Positions 1 to 64,000 of a stretch of 64,000 bases of DNA are shown one piece after another. The position numbers were made by a program, and so were the translations under genes. Under the pieces are notes generated by a model. That model was not told the DNA's origin and ran no database searches. It was given only the letters and a program-made list of their open reading frames with translations. Source of the DNA: Muribaculaceae bacterium (GTDB lineage Bacteria > Bacteroidota > Bacteroidia > Bacteroidales > Muribaculaceae). The stretch covers positions 1 to 64,000 of the forward strand of contig JAFLTY010000006.1 in NCBI GenBank assembly GCA_022509065.1, given 5' to 3'. Position 1 is the first letter of the stretch. Each line of letters begins with the position of its first letter.

Positions 1-56
1 GTCAAAGTACGAGTTGTTGTTGGTTCAATATTTACTCTTAAACATTGAATCCGATA

Positions 57-87
57 CAAAGGTACGACAATTAAAAATATCAACAAA
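57..87 (-). promoter_or_regulatory. Bacteroidetes-type promoter reading off the left edge
   Basis: On the minus strand a TTTG (84-87) is followed after 19 nt by TACCTTTG (57-64), a full match to the Bacteroidetes sigma-ABfr consensus TTTG-N19/20-TAnnTTTG. It points leftwards, so the gene it serves lies outside the window. The rest of 1-255 holds no ORF. It contains a small imperfect hairpin near 163-183 (arms GTCGG/CCGAC) downstream of the recombinase, with no clear T-run. Confidence 0.7.
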
Positions 88-255
88 ACAAATAACCAAT
101 ATTTAACACATTTTAATATTTGCGTAACCAACAAAGATTGTAAAAGGGGTAAGGAGAGAGTTGTCGGCCGCAAGCGACCGACCGCTATGACAAAAGAAGG
201 GAGCTTCTCTCCCGTTGGGGCGAGAGTAGTTAAGAAAGATAAAGGAGGTGGTAGG

Positions 256-1386
256 CTACTTGAAGAGGGCTTCGATGACGTTCATTATTTGCTTGGAAGT
301 CATGCTTTTTAGTAAAGCGATTGCTTTGGCTTCCTTGGAAGAATAGGTCGAATTCAGGTTTATGACGTGTGTATCGTCGGAGTTTTCACGAAAGAGATTC
401 ATCAGAGTGAAATCTGTGCGACTGGTGTCGAAACTGCCCATGTATCTTTCGGTAGTGGCAAGATTACTATGACCCAGGATGTCTTTGATGGCTGACGGTT
501 CGGCACCGGCTTCCATGGCGATATGAGCGAAGGCATGTCGGCTGATGTGCATGGTTAGTTTGGTTTTGATGTTCGCCATAATACCGATTTTTCTGAGGTT
601 GCGGTTTATAAACGCGTTGCGTGAGGACAAATCGATGTATAACTTATGGCGCAAATCGGGTTTCATGCGGTCGCGGTCGGCCTGCGTGACAAATTTGGCA
701 TAAGGTGCATTGTTATCGAGTAGGGGAAAGATGTAGTGTTGAGGCAGGACGGTGTTTGTCTTATACATATTTAATATCTCGAGAGCCTGTTTGACGAGGA
801 CGAGATCGCGGTCTTTGTGGTTCTTCCCCATCTGATAATGCAAACGGCCGTTTTCGGTAATATTAAGCCAGCGTAGCTGTATAAGGTCGGAAGCCCTTAT
901 GCCGGCACAGTAATAACTGAACAAGAAGTAGTTACGACAATGCCACAAGGTGGTGCCCGGTGTAAGTTGCAATGAATGAATCTGTTTCATGTCGGATTCG
1001 GTGAGTTTCTCCCTTACGGTTTTTACGCCCTTGTATTTGAAACGCAAGAAAGGATTTTTGCCCGGATCCATGACCCCTATCTCTATTGCCCGATGAACAA
1101 GGGCTTTCAATATGACAAACTGTATGGCTATTGTGTTGGGATGCAATAGTTTGCCGGGTTCGTGACGGTTTTCCCATTTGTGCAGGAAATCGTCAAATTT
1201 GATAAGAAACTCCACAGTAATATCATCGAAACTAAAGTCCGGGGTATTTATTGATACCTTGAATTCTTCGAGTTTGTTAATAAACCCGCAATATTTACGC
1301 CAGTTACGCCAACTACCCTTGTTATAAAGCATTTCAGCCCTTTCTCTGGCAAAAGCCAAAAAAGAAAGCGTGCCGTTATTATCCAT
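256..1386 (-). CDS. tyrosine recombinase / phage integrase family, short form
   Basis: Site-specific tyrosine recombinase of the Bacteroidales integrase type. The C-terminal catalytic domain is complete: box I Arg in AGIRASD, a Lys in the GKNHKDRD turn, the HISRH motif, the GH of ILGHSN, and the nucleophile Tyr in TTERYMG. The frame is open back to 1458, but I chose the ATG at 1386 (376 aa) because a consensus promoter sits at 1428-1459 and its expected transcription start lies inside the longer frame. With this start the protein begins almost directly at the SAM-like core-binding domain and lacks the N-terminal arm-binding domain seen in the recombinase at 9032. No inverted repeat target was found next to it. 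It faces pgk from behind a strong terminator. Its role (inversion, mobile element or chromosome) cannot be told from the sequence. Confidence 0.85.
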   Translation of the reverse strand: MDNNGTLSFLAFARERAEMLYNKGSWRNWRKYCGFINKLEEFKVSINTPDFSFDDITVEFLIKFDDFLHKWENRHEPGKLLHPNTIAIQFVILKALVHRAIEIGVMDPGKNPFLRFKYKGVKTVREKLTESDMKQIHSLQLTPGTTLWHCRNYFLFSYYCAGIRASDLIQLRWLNITENGRLHYQMGKNHKDRDLVLVKQALEILNMYKTNTVLPQHYIFPLLDNNAPYAKFVTQADRDRMKPDLRHKLYIDLSSRNAFINRNLRKIGIMANIKTKLTMHISRHAFAHIAMEAGAEPSAIKDILGHSNLATTERYMGSFDTSRTDFTLMNLFRENSDDTHVINLNSTYSSKEAKAIALLKSMTSKQIMNVIEALFK

Positions 1387-1427
1387 TGAAAAGTGTATTG
1401 AAAAAGAGACCCAGGTTTTATTTGTCG

Positions 1428-1459
1428 CAAAGTTAGACAAATGAGCGCAGTCGTACAAA
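1428..1459 (-). promoter_or_regulatory. promoter of the short recombinase
   Basis: Minus-strand TTTG (1456-1459), 20-nt spacer, TAACTTTG (1428-1435): a full match to the Bacteroidetes promoter consensus. The predicted start near 1421 gives a leader of about 35 nt to the ATG at 1386, and decides that start. Confidence 0.7.
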
Positions 1460-1463
1460 TAAG

Positions 1464-1499
1464 GAGAGTGTCACGCGTGTTAATATACGTGACACTCTC
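1464..1499 (-). terminator. terminator-like perfect hairpin after pgk
   Basis: A perfect 12-bp inverted repeat (1464-1475 and 1488-1499, arm GAGAGTGTCACG) with a 12-nt loop lies just beyond the pgk stop codon on the minus strand and before the recombinase promoter. The T-run after it is weak (CTTATTTG), so termination is inferred from position and stem strength. Confidence 0.6.
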
Positions 1500-1536
1500 A
1501 ATTATTTCAAATGTTGGGATACGGTCGAGCCGGCTT

Positions 1537-2784
1537 TTATTTTACAGCGGCAACGCCGGGCAGTTCCTTGCCTTCGATTGCCTCGAGGAGGGCACCACCA
1601 CCTGTCGAAACGTACGATACCTTGTCGGCAAGACCAAACTTGTTGATGCAAGCTACCGAGTCACCACCACCTACGAGCGAGAAGGCTCCGTTGGCTGTAG
1701 CTTCGACGATAGCGTCGGCTATAGCGCGACTGCCACCGGTGAAGTTGTCAAACTCAAAGACACCTGCGGGGCCGTTCCAAAGAATAGTCTTCGCGTTGAC
1801 AATAGCGTCGCGGAATTTCTTGCGTGTTTCGGGGCCTGCGTCCAATCCTTCCCATCCGTCGGGAATTTCTTTTACAGAGACCACCATGGTGTTGGCGTTG
1901 TTGTCGAAAGCATCAGCGGCGATACAGTCGGTACCGAGAAGGAGGTTGACGCCTTTTTCTTTGGCTTTCTTGATGATGTCGAGAGCCAGGTCGAGTTTGT
2001 CGTTCTCGCAAAGCGAGTTACCTACGTGACCGCCCATTGCCTTAGCGAAGGTATATGTCATGCCACCGCAGAGAATAAGGTTGTCTACCTTATCCATGAG
2101 GTTTTCGATGATGCCTATTTTTGTTGAAACCTTCGAGCCGCCCATGATTGCGGTGAAGGGATGTTTGATGTCTTTAAGGATATTGTCGACGGCTTTGACT
2201 TCGTTTTCCATCAGGTAACCGAGCATTTTGTGATCGGTGTCGAAATAGTCGGCGACAACGGCTGTCGAAGCGTGGCGACGGTGAGCAGTGCCAAAAGCGT
2301 CGTTTACATATACGTCGGCATAGCGTGCGAGAGTCTTCGCAAATTCTTTCTGACGTTCTTTCATTTCTTTCTTAGCGGCATCGTAAGCCGGGTCTTCTTT
2401 GTCGATACCCACGGGCTTGCCTTCTTCTTCGGGGTGGAAACGGAGGTTTTCGAGAAGGAGCACGTCGCCGGGTTTTAAAGCGGCGGCCTTGTCGGCAGCT
2501 TTAGCGCAGTCTTCGGCAAATTGTACTTCGGTGCCAAGAGCTTTTGCAACGGCATCTTTTATTTGCGAAAGTGACATTTTGGGGTTCACCTTTCCTTTTG
2601 GCTTGCCCATGTGCGACATTATGATGAGACTGCCACCGTCGTTAAGAATTTTCTTAAGAGTGGGAAGCGCGCCGCGAATACGAGTATCGTCGCTTATTGT
2701 GCCATCCTCGTTGAGGGGTACATTAAAGTCGACACGCACTATAGCTTTCTGATTTTTGAAATTGTAATCGTTAATCTTTGCCAT
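1537..2784 (-). CDS. pgk: phosphoglycerate kinase
   Basis: Glycolytic enzyme, cytoplasmic, transferring the 1-phosphate of 1,3-bisphosphoglycerate to ADP. At 415 aa it has the usual length. Recognisable signatures are the N-terminal VRVDFNVPL, the substrate region around [12 protein letters not shown], the hinge and ADP-binding stretch [12 protein letters not shown], and the C-terminal GGGDS plus STGGGALLE motifs. A consensus promoter lies about 150 bp upstream and a hairpin terminator follows, so it appears to be a single-gene transcript. Identification is secure. Confidence 0.98.
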
Positions 2785-2932
2785 GATTTTATGTTTTAAT
2801 TAGTTAGAATTTTCCCGTTTGACGAAAAACTTGGTTGTTTTTTATCTTACAAAACTGTCAGAAGTTTTTATACTTGCGTTTATAGAAAGAGGTCGATTAA
2901 AAACCCAAAAAGTCTCCTAATTTTTAACACTG

Positions 2933-2963
2933 CAAATTTAGACATTTTTTCGCATAACACAAA
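2933..2963 (-). promoter_or_regulatory. pgk promoter
   Basis: TTTG (2960-2963), 19-nt spacer, TAAATTTG (2933-2940) on the minus strand: full consensus. The predicted leader to the pgk ATG is about 140 nt. The 2785-3145 gap between pgk and the CHAT gene holds only this promoter and the divergent one at 3014-3045. Confidence 0.8.
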
Positions 2964-3013
2964 GTTGTCTGCAAATCAGGCCGCTGCAGTTACCATGGCA
3001 CGAGGTGGCAGGT

Positions 3014-3045
3014 TTTGGTAATGAATGGCATTATTATTATTTTTG
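3014..3045 (+). promoter_or_regulatory. promoter of the CHAT gene
   Basis: Plus-strand TTTG (3014-3017), 20-nt spacer, TATTTTTG (3038-3045). It lies about 100 nt before the chosen CHAT start and is divergent from the pgk promoter. Confidence 0.65.
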
Positions 3046-3145
3046 CTTGAGAAAATGGAAACACTCCTGATAGCTCTTATGTTCAAGTAGTTTCCGGTTG
3101 ATTAGTGATGCGGATTTAAGTGAAAGACCGATAATTTTAGTTGCG

Positions 3146-6100
3146 ATGAGGACTTTTGTTGTCTTAATGTTAGCGTTGTTTTGTATGGGAACGACTCATG
3201 GTCAGATATTGGTGGCCGAGGAGTTGGACACGATACCTGTCGGATTGCGTTCGGAGGGGAGATATTCTGAGTTGGTTAATTATCTTAATGTGAAACGCGA
3301 CACGTTGGAGAAGGAAGGCCAAACGGAGAGTCTCACCTACGCGTTGATGTTGCTGGATCTTAGCGGCGTCAAAGCGCTGACTGGAGATTGTGACAGTGAA
3401 CGCGATATAGAGTTGGCGTTGAATTATATAGAAGGACTCGATGTGGAATGGCTCAGTTACTGGATAGCAACCTTGTCGTGTGTCGGTGATTTCAACAAAG
3501 CGAAATGTTATGACAGGTCGTTGCAAATAATGAGACGACAAAAAAAATATTGCGAAAACAAATATGGAGCAGAAAGCGAGGAGACATGTAAGAGCATTTT
3601 GAATTTGGCTGAGAACAGTTACCTATCCGGAGATTATGATTTGGTGGAAGAGTACTGCAAAGAGGGTATAAAACGAAGCGAAACTCGAATGAATGATGAA
3701 GTCGACCTATACGACATGTTTGTGATGTATCTCAACAACGTATATGAGTTAAAGCGCGTAAACGGTGTAGATAGATTGAGGGAGCAGATTGACCTTCAAC
3801 TCGCCCAACTGAAAAGGACTGAACAGAAGAAGAGTGTTGACCCAGAGATGTATCTATACCAGCTTTATAATCTGGCGTCTTTGTATTTCGATGTCGAAGA
3901 ATATGACGAGGCAATGCGGTATGCATACGTCGGTATGGAAAAAGCTGAACAACTCATAGGAAAAGACAACGAGAACTACGCTGATTTAGCAGGGTTATAT
4001 ATCATTGCGAAAAAGCTGTCGGGTAACCTTAATGAAGTGACGCAGATGCAATTGGAGAATTTGCAACGGCGCGAGACATTATTGGATAAGGACAGTGAAT
4101 ATTATTATCGTCAAACGAAAGATATTGCAGCCGATTATGCGAGGATGTATCGCTATGAAGACGCTATAAGGGTCATTACTGCGCTTTTGAGGGAGATAAA
4201 AGAAAGTGAGGGAGAGACATCGCAAAATTATAGCGATGCATTGGAGGCACTCGTGTCGTATAAAATGAGTAATGAGGATTACGGGGATTGTGTAACGTTG
4301 TTAAACAGGGCTATCGAGCTCAATAAATTGCGTGGCGATTACAAATATCTTATCACAGAAATGTCACTGTCTACATTATATTACAATCTTGGGGAGTATC
4401 TGAAAGCTATTGAGACCAGCGAGAATATACTCAAGGATTTGGAGGCTTTTGCGACCGATGAACAGACTGCTAAGTTGATGTCAGCCCTAAAGCAGTCCGA
4501 GCTGTCAACTTTGAGTAACAGTTATTCAAGATTGGGCAACAAACAAAAAGCAGCCTATTGCCAGCTTGAGCTCTTACGTCTTATAGAGAAGGAGACAGGG
4601 CAGACATATCCCGATAGCGTGACGGCTGAATTAATGGCCGAGATGGAAGGGCGAGAATACGCTTATACTCCGGAAGACATTGCGTTGATCGAGGAACTCA
4701 ACAAGGAAGAACTTGCCATGCTTGAAGAGTACGGTCAACTTGATACTCCGGAATATCCTTCTTACCTGCTTGATTGTGCCACGCCGTATATACTGACGAG
4801 GCAGTATGACCAAGCGCTTCGGTATATAGAAGAAAGTCTTGAGTCATACAAGCGGTTGAATTATTCCCATACACTGGATTATGCAGATTGTCTGGAGATA
4901 TATGCCAATTGCTGTCAGGCTATGGGCAAGAAAGCCGAGGCTATTGACGCTTATAGAAAAAGCCTAACTGTCAAGGAGGGAAAACTGCCAGGAAATCACC
5001 CTGATGTTTTAAGCCTTAAGACACGGATTGCCACATTGGGTTATCTCAACGGCGAAGCAAGTATAAGTAAGTACGCTATAGAGGTGTCTGACGAGCTACG
5101 CAGCCTGCTAATCACTAACTTCGCCCAGCTAACGTCGGTTGATAGAAATATGTATTGGAACAAATACAAAGACTGGTTCCAAAAAGAGTTATTAATCATT
5201 ACAGCCGGTTTGGATAATGAAGATTTGCTTGAGACGGCATATGACGGTATTTTGTTAAGCAAAGGATTGTTGCTTAATACCGATATGGAGTTCGCCAAGT
5301 TGATTGCTGACAGCGATAACTCCGACTTATTGAACAAGTATTACAAACTCAGTATGTTGAGAACAGCTCTGAACCAAACTTCGGATATGTCGGCCGACGA
5401 ATATCAACGAAAAGAGACCGAAACTCGCATCTTGGAAAAAGAACTCATAGAAGCAAGTAAACAGTATGGCGATTACACCCGCAATCTTGATGTCAAATGG
5501 AACAACGTGAAAGAAAGATTGGGAGACGGATGTGTGGCCGTTGAGTTCGTGTCATATCCCAGCACGAACAACCGGTTAGAATATGCAGCATTTATCGTGA
5601 GTCCAGATAAAGACAAGCCTTCTTTTGAGAAGCTGTTCGACGAATCGGAGTTAAAGAGAGTATCCCCATCGACATATTATTCGACCCCCGACCTGTCCAG
5701 ACTGATATGGGGCAGACTGGACAATATCATCAAAGACGCACGCACCATATTTTTCGCACCGACAGGGGAGTTGTATAATATTGCCATTGAAACGTTGCCG
5801 ATGTACGAAGGTGACGGAATGATGACTGACAGATTTAACTTGCGCCGACTGTCATCGACTCGCGAACTGGCTAAACAAACCGAGAAGAAAGATTATCAAC
5901 GGGCATTTCTTTACGGCGGTATGCAATTTGACGAGACTGTGGCGTCGTTACAACAGGACATGGCGAATTATCCTATGCTTGCCAACAGAGCGTTTTCTTT
6001 TGACGCACAGATTGCCGAAACCCTAAGAGGAGGCGTATCTGATCTCCCCGGTACGGCCATAGAGGTGGACAACATAAGTCAGTCTTTTGATGGCAGTACG

Positions 6101-6823
6101 CTAAGACCCACAGTATATAAAGGCCTGCAGGCCACCGAGGCATCTTTGAAATCGTTGTCCGGTACCGATGTCAATCTTATGCACATAGCTACACATGGAT
6201 TTTATTGGACTGAATCGGAAGCGAAAAAGCTTGATGGGCTGTCGTTTCTTGCGAAAGAAAACGCGGGCTCGGCATATTATGCTGAAGATAGGGCATTGAC
6301 ACGTTCCGGTCTGTTGTTTACGGGAGCAAATAATGCCCTTGCCGGCATCGCCGTGCCCGACGGAGTTGAAGACGGTGTGCTGACGGCACAGGAAATATCC
6401 AAGCTCGATCTACGCGGTCTTGACCTTGTCGTTATGTCTGCCTGTCAGACCGGTCTGGGTGAAATAACGGGCGAAGGTGTTTTCGGACTGCAAAGAGGTT
6501 TCAAAAAAGCCGGAGCCAACACGATGATGATGAGTTTATGGAAAGTAGACGACCAAGCCACTCAAATGCTTATGACAAAGTTTTATGATGAGTTTCTTCA
6601 TGGCAAATCAAAGTCGGAAGCTCTGACCATGGCTCAACATTTTGTCAGGACTTATGAAAAAGAGGTTGAAATAGACAGCAATGCTAATCTTACCGCGTCA
6701 CAACGACGTAGAAAAGAAGCTCAAGGCGAGAGCCTCGAACAGAGTATTGAGAAAAAAATATCGCGACCTTATGAGGATCCGAAATATTGGGCAGCTTTTA
6801 TCCTTCTGGATGCGATAGACTGA
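3146..6823 (+). CDS. exported TPR-CHAT domain protein
   Basis: A 1225-residue protein. The frame opens at 3098, but the ATG at 3146 begins a typical signal peptide (MRTFVVLMLALFCMGTTHGQ), so I chose it and infer export to the periplasm or surface. The bulk (about residues 50-650) is helical and repeats in the tetratricopeptide manner (for example Y..ALRYIEESL.SY and A.DAYRKSLTVKE). The C-terminal about 400 residues are a CHAT domain, the caspase-like fold: the His of HIATHG at about residue 1017 and the Cys of SACQTG at about residue 1100 form the expected catalytic dyad, followed by GLQRGF, SLWKVDD and YWAAFIL. Known CHAT proteins are peptidases or scaffolds in various signalling and defence settings. 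The substrate here is unknown. It stands alone with its own promoter. Confidence 0.88.
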   Translation: MRTFVVLMLALFCMGTTHGQILVAEELDTIPVGLRSEGRYSELVNYLNVKRDTLEKEGQTESLTYALMLLDLSGVKALTGDCDSERDIELALNYIEGLDVEWLSYWIATLSCVGDFNKAKCYDRSLQIMRRQKKYCENKYGAESEETCKSILNLAENSYLSGDYDLVEEYCKEGIKRSETRMNDEVDLYDMFVMYLNNVYELKRVNGVDRLREQIDLQLAQLKRTEQKKSVDPEMYLYQLYNLASLYFDVEEYDEAMRYAYVGMEKAEQLIGKDNENYADLAGLYIIAKKLSGNLNEVTQMQLENLQRRETLLDKDSEYYYRQTKDIAADYARMYRYEDAIRVITALLREIKESEGETSQNYSDALEALVSYKMSNEDYGDCVTLLNRAIELNKLRGDYKYLITEMSLSTLYYNLGEYLKAIETSENILKDLEAFATDEQTAKLMSALKQSELSTLSNSYSRLGNKQKAAYCQLELLRLIEKETGQTYPDSVTAELMAEMEGREYAYTPEDIALIEELNKEELAMLEEYGQLDTPEYPSYLLDCATPYILTRQYDQALRYIEESLESYKRLNYSHTLDYADCLEIYANCCQAMGKKAEAIDAYRKSLTVKEGKLPGNHPDVLSLKTRIATLGYLNGEASISKYAIEVSDELRSLLITNFAQLTSVDRNMYWNKYKDWFQKELLIITAGLDNEDLLETAYDGILLSKGLLLNTDMEFAKLIADSDNSDLLNKYYKLSMLRTALNQTSDMSADEYQRKETETRILEKELIEASKQYGDYTRNLDVKWNNVKERLGDGCVAVEFVSYPSTNNRLEYAAFIVSPDKDKPSFEKLFDESELKRVSPSTYYSTPDLSRLIWGRLDNIIKDARTIFFAPTGELYNIAIETLPMYEGDGMMTDRFNLRRLSSTRELAKQTEKKDYQRAFLYGGMQFDETVASLQQDMANYPMLANRAFSFDAQIAETLRGGVSDLPGTAIEVDNISQSFDGSTLRPTVYKGLQATEASLKSLSGTDVNLMHIATHGFYWTESEAKKLDGLSFLAKENAGSAYYAEDRALTRSGLLFTGANNALAGIAVPDGVEDGVLTAQEISKLDLRGLDLVVMSACQTGLGEITGEGVFGLQRGFKKAGANTMMMSLWKVDDQATQMLMTKFYDEFLHGKSKSEALTMAQHFVRTYEKEVEIDSNANLTASQRRRKEAQGESLEQSIEKKISRPYEDPKYWAAFILLDAID

Positions 6824-6900
6824 ACAGACTTCTATTTTGAACCTTTGGAGTGATTTTCAGCGTTTCAATTTCGAAAAATTTTGAAATGAGATTTTGAAAG

Positions 6901-6932
6901 TTTGGATAAGTCAAAAAAAATTGCTTACTTTG
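6901..6932 (+). promoter_or_regulatory. promoter of the rpmB cluster
   Basis: TTTG (6901-6904), 20-nt spacer, TTACTTTG (6925-6932), one base from the -7 consensus. The leader to rpmB is about 115 nt, long enough to hold a ribosomal-protein autoregulatory structure, but I could not identify one. Confidence 0.65.
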
Positions 6933-7056
6933 CAGCCGATTTGTGGCTCATCCTTAAAAGTCGTTAGGAATGATGCACTTGGCGACGATATGAGAACTGA
7001 GATGGCGGCCACACGATCTTTATAGTAACGATTTAATTAGAAATACATTAACAGCC

Positions 7057-7320
7057 ATGTCAAAGATTTGTCAAATAACAGGCAAAAAAGCTATTACGGG
7101 CAACAACGTTTCGCACTCGAAACGCCGTACTAAACGCAGATTCAATGTCAATCTTTTCACAAAAAAGTTCTACTGGGTGGAACAGGGCATCTGGATTAGC
7201 TTGACTATTTCTGCCGCAGGTCTGCGCACCATCAATAAAATCGGACTCAACGCCGCTATGATGCAGGCAGCCGAAAAAGGTTTTTTAACAGATAAAGATA
7301 TTAAAATTTTAGGATTCTAA
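7057..7320 (+). CDS. rpmB: 50S ribosomal protein L28
   Basis: An 87-residue ribosomal protein of the large subunit. It begins [20 protein letters not shown] and continues with the [13 protein letters not shown] stretch typical of L28. It is first in a three-gene cluster with rpmG (5 nt gap) and the DUF4295 gene, the common Bacteroidetes arrangement. A promoter lies at 6901-6932 and a strong terminator closes the cluster at 7771. Confidence 0.97.
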
Positions 7321-7325
7321 GAGCG

Positions 7326-7514
7326 ATGGCAAAGAAAGCAAAAGGTAATCGCGTGCAGGTCATCCTCGAGTGCACCGAACACAAGGCAAGCGGCATGCCC
7401 GGTACTTCACGTTATATCACTACCAAAAACCGCAAGAATACTACAGAACGTCTTGAGCTGAAAAAATACAACCCGATATTGAAGCGCATGACCGTTCATA
7501 AGGAAATTAAATAA
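7326..7514 (+). CDS. rpmG: 50S ribosomal protein L33
   Basis: A 62-residue large-subunit protein with the L33 pattern [23 protein letters not shown] and [10 protein letters not shown]. The zinc-ligand cysteines of the C+ form are absent (a single Cys remains), so it is the zinc-independent type. It is transcribed between rpmB and the DUF4295 gene. Confidence 0.96.
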
Positions 7515-7559
7515 TATTCACCTCGAGTACGAGATTAACCACACAGAAATTACTGAACT

Positions 7560-7709
7560 ATGGCAAAGAAAACCGTGGCCTCTCTCCAAAAAGGTGAAGG
7601 CCGTACTTATAGCAAAGTTATAAAGATGGTCAAATCGACCAAAACAGGCGCTTATACATTCCAGGAACAGATGGTACCCAACGATGCCGTCAAGGATGTC
7701 TTGAAATAA
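7560..7709 (+). CDS. DUF4295 family small basic protein
   Basis: A 49-residue ORF starting ATG at 7560, beginning MAKKTVASLQKGEGRTYSKV and ending NDAVKDVLK. It matches my recollection of DUF4295, a small basic protein encoded directly after rpmB-rpmG across Bacteroidetes. Position and Lys-rich composition suggest a ribosome-associated role, which is inference only. The strong terminator 18 nt after its stop marks it as the last gene of the transcript. Confidence 0.85.
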   Translation: MAKKTVASLQKGEGRTYSKVIKMVKSTKTGAYTFQEQMVPNDAVKDVLK

Positions 7710-7726
7710 GAGTAGACGCCTTATAT

Positions 7727-7771
7727 AAAACACCGCGGTCACTGAGTCGATTCAGTGACCGCGGTTGTTTT
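7727..7771. terminator. strong bidirectional intrinsic terminator
   Basis: A 13-bp perfect stem (7733-7745 with 7752-7764, arm CCGCGGTCACTGA, loop of 6) is flanked by AAAA on the left and TTGTTTT on the right, so it can end both the rpmB cluster (+) and the converging Ntn hydrolase gene (-). Confidence 0.92.
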
Positions 7772-7798
7772 ATGTAGTTGTGTATGATAAACGGGGGA

Positions 7799-8860
7799 TT
7801 AATACATGGGTGTGAAGGGCTTGGTGGCTACCAGATGGTTGTTTATGTTGCCGAAGAAGTCGGCGCGGTGAGTCGTGTCAAGCATCAGAACAGGAGCGCC
7901 GGGTGCCAGGTTGAGTTGGGTGAGGTCGATGTAGAACATGCCCATTTCGTCGGCGAACTTGAAGTTGTATCGTCCGCGGTTGATATCGGCTATTGAGCGC
8001 CATTGAGAAGACGACAGGTTAGGCTGCCCGGGAACTTCGTAACCGTATGCGACACTGACACCGTCGATAACCGAGTTTAGTTCAGCCTGAGCCACATCCG
8101 AGCTAACGCCGGCAGTTGGGACATGGTGGATGAAGTATGATGCGCGGGCAAAGCGTTCAGGAGAACGTACGCCACCGGGAAGGAAATTCTGACCGCCAAC
8201 CGATTCCCAGTAATCGTTAATTGCATTCATCGAGGGGAAGCACGGGTCGTTAGTCATCACTTGATAGTCCTTGGAGACATAGACATGGAGTTCGGCATTT
8301 TGATACTCCATGATGAGTGTCTTGCCGCTCTTGTCGGTGATTGCCCAGTGAAGCAGCGAAACGGTACCACCGTCAAAAGTTTGTCCGGCAATGGCAAAAT
8401 CGTTGTTGTCAAGCCACTGCTGTACCTCGTCGACAGTGGCGAAATTGTCAAGGAAATAGCTTACGAGTACGGCCAGACTCATTACGGGAACCGGCGAATC
8501 GGCACCTCCTGTTTTATATTTGGACACCTTGCAGAACAGACCGTTCATGACAAGGCCTTTCTCATTCATGCCCTCGGTGACACCGCCACCGTAGCTGACT
8601 GCAAGTACACTGCCATATTTTGATGTCCATTGAAAACGGTTGCCGCTGGGCATGCTCTCCTTTGCGATGCCTGCGGGATATACGTACAGATTAGTGGGAA
8701 TAGGTGTGCGCCAGTCAAGTGTGCGCCCTACCATTACAATGTCAGTGCTGTCACCGCGAAAAACTATGCGACTGCAGGCGTTGGCCTCGTTGGGTGTGAT
8801 AAACATAAAGGCAAACATCGAACCTACAGCCAACCCTTTAAGAATAGATGTGATTTTCAT
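7799..8860 (-). CDS. exported choloylglycine hydrolase / penicillin V acylase family amidase
   Basis: A 353-residue linear amide C-N hydrolase. A signal peptide (residues 1-28, ending NEANA) precedes Cys29. In this Ntn-hydrolase family the Cys becomes the N-terminal nucleophile after cleavage, and here signal cleavage itself would expose it. CSR and the Asp of GRTLDW (about residue 49) are in their expected places, followed by the Asn-containing GGGVTEGMNEKGL segment. Family members hydrolyse bile-salt amides, penicillin V or N-acyl-homoserine lactones. The substrate cannot be read from the sequence. It is monocistronic and ends at the shared terminator at 7727-7771. I saw no full consensus promoter in 8861-9031. 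Confidence 0.9.
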   Translation of the reverse strand: MKITSILKGLAVGSMFAFMFITPNEANACSRIVFRGDSTDIVMVGRTLDWRTPIPTNLYVYPAGIAKESMPSGNRFQWTSKYGSVLAVSYGGGVTEGMNEKGLVMNGLFCKVSKYKTGGADSPVPVMSLAVLVSYFLDNFATVDEVQQWLDNNDFAIAGQTFDGGTVSLLHWAITDKSGKTLIMEYQNAELHVYVSKDYQVMTNDPCFPSMNAINDYWESVGGQNFLPGGVRSPERFARASYFIHHVPTAGVSSDVAQAELNSVIDGVSVAYGYEVPGQPNLSSSQWRSIADINRGRYNFKFADEMGMFYIDLTQLNLAPGAPVLMLDTTHRADFFGNINNHLVATKPFTPMY

Positions 8861-9031
8861 AATAAGTTTAAATTTTAAGATTTTGATGTGATATCGAAAA
8901 AGTTTTTTCTAATATAACACCGGCATCCGACATTTGTTCATGGTCACGCAGTATATTCGTGTCGTAGAGATAACAAAGTCGGTATAGTGTTAGAGCATAA
9001 TTGTATTTTTCGATAAAACATTAATCAAGAA

Positions 9032-10264
9032 ATGGCAACAGTTAAGCTAAAATTCAGATCGTCAACGGTTCCGGGAAAGGAAGGCAACCTGTTTTTTCAG
9101 ATTATACATCATAGGCAAACAAGACAAATATCTACCGGCTTGTGCGTGAGCGAATCTGAATGGAATCATGAAGAGGGCTCTCTCGTCGCGCCTGAGGAAG
9201 CTTCAACAGATAGGAGGAAGTATCTGACGGAGCTCAAAGAGAATCTCAAAGAACGACAGACCAAGTTGCTTAGAATAGTTTCTGAAATGGAAACTAAAGG
9301 CTCATTCTTTACAGCCAGAGATGTGGTTGACGCATATAAGTTGCATAAATCCACTGAATTAGAGGGTGTGGTGTCCTTTACCCAAGCGCTAATAGAGGAA
9401 CTGACAAGAATAGGGAAGAGGGCGGCTGTAAGGCGTTATAAGGCCTCGTTGAGCAGTCTGTTGAGATACAATGGCGGTGAAGAGGTGAAATGGAAGCATT
9501 TGTCTTCGACATTCATCTTGGGATACGAGGAGTTTCTTATGCGGCGTGGTCTGTGCCGGAATTCCACTTCTTTCTATATGCGCAATCTTCGGGCTATTGT
9601 CAACAGGGCTGCGGAAAAAGGTGTCGACGTGCCGGGCAATCTGTTCGACCATGTATATATGGGTGTGGATAAAACAGTTAAGCGAGCTGTAAGTCTTGAC
9701 GTAATACGAATGATTAGAGATGTTGATTTGTCCAGACATCCGGCTCTCGATTTCGCTCGCAGGGTGTTTATGTTTGCCTTTTATACCCGTGGGATGTCGT
9801 TTGTCGATATAGCCTATCTCAAGAAAAGCGATGTACGCAATGGCTTTATCACCTATTCGCGACGAAAGACGCGCCAATTATTGACAGTAAGAATCGAACC
9901 CGAGACATGGAACATAATAGACAGTTTCGGCGAAAGTGGCACATCGTTTTTGTTTCCCATAATAACGGACGAGAGTGGTGACACGGATCATCAGTATATG
10001 AACGCGTATTTCCGCATAAACCGCAATCTGCGGAAAGTGGGCGCCATGCTCGGCCTCGAACACAGACTGACGCTGTATGTTGCGCGGCATGCCTGGGCCA
10101 GCATAGCCCACTCGAACAATGTAGCGCTATCTGTCATCAGTAAAGCCATGGGACACGATTCGGAAAAGACAACAGCCATTTACTTGCAGTCGCTTGACAC
10201 AGCATCGGTAGACAAGGCTAACAGCGACATTATTAGGATGATAGGGTGTGCAAAGATGACTTAA
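9032..10264 (+). CDS. tyrosine recombinase, probable invertase of the adjacent promoter
   Basis: A 410-residue tyrosine recombinase with all parts. It has an N-terminal arm-binding domain (MATVKLKFRSS through TGLCVSESEWN), a SAM-like core-binding domain (about 105-205), and a catalytic domain with Arg in FYTRGMS, Lys in RRKTRQ, YVARHAW (Tyr in place of the first His, a common form in Bacteroidales Tsr enzymes), MGHDSEKTT and the nucleophile Tyr of AIYLQSLD. Its stop lies 105 bp before a pair of 24-bp inverted repeats in front of upxY. By analogy with the B. fragilis Tsr enzymes encoded beside their target sites, I infer that it flips that segment. A partial -7 box (TATTTTTC, 9004-9011) precedes the gene. 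Confidence 0.93.
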   Translation: MATVKLKFRSSTVPGKEGNLFFQIIHHRQTRQISTGLCVSESEWNHEEGSLVAPEEASTDRRKYLTELKENLKERQTKLLRIVSEMETKGSFFTARDVVDAYKLHKSTELEGVVSFTQALIEELTRIGKRAAVRRYKASLSSLLRYNGGEEVKWKHLSSTFILGYEEFLMRRGLCRNSTSFYMRNLRAIVNRAAEKGVDVPGNLFDHVYMGVDKTVKRAVSLDVIRMIRDVDLSRHPALDFARRVFMFAFYTRGMSFVDIAYLKKSDVRNGFITYSRRKTRQLLTVRIEPETWNIIDSFGESGTSFLFPIITDESGDTDHQYMNAYFRINRNLRKVGAMLGLEHRLTLYVARHAWASIAHSNNVALSVISKAMGHDSEKTTAIYLQSLDTASVDKANSDIIRMIGCAKMT

Positions 10265-10368
10265 TGCTCCAACGATATATGAAAAATTGATGCGAGCAAC
10301 CCTATTGGTGCTCATCCCTCGCGGATAGATATGCGGAAAATACAAAGGGAAAAAGTTTTACACAAAAT

Positions 10369-10392
10369 GTCAGTCTCTTCGGAAGAAACTGA
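10369..10392 (+). repeat. left inverted repeat of the invertible segment
   Basis: Exact reverse complement of 10568-10591. Extended by one base it reads GTCAGTCTCTTC-G-GAAGAAACTGAC, itself a dyad with a single mismatch between its two 12-nt arms around a central G. This looks like two recombinase binding half-sites around a short spacer. Confidence 0.9.
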
Positions 10393-10404
10393 CATTTAAT
10401 GTGG

Positions 10405-10412
10405 CAAATTTA
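10405..10412 (-). promoter_or_regulatory. -7 box TAAATTTG inside the invertible segment
   Basis: Minus-strand TAAATTTG, full match to TAnnTTTG, 12 nt inside the left repeat. The -33 region is weak (GTTT, 17 nt upstream). In the present orientation transcription would run into the 3' end of the recombinase gene on the antisense strand. Confidence 0.5.
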
Positions 10413-10567
10413 CTCAATTTATTGGAAATAAACTGCTTTTATGAGGAAATTTTTTTGAATGCAGATGAAAATAAGCAGCAAAGTTTTTTATACTTCAACA
10501 GATGTTGTGCGTAACAAAACTTCAAAATTATGTCAGGGGCTGACTTTCATAGTGTTATGGTTTAGAA

Positions 10568-10591
10568 TCAGTTTCTTCCGAAGAGACTGAC
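10568..10591 (-). repeat. right inverted repeat of the invertible segment
   Basis: Exact reverse complement of 10369-10392, with the same near-palindromic inner structure (central C instead of G on this strand). The match stops at position 10567, where the left copy would require G but A is found, and on the outer flank the two sites differ, so the repeat is sharply bounded. Confidence 0.9.
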
Positions 10592-10768
10592 GCATAAAGG
10601 GTGAGGATTAGTATCCTCGATAGACAGCAATATGACGATTCAAAGAGACGGTTCAGAGGTCAGAATGACTACTTTCTTTTTGATGAAAGCGTGGAACTGC
10701 TTAAGATTCAGTGTGTTTGAATCTTGAGCAGGATTTGAAGAATTGTCTGTAAGTTGCCGACACCATCC
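10592..10768 (+). promoter_or_regulatory. upxY leader with two hairpins
   Basis: Non-coding leader between the invertible segment and upxY. Hairpin 1: GAGGAT (10603-10608) with ATCCTC (10613-10618), loop of 4. Hairpin 2: a 12-bp stem (10699-10710 with 10718-10729, one G-U pair, loop of 7), 40 nt before the upxY ATG. No T-run follows hairpin 2, so it resembles a pause or regulator-binding structure more than a finished terminator. UpxY proteins of B. fragilis act through the leader of their own operon, so this is the expected site of action here (inference). Confidence 0.5.
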
Positions 10769-11308
10769 ATGAACTCTCCCGAAAAGAAATGGTTTGTCAT
10801 GCGAGACCTCAAGCGTAGAAACTCCAACAGTCTTGCCGTTCATACCCTGGCGCAAGCCGGGCTGGAGGTCTTTACCCCGATGACACAAATGTTAATGACT
10901 ATTGGCGGCCGTCGCCAAAAAAGAGATGTCCCTGTCATTCAGGATCTGCTGTTTGTGCATGAAACAAAAGAGACTCTCGACACCTTTGTAAGTGCCTGTG
11001 CCACATTGCAGTACCGGTATCAGCGCGGCAAGACCAAAGATGACCCCATGACCGTCCGGGATGACGATATGACACGTTTCATCAATGCCGTTGCACAGTC
11101 CGACAGCCCCTTGTATTACCAACCCGGCGAGATTACAGACGCTATGCGCGGACGCACCGTACGCATCGTTGGCGGAAAGCTGGACGGATACGAAGGACGC
11201 CTGCTCGCCGTCAAAGGCATGCGCAAACGCCGCCTCATAGTGGAACTCCCCGGCCTTATCTCCGCCGCCGTCGAAGTCTCCCCCGACTACCTCCATCTCC
11301 TCCCCTAA
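10769..11308 (+). CDS. UpxY family transcription antiterminator (NusG paralog)
   Basis: A 179-residue NusG-like regulator, first gene of the polysaccharide operon. The N-terminal NGN domain begins KKWFVMRDLKRRNS and includes FTPMTQ and RDVPVIQDLLFVHE. The C-terminal KOW domain is seen in GRTVRIVGGKLDGYEGRLL. The frame extends to a TTG at 10754, but the ATG at 10769 is the likely start. In B. fragilis each capsule locus opens with upxY, which prevents premature termination in its own long operon, and upxZ, which inhibits the UpxY of other loci. No upxZ-like gene follows here: the next ORF is an epimerase 72 nt downstream. Confidence 0.92.
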   Translation: MNSPEKKWFVMRDLKRRNSNSLAVHTLAQAGLEVFTPMTQMLMTIGGRRQKRDVPVIQDLLFVHETKETLDTFVSACATLQYRYQRGKTKDDPMTVRDDDMTRFINAVAQSDSPLYYQPGEITDAMRGRTVRIVGGKLDGYEGRLLAVKGMRKRRLIVELPGLISAAVEVSPDYLHLLP

Positions 11309-11380
11309 TCCTCGAAAAATTCCTGCTTTTACCTTTCTCCCTTTCCTCGACAAACGCTAACCTTTTTGATTCCTATTAAC

Positions 11381-12355
11381 ATGTCAGTTAAAGTTTTAGT
11401 GACCGGAGGCGCAGGCTTCATTGGTTCTAACCTGTGCGAACACCTGCTTTCTAACGGATATCACGTAAGATGTCTGGACAACTTTGCCACAGGTAAATGG
11501 CAAAACATCATTCCTTTGATTGAACGCTATCCTGCCACCTTCGAAATGCAAGTTGGCGATATACGCAATCTTGAAGATTGTCGCAAAGCTGTCGACGGTG
11601 TCGAATATGTATTTCATGAAGCTGCCTTAGGCTCCGTTCCACGCTCGATCAACGACCCCATAACCACGAACGACGTCAATATAGGCGGTTTTCTTAATAT
11701 GCTCGTCGCGTCGCGCGATGCAGGCGTCAAACGCTTTATATTCGCCGCCTCTTCATCGACGTACGGCGATTCCAAAACCCTTCCCAAAGTAGAAGATGTC
11801 ATTGGCAAACCCCTCTCCCCGTATGCCATCACCAAATACGTCGACGAACTTTACGCCGATGTCTTTGCTCGCACCTATGGCATCGAATATATCGGCCTGA
11901 GATACTTCAATGTTTTCGGGCGCCGACAGGATCCACATGGTGCTTACGCCGCGGTAATACCCTTGTTTGTCAAGAAATTTATGAACCATGAAGCGCCCAA
12001 TATCAACGGTGACGGAGAGTACAGCCGCGACTTCACATATATAGATAACGTCATACAGATGAATATGCTGGCTATGACAACTACCAATCCCGAAGCTGTC
12101 AATCAGATATACAATACCGCTTTTGGCGAACGCACCACTCTAAATCAACTCGTGGAGTACCTACGCGAGTTCCTTGGCGAAAAAGACTCCTCTATTAAAG
12201 ACATTGAACCCACCCACGGTCCCAACCGTGCCGGCGATATACCGCATTCACTCGCCAGCATCGACAAAGCTCGCCACCTGCTTGATTATAACCCACGATT
12301 CAGCATGCGTGAAGGACTGCGACAGGCCGTCGACTGGTATTGGCAAAACCTTTGA
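11381..12355 (+). CDS. UDP-GlcNAc 4-epimerase-like SDR (WbpP/TviC type)
   Basis: A 324-residue extended short-chain dehydrogenase. The ATG at 11381 is preferred to the upstream TTG. It has the NAD motif GGAGFIGS near the N-terminus, LDNFATG as in WbpP/TviC, the Ser-Ser-Ser-T stretch FAASSSTYG, and the YxxxK pair in SPYAITKYVDE. WbpP-type enzymes interconvert UDP-GlcNAc and UDP-GalNAc. The adjacent dehydrogenase (12407) suggests the product is oxidised to UDP-GalNAcA, as in the TviB/TviC pair. Codon use is C-rich and clearly different from the AT-rich genes after 17181. A lone -7 box (TATTTTTG, 12368-12375) after this gene lacks a spaced -33. Confidence 0.9.
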   Translation: MSVKVLVTGGAGFIGSNLCEHLLSNGYHVRCLDNFATGKWQNIIPLIERYPATFEMQVGDIRNLEDCRKAVDGVEYVFHEAALGSVPRSINDPITTNDVNIGGFLNMLVASRDAGVKRFIFAASSSTYGDSKTLPKVEDVIGKPLSPYAITKYVDELYADVFARTYGIEYIGLRYFNVFGRRQDPHGAYAAVIPLFVKKFMNHEAPNINGDGEYSRDFTYIDNVIQMNMLAMTTTNPEAVNQIYNTAFGERTTLNQLVEYLREFLGEKDSSIKDIEPTHGPNRAGDIPHSLASIDKARHLLDYNPRFSMREGLRQAVDWYWQNL

Positions 12356-12406
12356 TTAACATAGTCATATTTTTGATAACAAAATAATATCCAATATATT
12401 ACAATC

Positions 12407-13684
12407 ATGGAACTTAAAGATATAAAAATTTGTGTTATAGGCCTCGGTTACGTAGGCTTGCCCCTTGCACGGCTATTCTCTACAAAATATCCCACAGTAG
12501 GCTTCGACATGAACCCCCGTCGCGTCAAAGCCCTCATGGAAGGCCACGACGCCACACTCGAAGTCAGTGACGAACTACTGCAAGACGCTATACACAATCA
12601 CGGATTTGTCTGCACATCGGATATCGAAGACATCCGCGACTGCAACTTCTTTGTCGTCGCCGTGCCCACCCCCGTTGACGAGAACAACAATCCCGACCTC
12701 ACACCCCTCTACGGTGCGTCCGAGACCGTCGGCAAAGTCATCAAGCCCGGCGACATCGTCGTCTACGAGTCCACCGTCTATCCCGGTGTCACCGAAGACG
12801 AATGTATACCCGTCGTAGAGCGCGTCTCCGGACTTGAGTTCAACAAAGACTTCTACGCCGGCTACTCACCCGAACGCATCAACCCCGGCGACAAACTCCA
12901 CACCGTCGAAAAAATCAAGAAAGTCACCTCAGGGTCAACTCCCGAGATAGGCCGACTCGTAAACGACGTCTACTCGTCCGTCATTACCGCCGGCACACAC
13001 CTCGCCCCCACCATCAAAGTGGCCGAAGCCGCCAAAGTCATCGAGAACTCACAACGTGACATCAACATAGCCTTTGTCAACGAACTCGCCAAGATATTCC
13101 ATCTCATGGGCATCGACACCACCGACGTCCTTGAAGCCGCTTCGACCAAGTGGAACTTCCTGCCCTTCAAACCCGGACTTGTCGGAGGCCATTGCATAGG
13201 CGTCGACCCCTATTACCTGGCACAATGCGCCCAGCGCTACGGCTATAACCCCGAAATCATCCTTGCCGGACGACGCATGAACGACGGCATGGGTGCATAC
13301 GTCGCCGACCGCGTCATCAAACTCATGCTCAAAAAAGGCATACAAGTACTCAACAGCCATATCCTCATCCTGGGCTTCACCTTCAAGGAAAACTGCCCCG
13401 ATGTACGCAACACCAAGGTTGTCGATATCGTCAAAGCTCTGCGCGAGTACAACCTCAACATCACCATCTACGACCCCTGGGCTAACCCCGACGCCGTACG
13501 CCACGAATACGGCCTCGAAGTCGTCAATAACCTCCCCGAAGACGAAAAATTCGACGCAGCCATCCTCGCCGTCGCACACCGCGAATTCTCCGATATCGAC
13601 ATCACCTCCCACCTCCGCCCCAACCACGTCATCTTCGACGTCAAAGCAACCCAAAACCCCAGCACCGTAGACGCCAGACTGTAA
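12407..13684 (+). CDS. UDP-N-acetylhexosamine 6-dehydrogenase (TviB/WbpO type)
   Basis: A 425-residue nucleotide-sugar dehydrogenase that oxidises C6 of a UDP-HexNAc to the uronic acid in two NAD-dependent steps. Visible are the N-terminal Rossmann motif GLGYVGLPLA, the central AKVIENSQRDINIAFVNELA helix, the catalytic Cys in GGHCIGVDPYYL, and the C-terminal UDP-binding domain starting ILGFTFKENCPDVRNTK. The GGHCIGVDPYYL form resembles TviB/WbpO (GalNAc) more than WecC (ManNAc), but wecB at 21561 keeps ManNAcA possible. GC-rich with strong third-position C, like the preceding epimerase. Confidence 0.93.
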   Translation: MELKDIKICVIGLGYVGLPLARLFSTKYPTVGFDMNPRRVKALMEGHDATLEVSDELLQDAIHNHGFVCTSDIEDIRDCNFFVVAVPTPVDENNNPDLTPLYGASETVGKVIKPGDIVVYESTVYPGVTEDECIPVVERVSGLEFNKDFYAGYSPERINPGDKLHTVEKIKKVTSGSTPEIGRLVNDVYSSVITAGTHLAPTIKVAEAAKVIENSQRDINIAFVNELAKIFHLMGIDTTDVLEAASTKWNFLPFKPGLVGGHCIGVDPYYLAQCAQRYGYNPEIILAGRRMNDGMGAYVADRVIKLMLKKGIQVLNSHILILGFTFKENCPDVRNTKVVDIVKALREYNLNITIYDPWANPDAVRHEYGLEVVNNLPEDEKFDAAILAVAHREFSDIDITSHLRPNHVIFDVKATQNPSTVDARL

Positions 13685-13690
13685 AAAACA

Positions 13691-14596
13691 ATGAAAGGAA
13701 TTGTTCTCGCCGGAGGGTCCGGCACACGTCTTTATCCGATAACAAAGGGTGTAAGCAAACAACTGCTACCGGTTTATGATAAACCTATGGTGTATTACCC
13801 GATTTCGACGCTGATGCTTGCCGGAATCCGCGATATTCTGATAATTTCAACCCCTCAGGACTTACCAGGATTCAAACGTCTGTTAGGAGATGGCTCAGAC
13901 TATGGAGTAAGTTTTACATATGCCGAACAGCCTTCGCCTGATGGTCTTGCCCAAGCATTCATTATAGGTAAAGAGTTCATCGGAAAAGATGCTGTATGTC
14001 TTGTCCTCGGCGATAACATTTTTCATGGAGCCGGATTCTCATCTGTATTAAAACAGGCAGTTGAAGCAGCCGAAAAAGAGTCAAAAGCAACTGTTTTTGG
14101 GTATTGGGTGGACGACCCTGAACGTTATGGAGTAGCTGAATTCGACTCAAATGGTAATTGCCTTTCTATAGAAGAAAAACCACAGCTTCCCAAGAGTAAT
14201 TATGCAGTGGTTGGTCTTTATTTCTATCCTAATAAAGTGGTTGACGTAGCAGCTCGCATTAAACCTTCTGCACGTGGGGAACTCGAGATAACAACAGTCA
14301 ACCAAGAGTTTCTTAAAGATGGAGAGTTGAAAGTCCAGACACTTCCCCGTGGTTTTGCATGGCTTGATACCGGTACACATGATTCTTTGGCAGAAGCTTC
14401 AATATATGTTGAAGTTCTTGAAAAACGGCAAGGCCTTAAAATAGCTTGCCTTGAAGGTATAGCATACCGTCACGGCTGGATTGACAAAGAAAAGATGGTT
14501 GAACTTGCGAAACCTATGCTCAAGAACCAATACGGTCAATACCTCATTAAGGTTATAGAAGAGATGGAACGCACAGGATTAAGAAACATTGACTGA
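13691..14596 (+). CDS. rfbA: glucose-1-phosphate thymidylyltransferase
   Basis: A 301-residue RmlA, first step of dTDP-L-rhamnose synthesis (Glc-1-P plus dTTP to dTDP-Glc). It has the nucleotide-binding motif [40 protein letters not shown] and [13 protein letters not shown]. It opens the rfbACDB block, separated by 1 nt from rfbC. A second rfbA stands at 30840-31730. This copy starts 6 nt after the dehydrogenase, so it is part of the same transcript. Confidence 0.97.
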
Positions 14597-14597
14597 T

Positions 14598-15173
14598 ATG
14601 AATGTTATAAAAACTGACATAGATGGAGTTGTGATTATAGAACCACGTATCTTCAATGATGCCCGAGGATATTTCTTTGAAAGCTATTCCAAAAAAGAAT
14701 TTGATGAAAAAGTTAGACCTGTAGATTTTGTACAGGATAACGAATCAATGTCATCAAAAGGAGTTATTCGAGGTCTTCATTTTCAACGACCTCCATTTAC
14801 TCAGAGTAAACTTGTGCGCTGTGTTAAAGGTCGTGTTCTCGATGTTGCTGTAGATATAAGGAAAGGTTCGCCTACTTATGGGAAACATGTTGCAGTAGAA
14901 CTTTCAGAAGAAAACCATCGCCAGTTCTTTGTTCCGCGAGGTTTTGCCCATGGATTTGCTGTGCTTAGTGATGTTGCTGTGTTCCAATATAAATGCGACA
15001 ATTATTATCATCCGGAAGTGGAGGGTGGTATATCAATCGCGGATCAATCTCTTGAAATAGACTGGATGACTGATCCAACAAATACAATCCTCTCTGATAA
15101 GGACTTCAGAGCTCCATTACTGAAAGATTTTGATTCTCCGTTCGATATTAACATAAATCTTTATACCGAATGA
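14598..15173 (+). CDS. rfbC: dTDP-4-dehydrorhamnose 3,5-epimerase
   Basis: A 191-residue cupin-fold RmlC. ATG at 14598 is chosen over the TTG at 14589 because the latter overlaps rfbA. Signatures are the FNDARGYFFESY region, NESMSSKGVIRGLHFQ with the catalytic His, DVAVDIRKGSPTYG, and VPRGFAHGF. The third base of its stop overlaps rfbD in an ATGA junction, indicating translational coupling. Confidence 0.97.
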   Translation: MNVIKTDIDGVVIIEPRIFNDARGYFFESYSKKEFDEKVRPVDFVQDNESMSSKGVIRGLHFQRPPFTQSKLVRCVKGRVLDVAVDIRKGSPTYGKHVAVELSEENHRQFFVPRGFAHGFAVLSDVAVFQYKCDNYYHPEVEGGISIADQSLEIDWMTDPTNTILSDKDFRAPLLKDFDSPFDININLYTE

Positions 15174-16042
15174 ATATACTTGTGACAGGTGCAAACGGAC
15201 AACTGGGTAACTGCATACGTAATGCATCAAGATTATCTAAAGATAAGTATTTCTTTACCGATGTCGCCGAACTAGATATAACTGATGCCGACGCAGTCGC
15301 AAATATGGTTCATGATAACGATATTGATATTATTGTAAACTGTGCCGCCTATACAAATGTCGACAAGGCTGAAACCGATGAAACTATCGCGGAAAAACTT
15401 AATGCCTTGGCAGTAGCGAATCTGGCACACGCTATCAAGGAAAAAGACGGCACATTGATTCATATCTCTACAGACTATGTTTTCGGAGGCTCTCAATGCA
15501 ATACACCTCGTACAGAAACGGAACCGGTTAATCCAACAGGAGTATATGGTCTCACAAAGTTGCATGGGGAGCAAGCCGTTGAAGCAAGCGGATGTAAAGC
15601 ACTTATTTTTCGAACAGCATGGCTTTATTCGGAATATGGAAAGAATTTTGTCAAAACAATGCTTAATTTGACATCGACACAGCCGGATTTAAAGGTCGTT
15701 TTTGACCAGGTTGGGACACCGACTTATGCGCAAGATCTCGCCCATGCTATATATGAAATAATTGAAAATCGCAAGTTCCATGGGAGCGAAGGAATATACC
15801 ACTACTCCAATGAAGGTGTGTGCTCATGGTTCGACTTTACAAAAGCTATTGCTGAAATCGCCGGAAACAAGGACTGCGATATTCAACCATGCCACTCCGA
15901 TGAGTTCCCTTCTCCCGTGATTCGGCCATCATATTCAGTATTAGATAAGACTAAATTCAAGCAAACATTCGACTTGCAAGTGCCTTATTGGATCGATTCG
16001 CTCAAAGTATGTATTAAAAATCTGAAGGAAAATGAATCGTAA
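15170..16042 (+). CDS. rfbD: dTDP-4-dehydrorhamnose reductase
   Basis: A 290-residue RmlD, the final NAD(P)H-dependent step giving dTDP-L-rhamnose. N-terminal GANGQLG, NCAAYTNVDKAE, ISTDYVFGG with the catalytic Thr/Tyr region, YGLTKLHGE as the YxxxK motif, and FRTAWLYSEYG are all present. It overlaps rfbC by 4 nt and rfbB by 11 nt. Confidence 0.97.
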   Translation: MNILVTGANGQLGNCIRNASRLSKDKYFFTDVAELDITDADAVANMVHDNDIDIIVNCAAYTNVDKAETDETIAEKLNALAVANLAHAIKEKDGTLIHISTDYVFGGSQCNTPRTETEPVNPTGVYGLTKLHGEQAVEASGCKALIFRTAWLYSEYGKNFVKTMLNLTSTQPDLKVVFDQVGTPTYAQDLAHAIYEIIENRKFHGSEGIYHYSNEGVCSWFDFTKAIAEIAGNKDCDIQPCHSDEFPSPVIRPSYSVLDKTKFKQTFDLQVPYWIDSLKVCIKNLKENES

Positions 16043-17162
16043 TATACTTATCACTGGTGGAGCCGGTTTTATAGGCTCGCATGTTGTCCGTCTTTTTGTG
16101 AACAAATACCCGGGATACAATATCATCAATCTTGATAAACTGACATATGCCGGAAACCTCGCAAATCTCAAAGATATCGAGGACAGACCGAATTATAAGT
16201 TCATAAAAGCAGATATCTGCGATTATGATAGAATGAGGGAAATCATCAGCTCAAATCAAATCGACGGTATCATACATCTTGCAGCTGAAAGCCATGTGGA
16301 TCGCTCGATTAAAGATCCGTTTACATTTGCACGAACAAATGTTATGGGGACGCTTTCTTTGTTGCAGGCTGCCAAAGAATATTGGGAGTCGTTACAAGAG
16401 AAATACAAGGGCAAACTATTCTATCACATTTCTACCGATGAGGTCTATGGAGCTCTTGCACTGACGCATCCTGAAGGAGTCGTGGCGCCGTTTACTACCA
16501 AAGCTTCCAGCGAAGACGACATGGCATACGGCACAGAGTTTTTCCTCGAAACAACCAAGTACAATCCACATTCACCATATTCAGCATCAAAGGCTTCGAG
16601 CGACCACTTTGTACGGGCTTATCACGACACTTACGGAATGCCAACCATAGTGACAAACTGTTCTAATAACTACGGTCCCTTTCAGTTCCCCGAAAAACTG
16701 ATACCATTGTTTATAAACAATATACGGCAGGGAAAACCACTCCCCGTTTATGGTAAAGGCGAGAACGTCCGCGATTGGCTCTTTGTGGAAGATCATGCCA
16801 GAGCTATTGACCTCATCTTCCACAAGGGAAAAGTTGCCGAAACGTATAATATCGGCGGGTTCAACGAATGGAAGAATATCGACCTTATTAAAGTTATTAT
16901 AAAGACAGTCGACAGATTACTTGGCAATCCGGAAGGGTACTCTGATCATCTTATTACATTCGTAACAGACCGGCTTGGCCACGACATGCGCTACGCCATC
17001 GATTCCCGTAAACTTCAGGCTGAACTTGGATGGGAACCCTCACTCCAATTCGAAGAAGGCATCGAAAAAACGGTCCGCTGGTACCTCGATAATCAAGATT
17101 GGATGGACGATATCACATCCGGTGATTATCTTACCTATTATCGAGAAATGTATAGTTTATAA
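16032..17162 (+). CDS. rfbB: dTDP-glucose 4,6-dehydratase
   Basis: A 376-residue RmlB converting dTDP-glucose to the 4-keto-6-deoxy sugar. NAD motif GGAGFIGS, LAAESHVDRSI, HISTDEVYGAL with the catalytic Thr-Asp-Glu, and YSASKASSDH (YxxxK) are intact. The paralog at 29679-30833 is highly similar through most of its length. One difference lies in a conserved segment: this copy has TDRLGHD where the paralog and the family have TDRPGHD. Whether this affects activity is unknown. With rfbA, rfbC and rfbD it completes the rhamnose pathway inside the locus. Confidence 0.97.
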   Translation: MNRNILITGGAGFIGSHVVRLFVNKYPGYNIINLDKLTYAGNLANLKDIEDRPNYKFIKADICDYDRMREIISSNQIDGIIHLAAESHVDRSIKDPFTFARTNVMGTLSLLQAAKEYWESLQEKYKGKLFYHISTDEVYGALALTHPEGVVAPFTTKASSEDDMAYGTEFFLETTKYNPHSPYSASKASSDHFVRAYHDTYGMPTIVTNCSNNYGPFQFPEKLIPLFINNIRQGKPLPVYGKGENVRDWLFVEDHARAIDLIFHKGKVAETYNIGGFNEWKNIDLIKVIIKTVDRLLGNPEGYSDHLITFVTDRLGHDMRYAIDSRKLQAELGWEPSLQFEEGIEKTVRWYLDNQDWMDDITSGDYLTYYREMYSL

Positions 17163-17180
17163 ATCCCGCTGACGGATAAT

Positions 17181-18407
17181 ATGACATCAAAAAGCTTAAA
17201 ATCAGTCATTTTTTGGAATGCAATTTCTCAATTTGGCACTTCGGGTGTTAGCTTTTTGAGTACGATTATATTAGCTAGACTTTTGAGTCCTTCGGATTTT
17301 GGTTTACTTGGCTTGATTTCTATTTTCATAGCAATTTCCCAAATGATGATTGATGCCCAAATGGGAGGGGCTCTTTTAAGAAAGAAAGATGTTGATAAAA
17401 TTGATTATTCAACATTATTTTGGTTTAATCTAGCTATTAGTATTGTACTATATTTAGTTTTATTCTTTGTTGCTCCCGTAGTTGCTGATTTCTATTCTGA
17501 ACCTATTTTAAAAGGGCTTATCCGAGTGTTAGCTCTTACTTTCTTTATATTCGCCTGTAGAGTTACTCAGCGAGTAATGATTTTTAGAGAGTGTAAATTT
17601 CATATTATGGCTCTTATTAATATTTCAAGTGGATTGCTAGCATTAATAAGTGCCATTTGGTTTGCTAATAGAGGATATGGCGTTTGGTCTTTGGTTTTAA
17701 TGCAGTTAGTGAATGGGTTTGCTGCCTTAATCATGATGTTTATATATAATCGATTCATACCTCTCCTAAAATTTTCAAGAGAATCTTTTCAATATCAATT
17801 TCACTTTGGTATAAATATTCTGGGAGCAGAATTTCTAAAGAGTATTGTCAATAATATTGGAACCAATATCATAGGTAAAATATCCTCTTTGCAATTTACC
17901 GGTTATTATACCCAATCATCAAAAATTACCGATTTTGTGAATGGTTGTTACACGGGAATTTTAGACCAAAGCATTTTCCCTTATATGTCACGTTTGAGCG
18001 ATTTTGACAAGATTACTGGGCTATATAAAAAATTGTTTCTTTTAATTATCATTGGAACCAGTTGTGCAGTAGTGGTGCTGTACTGTTTTGCATATCAAAT
18101 TGTGGAATTGATACTTGGAGTAGAATGGGTTTCCGCCACACCTGTATTTAGAGTTTTATGTATTGGAATCATTCCTATGACAGCCCAAACTATTTGCCGA
18201 AATTTGCTTAAAACGTTGGGTATAACAAGCCAGATTTTTAAAATCGAAATTTGGAAAACACTTTGCTTAGGTATTGGTTTTGCATGTTGTTTCTCATTTG
18301 GTGCGACTGCCATTATTTGGTCTATAGTACTGGTTCAATATATCAGTGCCATAATCTGGATTGGTATTTCGATACAAATGATAAAGAAAAGGGTTTATAA
18401 ACCGTAA
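17181..18407 (+). CDS. lipopolysaccharide/O-unit flippase (Wzx-like)
   Basis: A 408-residue integral membrane protein with about twelve hydrophobic segments, beginning with the amphipathic N-terminal pattern of polysaccharide transporters (LKSVIFWNAISQFGTSGVSF, then ARLLSPSDFGLLGL). This fits the MOP/PST superfamily that flips lipid-linked repeat units across the inner membrane. From here to 21522 the DNA is visibly AT-rich, unlike the sugar-nucleotide genes before it, as expected of exchanged O-unit genes. The downstream polymerase (3 nt gap) suggests a Wzx/Wzy-dependent pathway. Confidence 0.9.
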   Translation: MTSKSLKSVIFWNAISQFGTSGVSFLSTIILARLLSPSDFGLLGLISIFIAISQMMIDAQMGGALLRKKDVDKIDYSTLFWFNLAISIVLYLVLFFVAPVVADFYSEPILKGLIRVLALTFFIFACRVTQRVMIFRECKFHIMALINISSGLLALISAIWFANRGYGVWSLVLMQLVNGFAALIMMFIYNRFIPLLKFSRESFQYQFHFGINILGAEFLKSIVNNIGTNIIGKISSLQFTGYYTQSSKITDFVNGCYTGILDQSIFPYMSRLSDFDKITGLYKKLFLLIIIGTSCAVVVLYCFAYQIVELILGVEWVSATPVFRVLCIGIIPMTAQTICRNLLKTLGITSQIFKIEIWKTLCLGIGFACCFSFGATAIIWSIVLVQYISAIIWIGISIQMIKKRVYKP

Positions 18408-18410
18408 GAA

Positions 18411-19487
18411 ATGAATCCGGCCATTCTTGTTTTAGTCTGTTTATGTATTTTGGCTTTATTCTTCCAAAAGTCTAAAATTCTAACATGCATTATTTTTTTC
18501 TTCATTTGGACTCTGGCTTGGACTCGCCTACAACCTGATTATGTTAACTATGAAATAATGTATAATTTAGAGATTAACAAGGATTTAGGTTACTATGGGC
18601 TTTCATTGTTATTTAAAAAAATCGGGTTTGACTATTTCAGTTGTCGACTGATTATATTAGCTGCTGGGTGGTCTATATATTTATGGTTTATTATAAAATT
18701 TGCGAGACGATGCAGCCTTGTGGCTGCTTTATACCTATGCACTGTGTCATTTTATGACACAGAGCAAAACCGAAATTTTTTCGGTTTTGCTCTGTGTTTA
18801 ATCGGAATATCTGCGTTATTTAAGGATTACACTGTTAAGGGATTAATAAAATTTGGTTTTTGGGTCTTGCTTGGAACATCCATGCACTCAATGAACTTTT
18901 TTTTCTTTGTCTTTGGGTTACTAAATAAGAATGTTTTGAAGAGAGTCTCAAAAGTGCAACTTGTTCTAATTGCCGCATTTTTTGCTGGTGCTCTTTGGTT
19001 CTTATTTTCACAAGTAATTATTGATAAAATAGAAGCTTATGACCTTGGAGTAAGTTCGTTGACAAAAAATCTATTAATTATACTGTTTATCGTAAACATA
19101 ATCTTTATAATCTTCGTTCGAAAATTCAGATTAAAAAGTTCTATAACTAAAACATTAACAATATCACAAAAAAAATATTCAATTTCAGAAAATAATATAT
19201 TATATTTCAACTTAGCTCTTTTTGCATTACTTCCTGCCGCCTTCTACTCGCTTTCTGCTTTAAGAGTTTATCGTTATATGGAAATATTAAATCTTTCATA
19301 TGTCACAGATAAATTGGCCTCCAAATGGCCTCTTACGAATATTGGCTTAAATTTTTTGATCATTTTATACGGAGCCTCTTTCGGAATCGTCGCTTACCTA
19401 ATGCATTCTTCAAGCTATTGGGATGTTGTGTTACCTGAATTTTATGCAAATGAATTTTACGCATGGATATCTGCTTATTTACTATAA
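18411..19487 (+). CDS. EpsG-type polysaccharide polymerase (Wzy-like)
   Basis: A 358-residue protein with about ten membrane segments. The early loop (RLQPDYVNYEIMY) and the QNRNFFGFALCLIGIS segment resemble EpsG/Wzy family proteins, in which an Arg-containing motif follows a pair of short helices. It is the only polymerase candidate in the locus and follows the flippase directly. Two mutually exclusive perfect hairpins lie inside its coding sequence (18742-18797, separate entry). Sequence divergence in this family is high, so the assignment rests on topology and position. Confidence 0.75.
   Translation: MNPAILVLVCLCILALFFQKSKILTCIIFFFIWTLAWTRLQPDYVNYEIMYNLEINKDLGYYGLSLLFKKIGFDYFSCRLIILAAGWSIYLWFIIKFARRCSLVAALYLCTVSFYDTEQNRNFFGFALCLIGISALFKDYTVKGLIKFGFWVLLGTSMHSMNFFFFVFGLLNKNVLKRVSKVQLVLIAAFFAGALWFLFSQVIIDKIEAYDLGVSSLTKNLLIILFIVNIIFIIFVRKFRLKSSITKTLTISQKKYSISENNILYFNLALFALLPAAFYSLSALRVYRYMEILNLSYVTDKLASKWPLTNIGLNFLIILYGASFGIVAYLMHSSSYWDVVLPEFYANEFYAWISAYLL
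18742..18797 (+). other. two mutually exclusive perfect hairpins inside the polymerase gene
   Basis: Hairpin A: 18742-18750 pairs with 18754-18762 (9 bp, loop TTT). Hairpin B: 18757-18775 pairs with 18779-18797 (19 bp perfect, loop TTT; left arm begins ACACAGAGC, right arm ends GCTCTGTGT). The segment 18757-18762 belongs to both, so only one can form at a time, as in attenuators. There is no T-run after B. The amino acids encoded here are a conserved-looking EpsG segment, so coding constraint alone may explain part of it, but not a 19-bp perfect stem. Confidence 0.8.
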
Positions 19488-20365
19488 ACGATCAAATATT
19501 GTTTTTCGAATATTATAAAAACAATGTTCCTACTTTTACCATTTTCCCGAAGTTATCAAAACCCATTAAATTCCTTCGGTTAATAGTTCAAAAGTTTTTA
19601 CCATCCAAAAACCATTGGTTTTACACAAAACAATTTAAAAATGTTGGGAAAAACTTTAGCACTTTAATATTGTTTGACTCTCCGTTAACTGTTCCGGCTG
19701 CCAATTATATAAAAAAACGATATCCGCAATTAAGAGTAATTTATTGGTTTTGGAATCACATTTCAAATCCAAACATATTGTGTCAACTTCAGCCTAATAT
19801 TGAAAAGTGGTCATACGATCCCGAGGATTGTAAACAATATGAATTAAAGTATAACCATCAGTTTTATTTCCCCGAAATTGTTAACAATACCCCTGATGAA
19901 GCGGAAACATATGATTGTATTTTCGTTGGTGCTGACAAGGGTCGTAAAGAAATTATAAATTCAACCCAAAAGTTATTAAGTGATTTAGGGCAGAAGACAT
20001 TTTTCTTAATAGCTGACTCCAGTAAAGTGAGGACAAATAAGCATCGTCTTCCCTATAAGGAAGTTGCATCTTTAGTTAAGCAATCTAAATGTATAGTTGA
20101 TATTCTGCCTCCACACCAAAAAGGGATGTCGCTGCGACCGCTTGAAGCCTTATATTTCGGGAAGAAACTAATAACCAACTGGAAAGAAATTAAAGATACC
20201 CCTTTATATGATAAAAGGACAGTATATATTCTTGATGTAAACACAACTAATCATTTGTCAGAGTTTCTATTAGAAAGGCAAGAACATAACTTAGCGAAAT
20301 ATAACGAAAATATAAAAAGATATTCATTTCAAGACTGGTTGTTAAATTTTCAAACGTCCATATGA
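19463..20365 (+). CDS. probable glycosyltransferase, GT-B-like
   Basis: A 300-residue soluble protein overlapping the polymerase by 25 nt. I do not recognise the exact family. The C-terminal half carries DCIFVGADKGRKE, then LPYKEVASLVKQSKCIVDIL and MSLRPLEALYFGKKLITN, which is the layout of GT-B enzymes related to CgeB-like or capsular transferases (donor-site Arg/Glu pair in RPLEAL). Position between the polymerase and another transferase supports a role in repeat-unit assembly. AT-rich. Confidence 0.65.
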   Translation: MDICLFTINDQILFFEYYKNNVPTFTIFPKLSKPIKFLRLIVQKFLPSKNHWFYTKQFKNVGKNFSTLILFDSPLTVPAANYIKKRYPQLRVIYWFWNHISNPNILCQLQPNIEKWSYDPEDCKQYELKYNHQFYFPEIVNNTPDEAETYDCIFVGADKGRKEIINSTQKLLSDLGQKTFFLIADSSKVRTNKHRLPYKEVASLVKQSKCIVDILPPHQKGMSLRPLEALYFGKKLITNWKEIKDTPLYDKRTVYILDVNTTNHLSEFLLERQEHNLAKYNENIKRYSFQDWLLNFQTSI

Positions 20366-21522
20366 AAATTTTATTAGTAATGTCAGCTTTCAGATTATTT
20401 TCTTATGAAGGTAATCTTTATAAAAGAGCCGGAGGAACGCTGCATTTTTATCGATATGCCCCTTTAGGCCAACTAAATTTATGTTGCACTGTCATAGAAG
20501 GTGTCCCTGAAAAAGAGACCTTTAATATAGGAGATATGAAACTATTTCCTTTAAAGCATATAAAAAATGCTAAGAATCTTTTAAAATTTAGTCGATCCAA
20601 TTATAAAATGGTAAAGGAGGCAGTCGAGAAATCGGATGCAGTTATCGGATATGTTCCTTCCTCAGCAGCTTATGCCGCTTTTAATTTTGCAAAAAAACAA
20701 GGTAAACCATATTTAGCAATGGCAATTGGATGTCCTTGGGATGTTTTAACGCATCATGGTTGGAAAGGAAAGCTTATTGCTCCAATTCAGACCCTAAAAA
20801 TGAAAAAAATGATGAAAAAAACAGATTTTTCAATCTACGTAACGCAAAAGTTTTTACAAAAACGTTATCCATCTAAAGGTTTAAGTGCGGGCATCTCAAA
20901 TGTCATATTACATGATGTAAACAGCAATATATTGTCTCAAAGACTGGAGAAAATAACTTCTACTACCATTAACTCTTCCAATGAGATAAAGTTAGCTACT
21001 TGTGCAGCGATAAATGTAAAATACAAAGGTCAAGAAGATGTTATAAAGGCACTTTCCAAATTACAATATAAATATAATATACATTATTATTTAGCTGGAA
21101 ATGGCGATGCCAGTTACCTAATGTTAATGGCTAAAAAATATAACATGACGAATAGGGTGCATTTCTTAGGAGGGTTAAAACAGGAAGATGTTTATAACTT
21201 ATTTAAAAATATAGATATCTATATACATCCAAGTAAAACTGAGGGTTTGCCACGATCTGTTGTAGAAGCGATGTCTATGGCAGTACCATGTCTTGGCGCT
21301 AATGCAGGAGGAACACCTGAGTTATTACCTAAGGAATGCGTTTTTAAGAAAGGAAATATAAGTGATATAATAAAAAAAATTAATTGGATTTTGGATACGC
21401 GTGTTTTGTCAGACTTAGCTATTGTCAATTTCGAAAAATCTAAAGATTTTTTATTTGAAAAATTAGAAAAAGAAAGGAACGAGTTTATTCAAACTTGGGT
21501 TAATTCTTTTAATTGTAATTAA
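20362..21522 (+). CDS. glycosyltransferase family 4 (GT-B)
   Basis: A 386-residue glycosyltransferase with a 4-nt ATGA overlap with the preceding gene. The C-terminal donor-binding domain is clear: YLAGNGDASYL, NRVHFLGGLKQEDVYNLFK, then IYIHPSKTEGLPRSVVEAMS with the E-x7-E motif, and GGTPELL. The substrate is unknown. It ends the AT-rich block, and a promoter for wecB lies between this stop and the next gene. Confidence 0.88.
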   Translation: MKILLVMSAFRLFSYEGNLYKRAGGTLHFYRYAPLGQLNLCCTVIEGVPEKETFNIGDMKLFPLKHIKNAKNLLKFSRSNYKMVKEAVEKSDAVIGYVPSSAAYAAFNFAKKQGKPYLAMAIGCPWDVLTHHGWKGKLIAPIQTLKMKKMMKKTDFSIYVTQKFLQKRYPSKGLSAGISNVILHDVNSNILSQRLEKITSTTINSSNEIKLATCAAINVKYKGQEDVIKALSKLQYKYNIHYYLAGNGDASYLMLMAKKYNMTNRVHFLGGLKQEDVYNLFKNIDIYIHPSKTEGLPRSVVEAMSMAVPCLGANAGGTPELLPKECVFKKGNISDIIKKINWILDTRVLSDLAIVNFEKSKDFLFEKLEKERNEFIQTWVNSFNCN

Positions 21523-21543
21523 TATGGAGCTATTGTATTTTTG
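21512..21543 (+). promoter_or_regulatory. internal promoter in front of wecB
   Basis: ATTG (21512-21515), 20-nt spacer, TATTTTTG (21536-21543), matching the Bacteroidetes consensus except for one base at -33. The expected start near 21550 is only about 10 nt before the wecB ATG. It overlaps the last codons of the preceding transferase. AT-richness raises the chance of a random match. Confidence 0.5.
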
Positions 21544-21560
21544 AGATAGTTAAACTTGTC

Positions 21561-22715
21561 ATGAAAAAGATAATGCTTGTTTTCGGGACTCGTCCGGAAG
21601 CCATCAAAATGGCTCCCCTAGTCAAGGAGTTCCAGAAACACCCAGAGGCGTTCGACACCGTGGTTTGCGTCACCGGACAACACCGACAGATGCTCGACCA
21701 AGTGTTGGACATCTTCGATATCAAGCCCGATTACGACCTGAACATAATGCAAGCCGGGCAAGATCTGTTTGATGTAACGGCTCGCGTCATCGTCGGCATG
21801 CGTGATGTCCTTGATCAAGCAAAACCCAACATCGTCCTGGTTCACGGTGACACTACCACATCGACAGCCGCCGCGCTCGCCGCTTTCTACCGACAGATTC
21901 CCGTGGGGCACGTCGAGGCCGGGTTACGGACACATAACATCTACAGTCCGTGGCCTGAGGAGATGAACCGACAGCTGACAGGCCGCATCGCGACACACCA
22001 TTTCGCCCCCACTCCCTTAAGTCGACAAAACCTTATCGACGAAGGCGTGCCTTCGGAACGAATAACAGTTACGGGCAACACCGTCATCGACGCATTGTAT
22101 TGGGTCGTTGACAAAATCAAAAACAACCCGACGCTTGACAATGAACTGAACGCTGAACTCCGAAAAGCAGGTTATGACACAGCCCGGCTCGCTAAAGGAC
22201 ATAACCTGGTGCTAATCACCGGTCACCGACGCGAAAACTTCGGCGAAGGGTTTATCTCCATGTGCAAGGCGATAAAAACCCTTACAGAAAAATACCCCGA
22301 CATCGATTTCGTCTATCCGATGCATCTCAATCCCAATGTGCGCCGCCCCATACACGAAGTCTTTGGCGAAGATCTATCCAACCTAGGTAACATGTTCTTT
22401 ATCGAACCGCTTGAATACCTGTCGTTTGTCTATTTGATGGAAAAAGCGCGCATAGTTTTGACTGATAGCGGAGGCATTCAGGAAGAAGCGCCTGGACTTG
22501 GCAAACCCGTACTTGTCATGCGAGACACTACCGAACGCCCCGAGGCACTCGAAGCCGGCACGGTACGTCTTGTCGGCACCGACTACGACCGTATTGTCAA
22601 TGAAGTCTCCTCCCTCCTTGACAATCCTGAACATTACAACTGTATGTCGCAAGCCGTCAACCCTTACGGCGACGGCCACGCATGCGAAAGAATAGTAAAT
22701 TCATATAAACTTTAA
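21561..22715 (+). CDS. wecB: UDP-N-acetylglucosamine 2-epimerase (non-hydrolysing)
   Basis: A 384-residue enzyme converting UDP-GlcNAc to UDP-ManNAc. Signatures are LVFGTRPEAIKMAPL, TGQHRQMLDQ, VHGDTTTSTAAALAAF, VGHVEAGLRT, ITGHRRENFGEG, MHLNPNVR and TDSGGIQEEAPGLGKPVLVMR. It is distinctly richer in G+C than both neighbours and has its own likely promoter, which suggests a separate history and expression independent of the invertible switch. The ManNAc may enter this polysaccharide or another envelope polymer. Confidence 0.96.
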   Translation: MKKIMLVFGTRPEAIKMAPLVKEFQKHPEAFDTVVCVTGQHRQMLDQVLDIFDIKPDYDLNIMQAGQDLFDVTARVIVGMRDVLDQAKPNIVLVHGDTTTSTAAALAAFYRQIPVGHVEAGLRTHNIYSPWPEEMNRQLTGRIATHHFAPTPLSRQNLIDEGVPSERITVTGNTVIDALYWVVDKIKNNPTLDNELNAELRKAGYDTARLAKGHNLVLITGHRRENFGEGFISMCKAIKTLTEKYPDIDFVYPMHLNPNVRRPIHEVFGEDLSNLGNMFFIEPLEYLSFVYLMEKARIVLTDSGGIQEEAPGLGKPVLVMRDTTERPEALEAGTVRLVGTDYDRIVNEVSSLLDNPEHYNCMSQAVNPYGDGHACERIVNSYKL

Positions 22716-22724
22716 AGCAAAAAC

Positions 22725-23450
22725 ATGATACCAAAAAAGATACATTATTGTTGGTTTGGGGGGAATCCACTGCCTGATTCTGCCTTGAACTGTATTAATT
22801 CATGGAAAAAGTTATGCCCTGATTATGAGATCAAAGAATGGAATGAATCAAACTTTGATTTAGATACTTTCCCATATGCTAGACAAGCATATGATACACG
22901 TAAATTTGCTTTCGTGACAGACATCGTTAGATTATATGCATTATATACCGAGGGAGGTATATACATGGATACTGATGTGGAGCTTTTAAAACCATTAGAT
23001 AGTATCTTAAATTTTAAAGCAATATCAGGATTTGAGACAACCAATATGGTTCCTACTGGTTTGATGGCAAGTGAAAAAAATATACCCATAATTAAGGAGT
23101 TGCTTTCAGATTATAAAGAACGATTATTTGTTAAGGAGAATGGGTCGCTGGAAACAACCACTAATGTTATATACATTACTGAATGTTTAAAAAAATACGG
23201 CCTTCAATTAAATAATCAAAAGCAAACTATAGCGGAATTTACGTTCTTGCCTTCCGAATATTTCTGTCCAAAATCTGTAAAGGATGGTAAAATTTATCTG
23301 ACACCAAAAACGATAGCCATACATCATTTTGCCGGGACATGGCATCCTAAATGGCGTAATAAAGCACGCTCAATAATATTAAAAATAGGAGGATATCCTT
23401 TAAAATCGTTTTTAAGATACTTCATCCCTAAAAAAATTCTTAGAAAGTAA
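22725..23450 (+). CDS. glycosyltransferase family 32 (DXD sugar transferase)
   Basis: A 241-residue GT-A enzyme. It starts MIPKKIHYCWFGGNPLPD, a hallmark of the capsular GT32/Gly_transf_sug group, followed by DYEIKEWNESNFD and the DXD metal site in GGIYMDTDVELLKPLD, then ALYTEGG upstream of it. AT-rich, like 17181-21522, so wecB sits as a GC-rich insert between two AT-rich transferase genes. Acceptor and donor unknown. Confidence 0.9.
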   Translation: MIPKKIHYCWFGGNPLPDSALNCINSWKKLCPDYEIKEWNESNFDLDTFPYARQAYDTRKFAFVTDIVRLYALYTEGGIYMDTDVELLKPLDSILNFKAISGFETTNMVPTGLMASEKNIPIIKELLSDYKERLFVKENGSLETTTNVIYITECLKKYGLQLNNQKQTIAEFTFLPSEYFCPKSVKDGKIYLTPKTIAIHHFAGTWHPKWRNKARSIILKIGGYPLKSFLRYFIPKKILRK

Positions 23451-23476
23451 GTGATATCATCCTTAATAAAATCATT

Positions 23477-23860
23477 ATGATTGATTTTTTGTCAGGTGAT
23501 AGTTTCAGATTTCTATGGTTACCAATCATAACTACCGTTCTTACCCTTTGTATGAAAGTTTTTCATAAGGATCGTCTACTTAAAATGTGGACGTGGAGTG
23601 ACTTTGCTGTCGCTTCAAATCTTATGGTGACCGCGGTTTTTATATTCTTGATAAAACTGTCGTTTATAGCGGCTCAAATTAAGAATAACACGCAGCTTGC
23701 AAAGGAACGAATGGATCAATTCATGTCTATGTCCATGGTATTTGTTGTATTTTTTGTTGGTATGTTACTCGTAACTTGGGTAATGCGAGAAAAAGGATGG
23801 CATAAAAACTCACATGGAGATTTATTTTACTTCTATGATAAATTATTGAAATGCGTATAG
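23477..23860 (+). CDS. unknown three-helix membrane protein
   Basis: A 127-residue protein with three predicted membrane helices (about residues 10-30, 42-68 and 86-105). I do not recognise it. It overlaps the next membrane gene by 10 nt, so the two probably act together. Neither resembles a flippase, polymerase or chain-length regulator, which makes them unusual cargo in a polysaccharide operon. Confidence 0.7.
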   Translation: MIDFLSGDSFRFLWLPIITTVLTLCMKVFHKDRLLKMWTWSDFAVASNLMVTAVFIFLIKLSFIAAQIKNNTQLAKERMDQFMSMSMVFVVFFVGMLLVTWVMREKGWHKNSHGDLFYFYDKLLKCV

Positions 23861-24489
23861 TTAATCTGCTCATAGTCGTCATAAGTGTCCTGGCTGTTTA
23901 TTGTATCTGTGCTGTGGGGTTGGGGTGGTTTTGGAAGATTGGCGACTTCGCAAACGCCGAGGCGATAAATGCTGTGCTTCTCAATTTGAGCTATAGTTAT
24001 ATTGCCGGCGCAATATTCTATGTCTTTATCAGTTTTTTGCCTCACCTTATAATGGCACATAAGCTAAAAAAGCCTCTACAAGCGAAATTCAATAATATTC
24101 GAGACAAATTTAGCAACAGCATAAATAGCGTTTATCCCATAGAGGTGTGGAATACACGCTCTTATGACCGAAATGATATAATATCTCGCTTTAAGAGGCT
24201 TCAATCGGTGCATACGGCTTCACCGATGAGAGCTATCCACCCAGGGGTGTCTGTAATGGATCACCTAAGGGCTCAGCGCGATGCTATTTTAAAGGAGATT
24301 AGGTATACGTTGGAATACAAGGATTATTTGTCGTCCGAACAAATCATTGTCCTTGAAAAGATTCGCAACTGCGCTTATTTCCCCTTTCTTAACGCTTTTG
24401 GCAATCCGGCTCTCGACTTGCCAAATATGCGCGAATCTCTTGCCAAGGAGTTGTGCGACGCTTATGACTTGAGTCGCCTCTTGAATTGA
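23851..24489 (+). CDS. unknown protein with two membrane helices and a cytosolic tail
   Basis: A 212-residue protein: two N-terminal membrane helices (about residues 4-26 and 40-68) and a charged soluble tail of about 140 residues with no motif that I recognise. It overlaps the preceding membrane gene by 10 nt. The next ORF is a glycosyltransferase remnant. The two-gene unit could be an inserted cassette, since it lies beside disrupted DNA. Function not assigned. Confidence 0.7.
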   Translation: MRIVNLLIVVISVLAVYCICAVGLGWFWKIGDFANAEAINAVLLNLSYSYIAGAIFYVFISFLPHLIMAHKLKKPLQAKFNNIRDKFSNSINSVYPIEVWNTRSYDRNDIISRFKRLQSVHTASPMRAIHPGVSVMDHLRAQRDAILKEIRYTLEYKDYLSSEQIIVLEKIRNCAYFPFLNAFGNPALDLPNMRESLAKELCDAYDLSRLLN

Positions 24490-24527
24490 TGTTTTTATTT
24501 CGACATTATCTTATTCCATTTTCAACA

Positions 24528-24761
24528 ATGCGGCGAAAACTTATCAGAATGACCGCGCACGACTGCACCCTCGGTCTTCTCAAAGGTCAGTTGAGATTTT
24601 TGAACCAGTCAATGGATGTCACGCTTGTGGCTAAGGACACCGGCACGCTTAAACAACTGGCGGATGCGGAAGGTGTCGCTTATCGATTACTACTATGGCA
24701 GGTACTCTTTACTTCTGGAAATTCGATAGCGGTGCTGGCTTATCTCCCGGAGTATATCTAA
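24528..24761 (+). pseudogene. glycosyltransferase remnant (N-terminal fragment)
   Basis: The first about 53 codons from the ATG at 24528 read like the N-terminus of Bacteroidales GT4 enzymes: LLKGQLRFLNQSMDV, VAKDTGTLKQLADAEGVAY. After that the similarity is lost and the frame closes at 78 codons, while a whole enzyme would need about 370. Another frame stays open a little longer but shows no transferase motif. I read it as a transferase truncated by deletion, next to the unknown membrane cassette. The 95 nt to the next gene hold nothing I can name. Confidence 0.65.
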
Positions 24762-24856
24762 CCGTAAAAAACAATAATTTCTAACTCTGGGCAAACGACA
24801 TATGCAAATCGACCCTCGTATTGTCATCGGGGTAGATTTTACTTACTAAGATCAAC

Positions 24857-25966
24857 ATGAATATTGTCATAATCACGAGTTCGGCGAAAGCCCTGTTCAA
24901 TCTCCGCAAGGAGTTAATCGAATCATGGGTTAATGCAGGTCATAAAGTAACAGCCATCGGGGATATTCCGCCAGAGAAGATTAGAGACAAATGCATCGAG
25001 CGCGGATTTGACTATAAATCGGTAAAGTTAAGCCGAAATGGTCTTAACCCTGTTGCGGATCTGAGAACACTGCGAGAACTCACTGAGCGATTAAAAGAGC
25101 TCAAGCCTGATCGTGTGTTTTGTACATTCGCCAAAGCCATCTCCTATGGGGCATGGGCAGCAAATAGAGCCGGGATATCACATGTTTATTCATTGATGAG
25201 TGGGCTCGGGTCAATTTATCGGAGCAATTCTTTGAAGATTAGAGTAATTCGATTAATAATGAACCGCCTCTACAAGAATGCGTTCAAGTGCAGTAAAAAA
25301 GTAATTTTTCAGAATAAGGATGATTTATCACTTTTCCTTCAGCTAAATTTGGTGCCAAAGGAGAAAAGTGTTATTGTCAATGGGTCCGGCGTTGATTTAC
25401 AGAGATTTGAATTCAACAATCTCCCTCATTCTTCAACCTTTTTATTCGTGGGGCGTCTATTAAAAGAGAAAGGAATTTGCGAATATATAGAGGCCGCTAA
25501 AATTATAAAGAAGAAATATCCTCATACCCGATTTATTGCAGTTGGTGATATTGACACAAACCCATCATCTCTTCAAAAATCTGAGGTAAAACAGTATCAA
25601 ACCGAAGGCTTGATACTGTTCGAGGGGTTTAAAAAGGATGTACGCCCTTTTATACGGCAATGCGATATTTTTGTTCTACCATCATATCATGAAGGAACGC
25701 CAAGATGTGTACTTGAAGCTATGTCAATGGGGCGCCCAATCATCACGTCGGATGCGCCAGGTTGTAGAGAGACTGTTATTGAGGGTCAAAATGGTTTTTT
25801 GATTCCAGTTGAAGATGCAAAAGCTCTTGCAGCAAAAATGGAATACCTTCTACTCAATCCAGATGTCGCCGATAAGATGGGGTGTGAATCGAGGCGAATA
25901 GCTGAATCAAAATATGACGTTGTCAAAATCAATAATGACTATGCCAACATTATGCAATTAGATTAA
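24857..25966 (+). CDS. glycosyltransferase family 4 (PglA/WbpT-like)
   Basis: A 369-residue GT-B transferase. The N-terminus (IITSSAKALFNLRKELIESWVNAGHKV) and the GLGSIYRS segment are typical of the family that adds the second sugar to an undecaprenyl-linked HexNAc, such as PglA. The C-terminal donor site is FVGRLLKEKGI, VLPSYHEGTPRCVLEAMSMGRPIITS. Its placement right before the reductase and initiating transferase fits action early in repeat-unit assembly. The donor sugar is not determined. Confidence 0.88.
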   Translation: MNIVIITSSAKALFNLRKELIESWVNAGHKVTAIGDIPPEKIRDKCIERGFDYKSVKLSRNGLNPVADLRTLRELTERLKELKPDRVFCTFAKAISYGAWAANRAGISHVYSLMSGLGSIYRSNSLKIRVIRLIMNRLYKNAFKCSKKVIFQNKDDLSLFLQLNLVPKEKSVIVNGSGVDLQRFEFNNLPHSSTFLFVGRLLKEKGICEYIEAAKIIKKKYPHTRFIAVGDIDTNPSSLQKSEVKQYQTEGLILFEGFKKDVRPFIRQCDIFVLPSYHEGTPRCVLEAMSMGRPIITSDAPGCRETVIEGQNGFLIPVEDAKALAAKMEYLLLNPDVADKMGCESRRIAESKYDVVKINNDYANIMQLD

Positions 25967-25972
25967 TCCCCA

Positions 25973-26932
25973 ATGAACATACTTATTACCGGAATCCATG
26001 GCTTCGTAGGTTCTAATCTTGTAAAAGCCTTAAAGTCTGAGTATAATATTTACGGTCTTGATATCGTCGCTCCTGAAAAAGAGGGGATAATAAAAACTTA
26101 TTCATGGCAAGACCTTGAGGGAGATCAAATGCCGAAATTCGATGCAATTATTCACCTTGCTGGCAAAGCCCACGATACGAAAAACAAGTTGGCAGCAGAC
26201 TTATATTTCAAAGTAAACACCGACCTTACAAAAAAGACGTTTGATTACTTTACAAAACACCCTGAGATAAAGAAATTTATATTCTTCAGTTCTGTCAAGG
26301 CGGCAATAGATAAGGTACAGGGAGATGTTTTGACCGAGGACGTTGTTCCTTGTCCTGTTGGTCCCTATGGTGAAAGTAAGGTGAAGGCAGAAGAATATAT
26401 TCTGGAAAGATTAAAAAATAGTCCTGAACTATATATGGAACGCGATATTATAATTCTTCGTCCGTGTATGATTCATGGTCCGGGCAATAAGGGCAATTTA
26501 AACCTTCTATATAGCGTAATTTCAAAAGGAGTTCCATGGCCTCTGGGAGCTTTTGAAAACAGACGCACCTTCACGTCTATCGATAATCTTTCCTATGTCA
26601 TAGAAAAATTACTCACAACTGATGTCCCAAGCGGAATTTACAATATGGCTGATGATGATGCATTATCGACAAACGAACTTATAAATGTGATGTGCAATGC
26701 TATGAGTAAGAAAAGCTATATATGGAAGCTGCCGAAGGGGATGATAAGGTTTGGGGCAAGGATTGGGGATATTCTGCATTTGCCACTCAATACTTTCAGA
26801 CTCGATAAACTCACAGAAAACTATGTTGTGTCTAATGACAAAATAAAACGAGCATTAAACATAAAAAGTATGCCTATACAGGCTCGTGAAGGATTAACCA
26901 AAACCATTCAAAGTTTTCAATATCAACAATAG
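25973..26932 (+). CDS. NAD-dependent epimerase/reductase paired with the initiating transferase
   Basis: A 319-residue extended SDR: ITGIHGFVGSNL, IIHLAGKAHDT, FFSSVKAA, YGESKVKAEEY as the YxxxK motif. Proteins of this kind (WbpV/FnlC-like) often sit directly before a WbpL-type transferase and reduce a UDP-4-keto-6-deoxy-HexNAc to make UDP-QuiNAc or UDP-FucNAc. That needs a 4,6-dehydratase of the WbpM type, which is not in this window. It abuts the transferase gene with no gap. Confidence 0.82.
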   Translation: MNILITGIHGFVGSNLVKALKSEYNIYGLDIVAPEKEGIIKTYSWQDLEGDQMPKFDAIIHLAGKAHDTKNKLAADLYFKVNTDLTKKTFDYFTKHPEIKKFIFFSSVKAAIDKVQGDVLTEDVVPCPVGPYGESKVKAEEYILERLKNSPELYMERDIIILRPCMIHGPGNKGNLNLLYSVISKGVPWPLGAFENRRTFTSIDNLSYVIEKLLTTDVPSGIYNMADDDALSTNELINVMCNAMSKKSYIWKLPKGMIRFGARIGDILHLPLNTFRLDKLTENYVVSNDKIKRALNIKSMPIQAREGLTKTIQSFQYQQ

Positions 26933-27901
26933 ATGATTTTTGCAATTATTTTAGTTCTGCTGTTTCTTTTAGAAATAGCATACTTTCTTGTAGCAGATAG
27001 GTTTAATATTATAGACAAGCCTAATCTTCGGTCGTCGCATACGTCTGTAACGCTTCGTGGGGGTGGGATTGTATTCCTTTTAGGTGCGTGGCTTTGTGCC
27101 ATGTTCTTTGGAATGACTTATCCGTGGTTTCTGCTCGGTCTGTCACTTATTTCGTTGATAAGCTTTATCGATGACATTCATTCGCTGCCGGATAGTCTGC
27201 GACTTGTCATCCAGTTCGTTGCGATGGGGCTTATGTTCTATCAGTTCGGTATTCTTAACTTGAACGATTGGTGGATGGTAATTATAGCCCTTATTGTTTC
27301 CGTTGGTATCATCAACGCCTACAATTTCATGGACGGTATCAACGGTATAACCGGAGGATATTCGATTGCCGTGTTGGTGCCTCTTTTATATTTGAATAGC
27401 AAGTTTGATTTTATAAGTCAGTCTTTTCTGTATGTAACCGGACTAAGCCTACTTGTTTTCTGTTTCTTCAATTTCCGCAAAAAGGCAAAATGCTTTGCAG
27501 GTGATGTGGGCTCGATTAGTATAGCATTTATACTCCTATTTGCCCTTGGCAGACTTATTCTGCAAACCGGTGATTTGTCATACTTATGCTTACTTGCAGT
27601 ATATGGTGCCGATGCAATTCTCACAATATGCCATCGAATACAATTGCATGAAAATCTTGGCGAGGCACATCGAAAGCACGCTTATCAAATTATGGCAAAC
27701 GAATTGAAGATACCGCATGTGACAGTATCTTCTTTTTATATGGTTTTGCAACTTATAATCTCTGCCGGTCTTGTTTTTCTTCCGATTAATCATTATCTGT
27801 ATCTCGGCATTGTCATATTGGTTTTAGTCATAGCTTATATTCTCTTCATGAAGAGAAACTATGTTCTGCATGAGCAGTACTTGAAATCAAAAGCATTATA
27901 A
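26933..27901 (+). CDS. MraY/WbpL-family initiating sugar-1-phosphate transferase
   Basis: A 322-residue polytopic membrane protein with about ten helices and the MraY superfamily motifs: FIDDIHSLP, NAYNFMDGINGITGG, FAGDVGSI and the C-terminal HENLGEAHRKHAYQ. It transfers a UDP-linked HexNAc-1-phosphate to undecaprenyl phosphate, starting repeat-unit synthesis. Like WcfS in B. fragilis loci, it is encoded near the end of the operon. Confidence 0.92.
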   Translation: MIFAIILVLLFLLEIAYFLVADRFNIIDKPNLRSSHTSVTLRGGGIVFLLGAWLCAMFFGMTYPWFLLGLSLISLISFIDDIHSLPDSLRLVIQFVAMGLMFYQFGILNLNDWWMVIIALIVSVGIINAYNFMDGINGITGGYSIAVLVPLLYLNSKFDFISQSFLYVTGLSLLVFCFFNFRKKAKCFAGDVGSISIAFILLFALGRLILQTGDLSYLCLLAVYGADAILTICHRIQLHENLGEAHRKHAYQIMANELKIPHVTVSSFYMVLQLIISAGLVFLPINHYLYLGIVILVLVIAYILFMKRNYVLHEQYLKSKAL

Positions 27902-27903
27902 AT

Positions 27904-28293
27904 ATGATACTTAATAACGAGTTGTTGGATAAAATAACAACAGACGCTGAAGCTTCTCCACGGTTGAGAATGAACTATAATTTGCATGAGAGCCTCGAGT
28001 CAAAAGCGCAACGACTACTTAACGTGTTGTTGCCGGGTACTATATTACCCGTGCATCGTCACACGCATACAGCCGAAACATATATTCTTCTTCGAGGAAA
28101 AATGTTTGTCGTATTCTATAATGATCTTGGAGAACAAATAGAGCGCTATCTTCTTGATCCACAAATTGGGAATTACGGCGTACATATTCCACAAGGACAA
28201 TGGCATACAGTCGAAGTCATAGAGCCGTCCACAATATTTGAAGTCAAGGACGGTCCATATACACCTCTCCATCCGGAAGACATACTCTACTGA
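27904..28293 (+). CDS. WbuC-family cupin
   Basis: A 129-residue small cupin. The metal-site His residues of the cupin motif are present in LPVHRHTHTAETYILLRGKM and in IPQGQWHTVEVI. WbuC-like cupins are found in O-antigen and capsule clusters; the exact reaction is not established. It is the last biosynthetic gene, 2 nt after the initiating transferase and 10 nt before the defective recombinase. Confidence 0.85.
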   Translation: MILNNELLDKITTDAEASPRLRMNYNLHESLESKAQRLLNVLLPGTILPVHRHTHTAETYILLRGKMFVVFYNDLGEQIERYLLDPQIGNYGVHIPQGQWHTVEVIEPSTIFEVKDGPYTPLHPEDILY

Positions 28294-28303
28294 TATTAAA
28301 TAG

Positions 28304-29518
28304 ATGTTTTTGATTACAACTGTTTTGCAGGGGACGCGGAGTAAGCGCTATCCGGATAGGCCGGGTAGGGTGTATCTGCGGATTGCCGGGCGTAGTGTGG
28401 CAACCGATGGAGGTCTGGTTAAGGAGTGCCGTACTGTTAGCACTAATATTATGCTCGCAAGCGGTGAGGCCATTGACGATGTCATTAACCGGCTGCGTCC
28501 ATTTGTAATGATGCTATATTTGATTATAGAAGGACGCATTGAAAATGGGGATGAGATAAGTCTCGATGATGTCGTGGCTGATTTCCGCAGATGCATAGAT
28601 GGTGAGATGTCGATGAGAAAGATAATAGACGAGGCGCAGGCCGGTTTCACTATTCGAACCGATATTGTTAGGTTGGGTAACGATTTGAAAAGACATTTCA
28701 AATTGGTTTGTCCAATAAAGCAAGACTCTGCTAACTTTCTGAATTACATCGAAATTAAGGCGCGTCAATGTGTTGAGAACGGCCAAGACAGTACCGGGCG
28801 GTCTTATATGAGCTTGAAGAACAGTCTGTCAAAATTCGTGTCGGCTAATGTTTTGCCTTTTAGTCAAATAAACAAAGATTTTGTATCACATTACAGCGAC
28901 TGGCTTGAAGACAGCGGCGTACGGGCGAGCACGCAATCTTTTTATCTTAGAAATTTACGTACGATAGTGAATAGTGCCTCGGACGAAGGTTTGATTAATG
29001 TGCCGGCGAATTTTTTTCAAGGGTTGAATACGCGCGTGATTTTCAAACGGGATATAGAGGAACAGGTTATCCTTACGAAAGAGGCGCTCAAAAAAATTGC
29101 AGATGTTGATTTGTCTGACGACAAAGAGGCCGAGTTGGTGCGCGACATGTTCATGTTTGGGTTCTATTGTCGAGGTATGGAGTTGATGGAAATCATGACC
29201 TTGAAAAAATCATATATAAAGAATGGCATACTGAAGTACCGACGTCGGATGAAAGGTAACGAGCGAGTCGTTCCGTTGGATAACGCCGCATATGATATTC
29301 TGCAGCGTTACATAACATCGAACCGTAATTATATATTCCCGCTTTTAGAAAAATATATCGGATTACCGCATCATGCAATCGTACAGAAAGTCTATGCCAC
29401 GATAAAGAGGGTAGGAAAGAATGTGGGATTCCCGTCGCTCACATTCACTATGAATATAAGTTGTTGGCATAATCTAATGTCGCAAATCAAGGCATCCGAA
29501 ATCCTTTTCGGGACTTAG
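28304..29518 (+). pseudogene. tyrosine recombinase truncated in its catalytic domain
   Basis: A 404-residue reading frame of the same architecture as the recombinase at 9032: arm-binding and core-binding domains, then the catalytic domain with box I Arg (FYCRGMELME) and the RRRMKGNER loop. Where HxxRH is expected the sequence reads TMNISCWHNLM, so the second catalytic Arg is gone, and the frame stops about 20 codons later. The GH box and the nucleophile Tyr are missing, and neither of the other two frames downstream restores them. It should therefore be unable to recombine DNA. It could still bind, but I regard it as decayed. It closes the polysaccharide transcript before an intrinsic terminator. 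Confidence 0.85.
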
Positions 29519-29547
29519 GCAAAAGACCACTTTACATTTGGTTCTCC

Positions 29548-29593
29548 AAGAATCAGCCACTTATCTTTAATTTTAAGTGGCTGATTCTTTTTT
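29548..29593 (+). terminator. intrinsic terminator of the polysaccharide operon
   Basis: A 15-bp perfect stem (29548-29562 with 29575-29589, arm AAGAATCAGCCACTT) and a T-run through 29593. It lies 30 nt after the defective recombinase and before the converging rfbB copy. The remaining 85 nt to 29678 hold nothing recognisable. Confidence 0.93.
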
Positions 29594-29678
29594 ATTACAG
29601 TGAATTAATCCTTGACTTTATGTCAGTGCACCTGGCAATGTGGTCTGTGAGGAATTTATAGGGTTATTTTGTTGACTT

Positions 29679-30833
29679 TTAGCGGTTGGAGTACATCTTT
29701 TCGTAGTAGTCACGGTAGTCACCGGAGAGTATGCGGTCAGACCATTCGGTGTTATTCAGATACCAGGCAACTGTGCGCCTTATACCTTCCTCAAACTGGA
29801 AGTCTGGTTGCCACCCGAGTTCGGACTGCAGTTTACGCGAATCGATGGCATAACGCAGGTCATGCCCTGGACGATCGGTGACATAGGTGATAAGTGACTC
29901 GCTATGTCCCGGGGGATTTCCAAGCATTTCGTCGACAGTACGTATGATGGTTTTGACAAGGTCAATGTTTTTCCATTCATTTGAACCACCTATGTTATAT
30001 GTGTCCCCGATTTTCCCCTTATGGAAAATAAGGTCGATAGCGCGAGCATGGTCTTCTACAAATAGCCAGTCGCGAACATTCTCTCCTTTACCGTATACAG
30101 GTAGTAGCTTTCCTTGACGTATGTTATTAATAAACAGCGGGATTAATTTCTCAGGGAACTGGTAGGGTCCGTAATTGTTGGAGCAGTTTGTTACAATTGT
30201 AGGAAGCCCGTATGTGTCGTGGTAGGCACGGACAAAATGGTCGCTGGAGGCTTTTGAAGCACTGTACGGGCTATGTGGATTATATTTTGTGGTTTCAACA
30301 AAAAACTCCTCTCCGTAGGCTTTGTGCCCGGCGGATGAACCCGGGGTAGAGAAAGGAGGATTATGGCCTTGGCAGTCGGTAATCTCTAATGCGCCATAAA
30401 CTTCGTCTGTCGAGATGTGGTAAAAAAGCTTGTTGTTAAAGGAGTCAGGTGTACGAAGCCAATAATTCTTAGCCGATTCGAGGAGAGTCAAGGTGCCCAT
30501 AACGTTGGTGCGCGCGAAATCAAAAGGATTCATAATGGAACGATCAACATGACTTTCGGCGGCAAGATGGATTATGCCATCAACATCATAGCGTTCCATT
30601 ATGGCGCATATTTTTTCCAAGTCGCAAATGTCGGCTTTTATAAAAACATAATTGTCCCTATTTTCTATGTCGCGAAGGTTCTCCAAATTACCTGCGTAAG
30701 TTAGTTTGTCGACGTTGATGATGCGGTAGTCGGGATATTTATTCACAAAAAGACGTACAACGTGACTGCCGATAAAACCGGCTCCTCCGGTAACAATGAT
30801 ATTGCGAATAAACTTTTTTTCGTTTTCAACCAT
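29679..30833 (-). CDS. rfbB: dTDP-glucose 4,6-dehydratase, second copy
   Basis: A 384-residue RmlB paralog of the gene at 16032, with GGAGFIGS, LAAESHVDRS, HISTDEVYGAL and YSASKASSDH intact and the family-typical TDRPGHD. It is the second gene of a two-gene minus-strand operon with rfbA (6 nt gap). No rfbC or rfbD accompanies it, so its dTDP-4-keto-6-deoxyglucose may feed another deoxysugar or an rfbCD pair elsewhere. Confidence 0.97.
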   Translation of the reverse strand: MVENEKKFIRNIIVTGGAGFIGSHVVRLFVNKYPDYRIINVDKLTYAGNLENLRDIENRDNYVFIKADICDLEKICAIMERYDVDGIIHLAAESHVDRSIMNPFDFARTNVMGTLTLLESAKNYWLRTPDSFNNKLFYHISTDEVYGALEITDCQGHNPPFSTPGSSAGHKAYGEEFFVETTKYNPHSPYSASKASSDHFVRAYHDTYGLPTIVTNCSNNYGPYQFPEKLIPLFINNIRQGKLLPVYGKGENVRDWLFVEDHARAIDLIFHKGKIGDTYNIGGSNEWKNIDLVKTIIRTVDEMLGNPPGHSESLITYVTDRPGHDLRYAIDSRKLQSELGWQPDFQFEEGIRRTVAWYLNNTEWSDRILSGDYRDYYEKMYSNR

Positions 30834-30839
30834 GGACTA

Positions 30840-31730
30840 TTACTTATGTTGGTTATTCTCGGAGATGATTTGCATAAGATACTGGCCGTAATCGTTTTTT
30901 GCCATTGGTTCGGCGATTTCCCGTACTTTTTGTGCTGTGATCCATCCCTTACTGTAGGCTATGCCCTCTATGCAACCGACTTTCAGCCCTTGTCGGTTCT
31001 CGATCGCAGCAATATAGTCGGTAGCTTCTGAAAGAGACTGATGAGTTCCGGTATCGAGCCAAGCGAAGCCAGGACCAAGCAGCTGTATGTCGAGTCGCCC
31101 ATCGTTGAGATATGCCTGATTGAGCGCCGTTATTTCCAGCTCTCCTCGAGCGGATGGTGTCAATGTCTTGGCTTTATCAGCGACATCGCCGGGATAGAAG
31201 TACAACCCAACCACTGCGTAATTTGATTTTGGTAGTTTCGGTTTCTCTTCGATAGCAACACATTGGCCGTTATCGTCTAACTGAGCAACGCCATAACGTT
31301 GCGGATCTTTCACCCAGTAGCCAAAGATGGTAGCACGATTATTACGTTCCGCATCGAAGATAGCTTTTTCGAGCATAGGCACGAAAAAACTCCCATGAAA
31401 AATATTGTCTCCCAGAATAAGACATCCGGCTTCGCCGTCAAGGAATTTCTCACCGAGGATAAAGGCCTGCGCCAAGCCATCGGGCGACGGTTGTTCAATA
31501 TATGACATCCTGACACCAAAATCGCTACCGTCACCCAGCAACTCCTTGAAAAGTGGCAAATCGCGCGGGGTAGAGATGAGCAAAATTTCCCTTATGCCGG
31601 CCAGCATCAAAATAGAGAGAGGATAATAAACCATAGGTTTGTCATAGACAGGCAGCAGCTGCTTGCTTATTCCTTTGGTGATGGGATATAACCGAGTGCC
31701 GGAACCTCCGGCAAGAATGATACCTTTCAT
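30840..31730 (-). CDS. rfbA: glucose-1-phosphate thymidylyltransferase, second copy
   Basis: A 296-residue RmlA with [40 protein letters not shown] and [13 protein letters not shown]. It precedes the second rfbB. The pair lies outside the invertible-promoter operon and runs towards it, so dTDP-sugar supply would continue when the locus is OFF. A candidate promoter is at 31751-31781. Confidence 0.97.
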
Positions 31731-31750
31731 ATAAAATAAGTTTATAGCCT

Positions 31751-31781
31751 CAAAATTACTAAAATAAATTGAATTCGCTAA
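31751..31781 (-). promoter_or_regulatory. candidate promoter of the second rfbA-rfbB pair
   Basis: Minus-strand -7 box TAATTTTG (31751-31758). The -33 position at 19 nt reads TTAG instead of TTTG (31778-31781), so the match is partial. A leader of about 15 nt would precede the ATG at 31730. Confidence 0.4.
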
Positions 31782-31951
31782 AGCCCGACAATAGAATCGT
31801 GATTGATAGCAACTTTATAGTTTGCCTTGAGTCTAAAATTATACTTAATGGAAGAGAAAATATGAACTTATTTTGTTTTAAGTATGTTATAATTTGGACA
31901 TAATATTTATTTTTGCAATTATTTTTGTTTAGTTCATCACATTATACGTCT

Positions 31952-33247
31952 ATGAAGAAACTTCGTTGTACCATCCCGGGGCTTTTCGTCTTATTTGCAT
32001 GCGCGGTAGTTTGTCTCAGTGTAAAAGCGTTGCCGACAGATACTGTTTATATCCCCGAACGTGCAGTCGTTCTTTATGGCGATGCCAAAAACGCCGATAG
32101 AGAGGTACTCGCCGTGTTCTATAGTCGTGAGAATCTTGCTTTCAGTGATCCTGACGCTCCACGTTTCCTACTTATGGATCGTCAAGGTAAGATAGCCTTT
32201 GGTGTGGGCGGGCAGCTGTATGGTACGGTAAATTATGATTTTGACGGTTCAATACCCGGTTCGGGTTTTAGTACATACGACATCAGTGTACCGGACAATT
32301 CCGTACAACACACCCGATTTGGAGGTGACCTCAGCCATTCAAGTCTTTTTATGAAACTTGTAGGGAAAGCTCCAAAGTTGGGGATGTATCAAGTTTATTT
32401 TCAGGCTAATTTCACCGGTAATAACGGTAAATATGGATTCATGCTCAAACAGGCCTATGTCAGCCTGGGACATTTTACAGCGGGTCTCACCAACTCGACT
32501 TTTATCGACGCTGCCACCAAAGCTCCAACAGTCGATACCGAAGGACCTTCCGGGCAAGTTTCGGCAAAAAACGTGTTGTTCCGTTATACATCACCCACAT
32601 ACAAAGGCTTTACCGCAGCCGCCTCGTTAGAGATTCCACAAACGACTTACACTACCAATGCCGTCACAGAAGCGTTGGCTGCGCGTTTCCCCGATATTCC
32701 GGTTTATATACAATATTCATGGAAGCCGGGACAACATGTTAGGTTATCAGGAATATTCCGTGATATGGCTTATCGCAATACACGCGTAGGCGCCAACCGG
32801 ATGGCACTTGGTTGGGGTTTACAGGTAAGTGCTATAGGTGACGTATGCGCTGGCGGTATGATCCAAGCATTCGGCCATGTGGCATACGGTCAGGGCATAG
32901 CAAAGTATATCAATGATCTGGCCGGAAATGGTTACGATTTGGTCCCAACATATTTAGGCAACCGCCTGACGGCTCCAGAAATGATGGGTTGGACAGTGGG
33001 CATGTATTACAACTATTCTCCTCAATTGTTCTTTACCGCTGCCTTCAGCCGGGCACAACTGTTCAATGTCCGCAGGCTCGGTGGTGAGACATATCAGTAT
33101 GGCCAATATCTCGATGTGAACGGTTTTTATAATTTTGACTCAAACTTTAGAGTAGGTGCAGAGTATCTCCATGGCTGGCGACACAACTTTGACGGAGAAG
33201 GCGGGTCGGCCAATCGTATCAATCTTTTGGTACAATATTCTTTTTGA
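31952..33247 (+). CDS. DcaP-like outer-membrane porin
   Basis: A 431-residue protein starting at the ATG at 31952, which gives a signal peptide (MKKLRCTIPGLFVLF to about residue 30); the frame is open from 31913. After a short N-terminal segment come alternating amphipathic strands and a C-terminal aromatic residue (LLVQYSF), the end signal of beta-barrels. The region FLLMDRQGKIAFGVGGQLYGTVNYDF resembles DcaP trimeric porins of Bacteroidales. The substrate is unknown. A -7 box TATTTTTG lies at 31908-31915 without a proper -33. Confidence 0.82.
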   Translation: MKKLRCTIPGLFVLFACAVVCLSVKALPTDTVYIPERAVVLYGDAKNADREVLAVFYSRENLAFSDPDAPRFLLMDRQGKIAFGVGGQLYGTVNYDFDGSIPGSGFSTYDISVPDNSVQHTRFGGDLSHSSLFMKLVGKAPKLGMYQVYFQANFTGNNGKYGFMLKQAYVSLGHFTAGLTNSTFIDAATKAPTVDTEGPSGQVSAKNVLFRYTSPTYKGFTAAASLEIPQTTYTTNAVTEALAARFPDIPVYIQYSWKPGQHVRLSGIFRDMAYRNTRVGANRMALGWGLQVSAIGDVCAGGMIQAFGHVAYGQGIAKYINDLAGNGYDLVPTYLGNRLTAPEMMGWTVGMYYNYSPQLFFTAAFSRAQLFNVRRLGGETYQYGQYLDVNGFYNFDSNFRVGAEYLHGWRHNFDGEGGSANRINLLVQYSF

Positions 33248-33323
33248 TGAACCAAATTCATTTATGGATGTTTCTATAATAGAAACACAAAAAAAATAAA
33301 CCTATATTTCAATTTAATTTACT

Positions 33324-34259
33324 ATGGATAGGAAGATATCATTTTCAGACGTGCAAAAAGCAGTCGACAACGCTTATGAAGCATATAAAAGCGTGAAAAA
33401 GGGCGAGATAGACTCTCGTGTTAAGGACTATGTTGATGCCAAGGATTTTGGTATCGCCGTTGTGTTAGCCGATGGCCGCATCGTTAAACGAGATAGCGCT
33501 GACAAGAAATTTGTCATCGGAGACATTGCACGTGTAGCTGTAGCGACCGCTTTGGCCTCTCAGTACACACCTGAGGAAATAGTCAAGAAATCAGGCACTA
33601 TGCCCAAAATTAAGCACAGTGAAGATGACCATAAGATAAAACTGCATATTAACAAACATGCACTGCGTGCCACAAGTGCTATTGAACCTACCGGCGACAG
33701 CGACGGCAAGTATAATCTTCTTGTTGACACACTTATCGACCTGACGGCTGGTGAGCCAGTGCTCAACGACAAAGTATATGAAAGCCTTACAAAAGAGGCG
33801 AACGAAATCAACGTCGTAGACCGTCTTGCCGAACGCGACTATGAACTCTATGACGACCCGGAATTGGTTGTAAATGTTTATAACAAACTTCGTTCATTGC
33901 AACTAAGTTCGGTTGAAGTAGCCACTATGGGAGCGACTATAGCTGCCGACGGTGTCAACCCTGTAAGTAAAGATATTGTCTTTGATGGTAGCAAAGCTGC
34001 CACCATAACGACATTGTTGGCAACTGTAGGAAACAAACGCCGTAAACGCGCACAGTTGATGGAGGTAGGTCTGCCCGTCGTCCATTCGTTTGGTGGAGGC
34101 GTCCTGGCCGTGCTTCCCGGATTTGGAGCAATAGCTGCATACGCCCCGGCAATCTGTGACGAAGTACATGCTTCGGCAAAAGGTTATCAGGCAATAGCTT
34201 CGATAGCAAAAGAGTTACAACTTAATATCTTTGCCAGCGCTCGTGTGAGTGTGGAATAA
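33324..34259 (+). CDS. glutaminase-fold protein lacking the Ser-Lys catalytic pair
   Basis: A 311-residue protein that aligns by eye with glutaminase A: the N-terminal FGIAVVLADGRIV, VYESLTKE, the VATMGATIAADGVNP segment, VGLPVVHSFGGGVLAVLPGFGAIAAY, and a final AKELQLNIF. In active enzymes a segment FSIQSISK holds the nucleophile Ser and the Lys three residues on. Here it reads FVIGDIAR, giving Asp67 and Arg70. The N-P-x-x-N-A-G substrate loop is also absent. I infer a catalytically dead homolog with a binding or regulatory role. It has no signal peptide. Earlier automated annotation would probably call it glutaminase. Confidence 0.8.
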   Translation: MDRKISFSDVQKAVDNAYEAYKSVKKGEIDSRVKDYVDAKDFGIAVVLADGRIVKRDSADKKFVIGDIARVAVATALASQYTPEEIVKKSGTMPKIKHSEDDHKIKLHINKHALRATSAIEPTGDSDGKYNLLVDTLIDLTAGEPVLNDKVYESLTKEANEINVVDRLAERDYELYDDPELVVNVYNKLRSLQLSSVEVATMGATIAADGVNPVSKDIVFDGSKAATITTLLATVGNKRRKRAQLMEVGLPVVHSFGGGVLAVLPGFGAIAAYAPAICDEVHASAKGYQAIASIAKELQLNIFASARVSVE

Positions 34260-34278
34260 ATTGAAACTGACATAAGCT

Positions 34279-34325
34279 AATGAGTGTCCCCGATGAAAGG
34301 ATTCCTTCCGTCGGGGACACTCATT
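34279..34325. terminator. bidirectional terminator between the glutaminase-like gene and lgt
   Basis: A 15-bp perfect stem (34279-34293 with 34311-34325, arm AATGAGTGTCCCCGA) with a 17-nt loop that can fold a small inner stem. It lies between converging genes. There is no T-run, so its call rests on stem strength and position. Confidence 0.75.
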
Positions 34326-34335
34326 AGTATGAAGG

Positions 34336-35175
34336 TTATTTTTTGTCGGGTGGAAAAGCGTTGGGGAAGTCTATGTGAATGCGTGGACGGCGCAGGGCAC
34401 GTATCCAGAAGAAAACTCCGATAATAATGAAGGGTATGCTGAGCAATTGACCCATATTTAACACCATGTCAGCCTCGAAAGCTTCCTGATCGTTTTTGAG
34501 AAACTCGATGAAAAAACGAGCAGTAAAAAGTACGGTCATAAAAACCCCGAAAATCAAACCGGGTCTCTCCTCATCGTTACGTTTCCAGTACATCCACATA
34601 AGGATGACGAAAAGAGCGAGATAAGCTATCGATTCGTAGATCTGGGTAGGATGACACGGAAGACCTCGTGTAGCGGCGTCGGTTCCTTTTACAAAGATAA
34701 ATGCCCATGGTACGTCGGTGGGATGACCGTATATCTCAGAGTTCATGAGGTTGCCGAAACGTATCATGGCTCCTACAAGCGCGATGGGTATGACCAGACG
34801 GTCGAATGTCCACATGGGCGACCGCTTTGAAGTGAAAAAAGAGAAACAGAAAACCCCCAGAATGACGCCTATGGTGCCACCGTGACTGGCAAGCCCACCA
34901 TGCCATATTTTAAGAATCTCCACAGGATGTTGGCTATAGTATGACCATTCATAAAAAAAGCAATGACCAAGACGCGCACCTATAACAGTACCGGCAACTG
35001 TCCAGATAAGCAAGGTGCCAAGCCAACGTTCGGGGGCTCCTTCGTGTTTGAAAATTTTTGCAACTATGTTAAATCCTATCCAGAAACCGATAGCAAACAT
35101 CAGCGAGTACCATCTTACCTGAATGAATGAATCTATCAGTAATGGATTTGGATCCCAAAGGACATATTGTAACAT
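34336..35175 (-). CDS. lgt: prolipoprotein diacylglyceryl transferase
   Basis: A 279-residue inner-membrane enzyme with seven helices that attaches diacylglycerol from phosphatidylglycerol to the lipobox Cys of prolipoproteins. Diagnostic stretches are HGGLASHGGTIGVI, RFGNLMNSEIYGHPTD and HPTQIYESI. It is the last gene of a long minus-strand run and ends at the shared terminator at 34279-34325. Confidence 0.96.
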   Translation of the reverse strand: MLQYVLWDPNPLLIDSFIQVRWYSLMFAIGFWIGFNIVAKIFKHEGAPERWLGTLLIWTVAGTVIGARLGHCFFYEWSYYSQHPVEILKIWHGGLASHGGTIGVILGVFCFSFFTSKRSPMWTFDRLVIPIALVGAMIRFGNLMNSEIYGHPTDVPWAFIFVKGTDAATRGLPCHPTQIYESIAYLALFVILMWMYWKRNDEERPGLIFGVFMTVLFTARFFIEFLKNDQEAFEADMVLNMGQLLSIPFIIIGVFFWIRALRRPRIHIDFPNAFPPDKK

Positions 35176-35217
35176 AAACGTTTTTATCTTCTATTGACGG
35201 GATGATATGCCACAAAG

Positions 35218-36636
35218 TTACGCATTTTTCTCGGCATTGCGACTATCACTGTTGAAAAACGTCCGAGTAACCTTTCGTACACGACCGCTTAGGGCGATGA
35301 GTGTAATCATGGTAGGGATTGCCATGAGGGCGTAGAACATGTCGCACATACCGATAGCAGCCTCAACAGGAACAACCGCAAATACAATAAGAGACAGTAT
35401 ATAGGCATAAGTGTACCAACGGGCTTTTTTTCGACCGAAGAGATATTCGGCACATGAAGTCCCATAATAAGAATAGGAGAACATTGAACTCAATGCGAAT
35501 ATGCACGCCAGTATCATAAGGAGATAGGCTCCCCCGGGTATAGCCGAATCGAATGCTCTCATCGCCACTTCCAGACCCTTGACACCCTCGACATGAGTAA
35601 AATCGCCGCACAGCAACAGCGCTATAGCTGTCAGCGTGCATACGAAACCCGAGTCTATGGCAGGGCTCAACATGGCGACCAATCCCTCCTTGACAGGCCT
35701 GGTATTCTGCGAGGCTCCATGCATTATTGATGCTGTGCCGATACCTGCGTCGTTGACCAGAGCGGCGCGTCTGGCGCCGATAATGGCAATACCGGCAAAT
35801 GCTCCGAAGCCGGCTCGTAGGTTGAAAGCTTCAGTGAAGATGGACGCTATGGCACTTGGCAGTGCATGCAGATTGGTGAGGATTATATACAACACCATGA
35901 TAAAGTAGACGCCTACCATAAACGGCACCACTACGGCAGAAACTTGTGCAATACGTTTAACACCTCGAAGCACTACAATAGCAACGATGAGGGCTATTGT
36001 GAGCCCTATTATGAATTTGACCATCGATGTATTGCTCAGCCCAATCGGCGAACTTATGGTTGTCAGGAAAGTATTCGAATCTATACTCTCAGCACTGGTA
36101 AAGGTTGATAATAAGCCCTCTGTCAGCTGATTGGCATTGATGATACAAAGAGTTCCGAAAAGACCCGCGACAGCGAAGAAAACTGCCAGGGGACGCCATC
36201 GTGAGCCCAAACCATGTTCGATGACATACATCATGCCTCCTTTGGGATTACCTTCGTGATCCTTACCTTTATACATGATAGCCAAAGCGCCCTCGTGATA
36301 TTTGGTGGCCATACCAACCATGGCACTTATCCACATCCAGAAAATAGCCCCCGGCCCTCCCATAACCAATGCTATTGCCACACCGGCTATGTTACCGAGC
36401 CCCACGGTGGCTGCAACTACTGATACCAAAGCGGCTCCCGATGATATCTCGCCGGAGGATTTGTCACCGGTGTTTTTCTGTCTGAGAGCTTTAAGAGCCG
36501 CCGGCATCCTGAGTACTGAAACAGCTCCCGAACGGATGAACAGGTATAAGCCCCCACCTATAAGCAGAAAAAATAACGGATAACCGCATAAAAAATCAGA
36601 GACGTTTATTAAATATTTACCTAAAGTGTCGAGCAT
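35218..36636 (-). CDS. AGCS family sodium:alanine symporter
   Basis: A 472-residue polytopic inner-membrane transporter with about eleven helices. The conserved AGCS stretches are ATVGLGNIAGVAIAL, GGPGAIFWMWISAMVGMATKYHEG and AALVNDAGIGTASIMHGAS. It imports small amino acids such as alanine or glycine with sodium. It lies between the Pif1-like helicase (18 nt) and lgt (42 nt) in the same orientation. Confidence 0.94.
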   Translation of the reverse strand: MLDTLGKYLINVSDFLCGYPLFFLLIGGGLYLFIRSGAVSVLRMPAALKALRQKNTGDKSSGEISSGAALVSVVAATVGLGNIAGVAIALVMGGPGAIFWMWISAMVGMATKYHEGALAIMYKGKDHEGNPKGGMMYVIEHGLGSRWRPLAVFFAVAGLFGTLCIINANQLTEGLLSTFTSAESIDSNTFLTTISSPIGLSNTSMVKFIIGLTIALIVAIVVLRGVKRIAQVSAVVVPFMVGVYFIMVLYIILTNLHALPSAIASIFTEAFNLRAGFGAFAGIAIIGARRAALVNDAGIGTASIMHGASQNTRPVKEGLVAMLSPAIDSGFVCTLTAIALLLCGDFTHVEGVKGLEVAMRAFDSAIPGGAYLLMILACIFALSSMFSYSYYGTSCAEYLFGRKKARWYTYAYILSLIVFAVVPVEAAIGMCDMFYALMAIPTMITLIALSGRVRKVTRTFFNSDSRNAEKNA

Positions 36637-36654
36637 TGCTTAATGTTAAATTCG

Positions 36655-38670
36655 CTATTTCAACCGCGATAGTTTGCGTTTATAAATATTGGCTGATTCG
36701 AAATCCTGAAGACGCCTATATATTTCTATTAGACGGCGCAAGGGTTTCTTGGCATTAGGATTTTTGTCGTGAGCAGCCAGATAAGAATTTATGGCGCTAA
36801 AGTCATCGCCTTGATCCTGTGCTATATCTCCTTCTCCTATGTTGCCTTCCCAACTCAACGCGTCGTTGCTGTTGGCAACTTCATGAAAGAGTAGAAGAGC
36901 ATCGTCCGGTTGATTGGTGCGTATAAGTATCTGAGCCTTTCCTAACAGAGCGGGCACATAACTGGGCGAGATATTAAGTGCTTTGTCATATTGCGACAAG
37001 GCCATTTCTGTTTCCCAACCTTCCGAACCAAGTTCTGCCGCTGCTTTGACATAACCACTCGCTATATCAGCAAAACGTTGTTTATCCTTCTCGATTTGTC
37101 GTTGGAGGTCGAGAATCGAACGCTTGAATTTTTCAAGTTGGTGCAACTTTGATTGTATCAATCGTTTGACAGCCGGCATTCGGGCGACCTCAGGCCGTAG
37201 TTCAAGTCCTTCGCTGTACGCTATAAAAGCCTCGGAATAATTTTTGTTGTCGAAATGAATGGCAGCCGATTTAAACAATGCATCAGCGCGAGAGTTGTCT
37301 ATGGCACTTTCGATAAGTTTCGGATTGTTGAAGCGTGAAGCGAAACGAGCTATTTCGGTTTTTATGTAAATATCGCGCGGTGTTATAGGATTAGCCAAAA
37401 TAATGCCTTCCAGCGAACGGCAACGACTCAACGCGACATAAGTCTGTCCTCCGGCGAAAGCTCCGCGCCCGATGTCTATTATGACTTTGTTGAAAGTAAG
37501 CCCCTGACTTTTGTGAATAGTGAGAGCCCATGCCGGCTTAAGAGGATATTGCACGAAAGCGCCCAGCTCAATCTCGTCGACCTGCCGTGTTTTTTCGTTG
37601 AAGACATATTTGACATTGACCCAACGCTCACGCTCGACGTCGAACTCCTCGCCATCTTCTGTGATGACCTGAATGAGGTCAGGAAGACATGTGGTTACTA
37701 CCGCTACAGTGCCGTTAACCCAACGGTGTTCGGGGTCATTGCGTACAAAGACCACCTGAGCACCGGTTTTTAATTCCAAATTTAAATCAGTAGGAAGTGA
37801 ATTTAGGGGAAATTCGTTTTCAATCTCTCCTGCAAAAACAACAGGAGGGGCCGGTAATGCGTTGAGATGTCGGTCGTTGATTGCGTCCACCATGTCGCGA
37901 CGTGTCGCTATTGTCATAGTGAAGTCGCCTACCTCTGTCGCACTGACGTGTCCAGGAATGTAACGCGAGTTAAGCAAATCGATATCCTGTTGCATAGGTT
38001 TGCCGGCACGAATATTGTCCAATAATGAGATAAAACGGAGGTCAGTCTGGCGATAGACTTTAGTCAGCTCTATAGGTATCAGGTCAATTTGTTTAAAGAC
38101 AAAAGCATCGAAAAAATAAAATGAGCTGTAAGCGCGCGCCAAAATATCGCGGTCATTTCCGGTGACCACGGGCTCGAGTTGAAAAACATCGCCTACAAAG
38201 AGTATTTGTTTGCCGCCAAACGGAAGACGCATATTACCGGAATAAACTCTTAATACCCGGTCTATGAAATCGATGACATCTGCGCGAACCATCGATATTT
38301 CGTCTATTATGATCAGCTCAAGCGAACGTATCAGTTTGATGTGTTGTTTTGAGTACTTCAAACGGCTGCGCAAACGTGTCACCGCAAAGTCCGGATCCTC
38401 GGGCAGTAAAGGTTTAAGCGGAATCTTAAAAAAAGAATGTAAAGTTTGTCCACCGACATTGACTGCCGCTATACCCGTTGGCGCCAGAACAACATATTTT
38501 TTTTTCGTGGTGGCAGTCAGATAGTGCAAAAAAGTAGATTTACCCGTGCCTGCTTTACCTGAGAGGAAAACAGACTGCGACGTCTCTTCGAGAAGCTGTC
38601 TTGCAGCTGCAAGCTCGCTGTTCGAATCGTCAAATTGTATGGATGTAACTTTCTTTTTTGATGACTTCAT
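36655..38670 (-). CDS. Pif1/RecD-like helicase with C-terminal TPR region
   Basis: A 671-residue protein. The N-terminal about 440 residues form a superfamily 1 helicase: Walker A SGKAGTGKST, LAPTGIAAVNVGG, Walker B IIDEISMVRAD, and the late motif LTIHKSQGLTFNKVIIDIG with TYVALSRC. The C-terminal about 200 residues carry tetratricopeptide-like repeats (for example AIHFDNKNYSEAFIAYSEGLEL and ALNISPSYVPALLGKAQILI). It may act on DNA ends or G-quadruplexes as Pif1 does, with the TPR part as a protein contact. It is 3 nt from the esterase gene and in the long minus-strand run. Confidence 0.9.
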   Translation of the reverse strand: MKSSKKKVTSIQFDDSNSELAAARQLLEETSQSVFLSGKAGTGKSTFLHYLTATTKKKYVVLAPTGIAAVNVGGQTLHSFFKIPLKPLLPEDPDFAVTRLRSRLKYSKQHIKLIRSLELIIIDEISMVRADVIDFIDRVLRVYSGNMRLPFGGKQILFVGDVFQLEPVVTGNDRDILARAYSSFYFFDAFVFKQIDLIPIELTKVYRQTDLRFISLLDNIRAGKPMQQDIDLLNSRYIPGHVSATEVGDFTMTIATRRDMVDAINDRHLNALPAPPVVFAGEIENEFPLNSLPTDLNLELKTGAQVVFVRNDPEHRWVNGTVAVVTTCLPDLIQVITEDGEEFDVERERWVNVKYVFNEKTRQVDEIELGAFVQYPLKPAWALTIHKSQGLTFNKVIIDIGRGAFAGGQTYVALSRCRSLEGIILANPITPRDIYIKTEIARFASRFNNPKLIESAIDNSRADALFKSAAIHFDNKNYSEAFIAYSEGLELRPEVARMPAVKRLIQSKLHQLEKFKRSILDLQRQIEKDKQRFADIASGYVKAAAELGSEGWETEMALSQYDKALNISPSYVPALLGKAQILIRTNQPDDALLLFHEVANSNDALSWEGNIGEGDIAQDQGDDFSAINSYLAAHDKNPNAKKPLRRLIEIYRRLQDFESANIYKRKLSRLK

Positions 38671-38673
38671 TAT

Positions 38674-39834
38674 TTAAGAGCCGGCTCTAAAAAGCAACGG
38701 AGCGAAAAGCTGGAGATATTTACGCCAGTTTTTCCACGAATGGCCGCCATCAGATTCGTGATAGACGTATTTATAACCGTTGCTGTCAAGCAGATTGCGA
38801 AATTTCACGTTGTCGTCATAGAGAAAATCATCTTTGCCGATGCCAATCCAATAGAGTTTAGGAGCTGTTTCGAACTGCCGAGCAAGCAACTTTTCCCTAT
38901 CTGCAAACAAAGCATCTGAAGCATTTGCGCGAGGATTGATTGCGGCAGAGAACAACCCTACGTAGTCGAACATGTCAGGATACAAAGCAGAGATGTTAAG
39001 AGAGTTGAAACCGCCCATGGAAAGGCCTGCGACAGCACGGCCATTTTTTGACGGAATGGTGTTGTAGACTGAATCGACAAACGATACGATGTCAGTAAAC
39101 GAATGTTCGTAGGTGCCCTCCATGGTATGAGGAAGTTGGATAGTGGGTTTAACGAATCCTTCAGATGTTTCGCCGGGAGCAGCCTCCAGATCGATGTTGC
39201 CGTTTGGCATTACGACAATCATCGGTGTCACGAGTTGCTGTGCTATTAAATTGTCCATTATTTGCTGTGTTCGACCCAAGGCGAGCCACGCTTCTTCGTC
39301 ACCGCCCATCCCATGCAGTAGATACAGGACAGGATATGGTTCAGAGTTGTCTGAATAACCGGCGGGAGTGTACACAGCCATGCGCCGACGACTGTCAACG
39401 GAGGGAGAGTCATACCAGACATGAGTCACACTGCCATGTGGAATGTCTTTAACCTGATAGTTCTCGGTGACATCACCCGGCACCATAAGTGTACTCCATG
39501 TGGTCGATATGTCACGTTTCGTGTAAGGATTGGACGGGTCGGCAATTTTCAGACCGTCAATGTTGAATTGATATATGTAATATTCGGGAGCGACATCACT
39601 GAGTGTCACCGACCATAGACCGGTGGTATCGGAGACTAAAGTTGCCGGACTGCCGGAGAAGTCGCCGAATACGCTCACATTCTGGGCGTTTGGAGCATAT
39701 ATGCTAAAAGTTACATTACCATTCTCATCTACAATAGGCGAGCTTAGACTTTTTGATGAGCTATTGAACGATTGCTGTGCTACAGTTGAGAGAGTCAACA
39801 GCAAAGTGAGTGAAAAAATTAGTGGTTTTATCAT
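38674..39834 (-). CDS. exported esterase with N-terminal carbohydrate-binding-like domain
   Basis: A 386-residue secreted protein: signal peptide (MIKPLIFSLTLLLTLSTVAQ), an E-set/CBM48-like domain (about 35-130, NVTFSIYAPNAQNVSVFGDFSG) and an esterase-D type alpha/beta hydrolase domain. Visible are YLLHGMGGDEEAW, the nucleophile Ser in VAGLSMGGFNS, and a final His in ESDGGHSWKNW. This is the layout of feruloyl/acetyl-xylan esterases, so a plant polysaccharide ester is a plausible substrate. The last 4 nt of the preceding lipoprotein frame overlap its start. Confidence 0.9.
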   Translation of the reverse strand: MIKPLIFSLTLLLTLSTVAQQSFNSSSKSLSSPIVDENGNVTFSIYAPNAQNVSVFGDFSGSPATLVSDTTGLWSVTLSDVAPEYYIYQFNIDGLKIADPSNPYTKRDISTTWSTLMVPGDVTENYQVKDIPHGSVTHVWYDSPSVDSRRRMAVYTPAGYSDNSEPYPVLYLLHGMGGDEEAWLALGRTQQIMDNLIAQQLVTPMIVVMPNGNIDLEAAPGETSEGFVKPTIQLPHTMEGTYEHSFTDIVSFVDSVYNTIPSKNGRAVAGLSMGGFNSLNISALYPDMFDYVGLFSAAINPRANASDALFADREKLLARQFETAPKLYWIGIGKDDFLYDDNVKFRNLLDSNGYKYVYHESDGGHSWKNWRKYLQLFAPLLFRAGS

Positions 39835-40691
39835 TGATTATCAGAGGTGTTGGAATTCTCGGAGGTGAAATTTGCTATTTGATTACGAGCGACGGCCAGT
39901 TTGCGCTCGAGCAGTTCGCGGTGAACGAGTGCCAGACGGTGTTGTTCTCTGACTTGTGAAAGTTGATATGTGCGCCAAATGGCGGTCAAGACCTGTTGGT
40001 TAAGATTAACCGTTATGGGGCCTTTGGTTGTTTCTATATACAGTATAGCTGGGGAAGTAGTGTCTCCAGCGATAGCTTGTGCTATAGGGTCGGCTTCGGC
40101 CGTTGTGAAACTAAACATTTCTCCAGAAGATCCTTTTACGCGTCGCGCTGAGGCATCGGATGCCATAGACGATGCACGGCGTCCGGCGATTTCGATAGTT
40201 AATCCCGTGATATCAGGCTGTCCCTTGACATGTGCCACCAATACCCACGAGCTAAGTGCGTCACCAAGACGAGGCTGTATGTTGTTACCGTTAAGGATGT
40301 TTGTTTTTTGTACTTCTTTCGCAATGATATATCCCGGTAAGCCGGTTTCGCGAACTGCTGTGAAATATTGTTTCAGAGAGTCCAACTCTTGTTGTGTCTG
40401 TTCTATTTGAGCGTCGACCAGTGGAATGGAATCGGAAATAAGACCTTCCATGGCTTTTGCCCGTGTAAGCATGGTTTTTTTGCGAAGCTTTGTTTCCGTA
40501 GGGTACTTAAGATTTAGAGTATCTATGTATTCGATGGCTTGTTTATATTCGCCACGATTCATCAAAGTGTCAATCTTACATGATAGTTCTTCGGCAAGCG
40601 AAGGTCCGAAGATAGAACCTCCCGAACAGCCGGTTGTCAACAAAGTCACTAATACAGACAAGAAGAAAAGTTTAATTTGAACGTTGGACAT
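39831..40691 (-). CDS. lipoprotein of unknown function
   Basis: A 286-residue protein with a signal peptide ending in a lipobox (LLTTGC, Cys at about residue 22), so membrane-anchored. A short helical repeat-like region (KIDTLMNRGEYKQAIEYIDTL) follows, then a coiled segment, and a mixed domain without recognised motifs. Its 5' end overlaps relA by 20 nt and its 3' end overlaps the esterase by 4 nt, so the three are probably translated from one message. Function not assigned. Confidence 0.8.
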   Translation of the reverse strand: MSNVQIKLFFLSVLVTLLTTGCSGGSIFGPSLAEELSCKIDTLMNRGEYKQAIEYIDTLNLKYPTETKLRKKTMLTRAKAMEGLISDSIPLVDAQIEQTQQELDSLKQYFTAVRETGLPGYIIAKEVQKTNILNGNNIQPRLGDALSSWVLVAHVKGQPDITGLTIEIAGRRASSMASDASARRVKGSSGEMFSFTTAEADPIAQAIAGDTTSPAILYIETTKGPITVNLNQQVLTAIWRTYQLSQVREQHRLALVHRELLERKLAVARNQIANFTSENSNTSDNQ

Positions 40692-42885
40692 CTTTTACTC
40701 CTTTTACGGTTTTTATTTTTTTAATTAAATTGTTTAGAGATTGTGTATCATTAACTCCCACGACAAGAAATCCCTGGAAAAGCCCGTCATGTGAATCGAT
40801 TGAAATGTTGCGAAGCGAAGTGTTGGACTCTTTCGTTATTATCGAAGTAATATTGGTGACGATGCCAATATCATCGTTTCCAAGAATGCGCAATGTGACA
40901 GCCATCTGGCCGGCGAACTTGCCGCTCCATCGGGTCTTGATTACGCGATAGGGATATTTGGCGCGTATATTTGAGGCATTGGGACAATCATTGCGATGTA
41001 TCTTAACCACTCCTTCGGCTGAAATAAATCCGAAGACATCATCCCCGAAGATAGGATTGCAACATTTTGCCATTCGGTAATTAATGCCCTTGATGTCGTT
41101 GCCTATAATCAGGACATCGGAATCCGAAACCGAGTCCTCTGTATCGTCGTGAGCCGTGTTTAGCACAAACTCATCAGCTGATACGGTAACATTGTTTTCA
41201 TTTTCAGGTAACATGAGGCTGACGTAGTTGTCCACCACTGTTCCCACATCCAACGTGTTGTCGCCAAGGTCACTAAAAAAACGGATAGTGTCTTTATATC
41301 CAAGTTTTTTGATGACCTTTGTCATGAGCGCTTCGTTATAATCGATTTTGCGATTTTTAAAGCGTCGTTGCAAAAGCTCTTTTCCTAAATCGGCGGCTCG
41401 GCTTTCGCTATCCTTAAGCGCAGCACGAATTTTGTTTCGGGCTTTTGATGTTATCGCAATATTCAGCCAACCTTGGTTTGGTTGTTGATTAGGCGAAGTC
41501 ATTATCTCCACCGTGTCACCGCTTTCCAATTTGTAATTAATTTTACGGGCTTTACCATTGACACGGCCGCCGGTGCATTGGGCGCCGAGACCAGTGTGTA
41601 TGTGAAAAGCAAAATCAAGAAGAGTGGCGCCTGCCGGAAGATTGTACAGATCGCCTTTGGGGGTAAACACAAAGACTTCGCGGTTGTACACATCCATCTT
41701 CATGTTTTTCATCAGTTCCATGGGCCCTGATTCGGCAGTTTCGAGAATGTCGCGGACATTGCTCATCCATGTGTCAAGATTAGCTTCGGCTTTGATACCT
41801 TTATACCGCCAGTGAGCCGCCAGACCTTTCTCGGCGACTTCGTCCATACGACGTGTCCTTATCTGTACTTCCACCCAGCGTTCGTCAGGTCCATAAACCG
41901 TTGTATGCAACGACTCATACCCATTGGCTTTTGGTATGGATATCCAGTCTTTCATACGAGCCGGATTGGGTCGGAACATATCTGTAATGACCGAATAGGC
42001 AAGCCAACATTCAGCCTTTTCGCGTTCGGGCACAGTGTCTATAATGATACGAATGGCAAAGAGGTCGTAAATGTGGTCAAGGTCTACACGTTGTTTCTTA
42101 ATCTTGTTCCAAATAGAAAAGATCGATTTGGTGCGACCTTTGATGTCAAAGCGCAGCCCTTCGGCTTCAAGACGGGCTTTTACCGGTTCGATAAAGTTCT
42201 TGATGTATTCGTCGCGCTTTGTTTTTGTTTCGTTCAGTTTTTTTGCTATTGAGGTGTAAATTTCTCGCTCGGTGTATTTTAAGGATAGATCCTCCAGTTC
42301 GCTTTTTATTGTATAGAGACCGAGACGATGGGCTAGAGCGGCATAAAGATAGCGTGCCTCTCCGGCAACTTGTCTAACCGCGTCCTCATCAGGATGATGG
42401 TTGATTGATCTCATTAGAGCCAGTCTTCCCACTATCATTAGGATTATTACGCGGATATCTTCGGCAAATGTCAGCAAAAGACGTTTAAAATTCTCGCTCT
42501 CGACTGTTGTGTGCTTTCGATATAACTGTTGTACTTTTAACAAGCGTGACACGGTTAAAGCGATATCGTCTCCCCACTGCTTGCGGATGGATTCGATATC
42601 GTTGTCTATTTCATTTAAAGTGGTTTGTAACAAAGTAGACACGATAAGCGTCCGATCGGGAGCTACCATGTCACAAAGAATAGCTATAGTGTCAAATGCC
42701 GTTAACAAAGGATGTTGACCGAAGGCATTCCGCTCAAATCCGTTTTGCTCATGAGCCTTTATTAAAGTTCCCTTAAGAGTGCATAGATCGCCGGGTACCA
42801 ACACAGGTCGTGTGGCCTTCAAAAGGTCTTTCAGTTTTTGTTTGATGTAGGTAAGTTCCTCGGAGTTGAGTTTGTTGTCAGGCAT
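40672..42885 (-). CDS. relA: RelA-type (p)ppGpp synthetase with inactive hydrolase domain
   Basis: A 737-residue long RSH protein. The domains run in the usual order. The N-terminal HD-fold region (about 1-180) has lost its signature: the family LLHDT reads LLQTT at residues 86-89, so the hydrolase is presumed dead. The synthetase domain (about 215-345) is intact, with FDIKGRTKSIFSIW, LFAIRIIID and KDWISIPKANGYESLHTTV. A TGS domain follows (about 380-440, VFTPKGDLYNLPAGATLLDFAFHIHT), then the Cys-containing KCCNPIFGDDVFGF segment and a C-terminal ACT domain. The stringent-response alarmone would be made but not degraded by this protein, so a separate SpoT or small hydrolase is expected elsewhere. 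Confidence 0.93.
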   Translation of the reverse strand: MPDNKLNSEELTYIKQKLKDLLKATRPVLVPGDLCTLKGTLIKAHEQNGFERNAFGQHPLLTAFDTIAILCDMVAPDRTLIVSTLLQTTLNEIDNDIESIRKQWGDDIALTVSRLLKVQQLYRKHTTVESENFKRLLLTFAEDIRVIILMIVGRLALMRSINHHPDEDAVRQVAGEARYLYAALAHRLGLYTIKSELEDLSLKYTEREIYTSIAKKLNETKTKRDEYIKNFIEPVKARLEAEGLRFDIKGRTKSIFSIWNKIKKQRVDLDHIYDLFAIRIIIDTVPEREKAECWLAYSVITDMFRPNPARMKDWISIPKANGYESLHTTVYGPDERWVEVQIRTRRMDEVAEKGLAAHWRYKGIKAEANLDTWMSNVRDILETAESGPMELMKNMKMDVYNREVFVFTPKGDLYNLPAGATLLDFAFHIHTGLGAQCTGGRVNGKARKINYKLESGDTVEIMTSPNQQPNQGWLNIAITSKARNKIRAALKDSESRAADLGKELLQRRFKNRKIDYNEALMTKVIKKLGYKDTIRFFSDLGDNTLDVGTVVDNYVSLMLPENENNVTVSADEFVLNTAHDDTEDSVSDSDVLIIGNDIKGINYRMAKCCNPIFGDDVFGFISAEGVVKIHRNDCPNASNIRAKYPYRVIKTRWSGKFAGQMAVTLRILGNDDIGIVTNITSIITKESNTSLRNISIDSHDGLFQGFLVVGVNDTQSLNNLIKKIKTVKGVKDVQRSN

Positions 42886-42913
42886 TTATTTGGTTGCTTT
42901 GAGTTCCTATTTG

Positions 42914-44197
42914 TCAATCTTGTATATCGAAACCGGCGCGGCGCACAGCTTCGGCTACCTTTTCCGAGGATGCTTCGCCTGTTACTACAGCGGTGCCGTT
43001 TGCCAAGTTGACTTCGACATCCTGTACACCTTCTACTTCCGAAATTGCTTTGATGACCGAAGCACGACAATGTGCGCAGTTCATGCCGATGACCTTTAAT
43101 GTCATTGTGTTTTCGTGTGACATGTGATGATGTTTGTGATTATTGATTAATAAAGTGCGGACAGCTGATGCAATCAACAGCAATAAGAGGAGGATGGAAC
43201 ACGAGGTCTCGAACCATCCTAACTGCGAGTGTCCGCAATGATCAGCCGGTGTGCGTTTGAGGTCAAACCATTCGACAGGTAATAAGTAATCTATAATAAG
43301 CCCGAACGCAATGGCTGTTATTACCACAGAGGCAACGTATATGGCAGTGGCTTTACGACCCTGAGTTCGATTTAGAATCAGGATTGAGGCGAAGTTGGCG
43401 GCCGGACCGGCCATGAGAAGTACGAAAGCAACACCCGGTGTAAGACCCTTAAGCATCAGCGACATGGCGATAGGTATTGAACCTGTCGCGCATATATACA
43501 TTGGAATGGCAATAAGTACCACTACAATCATGGCTACAAGAGGATATTGTCTAAGACCTACAAAAAGCGAATCAGGGACAAATACAGTTATGAGTGCGGC
43601 GATAATCAACCCGATGACGAGCCATTTACCCATACTGTCTATCATATCTCCAAAGCCATATTTAAAGGCCGACCGCATCTTGTGATGAAAACGAACATGT
43701 TTTGCTGGGGTTCGTGTGGAACAAACGGAAGAAGAATCTGTTGACAAGGGCTGATCTTCCGAAGAGAGAGCAGCGGACGTTTGTTTGTCAGGATCCAGAC
43801 GTCCAACGGCAAAGCCTCCGAAAACGGCGCCCACCAGAGCGGCAACAGGGCGTATAATGGCAAATGCCAATCCAAGCAGAGAGTATGTTGCAGCGATAGA
43901 GTCAACGCCCGTTTGAGGTGTAGCGATTAAAAAAGAAGTGGTAGCGGCCTTTGAAGCTCCCTGACGCCTTAATGAGACAGCAGTCGGTAAAACACCGCAC
44001 GAACACAGTGGCAAAGGTATGCCTATTGCGGCAGCCTTTATGACTGGCTTGAGCCCATTTCCTGAAAGATGACGTGTTAGGGTAGCCTCATTGACAAAAA
44101 CATGTAAGAGTCCCGCAATAAAAAATCCTAACAAGATGTATGGAGACATCTCGTTAAGAATATTTATTAGAGAGTTGAAGAATGAGGACAAGTCCAT
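42914..44197 (-). CDS. SO_0444-like metal efflux permease with C-terminal HMA domain
   Basis: A 427-residue inner-membrane permease of the ArsP/DUF318 type, with about ten helices and the motif PLCSCGVLPTAVSLRRQGASKAATTSFLIATPQTGVDS (only part is diagnostic: PLCSCGVLP and ATPQTGVD). At the C-terminus (about 365-427) is a heavy-metal-associated domain with the metal-binding GMNCAHC. Related proteins export Cu or Zn. The fused HMA domain would deliver or sense the metal. Part of the minus-strand run, 28 nt after relA's start and 13 nt before surE. Confidence 0.88.
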   Translation of the reverse strand: MDLSSFFNSLINILNEMSPYILLGFFIAGLLHVFVNEATLTRHLSGNGLKPVIKAAAIGIPLPLCSCGVLPTAVSLRRQGASKAATTSFLIATPQTGVDSIAATYSLLGLAFAIIRPVAALVGAVFGGFAVGRLDPDKQTSAALSSEDQPLSTDSSSVCSTRTPAKHVRFHHKMRSAFKYGFGDMIDSMGKWLVIGLIIAALITVFVPDSLFVGLRQYPLVAMIVVVLIAIPMYICATGSIPIAMSLMLKGLTPGVAFVLLMAGPAANFASILILNRTQGRKATAIYVASVVITAIAFGLIIDYLLPVEWFDLKRTPADHCGHSQLGWFETSCSILLLLLLIASAVRTLLINNHKHHHMSHENTMTLKVIGMNCAHCRASVIKAISEVEGVQDVEVNLANGTAVVTGEASSEKVAEAVRRAGFDIQD

Positions 44198-44210
44198 AGT
44201 CTATATTAAC

Positions 44211-44969
44211 TTAACCTTCGAAAATTGGTTTTAATGAGTCAATCGCCTTGAGGTCGTTCATGCTTGTAGTGACAGGAACGACGGAAATATAACCGTTGCG
44301 CAGATAATATTCGTCGGTGTCGGTGGCAAGAGGTTCAGCATCGACAAAATTGCCCGCCAGCATAAAGAATTCGCGTCCTGTAGGGTCGTTATAAGTTTTG
44401 TATTCTTCGCTCCAATGCCCGGAGGTGGCTCGGCATACTTTAACTCCCTTGGGTATGATATGTGCCGGCATGTTGATGTTGAGGCATGTCGCAGTTGGTA
44501 ACGGATGGTTGATTGTCTGTGCTATGAGTTCTGTGACAAACGGGCGGCACATACTGAAATCGGCTTGCAATGAATGACTGAGCAAGGAGAATCCGACCGA
44601 TTGTATGCCATTCATGCACCCTTCGAGTACAGCACCCATTGTGCCGGAATACACAATAGCACATCCGGAGTTAGATCCGTGATTAATGCCTGAAAGTAAA
44701 AGGTCGGGATACTTGTTACGAAAAAGTACATGCAATGCTATCTTTACACAGTCGACAGGTGTCCCGTTGACGGTGAAAAGTCGCGCTCCGTTATACTCCT
44801 CGCATGGAGTGAGGCGTAATGGTTTGTCGACAGTGATGGCAGAAGACTGACCTGACTGAGGAAGAAGCGGTGCCACAACGGTGATGTTCCCAAAGTCTCT
44901 CGCGCAGTCTATGAGTGCCTTAATTCCCGGGGCGTTTATTGAGTCATCGTTTGTGATAAGAATTTCCAT
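44211..44969 (-). CDS. surE: 5'/3'-nucleotidase SurE
   Basis: A 252-residue metal-dependent survival nucleotidase. Catalytic motifs ILITNDDSINAPGI (the Asp-Asp), PLLPQSGQSSAIT (the Ser), and LLSGINHGSN (the Asn) are all visible. It hydrolyses 5' or 3' nucleoside monophosphates. It lies between the S41 protease and the permease genes with 13-nt gaps on both sides. Confidence 0.96.
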   Translation of the reverse strand: MEILITNDDSINAPGIKALIDCARDFGNITVVAPLLPQSGQSSAITVDKPLRLTPCEEYNGARLFTVNGTPVDCVKIALHVLFRNKYPDLLLSGINHGSNSGCAIVYSGTMGAVLEGCMNGIQSVGFSLLSHSLQADFSMCRPFVTELIAQTINHPLPTATCLNINMPAHIIPKGVKVCRATSGHWSEEYKTYNDPTGREFFMLAGNFVDAEPLATDTDEYYLRNGYISVVPVTTSMNDLKAIDSLKPIFEG

Positions 44970-44982
44970 GAGACGGCATATA

Positions 44983-46569
44983 TTAATGATTCCCTAATAG
45001 TCGGTTGTACTCCTCCGGGTTATGGATGAGCCGCAGAGCTTCTCTAAATACTGGGTTAAGATGATTGACAGCGCGACTGTAAACGCCATTTTCGTATAGG
45101 TCGCGTTCAATGAGACCTTTGATGATTGATTCGATGAGCACTCGCGAAGTGTCGAACCCTTCTTGTTTGAATGGTACTTCCTCGTTTTCGCCTGTTTGAA
45201 TTAATTCATCCAGAATGTCTTGTGTGATAACGAATTTGTCAGCAAAATCATCCTCGGTCGGAAACTGTTTGAGCAGACGTTCCCTATTGCTCTCAAGATA
45301 TTTTAAGGCAAATGTGTTAAAAACGCCCTTTGCCATCAGGTCACGGTAATAGGTAGAGTACTGCGTGGTGTCGAGTGGTACAAAGACATCGGGCATAATG
45401 CCTCCTCCACCGTATACGGTACGTCCGTTTCGAAGCGTCTTATAAGGATGACTGGTGTCCAGTTTGACCGAATCGGCGCTGAACAGTTCGCCGGATTCAT
45501 AGCGCGTGAGCATGTCAAGCTGATACTCCTCGGAGTGGCCTTTCTCATATTCTTTCTGTATGAGACGACCAGAGGGGATGTAATATCTGGCTGTGGTAAG
45601 TCGTATCATCGAACCGTCCGGGAAAGGAATAGGTGTCTGTACAAGACCTTTACCAAATGTACGGCGACCTACGATGAGGGCTCTGTCGTAGTCTTGCATG
45701 GCACCAGAGAATATCTCGCTTGCGCTGGCTGAATATTGGTTCACCATGACTACGATGCGTTCAATATCGTCATTATTGTTCTTTTCGGAGACATTGAAGT
45801 GACGGTCGGGGACGGCTCTTCCTTTTGTGGAGACAACAAGGTCGCCGGGTTTAAGGAACTGCGAGGCCATACCGTGAGCGGCACCGAGGTAACCGCCTCC
45901 ATTATCTTCAAGGTCTATAATGAGGTTTTTCATCCCCTGTTTCTTTAGTTTGGCAATAGCTTCGGCCACTTCGTCGGGCGTAGACTCGGCAAACCGGCTA
46001 ACACGTATATAACCCGTTGTGGGGTCTGCCATGTACACAGCATCGACACTGTAGATAGGTATATCGTCACGGGTAAGAGTAAAGTCAATCATTTGTTCGC
46101 CACGTTTAACTTTCAGGGCGACTTTTGTGCCTTTTGGACCACGAAGTGTTTTAAGGACTTCGCTATTGACCATCTTAGGATGAGTGAACAGGGTGTCATT
46201 CACATAAATAATGCGGTCGCCGGGACGTAATCCCGCACGTTCTGAAGGACCGCCGACAGTTGTTTGTACTACATAAACAGTGTCCTTGACAATTGAAAAC
46301 TGTATGCCGATACCTGAGAATTTGCCGTCAAGCGGTTGTGTGAGTTCTTTCGTCTCCTCGGCATCGGTATATGACGAGTGAGGATCCAGAGTCTTGAGCA
46401 TCGCCACTATAGCCTCGGTAGTGAGAGTATCGGCATTGACTTCGTCAACATAAGCCTGGTCAATGGCATTGATGGCATAAAAAAGTTTCTCGTAGGGATT
46501 GGCGGCATCCGAGCGACCACATCCCAGCAATATCAAAGCTGGTAAAAGTAATTTTATAAGATTCTTCAT
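44983..46569 (-). CDS. S41 family C-terminal processing protease (lipoprotein)
   Basis: A 528-residue envelope protease. The N-terminus has a signal peptide with a lipobox (LILLGC, Cys17), so it is lipid-anchored. A PDZ domain (about 90-165, VYVVQTTVGGPSERAGLRPGDRI) is followed by the S41 catalytic core with the Ser of NQYSASASEIFSGAMQD and the Lys of RRTFGKGLVQ. Such proteases trim the C-terminus of periplasmic proteins. A terminator-like hairpin separates it from coaD. Confidence 0.94.
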   Translation of the reverse strand: MKNLIKLLLPALILLGCGRSDAANPYEKLFYAINAIDQAYVDEVNADTLTTEAIVAMLKTLDPHSSYTDAEETKELTQPLDGKFSGIGIQFSIVKDTVYVVQTTVGGPSERAGLRPGDRIIYVNDTLFTHPKMVNSEVLKTLRGPKGTKVALKVKRGEQMIDFTLTRDDIPIYSVDAVYMADPTTGYIRVSRFAESTPDEVAEAIAKLKKQGMKNLIIDLEDNGGGYLGAAHGMASQFLKPGDLVVSTKGRAVPDRHFNVSEKNNNDDIERIVVMVNQYSASASEIFSGAMQDYDRALIVGRRTFGKGLVQTPIPFPDGSMIRLTTARYYIPSGRLIQKEYEKGHSEEYQLDMLTRYESGELFSADSVKLDTSHPYKTLRNGRTVYGGGGIMPDVFVPLDTTQYSTYYRDLMAKGVFNTFALKYLESNRERLLKQFPTEDDFADKFVITQDILDELIQTGENEEVPFKQEGFDTSRVLIESIIKGLIERDLYENGVYSRAVNHLNPVFREALRLIHNPEEYNRLLGNH

Positions 46570-46574
46570 ATCGT

Positions 46575-46605
46575 AAAAAATGCAGCCGGAATATTAAATA
46601 TCCGG
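46575..46605 (-). terminator. terminator-like hairpin between coaD and the S41 protease
   Basis: On the minus strand a stem (46605-46601 with 46590-46586, arm CCGGA, extended by TATT pairs with one bulged base) is followed 5 nt later by T6 (46580-46575). It lies right after the coaD stop and ends 5 nt before the S41 start codon, so it could reduce read-through into the second half of the gene run. Confidence 0.5.
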
Positions 46606-46624
46606 TAATTGTGTTTCATATAAG

Positions 46625-47110
46625 TTAAGGCAGCATGTCTGACACATCGGCACCGTAGCTTTGCAGCTCGCGTACCACCGACGACGAAATAGCCCCATGT
46701 TCGGGTAGTGAAAAAAGTAATACTGTCTCTACTCCAGCCAAGCGCCGGTTTACATCGGCCATGTTGCGTTCATACTCATAGTCGGCCACACTACGCACAC
46801 CTCTCAAAAAGAAGTGAATGTCAAGTTGACGAGCCAAATCTACCATCAGCCCCGGCCATACTATTACACTAACGTGAGAATTGCCTGAATATTGCTGTAA
46901 GATATTGGCAGCTTGAGTCACGGCATCCGAGTGATGCTTGTGAGCGTTAACTCCTATGGCGATGACGATATGGTCGAAAAGCGCCAGTCCGCGTTCTACT
47001 ATGGATGCATGCCCCACAGTAAACGGATTGAACGACCCGGCAAAGATAGCGCTTCGTTTACCTTTATGAATGTGGATGTCAGGACTGATCGATTTGGCTG
47101 TCATCTTCAA
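46625..47110 (-). CDS. coaD: phosphopantetheine adenylyltransferase
   Basis: A 161-residue CoaD, the penultimate step of coenzyme A synthesis. Motifs: [19 protein letters not shown] (the T/HxGH nucleotidyl-transferase motif), [17 protein letters not shown], and SSSVVREL. The start at 47110 overlaps the 3' end of parE by 32 nt; an alternative ATG two codons later hardly changes the product. Slightly longer at the N-terminus than usual. Confidence 0.95.
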
Positions 47111-49037
47111 TTACAAGATTATCGATAATGAAATTTTGTCTTTCGGGGGTGTTCTTTCCCATATAAAAATCAAGAAGCCTCGATGAGTGGTCGTCTTTAC
47201 GGAGGGTTACGGTGTCAACACGCATGTTTTTTCCGATAAACCCTTTGAATTCCTCAGGTGATATTTCGCCCAAACCTTTAAAACGGGTTATCTCGGCGTT
47301 TGCTCCGAAGCGGGCTATGGCATCAAGACGTTCGCGGTCGGAATAACAGTAGACTGTATCGTCGTCCGATGCATCATTGTTCTTTTTGGCGCCGCGCCTC
47401 GCAGTCTTTTTATTGCGGACGCGGAAAAGCGGAGTCTGCAGAACATATACATGACCGCGTTTTATCAGTTCGGGAAAGAACTGAAGGAAGAATGTTATCA
47501 TAAGGAGGCGTATATGCATCCCGTCAACATCGGCATCGGTGGCTATGATGATTTTGTTGTAACGCAAATCGTCAATCGTCTCTTCGATGTTTAGAGCCGC
47601 CTGTAGTGCATTGAATTCATCGTTTTCATAAACGACCTTTTTGGTGAGACCATACGTGTTCAACGGTTTGCCTCTGAGAGAAAACACTGCCTGCGTCTTG
47701 ACATCTCGTATCTTCGTAATCGAGCCTGCCGCCGAGTTACCCTCAGTTATAAAAATTGATGTCTGCAACTTTTCCTCTTCGTCACCTTTAAGATCGTTGA
47801 AGTGGGTCGTGCAGTCCAAAAGTTTTTTATTGTGGACGTTAACTTTTTTTGCTCGTTCGCGAGCTTTTTTAGTTACGCCGGCCATTTCTTTTCGCTCTTT
47901 CTCACTTTCTTGTATTTTTTTTACAAGAATCTCGGCTGTTTCGGGATTGCGGTGCAGATAGTTGTCAAGCTCCCGTTTAATAAAGTCCCCGATGAACTTA
48001 GCGACTGTCGGTCCGTCGGGACCAACGTCTCGCGAACCGAGTTTGGTTTTTGTCTGACTTTCGAAAACCGGATCTTCAACACGAACGGACACAGCAGCTA
48101 TAATGCCGTTGCGAATGTCCGAATATTCAAAGTTCTTGTTGGCGTATTCTTTTATGGTGCGTGACACGCTTTCTTTAAAAGCGGACAGATGTGTACCTCC
48201 CTGGGTGGTATGCTGGCCATTGACAAAAGAATAGTATTCTTCACCGTATTGATTGGCATGAGTTATAGCAACTTCAATATCTTCGCCGCGGAGATGAATG
48301 ACGGGGTATAAGGGGTCTTTTGTCATATTCTCTCGCAACAGGTCGAGCAATCCTTGTCGGCTAACATACACTTTGCCGTTGTAAACGACTTTCAGACCGG
48401 TGTTAAGGAAGGTATAGTTGCGAAGCATTGTGAGAACATGGTCTTCTCGAAAATGGTAACCTTCGAAAACCGTATTGTCCGGAACAAAACAAACAAAAGT
48501 GCCGTTTTCGGCATCAGTAGGTGTTTCTGGTGTCTCTTCCACAAGCTCGCCGCGTTCGAAACGCGCGCTTTTGGTCATACCGTCGCGGTAAGAAGTTATC
48601 TCGAAACTACTGCTGAGAGCATTGACAGCCTTTATGCCCACCCCGTTAAGACCGACAGATTTTTTGTAACCGGATTGACCGTACTTGCCACCGGTATTGA
48701 TTTTGCTGGCAACGTCAACCAGTTTTCCCAGAGGGACACCTCGCCCAAAATCGCGTACTTCGACTCGGCCGTCAACTATATCAACGGTTATTTGTTTTCC
48801 GAACCCCATTGTGTACTCATCAATAGAGTTGTCGATTACTTCCTTGAGTAGAACATATATGCCGTCATCGGCGGCTTCACCATCACCCAATTTTCCGATA
48901 TACATGCCGGGTCGCAGACGGATGTGTTTTTTCCATTCAAGAGTCTGTATATCGTCCTCGGTGTAATTTATCGAATTCTCGACGGTTTCTTCGGTATTTA
49001 TTTTTTTGGTGTTATCTTCTTTATCGTTTAGTGTCAT
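47079..49037 (-). CDS. parE: DNA topoisomerase IV subunit B (type IIA)
   Basis: A 652-residue ATPase subunit. GHKL ATP site ([37 protein letters not shown]), the Toprim domain with [11 protein letters not shown] and [10 protein letters not shown], and a final [17 protein letters not shown] tail. The length matches ParE rather than GyrB. The partner parC is not in the window. Precedes coaD with overlap and follows xseB by 39 nt. Confidence 0.94.
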
Positions 49038-49076
49038 AAAGTTGAATCGCTAAAGCGGTGTTGATTACAGGTGCAT

Positions 49077-49280
49077 TTATTCAGCCGGACGCAGCTCGTC
49101 AAGAATGGCTTTAAGTTCGGCATCAGTTGCCGTTAGACGTTCGCGACAAAGGCGGATAAGATGTGAGGCTCGTTTGGTTTTCTCTACCATATTGTCAATG
49201 TCACAGTTGTCAGCCTGAAGCTCTTTCAAGATAGTTTCAAGTTCGGCTATCGCTTTGTTATATGAAAACTGCTCTTCCAT
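49077..49280 (-). CDS. xseB: exodeoxyribonuclease VII small subunit
   Basis: A 67-residue helical protein starting MEEQFSYNKAIAELETIL, with the conserved IAELETILKELQ and CRERLTATDAEL patterns. It forms exonuclease VII with the XseA product, whose gene is 17 nt upstream on the same strand. Confidence 0.94.
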   Translation of the reverse strand: MEEQFSYNKAIAELETILKELQADNCDIDNMVEKTKRASHLIRLCRERLTATDAELKAILDELRPAE

Positions 49281-49297
49281 AAAAGGATATAATTTAT

Positions 49298-50536
49298 CTA
49301 TTTTGTTACGGAGTGTAAGGTGCCTTGAGTCAGGCGAGTGATTATCTCGGTTCCTTGAGGTATTTTGTTTGCGTCTCGCACTATTGTGCCGTCGTTTAAC
49401 ATTGTGACAGAGAAACCTCTGGCTATTACAGCATCCGGGGACAGAGCTTTCATAAGCGCCTCAATCTGCGAAATTTTTTGAGTAGCTTTCTCCAGGTTTC
49501 TATCGACCGCTGTAACTACGTAAGAGGAGAGGCGATCCAACACAGCCTGACGCGTTATTATACCACGTATCAGGCAACCGGGTACTGTAGCTTCGGCCTG
49601 AGCGAGCATTTCGCGGTTTGCGGCAATCTGTTGCGAAGCGAGCTGATAAATCTTGTCAGCGCATCTGCCCAGCGCATTCATCAATCGGCTAACTCGGTCT
49701 ATAAGCCATTCCGCAGCGGCTGTCGGTGTCTTCACTCGCAGCATGGCAACATGATCAAGAACACTGGTGTCCCGCTCATGTCCAATGCCGATAATGACGG
49801 GCAATGGGAAACGTGCAATTGCAGCGGCTAATTCATAATTATCGAAGGCAGCCAAATCGGTGGTGGCTCCTCCGCCGCGGATAATTACTACAACATCATA
49901 CTGGCCGACTTTTTGTGATATGGCGGAAAGTGCGTTGAGAACCGTTGGTACAGTTCGTTCGCCTTGCATGACTGCATCGTAAAGATCGACCGAAAAACGT
50001 AAACGTGCCGTATTGTTGCACAGATGAGTTATGAAATCGCCAAAACCAGCAGCTCCCTGCGCAGAAATAACGGCCACTCGGTTTGGGGCGAGGGCAACTT
50101 GCAGTTGTTTATTCAGTTCCAATATGCCCTCGGTTGAGAGACGTTGCAAAATCTCAGCCCGCAGTCTCATGGCATCGCCGAGGGTATAAGCCGGATCTAT
50201 TTCAGTGATGTTAATCGCCATCCCATAAGAAGGATGGTATGAGGCTGTTACACAAGCCCGTATCTTAATTCCGGAAGCAAGATCCGCTTGGGTGGCCGAA
50301 CGAAAGGAGCCATTTATACGACGAAAATTCGATGCCCAGATAGTGGCGCGTATCTTGGATATGGTTGAGCCTTCGGCATTTTTTTCAATGAGTTCCAGAT
50401 AACAATGTCCTCCGGATACTCGCAGGTCGGAAGTTTCGCCTATAACCCAGACATTGCGCACATCCGGAGCAGCTGCAATAGCATCGCTCAGACGACGGTT
50501 TAATTCTAAAACTGTAATGGAGCCGGTATCAACCAT
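49298..50536 (-). CDS. xseA: exodeoxyribonuclease VII large subunit
   Basis: A 412-residue nuclease. N-terminal OB domain (NVWVIGETSDLRVSGGHCYLELIEK), the catalytic domain with RVAVISAQGAAGFGDF, VVVIIRGGGATTDLAAFDN and VIIGIGHERDTSVLDHVA, then a coiled-coil tail and a short C-terminal ARGFSVTML segment. Degrades single-stranded DNA. It directly precedes xseB. Confidence 0.95.
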   Translation of the reverse strand: MVDTGSITVLELNRRLSDAIAAAPDVRNVWVIGETSDLRVSGGHCYLELIEKNAEGSTISKIRATIWASNFRRINGSFRSATQADLASGIKIRACVTASYHPSYGMAINITEIDPAYTLGDAMRLRAEILQRLSTEGILELNKQLQVALAPNRVAVISAQGAAGFGDFITHLCNNTARLRFSVDLYDAVMQGERTVPTVLNALSAISQKVGQYDVVVIIRGGGATTDLAAFDNYELAAAIARFPLPVIIGIGHERDTSVLDHVAMLRVKTPTAAAEWLIDRVSRLMNALGRCADKIYQLASQQIAANREMLAQAEATVPGCLIRGIITRQAVLDRLSSYVVTAVDRNLEKATQKISQIEALMKALSPDAVIARGFSVTMLNDGTIVRDANKIPQGTEIITRLTQGTLHSVTK

Positions 50537-50545
50537 TATCGTAAG

Positions 50546-51175
50546 TTATTTAACAAAACGTTTACCGTTCCATCTATAGGTTATTGACGGCAAAAAAGCG
50601 TTTGTTATCGACGAATCCACACCGGGTGTCAGTATGGAGGTGTTGCTAAAGGTAATATTGCCTGTTTCAGTATCAACTGTGGCATGAGATGTAACAAATG
50701 GTATGGCGGCAAGGAGCGCTGTCTCGGAGATGTCCTTCAAGGCATCCTTTTTTAGCCAATCCATATATGTCGGTTCGTCGATATTGACAGTCGAGAAGGA
50801 ATCACTCCTGAAGGCTTTTACTATACTCTCGTTGTTCATCGAAGCAAAAGAGGCAATTGAAAAGATAATTGGATTTTTATCTTCTCCAGCCAAAAAAACT
50901 TCTATCATTCCGTTTTCAGTCTGAGGATAGACTATACGGGCATAGTTTTCGGTGAGCGAATCTATGGCCATATACGTGCCATGTTCCGAATCAGGGACAA
51001 AGGGATGATCCGATGCGGTATTTTCCAGCATGGCAATACGGACATCGTGTGAAATGTCGAAAAACACTTTGTCAGCCTCGGGATTATCCGTGGAGATTAT
51101 GTCAATGATATTGAAGCCAAAAGTAAGTTCCGCAAAGGATATAAAACTCACTATAAGCGCAAATATTCTGTTCAT
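50546..51175 (-). CDS. DUF3256-like exported protein
   Basis: A 209-residue protein with a signal peptide (MNRIFALIVSFISFAELTFG). Content and length fit a Bacteroidales family that I associate with DUF3256, though I cannot confirm this. It consists of beta-rich segments and no catalytic motif that I recognise. It is the first gene behind a full consensus promoter (51200-51231), 9 nt upstream of xseA, so it is co-transcribed with DNA-metabolism genes for unknown reasons. Confidence 0.7.
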   Translation of the reverse strand: MNRIFALIVSFISFAELTFGFNIIDIISTDNPEADKVFFDISHDVRIAMLENTASDHPFVPDSEHGTYMAIDSLTENYARIVYPQTENGMIEVFLAGEDKNPIIFSIASFASMNNESIVKAFRSDSFSTVNIDEPTYMDWLKKDALKDISETALLAAIPFVTSHATVDTETGNITFSNTSILTPGVDSSITNAFLPSITYRWNGKRFVK

Positions 51176-51199
51176 TATTTAAAGCTCTGTTTATTTGTG

Positions 51200-51231
51200 C
51201 AAATATAGTGAAAAAGCATGACCCGAACAAA
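51200..51231 (-). promoter_or_regulatory. promoter of the DUF3256-to-lgt gene run
   Basis: TTTG (51228-51231), 20-nt spacer, TATATTTG (51200-51207) on the minus strand: full consensus. The leader to the DUF3256 ATG is about 18 nt. No other full consensus was seen in the gaps between the 14 following genes. Confidence 0.8.
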
Positions 51232-51290
51232 AAGCGTACATGAATGTTATAATTGATAAAAGGACAAAATAATTACTAAACATCACTATT

Positions 51291-51584
51291 ATGGCACACA
51301 ACAACGATAATGAGAAAAAAGACTCTAAGTGGGGAACCTATTGGGTAGCCGGTTTTATAGTGGCAATCATTTGTGTGGGCATACTTATCTACATCGGATG
51401 GTTTGATAACAAGACCCATGTTGATAGCCCCAACGGTGACAATGTGACGGCAACCTATGAGATAGACACACCGCAACCCCAGGCGCCCGGTGAAAACGAT
51501 TGGAACAATCCCGACGAAAGTTCATTACAAGAAATCATCGTAGACCATGCGGCCGGAACCGACACTGTGCCAATGCCGCAGTGA
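51291..51584 (+). CDS. small single-pass membrane protein
   Basis: A 97-residue protein with a charged N-terminus (MAHNNDNEKKDSKWG), one membrane helix (about 17-40, WVAGFIVAIICVGILIYIGW) and an acidic, Pro/Asp-rich tail likely facing the periplasm. I do not recognise the family. It is divergent from the DUF3256 gene and convergent with ldcA. Confidence 0.72.
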   Translation: MAHNNDNEKKDSKWGTYWVAGFIVAIICVGILIYIGWFDNKTHVDSPNGDNVTATYEIDTPQPQAPGENDWNNPDESSLQEIIVDHAAGTDTVPMPQ

Positions 51585-51631
51585 AGTGTTCACCCCATGT
51601 CCGGTGCACTTGAGCGATAGTAAATATTGTT

Positions 51632-51658
51632 GGATAGATAAGATTGTTAAGTCTATCC
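51632..51658. terminator. weak hairpin between converging genes
   Basis: A 7-bp perfect stem (51632-51638 with 51652-51658, arm GGATAGA) between the converging small membrane gene and ldcA. The loop is 13 nt and there is no T-run, so termination is only suggested by position. Confidence 0.35.
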
Positions 51659-51679
51659 GGCTCTAAATATCATATCAGG

Positions 51680-52600
51680 CTAATTCGCCCATGTAATTAG
51701 ACTGTTTGTCGGTGTAGCGGTGACTTTTAAAGTCACCGTTGCGTTTTCTATCACAGGTATATTGTGGTCGACATGACCAATGGGGACGTTGAAAGCTACC
51801 GGGAAAGAATACGGAGCAACCATCTCCCAAATCATCTCTTCCATGGTATCATACGATTTGTCGGGCGTGTAGCGTGTGAACTGTCCAACTATCAGTCCTC
51901 CCAATTTTTCGAGTACTCCGCTAAGTTGTAGTTGGTAGAGCATTCGTTCTATCTTATATATAGGCTCAGATATGTCTTCGATGAAAAGAATGATTCCTGG
52001 CTTAAATATATCGTATGGGGTGCCTATAAGGCCGTTCAGTACCGCGAAGTTGCCGCCTATCAGCCTTCCTGAGGCGGTACCCGGGCGGTCATATCGCGTG
52101 CATGACGGGAAGGTTACAACGGGTCGTTCTCCGCGTAGTATTCTGAAAAGCATAGCATTATCTTCATCGTCGGCGCCATGTCTGATGTGGTCGCACATTG
52201 AAGCGTGGATAGAGGCAATTCCTTTCTTAGCTGTCAAAGCGTGCAAAGCCGAGATGTCACTGTACCCGATAATCCATTTCGGGTCTCGGGTCATGTCAAT
52301 GGTATCCAGTTGCTCCAATATATGTACGACACCATATCCACCGCGGCTGCACAGAACGGCTCTAATTTCGGGGTCGGTAAGTGCCGCTGTCATGTCGCCC
52401 AGACGCTCATCGTCCGACGCCGAATATATGCCGTGCTCGCCAAGAGCGTGAGGCATGATACGTACTTTCCATCCTTGTTGCTCAAGGACTCTTCGAGCTT
52501 CAAACACTTTCAATGGATCGACCGACCCGGCTGGCGAGCAGATAGCGATAGTGTCACCGTCTGCAAGTGGTTGAGGATATATGATTTTAGAGTTATCCAA
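51680..52600 (-). CDS. ldcA: LD-carboxypeptidase (S66 family)
   Basis: A 306-residue peptidase that removes the terminal D-amino acid from tetrapeptides in peptidoglycan recycling. The S66 pattern is clear: AICSPAGSVDP at the start, LCSRGGYG, the nucleophile Ser in IIGYSDISALHA, the Glu in LFIEDISEPIYKIERML, and the His in NVPIGHVDHNIPV. 44 nt separate it from the DUF4294 gene upstream, in the same orientation as nadB. Confidence 0.92.
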   Translation of the reverse strand: MDNSKIIYPQPLADGDTIAICSPAGSVDPLKVFEARRVLEQQGWKVRIMPHALGEHGIYSASDDERLGDMTAALTDPEIRAVLCSRGGYGVVHILEQLDTIDMTRDPKWIIGYSDISALHALTAKKGIASIHASMCDHIRHGADDEDNAMLFRILRGERPVVTFPSCTRYDRPGTASGRLIGGNFAVLNGLIGTPYDIFKPGIILFIEDISEPIYKIERMLYQLQLSGVLEKLGGLIVGQFTRYTPDKSYDTMEEMIWEMVAPYSFPVAFNVPIGHVDHNIPVIENATVTLKVTATPTNSLITWAN

Positions 52601-52644
52601 TGTTGTTTTATTCTGTCGTTAAATTGTTGTTAAAAACAGTCGTC

Positions 52645-53283
52645 TCAAAGTTGACCTTGTTCGATGAGTGTGGCTACACGGTCTATGATAGCGTCATCTT
52701 TATTTTTTTTCGGATCGAATTTGCCTTTCAGACTCACACCGAAAAGTTTTCCGAATCCCTGCCAGAAAAGGGCGCGTGCACTGCCTAAAAAAGCCTTTAC
52801 TATCTGGTACGATGTCTGGTCGGTTTCGCGTTGTATCAGTTTGATAAGCATATTGGCCTGGTTTTTAGAAAGTTTGCGCAGTATGGGCTTATATTGATCA
52901 AAAAGTTCTTTCTCCATGGCTTTCAGATAGTCCTCGCGCTCTTTTTGTGTAGGAAACGTCTCTATATATTCGTAGGTCTCGATCAGAGTTTCCTTTATCA
53001 TTTTGGCGTATGGTAAAGTGGTGCGAACACGAGAGACTGTCTGCCAATAAAAATTCTCTTCCTTTTTGTTTTTGAATTTTAGTTGTGGATATACAGTTAT
53101 GGGCTTTAAATACAAGCGTAACATGCTGTCCCCATACTCGTCCGTCACCCAGTTATAACCTACGTAAATGGATTTGTGGGATGGTTGCCATAAATCCACA
53201 TCGGAAGTATTGTCCGCCATAACGGAGACAAGGGTGATTCCGAAGAAAAAAAGGAGAGGGATATATCGGAACAGCATTTTCAT
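52645..53283 (-). CDS. DUF4294 family exported protein
   Basis: A 212-residue protein with a signal peptide (MKMLFRYIPLLFFFGITLVSVMA). Sequence such as LKPITVYPQLKFKNKKEENFYWQ and FLGSARALFWQGFGKLFG is what I recognise as DUF4294, a Bacteroidetes family of unknown function. Highly helical and charged after the signal. It lies 13 nt after nadB's stop, so shares its transcript. Confidence 0.8.
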   Translation of the reverse strand: MKMLFRYIPLLFFFGITLVSVMADNTSDVDLWQPSHKSIYVGYNWVTDEYGDSMLRLYLKPITVYPQLKFKNKKEENFYWQTVSRVRTTLPYAKMIKETLIETYEYIETFPTQKEREDYLKAMEKELFDQYKPILRKLSKNQANMLIKLIQRETDQTSYQIVKAFLGSARALFWQGFGKLFGVSLKGKFDPKKNKDDAIIDRVATLIEQGQL

Positions 53284-53296
53284 ATCCGGGAAGAAC

Positions 53297-54940
53297 TCAT
53301 TCGGCGTGCTGCGGATTTAGTGGAGGATAATCGACAGTGTAATGCAAACCGCGAGATTCGCGACGTTCCTTTGCCTGGCGCATGATGAGGTAACCGACGT
53401 TGATAACATTGCGCAGCTCGCATATTTCGCGTGATGCCTTTGACCGCTTAAATAATTTTTCTGTTTCTTCATACAGTATGTCAAGTCGGTTCCACGCTCT
53501 GTCCAGTCGCAGATTGCTGCGCACAATGCCGACATAGGTGCCCATTATCTGATTTACTTCTTTAAGCGACTGCCGGATAAGCACCATCTCTTCCGGGTGG
53601 CTTGTCCCCTCGTCATTCCAGTCAGGTACATCGGTGCGTAAATCATAATGCCCGATATTTTCTGTGGCGTGTTTGGCTGCGGCATCTGCGTATACGACCG
53701 CCTCGATAAGCGAGTTGGAAGCGAGTCGATTGCCTCCATGTAGTCCGGTGCACGAACACTCTCCCAGAGCGTAAAGATGTTTTATTGACGACTCGCCGTT
53801 AAGATCCACCTTAATGCCGCCGCATAGATAATGAGCCGCGGGAGCAACGGGTATATAATCTTTCGTTATGTCAATGCCCAGCTCAAGACATTTTTTGTAA
53901 ATATTCGGGAAATGATGCTTGGTTTCTTCAGCGTCCTTATGTGTTACATCGAGATACACATGGTCGTCTCCATGAATTTTCATCTCGTTGTCAATGGCTC
54001 TGGCGACGATGTCGCGTGGGGCGAGCGAAAGTCTGGGGTCATAACGGTGCATGAATTCCTCTCCTTTCTTGTTTCGGAGTACTGCGCCATAACCGCGCAT
54101 AGCCTCGGTGATAAGAAAGGAAGGACGATCGCCGGGGTGGTAGAGGGCAGTGGGGTGGAATTGAATGAATTCCATGTCTGAAATCTGACCTTTTGCACGA
54201 TAAACCATAGCTATGCCGTCACCAGTGGCTACCAACGGATTGGTAGTTGTATGATAGACAGCGCCTACTCCCCCCGTAGCCATAACAGTTACGCGAGAGA
54301 TAAATTTTTCAACATTACCGGTCTCTTCATTCAGAATATACGCTCCGTAACACGTTATATCGGGGGTACGGCGACTTACAATACGTCCCAAGTGGTGCTG
54401 GGTGATGATTTCAATAGCAAAATGGTGTTCAAAGATGTCAATGTTGCTGTCAGCTTTGACAGACTCTATCAGACCTCGTTGAATCTCAAAGCCGGTGTTG
54501 TCCGCATGGTGAAGAATACGAAACTCCGAGTGTCCTCCTTCACGATGAAGGTCAAAATTTCCGTCTTCGTTTTTATCGAAATGGACGCCCCAGCCTATAA
54601 GATTGCGAATTCCTTCCGGAGCGCCTTTCACTACCATCTCGACAGCCTTTGGGTCGCTGAGATAATCGCCTGCTACCATGGTGTCCTTGATGTGTTTTTC
54701 GAAATCATCGACTTCGAGATTAGTCACCGATGCCACTCCTCCCTGAGCCAGTGCGGTATTGGCTTCGTCAAGCGTGGTTTTGCATATAAGGGCAACCTTT
54801 CCGTGGCGGCCCGCTTTCAATGCAAAGGTCATGCCGGCAATGCCGGAGCCTATCACCAAAAAATCATATTTATAGGTTTTCGGCTTGGATTTCGATGCCC
54901 GTGATTTCTTATCAGAGGTGTTTTTCAGTTCAGTAGCCAT
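53297..54940 (-). CDS. nadB: L-aspartate oxidase
   Basis: A 547-residue flavoprotein that oxidises L-aspartate to iminoaspartate, first step of de novo NAD synthesis. FAD motif DFLVIGSGIAGMTFALKAG, TLDEANTALAQGGVAS, QFHPTALYHPGDRPSFLITEAMRG and the substrate-site HYLCGGIKVD with GECSCTGLHGGNRLASNSLIEAVV are all visible. An N-terminal Lys-rich extension of about 25 residues precedes the FAD motif. nadA lies two genes upstream. Confidence 0.97.
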   Translation of the reverse strand: MATELKNTSDKKSRASKSKPKTYKYDFLVIGSGIAGMTFALKAGRHGKVALICKTTLDEANTALAQGGVASVTNLEVDDFEKHIKDTMVAGDYLSDPKAVEMVVKGAPEGIRNLIGWGVHFDKNEDGNFDLHREGGHSEFRILHHADNTGFEIQRGLIESVKADSNIDIFEHHFAIEIITQHHLGRIVSRRTPDITCYGAYILNEETGNVEKFISRVTVMATGGVGAVYHTTTNPLVATGDGIAMVYRAKGQISDMEFIQFHPTALYHPGDRPSFLITEAMRGYGAVLRNKKGEEFMHRYDPRLSLAPRDIVARAIDNEMKIHGDDHVYLDVTHKDAEETKHHFPNIYKKCLELGIDITKDYIPVAPAAHYLCGGIKVDLNGESSIKHLYALGECSCTGLHGGNRLASNSLIEAVVYADAAAKHATENIGHYDLRTDVPDWNDEGTSHPEEMVLIRQSLKEVNQIMGTYVGIVRSNLRLDRAWNRLDILYEETEKLFKRSKASREICELRNVINVGYLIMRQAKERRESRGLHYTVDYPPLNPQHAE

Positions 54941-55004
54941 TGCTGTTTTGTATTAAAAAGATAATCGCAGAGAGCGCTTCACATTGAACGTGTCATGTAA
55001 TGGC

Positions 55005-57782
55005 TCATTTTACGACTATATTCACAATCTTATTGGGTACTACTATGATTTTCACTATCTCTTTGCCGTCGAGCCATTTAGCCGCACCTTCGTGACCGAG
55101 CGCCATACGTTCCACGTCGGCTTTGTCCGTGCCTGCAGCGACAGTGAGCATGAAGCGTGTCTTTCCGTTGAAGGACACGGCATAATTGACGGTATCCTCT
55201 TTTAGGTGTTTTTCGTCAAATTCAGGCCAATGGGCATCATTGATAGTGGTGGAATTGCCTATCGCCGAATGCCAGAGCTCTTCAGTGATATGGGGAGCGA
55301 ACGGCGCAAGCAGCACAAGTAAATCGGCAAGGACGGCGCGTGACGTGCATTTCTGTGCGGTAAGCTCGTTGACACATATCATAAAGGCCGCTATCGACGT
55401 GTTGAACGAGAAAGACTCGATGTCCTGGGTGACTTTTTTGATGAGTTTGTGAATGCTCTTAAGGTTATCGGCTGTGGGAGCCTCGTCAGTGACGAGCAAC
55501 GTGTCGCCTTTCCAGAAAAGGTTCCAAAGTTTTTTCAGGAAACGGTTGACCCCGTCTATGCCGTTGGTGTCCCATGGTTTGCTCTGTTCCAACGGACCGA
55601 GGAACATCTCGTAGAGGCGGAGAGTGTCGGCGCCGTACCGTTCGACAATGTCGTCGGGATTGACAACGTTGAACATGGACTTGGACATTTTCTCAACAGC
55701 ATAACCGCAGACATATTTGCCATCTTCAAGTACAAACTCGGCAGTGGCGAACTCGGGTCTCCATGCCTTGAATCTGTCTGTGTCAAGAATGTCGTTGGTC
55801 ACAATATTGACATCGACATGAATGGGCGTTACGTCATATTGATCTTTAAGGCCGTAGCTCACAAATGTGTTGGTGTCCTTGATACGGTAAACAAAGTTAG
55901 AGCGTCCCTGAATCATACCCTGATTAATGAGCTTGCGGAAAGGCTCGTCCTCTACCACAATACCTAAGTCGTACAGGAATTTGTTCCAGAAACGGCTGTA
56001 AATAAGATGACCCGTGGCATGTTCGGTGCCACCTATATATAGGTCGACGTTACGCCAATATTCGTCAGCTTCTTTGCTTACCAAAGCGTTGCTGTTGTGC
56101 GGATCCATGTAGCGTAAATAGTAAGCTGAAGAACCAGCGAAGCCGGGCATCGTGTTCAATTCCAGTTGATATCCTTCGTCAGTCGTCCAGTTTTTAGCTC
56201 GTCCCAGAGGAGGCTCGCCAGTCTCAGTAGGCAGGTAGGCGTCAATCTCGGGAAGTTGAAGGGGCAACTTGTCATCGTCAAGCATACAGGGTATGCCATC
56301 CTTGTAATATACCGGGAAAGGCTCGCCCCAATAACGTTGACGACTGAATATGGCGTCGCGCAAACGGTAGTTGGTTTTTACTTTGCCTATGCCCTTGGCT
56401 TCAATAAATTGTTTGGTCTTTTTTATGGCGTCTTTTACTTCCAGGCCGTCCAAACTCAGTTCGGGACCGGTAGAATTCATCATCTTGCCTTCTTTGGCAT
56501 CGAAAGACTCCTCGCTCACATCGGCACCCTCAATAAGAGGAATTATGGGCAAATCGAATTTGCGCGCAAATGCATAGTCACGGCTATCGTGCGCCGGTAC
56601 GGCCATAATAGCACCCGTGCCATAGCCTGCCAAGACATAGTCGCTGACATAAACTGGTATTTTTTTGCCGGACAATGGATTGATGGCATAGGCTCCGGTA
56701 AACACCCCTGTGACTTTCTTGTCAATCATGCGTTCGCGCTCTGTCTTGTGTTTGGTAGCCTCAAGATACTCGTTAACAGCATCTCTGCGGTCGGGGGTGG
56801 TGATTATGTCAACGTACTTACTTTCGGGGGCAAGCACCATAAAGGTTACTCCGAAAACGGTGTCTGCTCGAGTGGTAAATATTTCGAGTTGTACATCGTC
56901 ACGACCGTCAATGGCGAAACGCATTTCGGCGCCTTCGCTTTTGCCAATCCAATTGCGCTGGGTCTCTTTGAGCGAATCTGTCCAGTCGAGCGACTCGAGT
57001 CCTTTTAGAAGGCGTTCGGCGTAAGCTGAGACGCGCAGACACCATTGATACATAAGTTTCTGTTCGACAGGATAGCCTCCGCGCAGCGATACCCCCTCGC
57101 TGACTTCGTCATTGGCAAGTACCGTGCCAAGTTGCGGACACCAGTTCACCATCGTATTGCCCAGGTAGGCTATGCGATAGTTCATCAACACATCGCTTTT
57201 GGTCTTTGCATCATAATCTTTCCATTCCTGGGCGGTAAAAGAAAGATCCTTCGAACCGTAAGCTGAAAGATTGTCCGTTCCTTGTTTTTCGAAATGGGCA
57301 ATCAGTTCGGATATGGGACGCGCAGAGTCAGCTTTGGTGTCATAGTAACTTTCGAACATGCGTTTAAACGCCCACTGGGTCCACTTATAGTATTCCGGGT
57401 CGCATGTCTTAAGTTCTCTATCCCAATCGTAGGAGAACCCTATTTTGTCAAGCTGACTGCGATACCTCGCAATGTTTTGACGTGTGGTCACTTCGGGATG
57501 TTGTCCCGTCTGTATTGCGTATTGTTCAGCCGGCAACCCGTATGCGTCGTAACCCATGGGATGCAACACGTTGAAACCGCGAAGCCGTTTGTAGCGACTG
57601 AAGATATCGCTGGCAATGTAACCGAGAGGATGTCCCACGTGCAGACCGGCTCCCGAAGGGTAGGGGAACATATCCAGCACATAGAATTTAGGTTTTGAGG
57701 GATTGATTTCGGTTTTGTAAACTTTATTTTTGCGCCAGTCTTCCTGCCAGCGGTTCTCGATTTCTTTATGATTGTATTCCAT
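55005..57782 (-). CDS. leuS: leucyl-tRNA synthetase
   Basis: A 925-residue class I synthetase. The HIGH-type motif in [14 protein letters not shown], the CP1 editing domain (about 230-430, with [19 protein letters not shown]), and the KMSKS loop in [12 protein letters not shown] are intact. Attaches leucine to tRNA-Leu. It sits between nadA and nadB on the same strand. Confidence 0.98.
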
Positions 57783-57887
57783 TGATTTGTAATTTATTCG
57801 GAAAGTTATTTTGTAGCTGGTGTTATGGGTGAAATATATTCTTTGTCATGTACGGAGTTAATATGCAATAGGTATTGAGCCCTTGTA

Positions 57888-58817
57888 TCATGAGAGAGCC
57901 AGCATGCGATCTATCGGAAGACGAGCCTGCCGGGCTACCTCCGGGTCGATTTCGATGCGTGGCGCGAGGTCTCGCAGACAGTCACGCAGTTTCTCAAGTG
58001 TGTTAAGCTTCATGAAACTGCAGTCGTTGCATCCGCATGTCGTGAAGTCGTCGGGAGGAGCGGGAATGAATGTCTTGTCGGGGCATCGGCGCTTCATCTC
58101 ATGGATAATTCCGCTCTCTGTAGCCACGATGAATGTGTCGGCGTCTGTCTCGACGGCATATTCCAAAAGGACAGCCGTGCTACCCACTTTATCGGCTATG
58201 AGGGTAAGAGGTCGCTTGCATTCGGGATGAACAAGAATCTTTGCGTGGGGATGCTCTTTTTTCAGTTCAAGGATTTTTTCAACCGAAAACTTTTCGTGCA
58301 CATGACATGCTCCGTCCCACAGCACCATATTACGTCCGGTGACCGAATTGATATAGTTGCCCAAATTACGGTCGGGACCGAATATTATCTTTTCGTCCGG
58401 TGGCAGAGACTCAACAATCTTACGGGCGTTTCCCGACGTGACCACGATGTCGGTCAGCGTCTTGACCGCAGCCGATGTGTTGACATAGCTTATCACTGTA
58501 TGGTCGGGATGTTGTTTGATGAATTCGGCGAAACTATCGGCCGGACACGAGTCGGACAACGAGCATCCGGCGTTAAGATCCGGCACAAGCACGATTTTAT
58601 CGGGACACAAAATCTTTACTGTTTCGCCCATAAAATGTACGCCGCACATGACAATGACCGGATTGTCGAGCGTCGAGGCTATGCGGGCAAGCGCCAACGA
58701 ATCGCCAATGTGGTCGGCAATGTCCTGTATGTCGCCTTGTTGGTAATAGTGGGCGAGTATGACAGCGTTACGCTCGGCTTTAAGCTGTTTTATTTCATTG
58801 ATAACATCTTGATTCAT
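57888..58817 (-). CDS. nadA: quinolinate synthase
   Basis: A 309-residue 4Fe-4S enzyme condensing iminoaspartate with dihydroxyacetone phosphate to quinolinate. Motifs: NAVILAHYYQQGDIQDIADHIGDS (first part diagnostic), VMCGVHFMGE with a cluster Cys, WDGACHVHEKF, HPECKRP, ATESGIIHEM and the final CGCNDCSFMKLNTLEKL with cluster Cys. nadC is not seen in the window. Preceded by a full consensus promoter. Confidence 0.97.
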   Translation of the reverse strand: MNQDVINEIKQLKAERNAVILAHYYQQGDIQDIADHIGDSLALARIASTLDNPVIVMCGVHFMGETVKILCPDKIVLVPDLNAGCSLSDSCPADSFAEFIKQHPDHTVISYVNTSAAVKTLTDIVVTSGNARKIVESLPPDEKIIFGPDRNLGNYINSVTGRNMVLWDGACHVHEKFSVEKILELKKEHPHAKILVHPECKRPLTLIADKVGSTAVLLEYAVETDADTFIVATESGIIHEMKRRCPDKTFIPAPPDDFTTCGCNDCSFMKLNTLEKLRDCLRDLAPRIEIDPEVARQARLPIDRMLALS

Positions 58818-58871
58818 AATTTAGTAGGTTAAAATATGACAAAATGTCGTTGTAACGGTTCATTTAACCCA

Positions 58872-58902
58872 CAAATTTACACATAAATTTTTACAAACCA
58901 AA
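58872..58902 (-). promoter_or_regulatory. nadA promoter
   Basis: Minus-strand TTTG (58899-58902), 19-nt spacer, TAAATTTG (58872-58879): full consensus, with a leader of about 45 nt to the nadA ATG. The run nadA-leuS-nadB-DUF4294-ldcA follows it without another full consensus promoter that I could find. Confidence 0.8.
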
Positions 58903-58957
58903 AACCACACTCGACGCCCGTCTGATTCCTATTTTTCAAGTCGTTTTGTTATAAAAT

Positions 58958-58988
58958 TTTGCGATAAATAAAATTATTTTTACCTTTG
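58958..58988 (+). promoter_or_regulatory. plus-strand promoter upstream of the structured RNA and protease
   Basis: TTTG (58958-58961), 19-nt spacer, TACCTTTG (58981-58988): full consensus. The expected start near 58995 is more than 500 nt before the protease ATG, leaving a long leader. No further full consensus box is seen between here and the protease start. Confidence 0.75.
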
Positions 58989-59122
58989 CAATAGTGAGGA
59001 CGAAAAGTGTCCATACTTAAATCATCTTATTCAGAAACCATAACATACGTGCCGATGAATTAACCAAAAAATCTTTCATTAAAACGACATATTAAGGAAA
59101 AAGCGTTTTTGCTTAAAATCTG

Positions 59123-59240
59123 GTCCTTGAAACTACCACTTTCAAAACCAACCAAGAGTAAAGCAAGAATGCTCACGTCAGATACAGGCGTGGGCTTTAC
59201 TCATTTATTTGGTTGGTAGGCTGTGGTAGGCCGCAAGGAC
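59123..59240 (+). ncRNA. rod-shaped structured RNA, possibly 6S-like or a leader element
   Basis: Four stacked perfect stems form one long hairpin: 59123-59129 with 59234-59240 (7 bp), 59133-59139 with 59223-59229 (7 bp), 59147-59155 with 59209-59217 (9 bp), and 59156-59164 with 59194-59202 (9 bp), separated by internal loops of 3/4, 7/5 and 0/6 nt; the terminal region can add a 4-bp stem at 59174-59177 with 59189-59192. The shape, with a central bubble, recalls 6S RNA and the 6S-Flavo motif known from Bacteroidetes. The next promoter is about 130 nt upstream, which instead favours a leader. A transposon-like inverted repeat is a third option. The rest of the 58818-59523 gap contains the nadA and plus-strand promoters, small hairpins and a small ORF. 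Confidence 0.5.
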
Positions 59241-59374
59241 TGATAATGAGAGTTGTCCACGTTTTTTGTGCGCATATACGAACGGGAAATATCTCTCAGC
59301 GACAACCCGGCAAAAAGTTTTTCCATTGTTAGATCTATAATCTAAAACAAATTAACCAATTAAATCAATAAACA

Positions 59375-59488
59375 ATGAGAAAACTAATTGTAAGTTTATT
59401 AGGTGCTTTATCTTCCATCATGGCTACAGCGGTTGTGACTGATGGAACTAATTATCAAACAATTAAAACATCAAAAAACATCAAATAA
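59375..59488 (+). CDS. 37-codon ORF with signal-peptide-like N-terminus
   Basis: ATG at 59375 to TAA at 59488. It begins MRKLIVSLLGALSSIMATAV, a plausible signal peptide, followed by a 17-residue tail. It may be a small exported peptide, a leader peptide regulating the protease downstream, or the remnant of a longer secreted protein. No homology can be judged. It ends 35 nt before the protease ATG. Confidence 0.4.
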   Translation: MRKLIVSLLGALSSIMATAVVTDGTNYQTIKTSKNIK

Positions 59489-59523
59489 TTATTATAACCC
59501 ATCATTAATCAAGACGGATTATT

Positions 59524-62500
59524 ATGAAGAAGTATGCTCTTTCAATTTTGGCTTCGTTGTGCTGTCTTGTGGTTAGCGCTGGTATCAACGACGCAATGCC
59601 ACGTACTGTAGCCAAGACCCGGGGAAACTATGTCCCCGGCCAAGTTATTGTTAAATTTAAGGACAATAGCACTTTGTCAATAAATGCCCCTCAACCTTCA
59701 AAGGTACGCGCGACAGGTGTGCAGACTGTCGATCGTATTTTCCAGGAAATAGGTGTAAATGAGATTTCTGAATTGATGCCGCTTACCGGACGAATGACAT
59801 TTGCCAAAGCCGCACGTGCTTATAATGGAAAAGAAATTAAGGCAAAGCCAATGGAAAAAGCCTATCTTTTGAAGTTGGACGATGCAGACATTAATGTTAT
59901 GCAAGTTGTTGAATTGCTCAAACAGTCCGGCGAGGTTGAATACGCGGAGCCTAACTACACTGTTTATACCCTTGCGGGCGAAATAACCGGCACTCCTAAT
60001 GATACGTATTATAGCCTCCAATATGGTTTAAATGCCATTAACATGCCTCAACTTTGGGCTAAACCGGTTATTCAGAAAGACGGACCCATTATCGCCATAC
60101 TCGATACAGGTGTGGATATTACACACCCTGATCTTGAGGATAATATTTGGATAAACATGTCTGAAGCCGACGGGGCGTCGTTCTACGATGACGATCGCAA
60201 CGGCTTTGTAGACGACATACACGGATGGGATTTTGTTAACCAGACCGGAGACATCTACGATTATAACGGTCACGGCACACACTGCGCAGGTATAGCCGCC
60301 GCTTGCGGTTTTAACGGCAAAGGTATCGTGGGCGCAAATCCCGACGCGCGCATAATGCCTCTGACTGTCATGCAAAGCAACGGCACGGGCGATATTGCCA
60401 CTATCATTAAGGCTCTTGACTACGCTACTGCCAATGGCGCCGACATCATCAGCATGAGTCTCGGGTCGTATTCATCGTCAATGGCTTTTGAAGAAGCGCT
60501 TGGACGCGCTTATCAGAAAGCCGTCATCGTGGCCGCCGCAGGTAACGACGGTTATTGTCTCAACCATAAACATCTCGAAATGGGTCAGCTGCAACCAATG
60601 CCCATGTTCCCGGCTGCGTACAGTTTTGTGCTTGGCGTTCAAGCATCGGCTCAGGGTGGTGGACTGGCGGCATTTTCGAACTATGATGACAACGGCGCCA
60701 CATTCTCGGATTACGGCGAAGAAAAACTTTACAACTACGAACTCACCGTTCCAGGCGCCTCTATCATGAGTACATATCCCGGTGGTGGTTACAAAGAACT
60801 GAATGGCACATCGATGGCTACACCTCTTGTGGCAGGAGCAGTTTCGCGTCTTCTGCAGTGCAAGGAATATCTGAACAAGGAAGAGCTGTTTGGCGACTTA
60901 ATACATTCAGTAACCAATATAGGAAACCTCGATATTTTTGCTGCATATAACATTACAGACAAAGATCGCAAGCCCGAACTTCAGTTCGTTACCGTCGAAA
61001 TGGTGGATGCTGACGGTGACGGCCGTGCCGATGCCGGCGAATCTGTCTCTTTCTATCCTGTTATTCGCAACTCGTGGGGCAATGTGTCAAATATCACATT
61101 CACGGTCGAAAGCACTGAAACTGTAAACAACACCTTTACCATCCAGCAGGGTACAGCTGAATTTGGTGTCAACTTAGCATCGTACGGCAAAGCGAGAGCG
61201 CTCAATCCTGTCAAAATAAAGTTTAACGATAATGTCGTTGACGGTCGAATCGTGCTTCTCAAATTCACCGCACGGGCAGCAAACGCACAGCCAGTTGAGC
61301 AAATACTCGATGTAATGGTCGAAAATGCCGTTGAGCTATCGGGCATTCTCAAAAATGACATGACCCTTACTCCTGATCAGCACTACGTTGTCACAGGTAC
61401 TTTCGCCGTCCCCGAAGGAATTACTTTAACTATCAAACCCGGAACTACATTAAAATTTAGAGACAATTCACGATTTAAGGTTGAAGGGCAAATAATAGCA
61501 AACGGAGAGCCCGGTAATATGATTAAATTTACAAAGGCTGATCTTTCCACAGGCGCAATTTATCCTATTAGTTTTGGAAATAACCGGGTGTCTTATTGCG
61601 AATTCTATGATTTGTATATAAATGAGGGATTTGGAACAGGCAATTTTAGTATTGATGCTAATGAGCTTTCCCATTGCATATATAGAGACGTAACTTCATT
61701 CTATTCTATCACTAACTCACATTGGAAACAGTCTTCCATATATAATCAAAAAGGAACCTTTGGTCTTCATACAGACGGAACCTTTGAGTTTTCTAATGTT
61801 GTTAATAATATGGAGTTAAATCGAAATGGCTATTTCATTCACCTCGGAGACAACGACTATTATTATCCAAGCGGAGTTTCCGCCAAAATAAAAGGGAATA
61901 ATATTTTTAACAATTCTTCCTTAGATAATGACAAACTGTCTTTTATGGCTAATTCTCTATCCGCTCAAATTTATCATTCCGACATACCGTCTTATCTTGG
62001 TACAGCTAAAGAGGCTATCGCTCGTGAACGAGTTGTGGATATTAACCATCCGCTTACCGGCCCGGTATTCAGTACTTTTGCCGAATACGATTTCTCGAAT
62101 CTACCAAGTCGTCCATACGCCGAGGCTCCCGGTATTGTCTGGAAAGTGCTTGTGAATGGCACTGATGCACAGGATGAATTCGACGAACTGCCTCCTCTCG
62201 GAGTTGGACGTCACAGATTTGATGTTTACTTTAACCGTCCGATGAACAAGGACGTAACTCCGACCCTGGCAATGGGTGTACGTGTTCCCTATACTCAGAC
62301 CGCCATCGGTGAAAGCGGTAAATGGAATGCCGACGGAACAGTCTATACGGCCTATCTCACCATTTCGGGTAAGAGCAATATCGATGGTTTGAACCGTATT
62401 TACGTCGCCGGTGCTCAAGACGATGAATATTTCGAAATACCTATTGAAAACTCTCGTTTCAACGTGCTTGTACAGGCAGCAGGATCTCTTTCCTCAGGCT

Positions 62501-63471
62501 TTATGGCTGAGCCAGGACTGGGTCGCGTGACGCTCACATGGGATAATCGTGAAGAAGACAATATCGACGATATTCTCGGTTTCAACATGTACCGCTACGA
62601 AATCGACGCTGACGGGAACATGACTGATACAATATGCATCAACCGACAGTTAATAGAGCCAAAGGGTGAAATGGAACTTACTGACTATGATGTGGTTCCG
62701 CGTCACACATACGCTTATTTCTACAAGACGATGCGCACCGACATGTCTGAAACATCTCCATCAAAAACAGTGGCGGTGACACCGCTTACTGCAACACGTG
62801 GCGATGCCAACGGATCGGGCAGCGTTGACGTCGCCGATGTTATCACCACGGTTAACTACGCTTCTGGTATGGCTCCCCAACCCTTTATCTTCGAAGCTGC
62901 CGACATGAACTCTGACTTGGCTATAGACATTCTTGACGTGGTTGGTATTATACGTGCCATTCTATATCCGGGCGCTACGACTTCCTCATTAATGGCCGAA
63001 GCAACCGCTACATATTTTGTTGAAGAAGACGGCACAATATATATCGATTCGCCGGTGGCACTCTCAGGCATACAGTTCAACGCAAGGCTTGATGGCGACG
63101 GTTCAATAAGCGGTCTCGAAGCACTCAAAGGATTCGAGCAAACCGGAGCTTGGCTAAATGATGAGAACTATATCTTCATGGCCTATAACATGACCGGCAA
63201 GACTGTCGAAGCCGGCTTGAACGCTATAGCCCGAATTAACAGTGGTGAAATAGACGAAATAATACTCAGCGACACAATGGGTAATAATGTTCAGGCTCTT
63301 CGTGGAAATGGGACTTCAAGCATTGAAAATGTAATCATTGGTAAGGTTGACGATAACCACATCAAAGGTGTATATACAGTAACAGGTATCAAACTGGCCG
63401 AAGACGCATCTTCGCTTCAAAATCTGCCTGCCGGAGTCTACATTGTTAACGGCAAAAAAGTTGTGAAATGA
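59524..63471 (+). CDS. secreted S8 subtilase with dockerin-like module and T9SS-like tail
   Basis: A 1315-residue protein. Signal peptide (MKKYALSILASLCCLVVSAG), an inhibitor-like prodomain (about 35-150, VPGQVIVKFKD), then the subtilisin domain with Asp194 (AILDTGVDITHPD), His250 (GHGTHCAGIAA) and Ser430 (GTSMATPLVAGA). Beta-rich domains follow, including a repetitive beta-helix-like part around 640-790. At about 1093-1150 are two Ca-loop segments of dockerin type (GDANGSGSVDVADV and AADMNSDLAIDILDVVGI), next a cohesin-like beta domain, and a final VYTVTGIKL..LPAGVYIVNGKKVVK of the type IX sorting form. The stop overlaps the next gene as ATGA. Likely exported and surface-attached. Confidence 0.92.
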   Translation: MKKYALSILASLCCLVVSAGINDAMPRTVAKTRGNYVPGQVIVKFKDNSTLSINAPQPSKVRATGVQTVDRIFQEIGVNEISELMPLTGRMTFAKAARAYNGKEIKAKPMEKAYLLKLDDADINVMQVVELLKQSGEVEYAEPNYTVYTLAGEITGTPNDTYYSLQYGLNAINMPQLWAKPVIQKDGPIIAILDTGVDITHPDLEDNIWINMSEADGASFYDDDRNGFVDDIHGWDFVNQTGDIYDYNGHGTHCAGIAAACGFNGKGIVGANPDARIMPLTVMQSNGTGDIATIIKALDYATANGADIISMSLGSYSSSMAFEEALGRAYQKAVIVAAAGNDGYCLNHKHLEMGQLQPMPMFPAAYSFVLGVQASAQGGGLAAFSNYDDNGATFSDYGEEKLYNYELTVPGASIMSTYPGGGYKELNGTSMATPLVAGAVSRLLQCKEYLNKEELFGDLIHSVTNIGNLDIFAAYNITDKDRKPELQFVTVEMVDADGDGRADAGESVSFYPVIRNSWGNVSNITFTVESTETVNNTFTIQQGTAEFGVNLASYGKARALNPVKIKFNDNVVDGRIVLLKFTARAANAQPVEQILDVMVENAVELSGILKNDMTLTPDQHYVVTGTFAVPEGITLTIKPGTTLKFRDNSRFKVEGQIIANGEPGNMIKFTKADLSTGAIYPISFGNNRVSYCEFYDLYINEGFGTGNFSIDANELSHCIYRDVTSFYSITNSHWKQSSIYNQKGTFGLHTDGTFEFSNVVNNMELNRNGYFIHLGDNDYYYPSGVSAKIKGNNIFNNSSLDNDKLSFMANSLSAQIYHSDIPSYLGTAKEAIARERVVDINHPLTGPVFSTFAEYDFSNLPSRPYAEAPGIVWKVLVNGTDAQDEFDELPPLGVGRHRFDVYFNRPMNKDVTPTLAMGVRVPYTQTAIGESGKWNADGTVYTAYLTISGKSNIDGLNRIYVAGAQDDEYFEIPIENSRFNVLVQAAGSLSSGFMAEPGLGRVTLTWDNREEDNIDDILGFNMYRYEIDADGNMTDTICINRQLIEPKGEMELTDYDVVPRHTYAYFYKTMRTDMSETSPSKTVAVTPLTATRGDANGSGSVDVADVITTVNYASGMAPQPFIFEAADMNSDLAIDILDVVGIIRAILYPGATTSSLMAEATATYFVEEDGTIYIDSPVALSGIQFNARLDGDGSISGLEALKGFEQTGAWLNDENYIFMAYNMTGKTVEAGLNAIARINSGEIDEIILSDTMGNNVQALRGNGTSSIENVIIGKVDDNHIKGVYTVTGIKLAEDASSLQNLPAGVYIVNGKKVVK

Positions 63472-64000
63472 GAATTAGAATCTTTTATTTGGCAGTCTTG
63501 CTTTCGGTGTCCCTCTTTGGGACACTGAAAGTGGATGCTGTCAACATAGTCACATTAAGTGATGTGCAAGGCAAACCTGAAGGTGTAGTGGATGTTTCAG
63601 TCAGTCTTACCTCCGAGCAAGCTATTTATGCCATTCAGGTTTCGATGGATTTGAAAGATGCTGCTATGGCAATCATTGGTTCTGCACAGACTAAAGATCG
63701 CGCGTCATCTCTTTCAGCATCGTGTGGCACAAAAGACGGCATCACAAATCTGTTGATTTATTCGCCGAATATGACTCCGATAAATCCGGGAACCGGCGAA
63801 ATAGCCACATTTTCATTGCAACTTGGTAAATTACCGACATCTTGTATCCCCACAATCAAAGTGATGGCAACGGATGTTAACGGCAATACTATTGATTGTG
63901 ATGGAAAAGGTATGACCGTTCAGGTTCTCGGTGCTACGGCACAATATCTCAACGGACCGGTTTATGATTTTGGCGCCGTACCCATTAATGGCAAGTATGA
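63468..64000 (+). CDS. exported protein with cohesin-like domain, 3' end outside the window
   Basis: A frame open for 177 codons to the window edge. It begins with a signal peptide (MRIRIFYLAVLLSVSLFGTL, to about residue 24), then VNIVTLSDVQGKPEGVVDVSVSLTSEQAIYAIQVSMDL, a beta-sandwich like the cohesin fold (the part AIYAIQVSMDL and the GEIATFSLQLGK strand are typical). The start overlaps the protease stop in an ATGA junction, so the two are translationally coupled. A cohesin-dockerin pairing with the protease is possible but not shown. Confidence 0.75.
   Translation, partial: MRIRIFYLAVLLSVSLFGTLKVDAVNIVTLSDVQGKPEGVVDVSVSLTSEQAIYAIQVSMDLKDAAMAIIGSAQTKDRASSLSASCGTKDGITNLLIYSPNMTPINPGTGEIATFSLQLGKLPTSCIPTIKVMATDVNGNTIDCDGKGMTVQVLGATAQYLNGPVYDFGAVPINGKY

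Follow-up and report, generated by a model that had tools for sequence, protein, structure and literature searches.

The 175-bp segment between a tyrosine recombinase gene and upxY in a Muribaculaceae genome is very probably a phase-variation switch, in which the adjacent recombinase would flip a promoter whose ON form drives upxY and the capsule genes behind it, with read-through assisted by UpxY. It would be a switch of a known kind, an invertible promoter served by a local recombinase and placed ahead of a UpxY capsule locus, here in the Muribaculaceae. The locus was analysed within a stretch of 64 kb (hereafter the window), and its features are collected in Table 1. We propose that the recombinase encoded just upstream binds both inverted sites, each composed of two half-sites around a 7-bp centre, and that strand exchange within the centre would flip the segment. 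The promoter would stand at one end of the segment: pointing rightward (ON), it would have the leader, upxY and the capsule operon transcribed, and pointing leftward (OFF), it would read into the recombinase gene from its 3' side. Once the switch is ON, UpxY would act on the leader, at a hairpin at 10697-10731, letting the polymerase read through the long operon. Three parts of this scheme are inferred: the adjacent recombinase as the invertase, inversion within this very strain, and the step assigned to UpxY. The original prediction of an invertible promoter controlling a surface polysaccharide locus is supported by the position of the segment, its promoter content, the UpxY capsule locus that follows it and the opposite orientations seen in relatives.

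Table 1. Features of the switch locus, in window coordinates
Feature	Position	Strand	Remarks
Local tyrosine recombinase, presumed invertase	9032..10264	+	410 aa; Pfam domains, catalytic residues
Left recombination site (putative boundaries)	10369..10393	+	half-site 10369-10377, 7-bp centre 10378-10384 (TTCGGAA), half-site 10385-10393
Invertible segment	10394..10566	.	30% G+C
-7 promoter box TAAATTTG	10405..10412	-	faces recombinase, away from upxY: OFF orientation
Right recombination site (putative boundaries)	10567..10591	-	inverted copy of left site, 24/25 positions; centre 10576-10582
upxY leader	10592..10768	+	transcription expected in ON form
T-rich run TTTCTTTTT	10673..10681	+	near-conserved in the seven closest loci
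Covarying leader hairpin	10697..10731	+	followed by conserved GGAYTTGRAGAATTG (10731-10745)
upxY, NusG-family antiterminator	10769..11308	+	NF033644, 134.8 bits (curated NCBIfam cut-off 100)
Capsule gene cluster	11366..28293	+	profile matches

The repeats had been described as two perfect 24-bp inverted copies around 175 bp, between the recombinase and upxY, and this is exact: the arms at 10369-10392 and 10568-10591 are complementary at 24 of 24 positions, with 175 nt in between. In the window this is the sole perfect inverted repeat that reaches 16 nt with arms 50-1500 nt apart, and the longest perfect arm obtained by chance was 15 nt (60 dinucleotide shuffles of the whole window, arms 60-600 nt apart). 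Each arm is itself an imperfect palindrome of 25 bp, matching at 22 of 25 positions, as expected for a tyrosine recombinase site built from a pair of inverted half-sites. On comparison with relatives, the site can tentatively be parsed as GTCAGTYTC-TTCGGAA-GARACTGAC, which sets the putative boundaries of half-sites and 7-bp centre. The centre is self-complementary but for its middle base, so the polarity of the site depends on that one base and on the difference between the half-sites. When up to 3 mismatches were allowed, no further copy of the 23-bp site was found in the 2.28-Mb, 95.5%-complete assembly, in which the window lies on contig C56; the pair thus appears private to the locus, in an assembly that lacks a few per cent of the genome.

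The recombinase is encoded by a frame that is open throughout, and its Arm-DNA-bind_5, Phage_int_SAM_5 and Phage_integrase domains all score above the Pfam cut-offs. Residues R253, K279, R352, H375 and Y384, which we take to be the catalytic residues of tyrosine recombinases, are kept in 70, 73, 73, 72 and 72 of 73 aligned relatives, respectively. The classical motif of these enzymes is HxxR; its H position is occupied by Y in 71 of the 73 relatives and by H in 2. On named contigs, the closest relatives come from Muribaculaceae MAGs, one Muribaculaceae isolate and Barnesiella sp. WM24, and the one at locus L043 (contig G014:C25) from a genome of the window's own genus. Locus L044 is from Barnesiella sp. 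WM24 and locus L047 from Muribaculaceae Isolate-110, both cultured. A search of solved structures gave no match at E 0.001, and defence-system models (PADLOC) matched none of four proteins searched. A second recombinase-like gene (28304-29518) stands where the capsule cluster ends; it has a clear SAM-like domain, its Phage_integrase match reaches 20 bits, under the cut-off of 27.1, and no repeat pair (arms of at least 15, 60-900 nt apart) was found in the available flanking stretch. None was found either beside the recombinase-like gene at 256-1458, but its 3' side ends at the contig start after 255 nt, so that the repeat search is not a fair test there. A phage origin of the site was considered and rejected: one scan of viral contigs for the pattern returned 4, with a single palindromic match apiece and a repeat pair reported in none, and tblastn of the viral contig stretches scanned revealed no relative of the recombinase.

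Repeat pairs recur behind related recombinases. Among 81 loci with at least 400 nt of downstream DNA, a pair of effective length at least 14 was found within 800 nt downstream of the recombinase in 40, against 1 of 84 over an equal length upstream; the 81 include near-copies (e.g., L059/L065 and L117/L133), so that these counts are not fully independent. As 41 of the 81 have no pair at this threshold, a switch beside such recombinases is common, not universal. When only recombinases of at least 55% identity are considered, 8 of 9 loci (the window, L043-L048 and L138, the last with a recombinase aligned only over residues 210-403) show a repeat pair no more than about 600 nt downstream, then upxY, and their arms are spaced 158-181 nt apart. 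At the ninth locus, L049 (= L084), the recombinase is broken into two frames, and both the repeat pair and upxY are missing; the two halves share 54% and 81% identity with the window's protein, a divergence that is uneven and perhaps mosaic. Repeats are present in each of the six rows grouped around the window in a tree of the recombinases (support 100/100). Over the whole tree the repeat label is patchy, with 19 changes against 24.6 in shuffles (8 of 500 shuffles as low), some rows labelled 'noIR' being merely short of downstream DNA; either the switch was repeatedly gained or lost, or the threshold misses some. In L059 and L065, a recombinase-switch cassette of the same kind stands ahead of a 963-aa protein whose sequence start, by eye, looks like that of a SusC/TonB-dependent receptor.

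The half-sites are similar across the closest relatives, with AGTTTC or AGTCTC and one side degenerate in L044, L045 and L047. Their 7-bp centres vary by locus: TTTCGGA, TTTGGAA, TCCGAGA (twice), TCCGGGA and TCCGCAA. Many more distant relatives have a site of the type TCTC-7-GAGA, as read by eye. A recombinase, an invertible promoter, upxY and a capsule operon are found in this arrangement in Bacteroides and Phocaeicola (PMC12118408, PMC13114119, PMC8748976), and UpxY genes are placed near invertons in a defined gut community (PMC11892184). Local-recombinase invertible promoters are described for B. thetaiotaomicron CPS1, 3, 5 and 6 and for B. xylanisolvens CPS loci, which have in common with the present locus a tyrosine recombinase, a promoter flanked by palindromic inverted repeats, upxY and capsule genes (PMC12118408). 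Parsing with a 7-bp centre also fits the sites printed there for B. thetaiotaomicron (CCGTTACCTAAGAAGTAAC), B. xylanisolvens and P. distasonis, as GTTAC-7-GTAAC (PMC12118408). The half-site itself differs, being GTCAGTYTC here and GTTAC or GCTAC in the sites printed for those three species, as does the spacing of the arms, 175 bp here and about 290 bp in B. xylanisolvens (PMC12118408). In the window's genome the pattern CGTTACCTANNNAGTAAC, built on GTTAC and GTAAC half-sites, has 0 matches; across the order it was found in 4 of 393 genomes. Where the sampled genomes have GTTAC-type sites, the recombinases beside them share 28-37% identity with that of the window over about 300 aa, so the latter is of the same broad kind but different in sequence and half-site. 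The earlier suspicion of a separate recombinase-site pair is borne out by a site that is unique in the assembly and unlike the GTTAC and GCTAC sites printed in PMC12118408; its unlikeness to the B. fragilis repeat holds by way of a remark in that paper that B. fragilis shares the GTTAC pattern, not by way of the B. fragilis sequence. Judged by their letters, the present sites appear to be a class of their own when set against those printed GTTAC and GCTAC sites.

Mpi (FinA) of B. fragilis likewise inverts promoters ahead of upxY capsule loci (PMC12632263, PMC3090145). It is, however, one global invertase serving seven loci (PMC12632263), whereas here the recombinase is adjacent and the site pair unique in the assembly; global, Mpi-like action is not favoured given that uniqueness. 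It is likewise improbable that the segment inverts by the action in trans of another recombinase of the genome, the adjacent one being a mere passenger. The single global invertase of B. fragilis capsule promoters (PMC12632263) and a P. vulgatus promoter that still inverts next to a defective recombinase (PMC13114119) offer precedents, and the window's genome has five further Phage_int_SAM_5 matches. Yet the site has no second copy in the assembly, the closest relatives of the recombinase have sites of the same class directly adjacent, and the adjacent recombinase is intact, all of which speaks against the passenger reading. Tandem invertible regions beside one invertase, described for IP-ARG-2 (PMC8748976), have a likeness in the relative L047, where two invertible-looking regions follow one another behind a single recombinase and ahead of upxY, spanning about +53 to +252 and +362 to +574 as counted from the recombinase. 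These are of the same half-site type with different 7-bp centres, TTGTAGA and TCCGCAA in a by-eye reading, and the end-proximal promoter box of each faces away from upxY. Unlike IP-ARG-2, the L047 regions stand ahead of upxY and share half-sites but not 7-bp centres; the window has one region.

To compare orientations, the segments of the seven closest loci were aligned, arms removed, in direct and inverted form, with 200 shuffles as control. Twenty of the 21 segment pairs score above the best of the shuffles, and 19 of these 20 fit two states, {window, L045, L047, L048} and {L043, L044, L046}: same-state pairs align better directly and opposite-state pairs better when one is inverted. L044-L045 is tied between the two forms, and L043-L045, below the shuffles, leans the other way (22 direct, 18 inverted). 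The L138 segment gave no alignment signal in 7 of 7 pairs. The window and L043 share 25 identical consecutive promoter bases in opposite orientations, with the order of recombinase and upxY unchanged. The alignments indicate inversion of the segment during the divergence of these species, the orientations in other species being assembler consensus compared across species.

The segments also carry a promoter box in a constrained position. TAnnTTTG, the B. fragilis promoter consensus (PMC3090145), lies at most 35 nt from exactly one arm in 38 of 40 segments, at both ends in none, and is absent from 2; a one-end box occurs in 5.6% of shuffled segments, under a distance limit chosen after inspection of 25 segments. 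Among the 38, the box points away from the downstream gene (OFF) in 25 and towards it (ON) in 13. In the window the -7 box is exact and the -33 box weak, with at best 2 of 4 letters; a second box, TAATTTTG, lies on the same (minus) strand further inside the segment, and no exact box facing upxY was found in the segment. By the direction of its box, the assembled sequence is the OFF form of the candidate promoter. A terminator-like hairpin, GTCAGCCCCTGAC followed by ATAATTTTGA, lies on the minus strand at 10532-10544 inside the segment, but hits of this sort turn up easily (3 found in the region against an expectation of 1.5).

The single orientation in the assembly and the weak -33 box would also suit a frozen relic that inverts no more, with the locus locked OFF or read from another promoter. 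We hold this to be very unlikely, as the perfect 24-nt arms and the intact recombinase argue for ongoing use and orthologous segments occur in both orientations. That the repeats serve for protein binding or for terminating or attenuating transcription, and not for recombination, is hardly credible: each arm is palindromic and could form a hairpin, but the arms were not picked up by the terminator scan, inverted pairs of similar spacing stand behind related recombinases, and neither a box at one end only nor opposite orientations among relatives would be expected.

If the segment is an invertible promoter, as we favour, its ON form would be read into the upxY leader. The first gene after the repeats is upxY by its match above the cut-off of the family model; its likely start is the ATG at 10769, within a frame listed from TTG 10754. 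UpxY and transcribed DNA are reportedly the subject of a study by Saba and others from 2024. In several of the seven closest loci, the T-rich run TTTCTTTTT is preceded by a GAGG/CCTC stem, terminator-like by eye, and the window's stem is weak; the terminator scan found no plus-strand terminator in 10200-11400. The hairpin further downstream in the leader covaries. In an alignment of 13 leaders, pairing holds in 83.9% of cells, and 7 of 12 pairs are changed on both sides (a level attained by 36 of 500 shuffles). Covariation scores 0.410, whereas shuffles give 0.277, with 0 of 500 as high, and a slid partner gives no more than 0.224. Since the structure was predicted from 7 of the 13 loci and the other 6 were chosen by eye for the motif, this evidence is good but not independent. 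UpxY proteins are described as preventing premature termination in the untranslated region (PMC12118408), and the hairpin is a candidate UpxY recruitment element. A known RNA family in the leader was rejected, the sole match in 8900-11400 being a snoRNA model whose 18.1 bits fall far short of its gathering score, 80. At least 56 upxY matches were listed, and among the 30 given a locus, which were examined, 13 have a repeat pair at most 1.1 kb upstream, 7 a relative of the window's recombinase and 8 the motif GGRYTTGR. The leader element thus belongs to a subset of upxY loci, and with 17 of the 30 lacking a repeat pair at the threshold, the wiring of the window is not a family rule. A search for upxZ (PF06603) gave 0 matches in the genome, and was uninformative because the control genomes gave 0 too.

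Downstream of upxY, the genes at 11366-28293 are, by their profile matches, a capsule or exopolysaccharide cluster. They comprise genes for nucleotide-sugar enzymes (rml genes, and TviC- and TviB-like enzymes that score under the equivalog cut-offs), glycosyltransferases, a Wzx-type flippase at 17181, an EpsG-family protein at 18411 that is a candidate polymerase, a UDP-GlcNAc 2-epimerase at 21561 and a Glycos_transf_4 protein (WecA-type) at 26933. On the other side of the switch, directly upstream of the recombinase and on the opposite strand, 7799-8860 encodes a choloylglycine-hydrolase family protein, bile salt hydrolase-like and below the NCBIfam cut-off. Further out, 3098-6823 encodes a protein of 1241 aa that combines TPR repeats with a CHAT domain and that no PADLOC model matched.

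It is also conceivable, if doubtful, that the Muribaculaceae have a recombinase clade in which the half-site GTCAGTYTC is near-fixed and the 7-bp centre serves as an address that tells a switch from its neighbours, while antisense transcription in the OFF form damps the recombinase. Were this so, differing centres would keep neighbouring switches from recombining with each other, and the OFF state would partly lock itself. The Muribaculaceae are a large gut family, and among the papers listed in literature searches none describes invertible capsule promoters in them. The locus would extend a well-studied surface switch to this family, together with a distinct class of recombinase and site. Its relatives are natural recombinase/site pairs from which specificity could be read, and the covarying leader hairpin would provide a testable recruitment element for UpxY outside Bacteroides.
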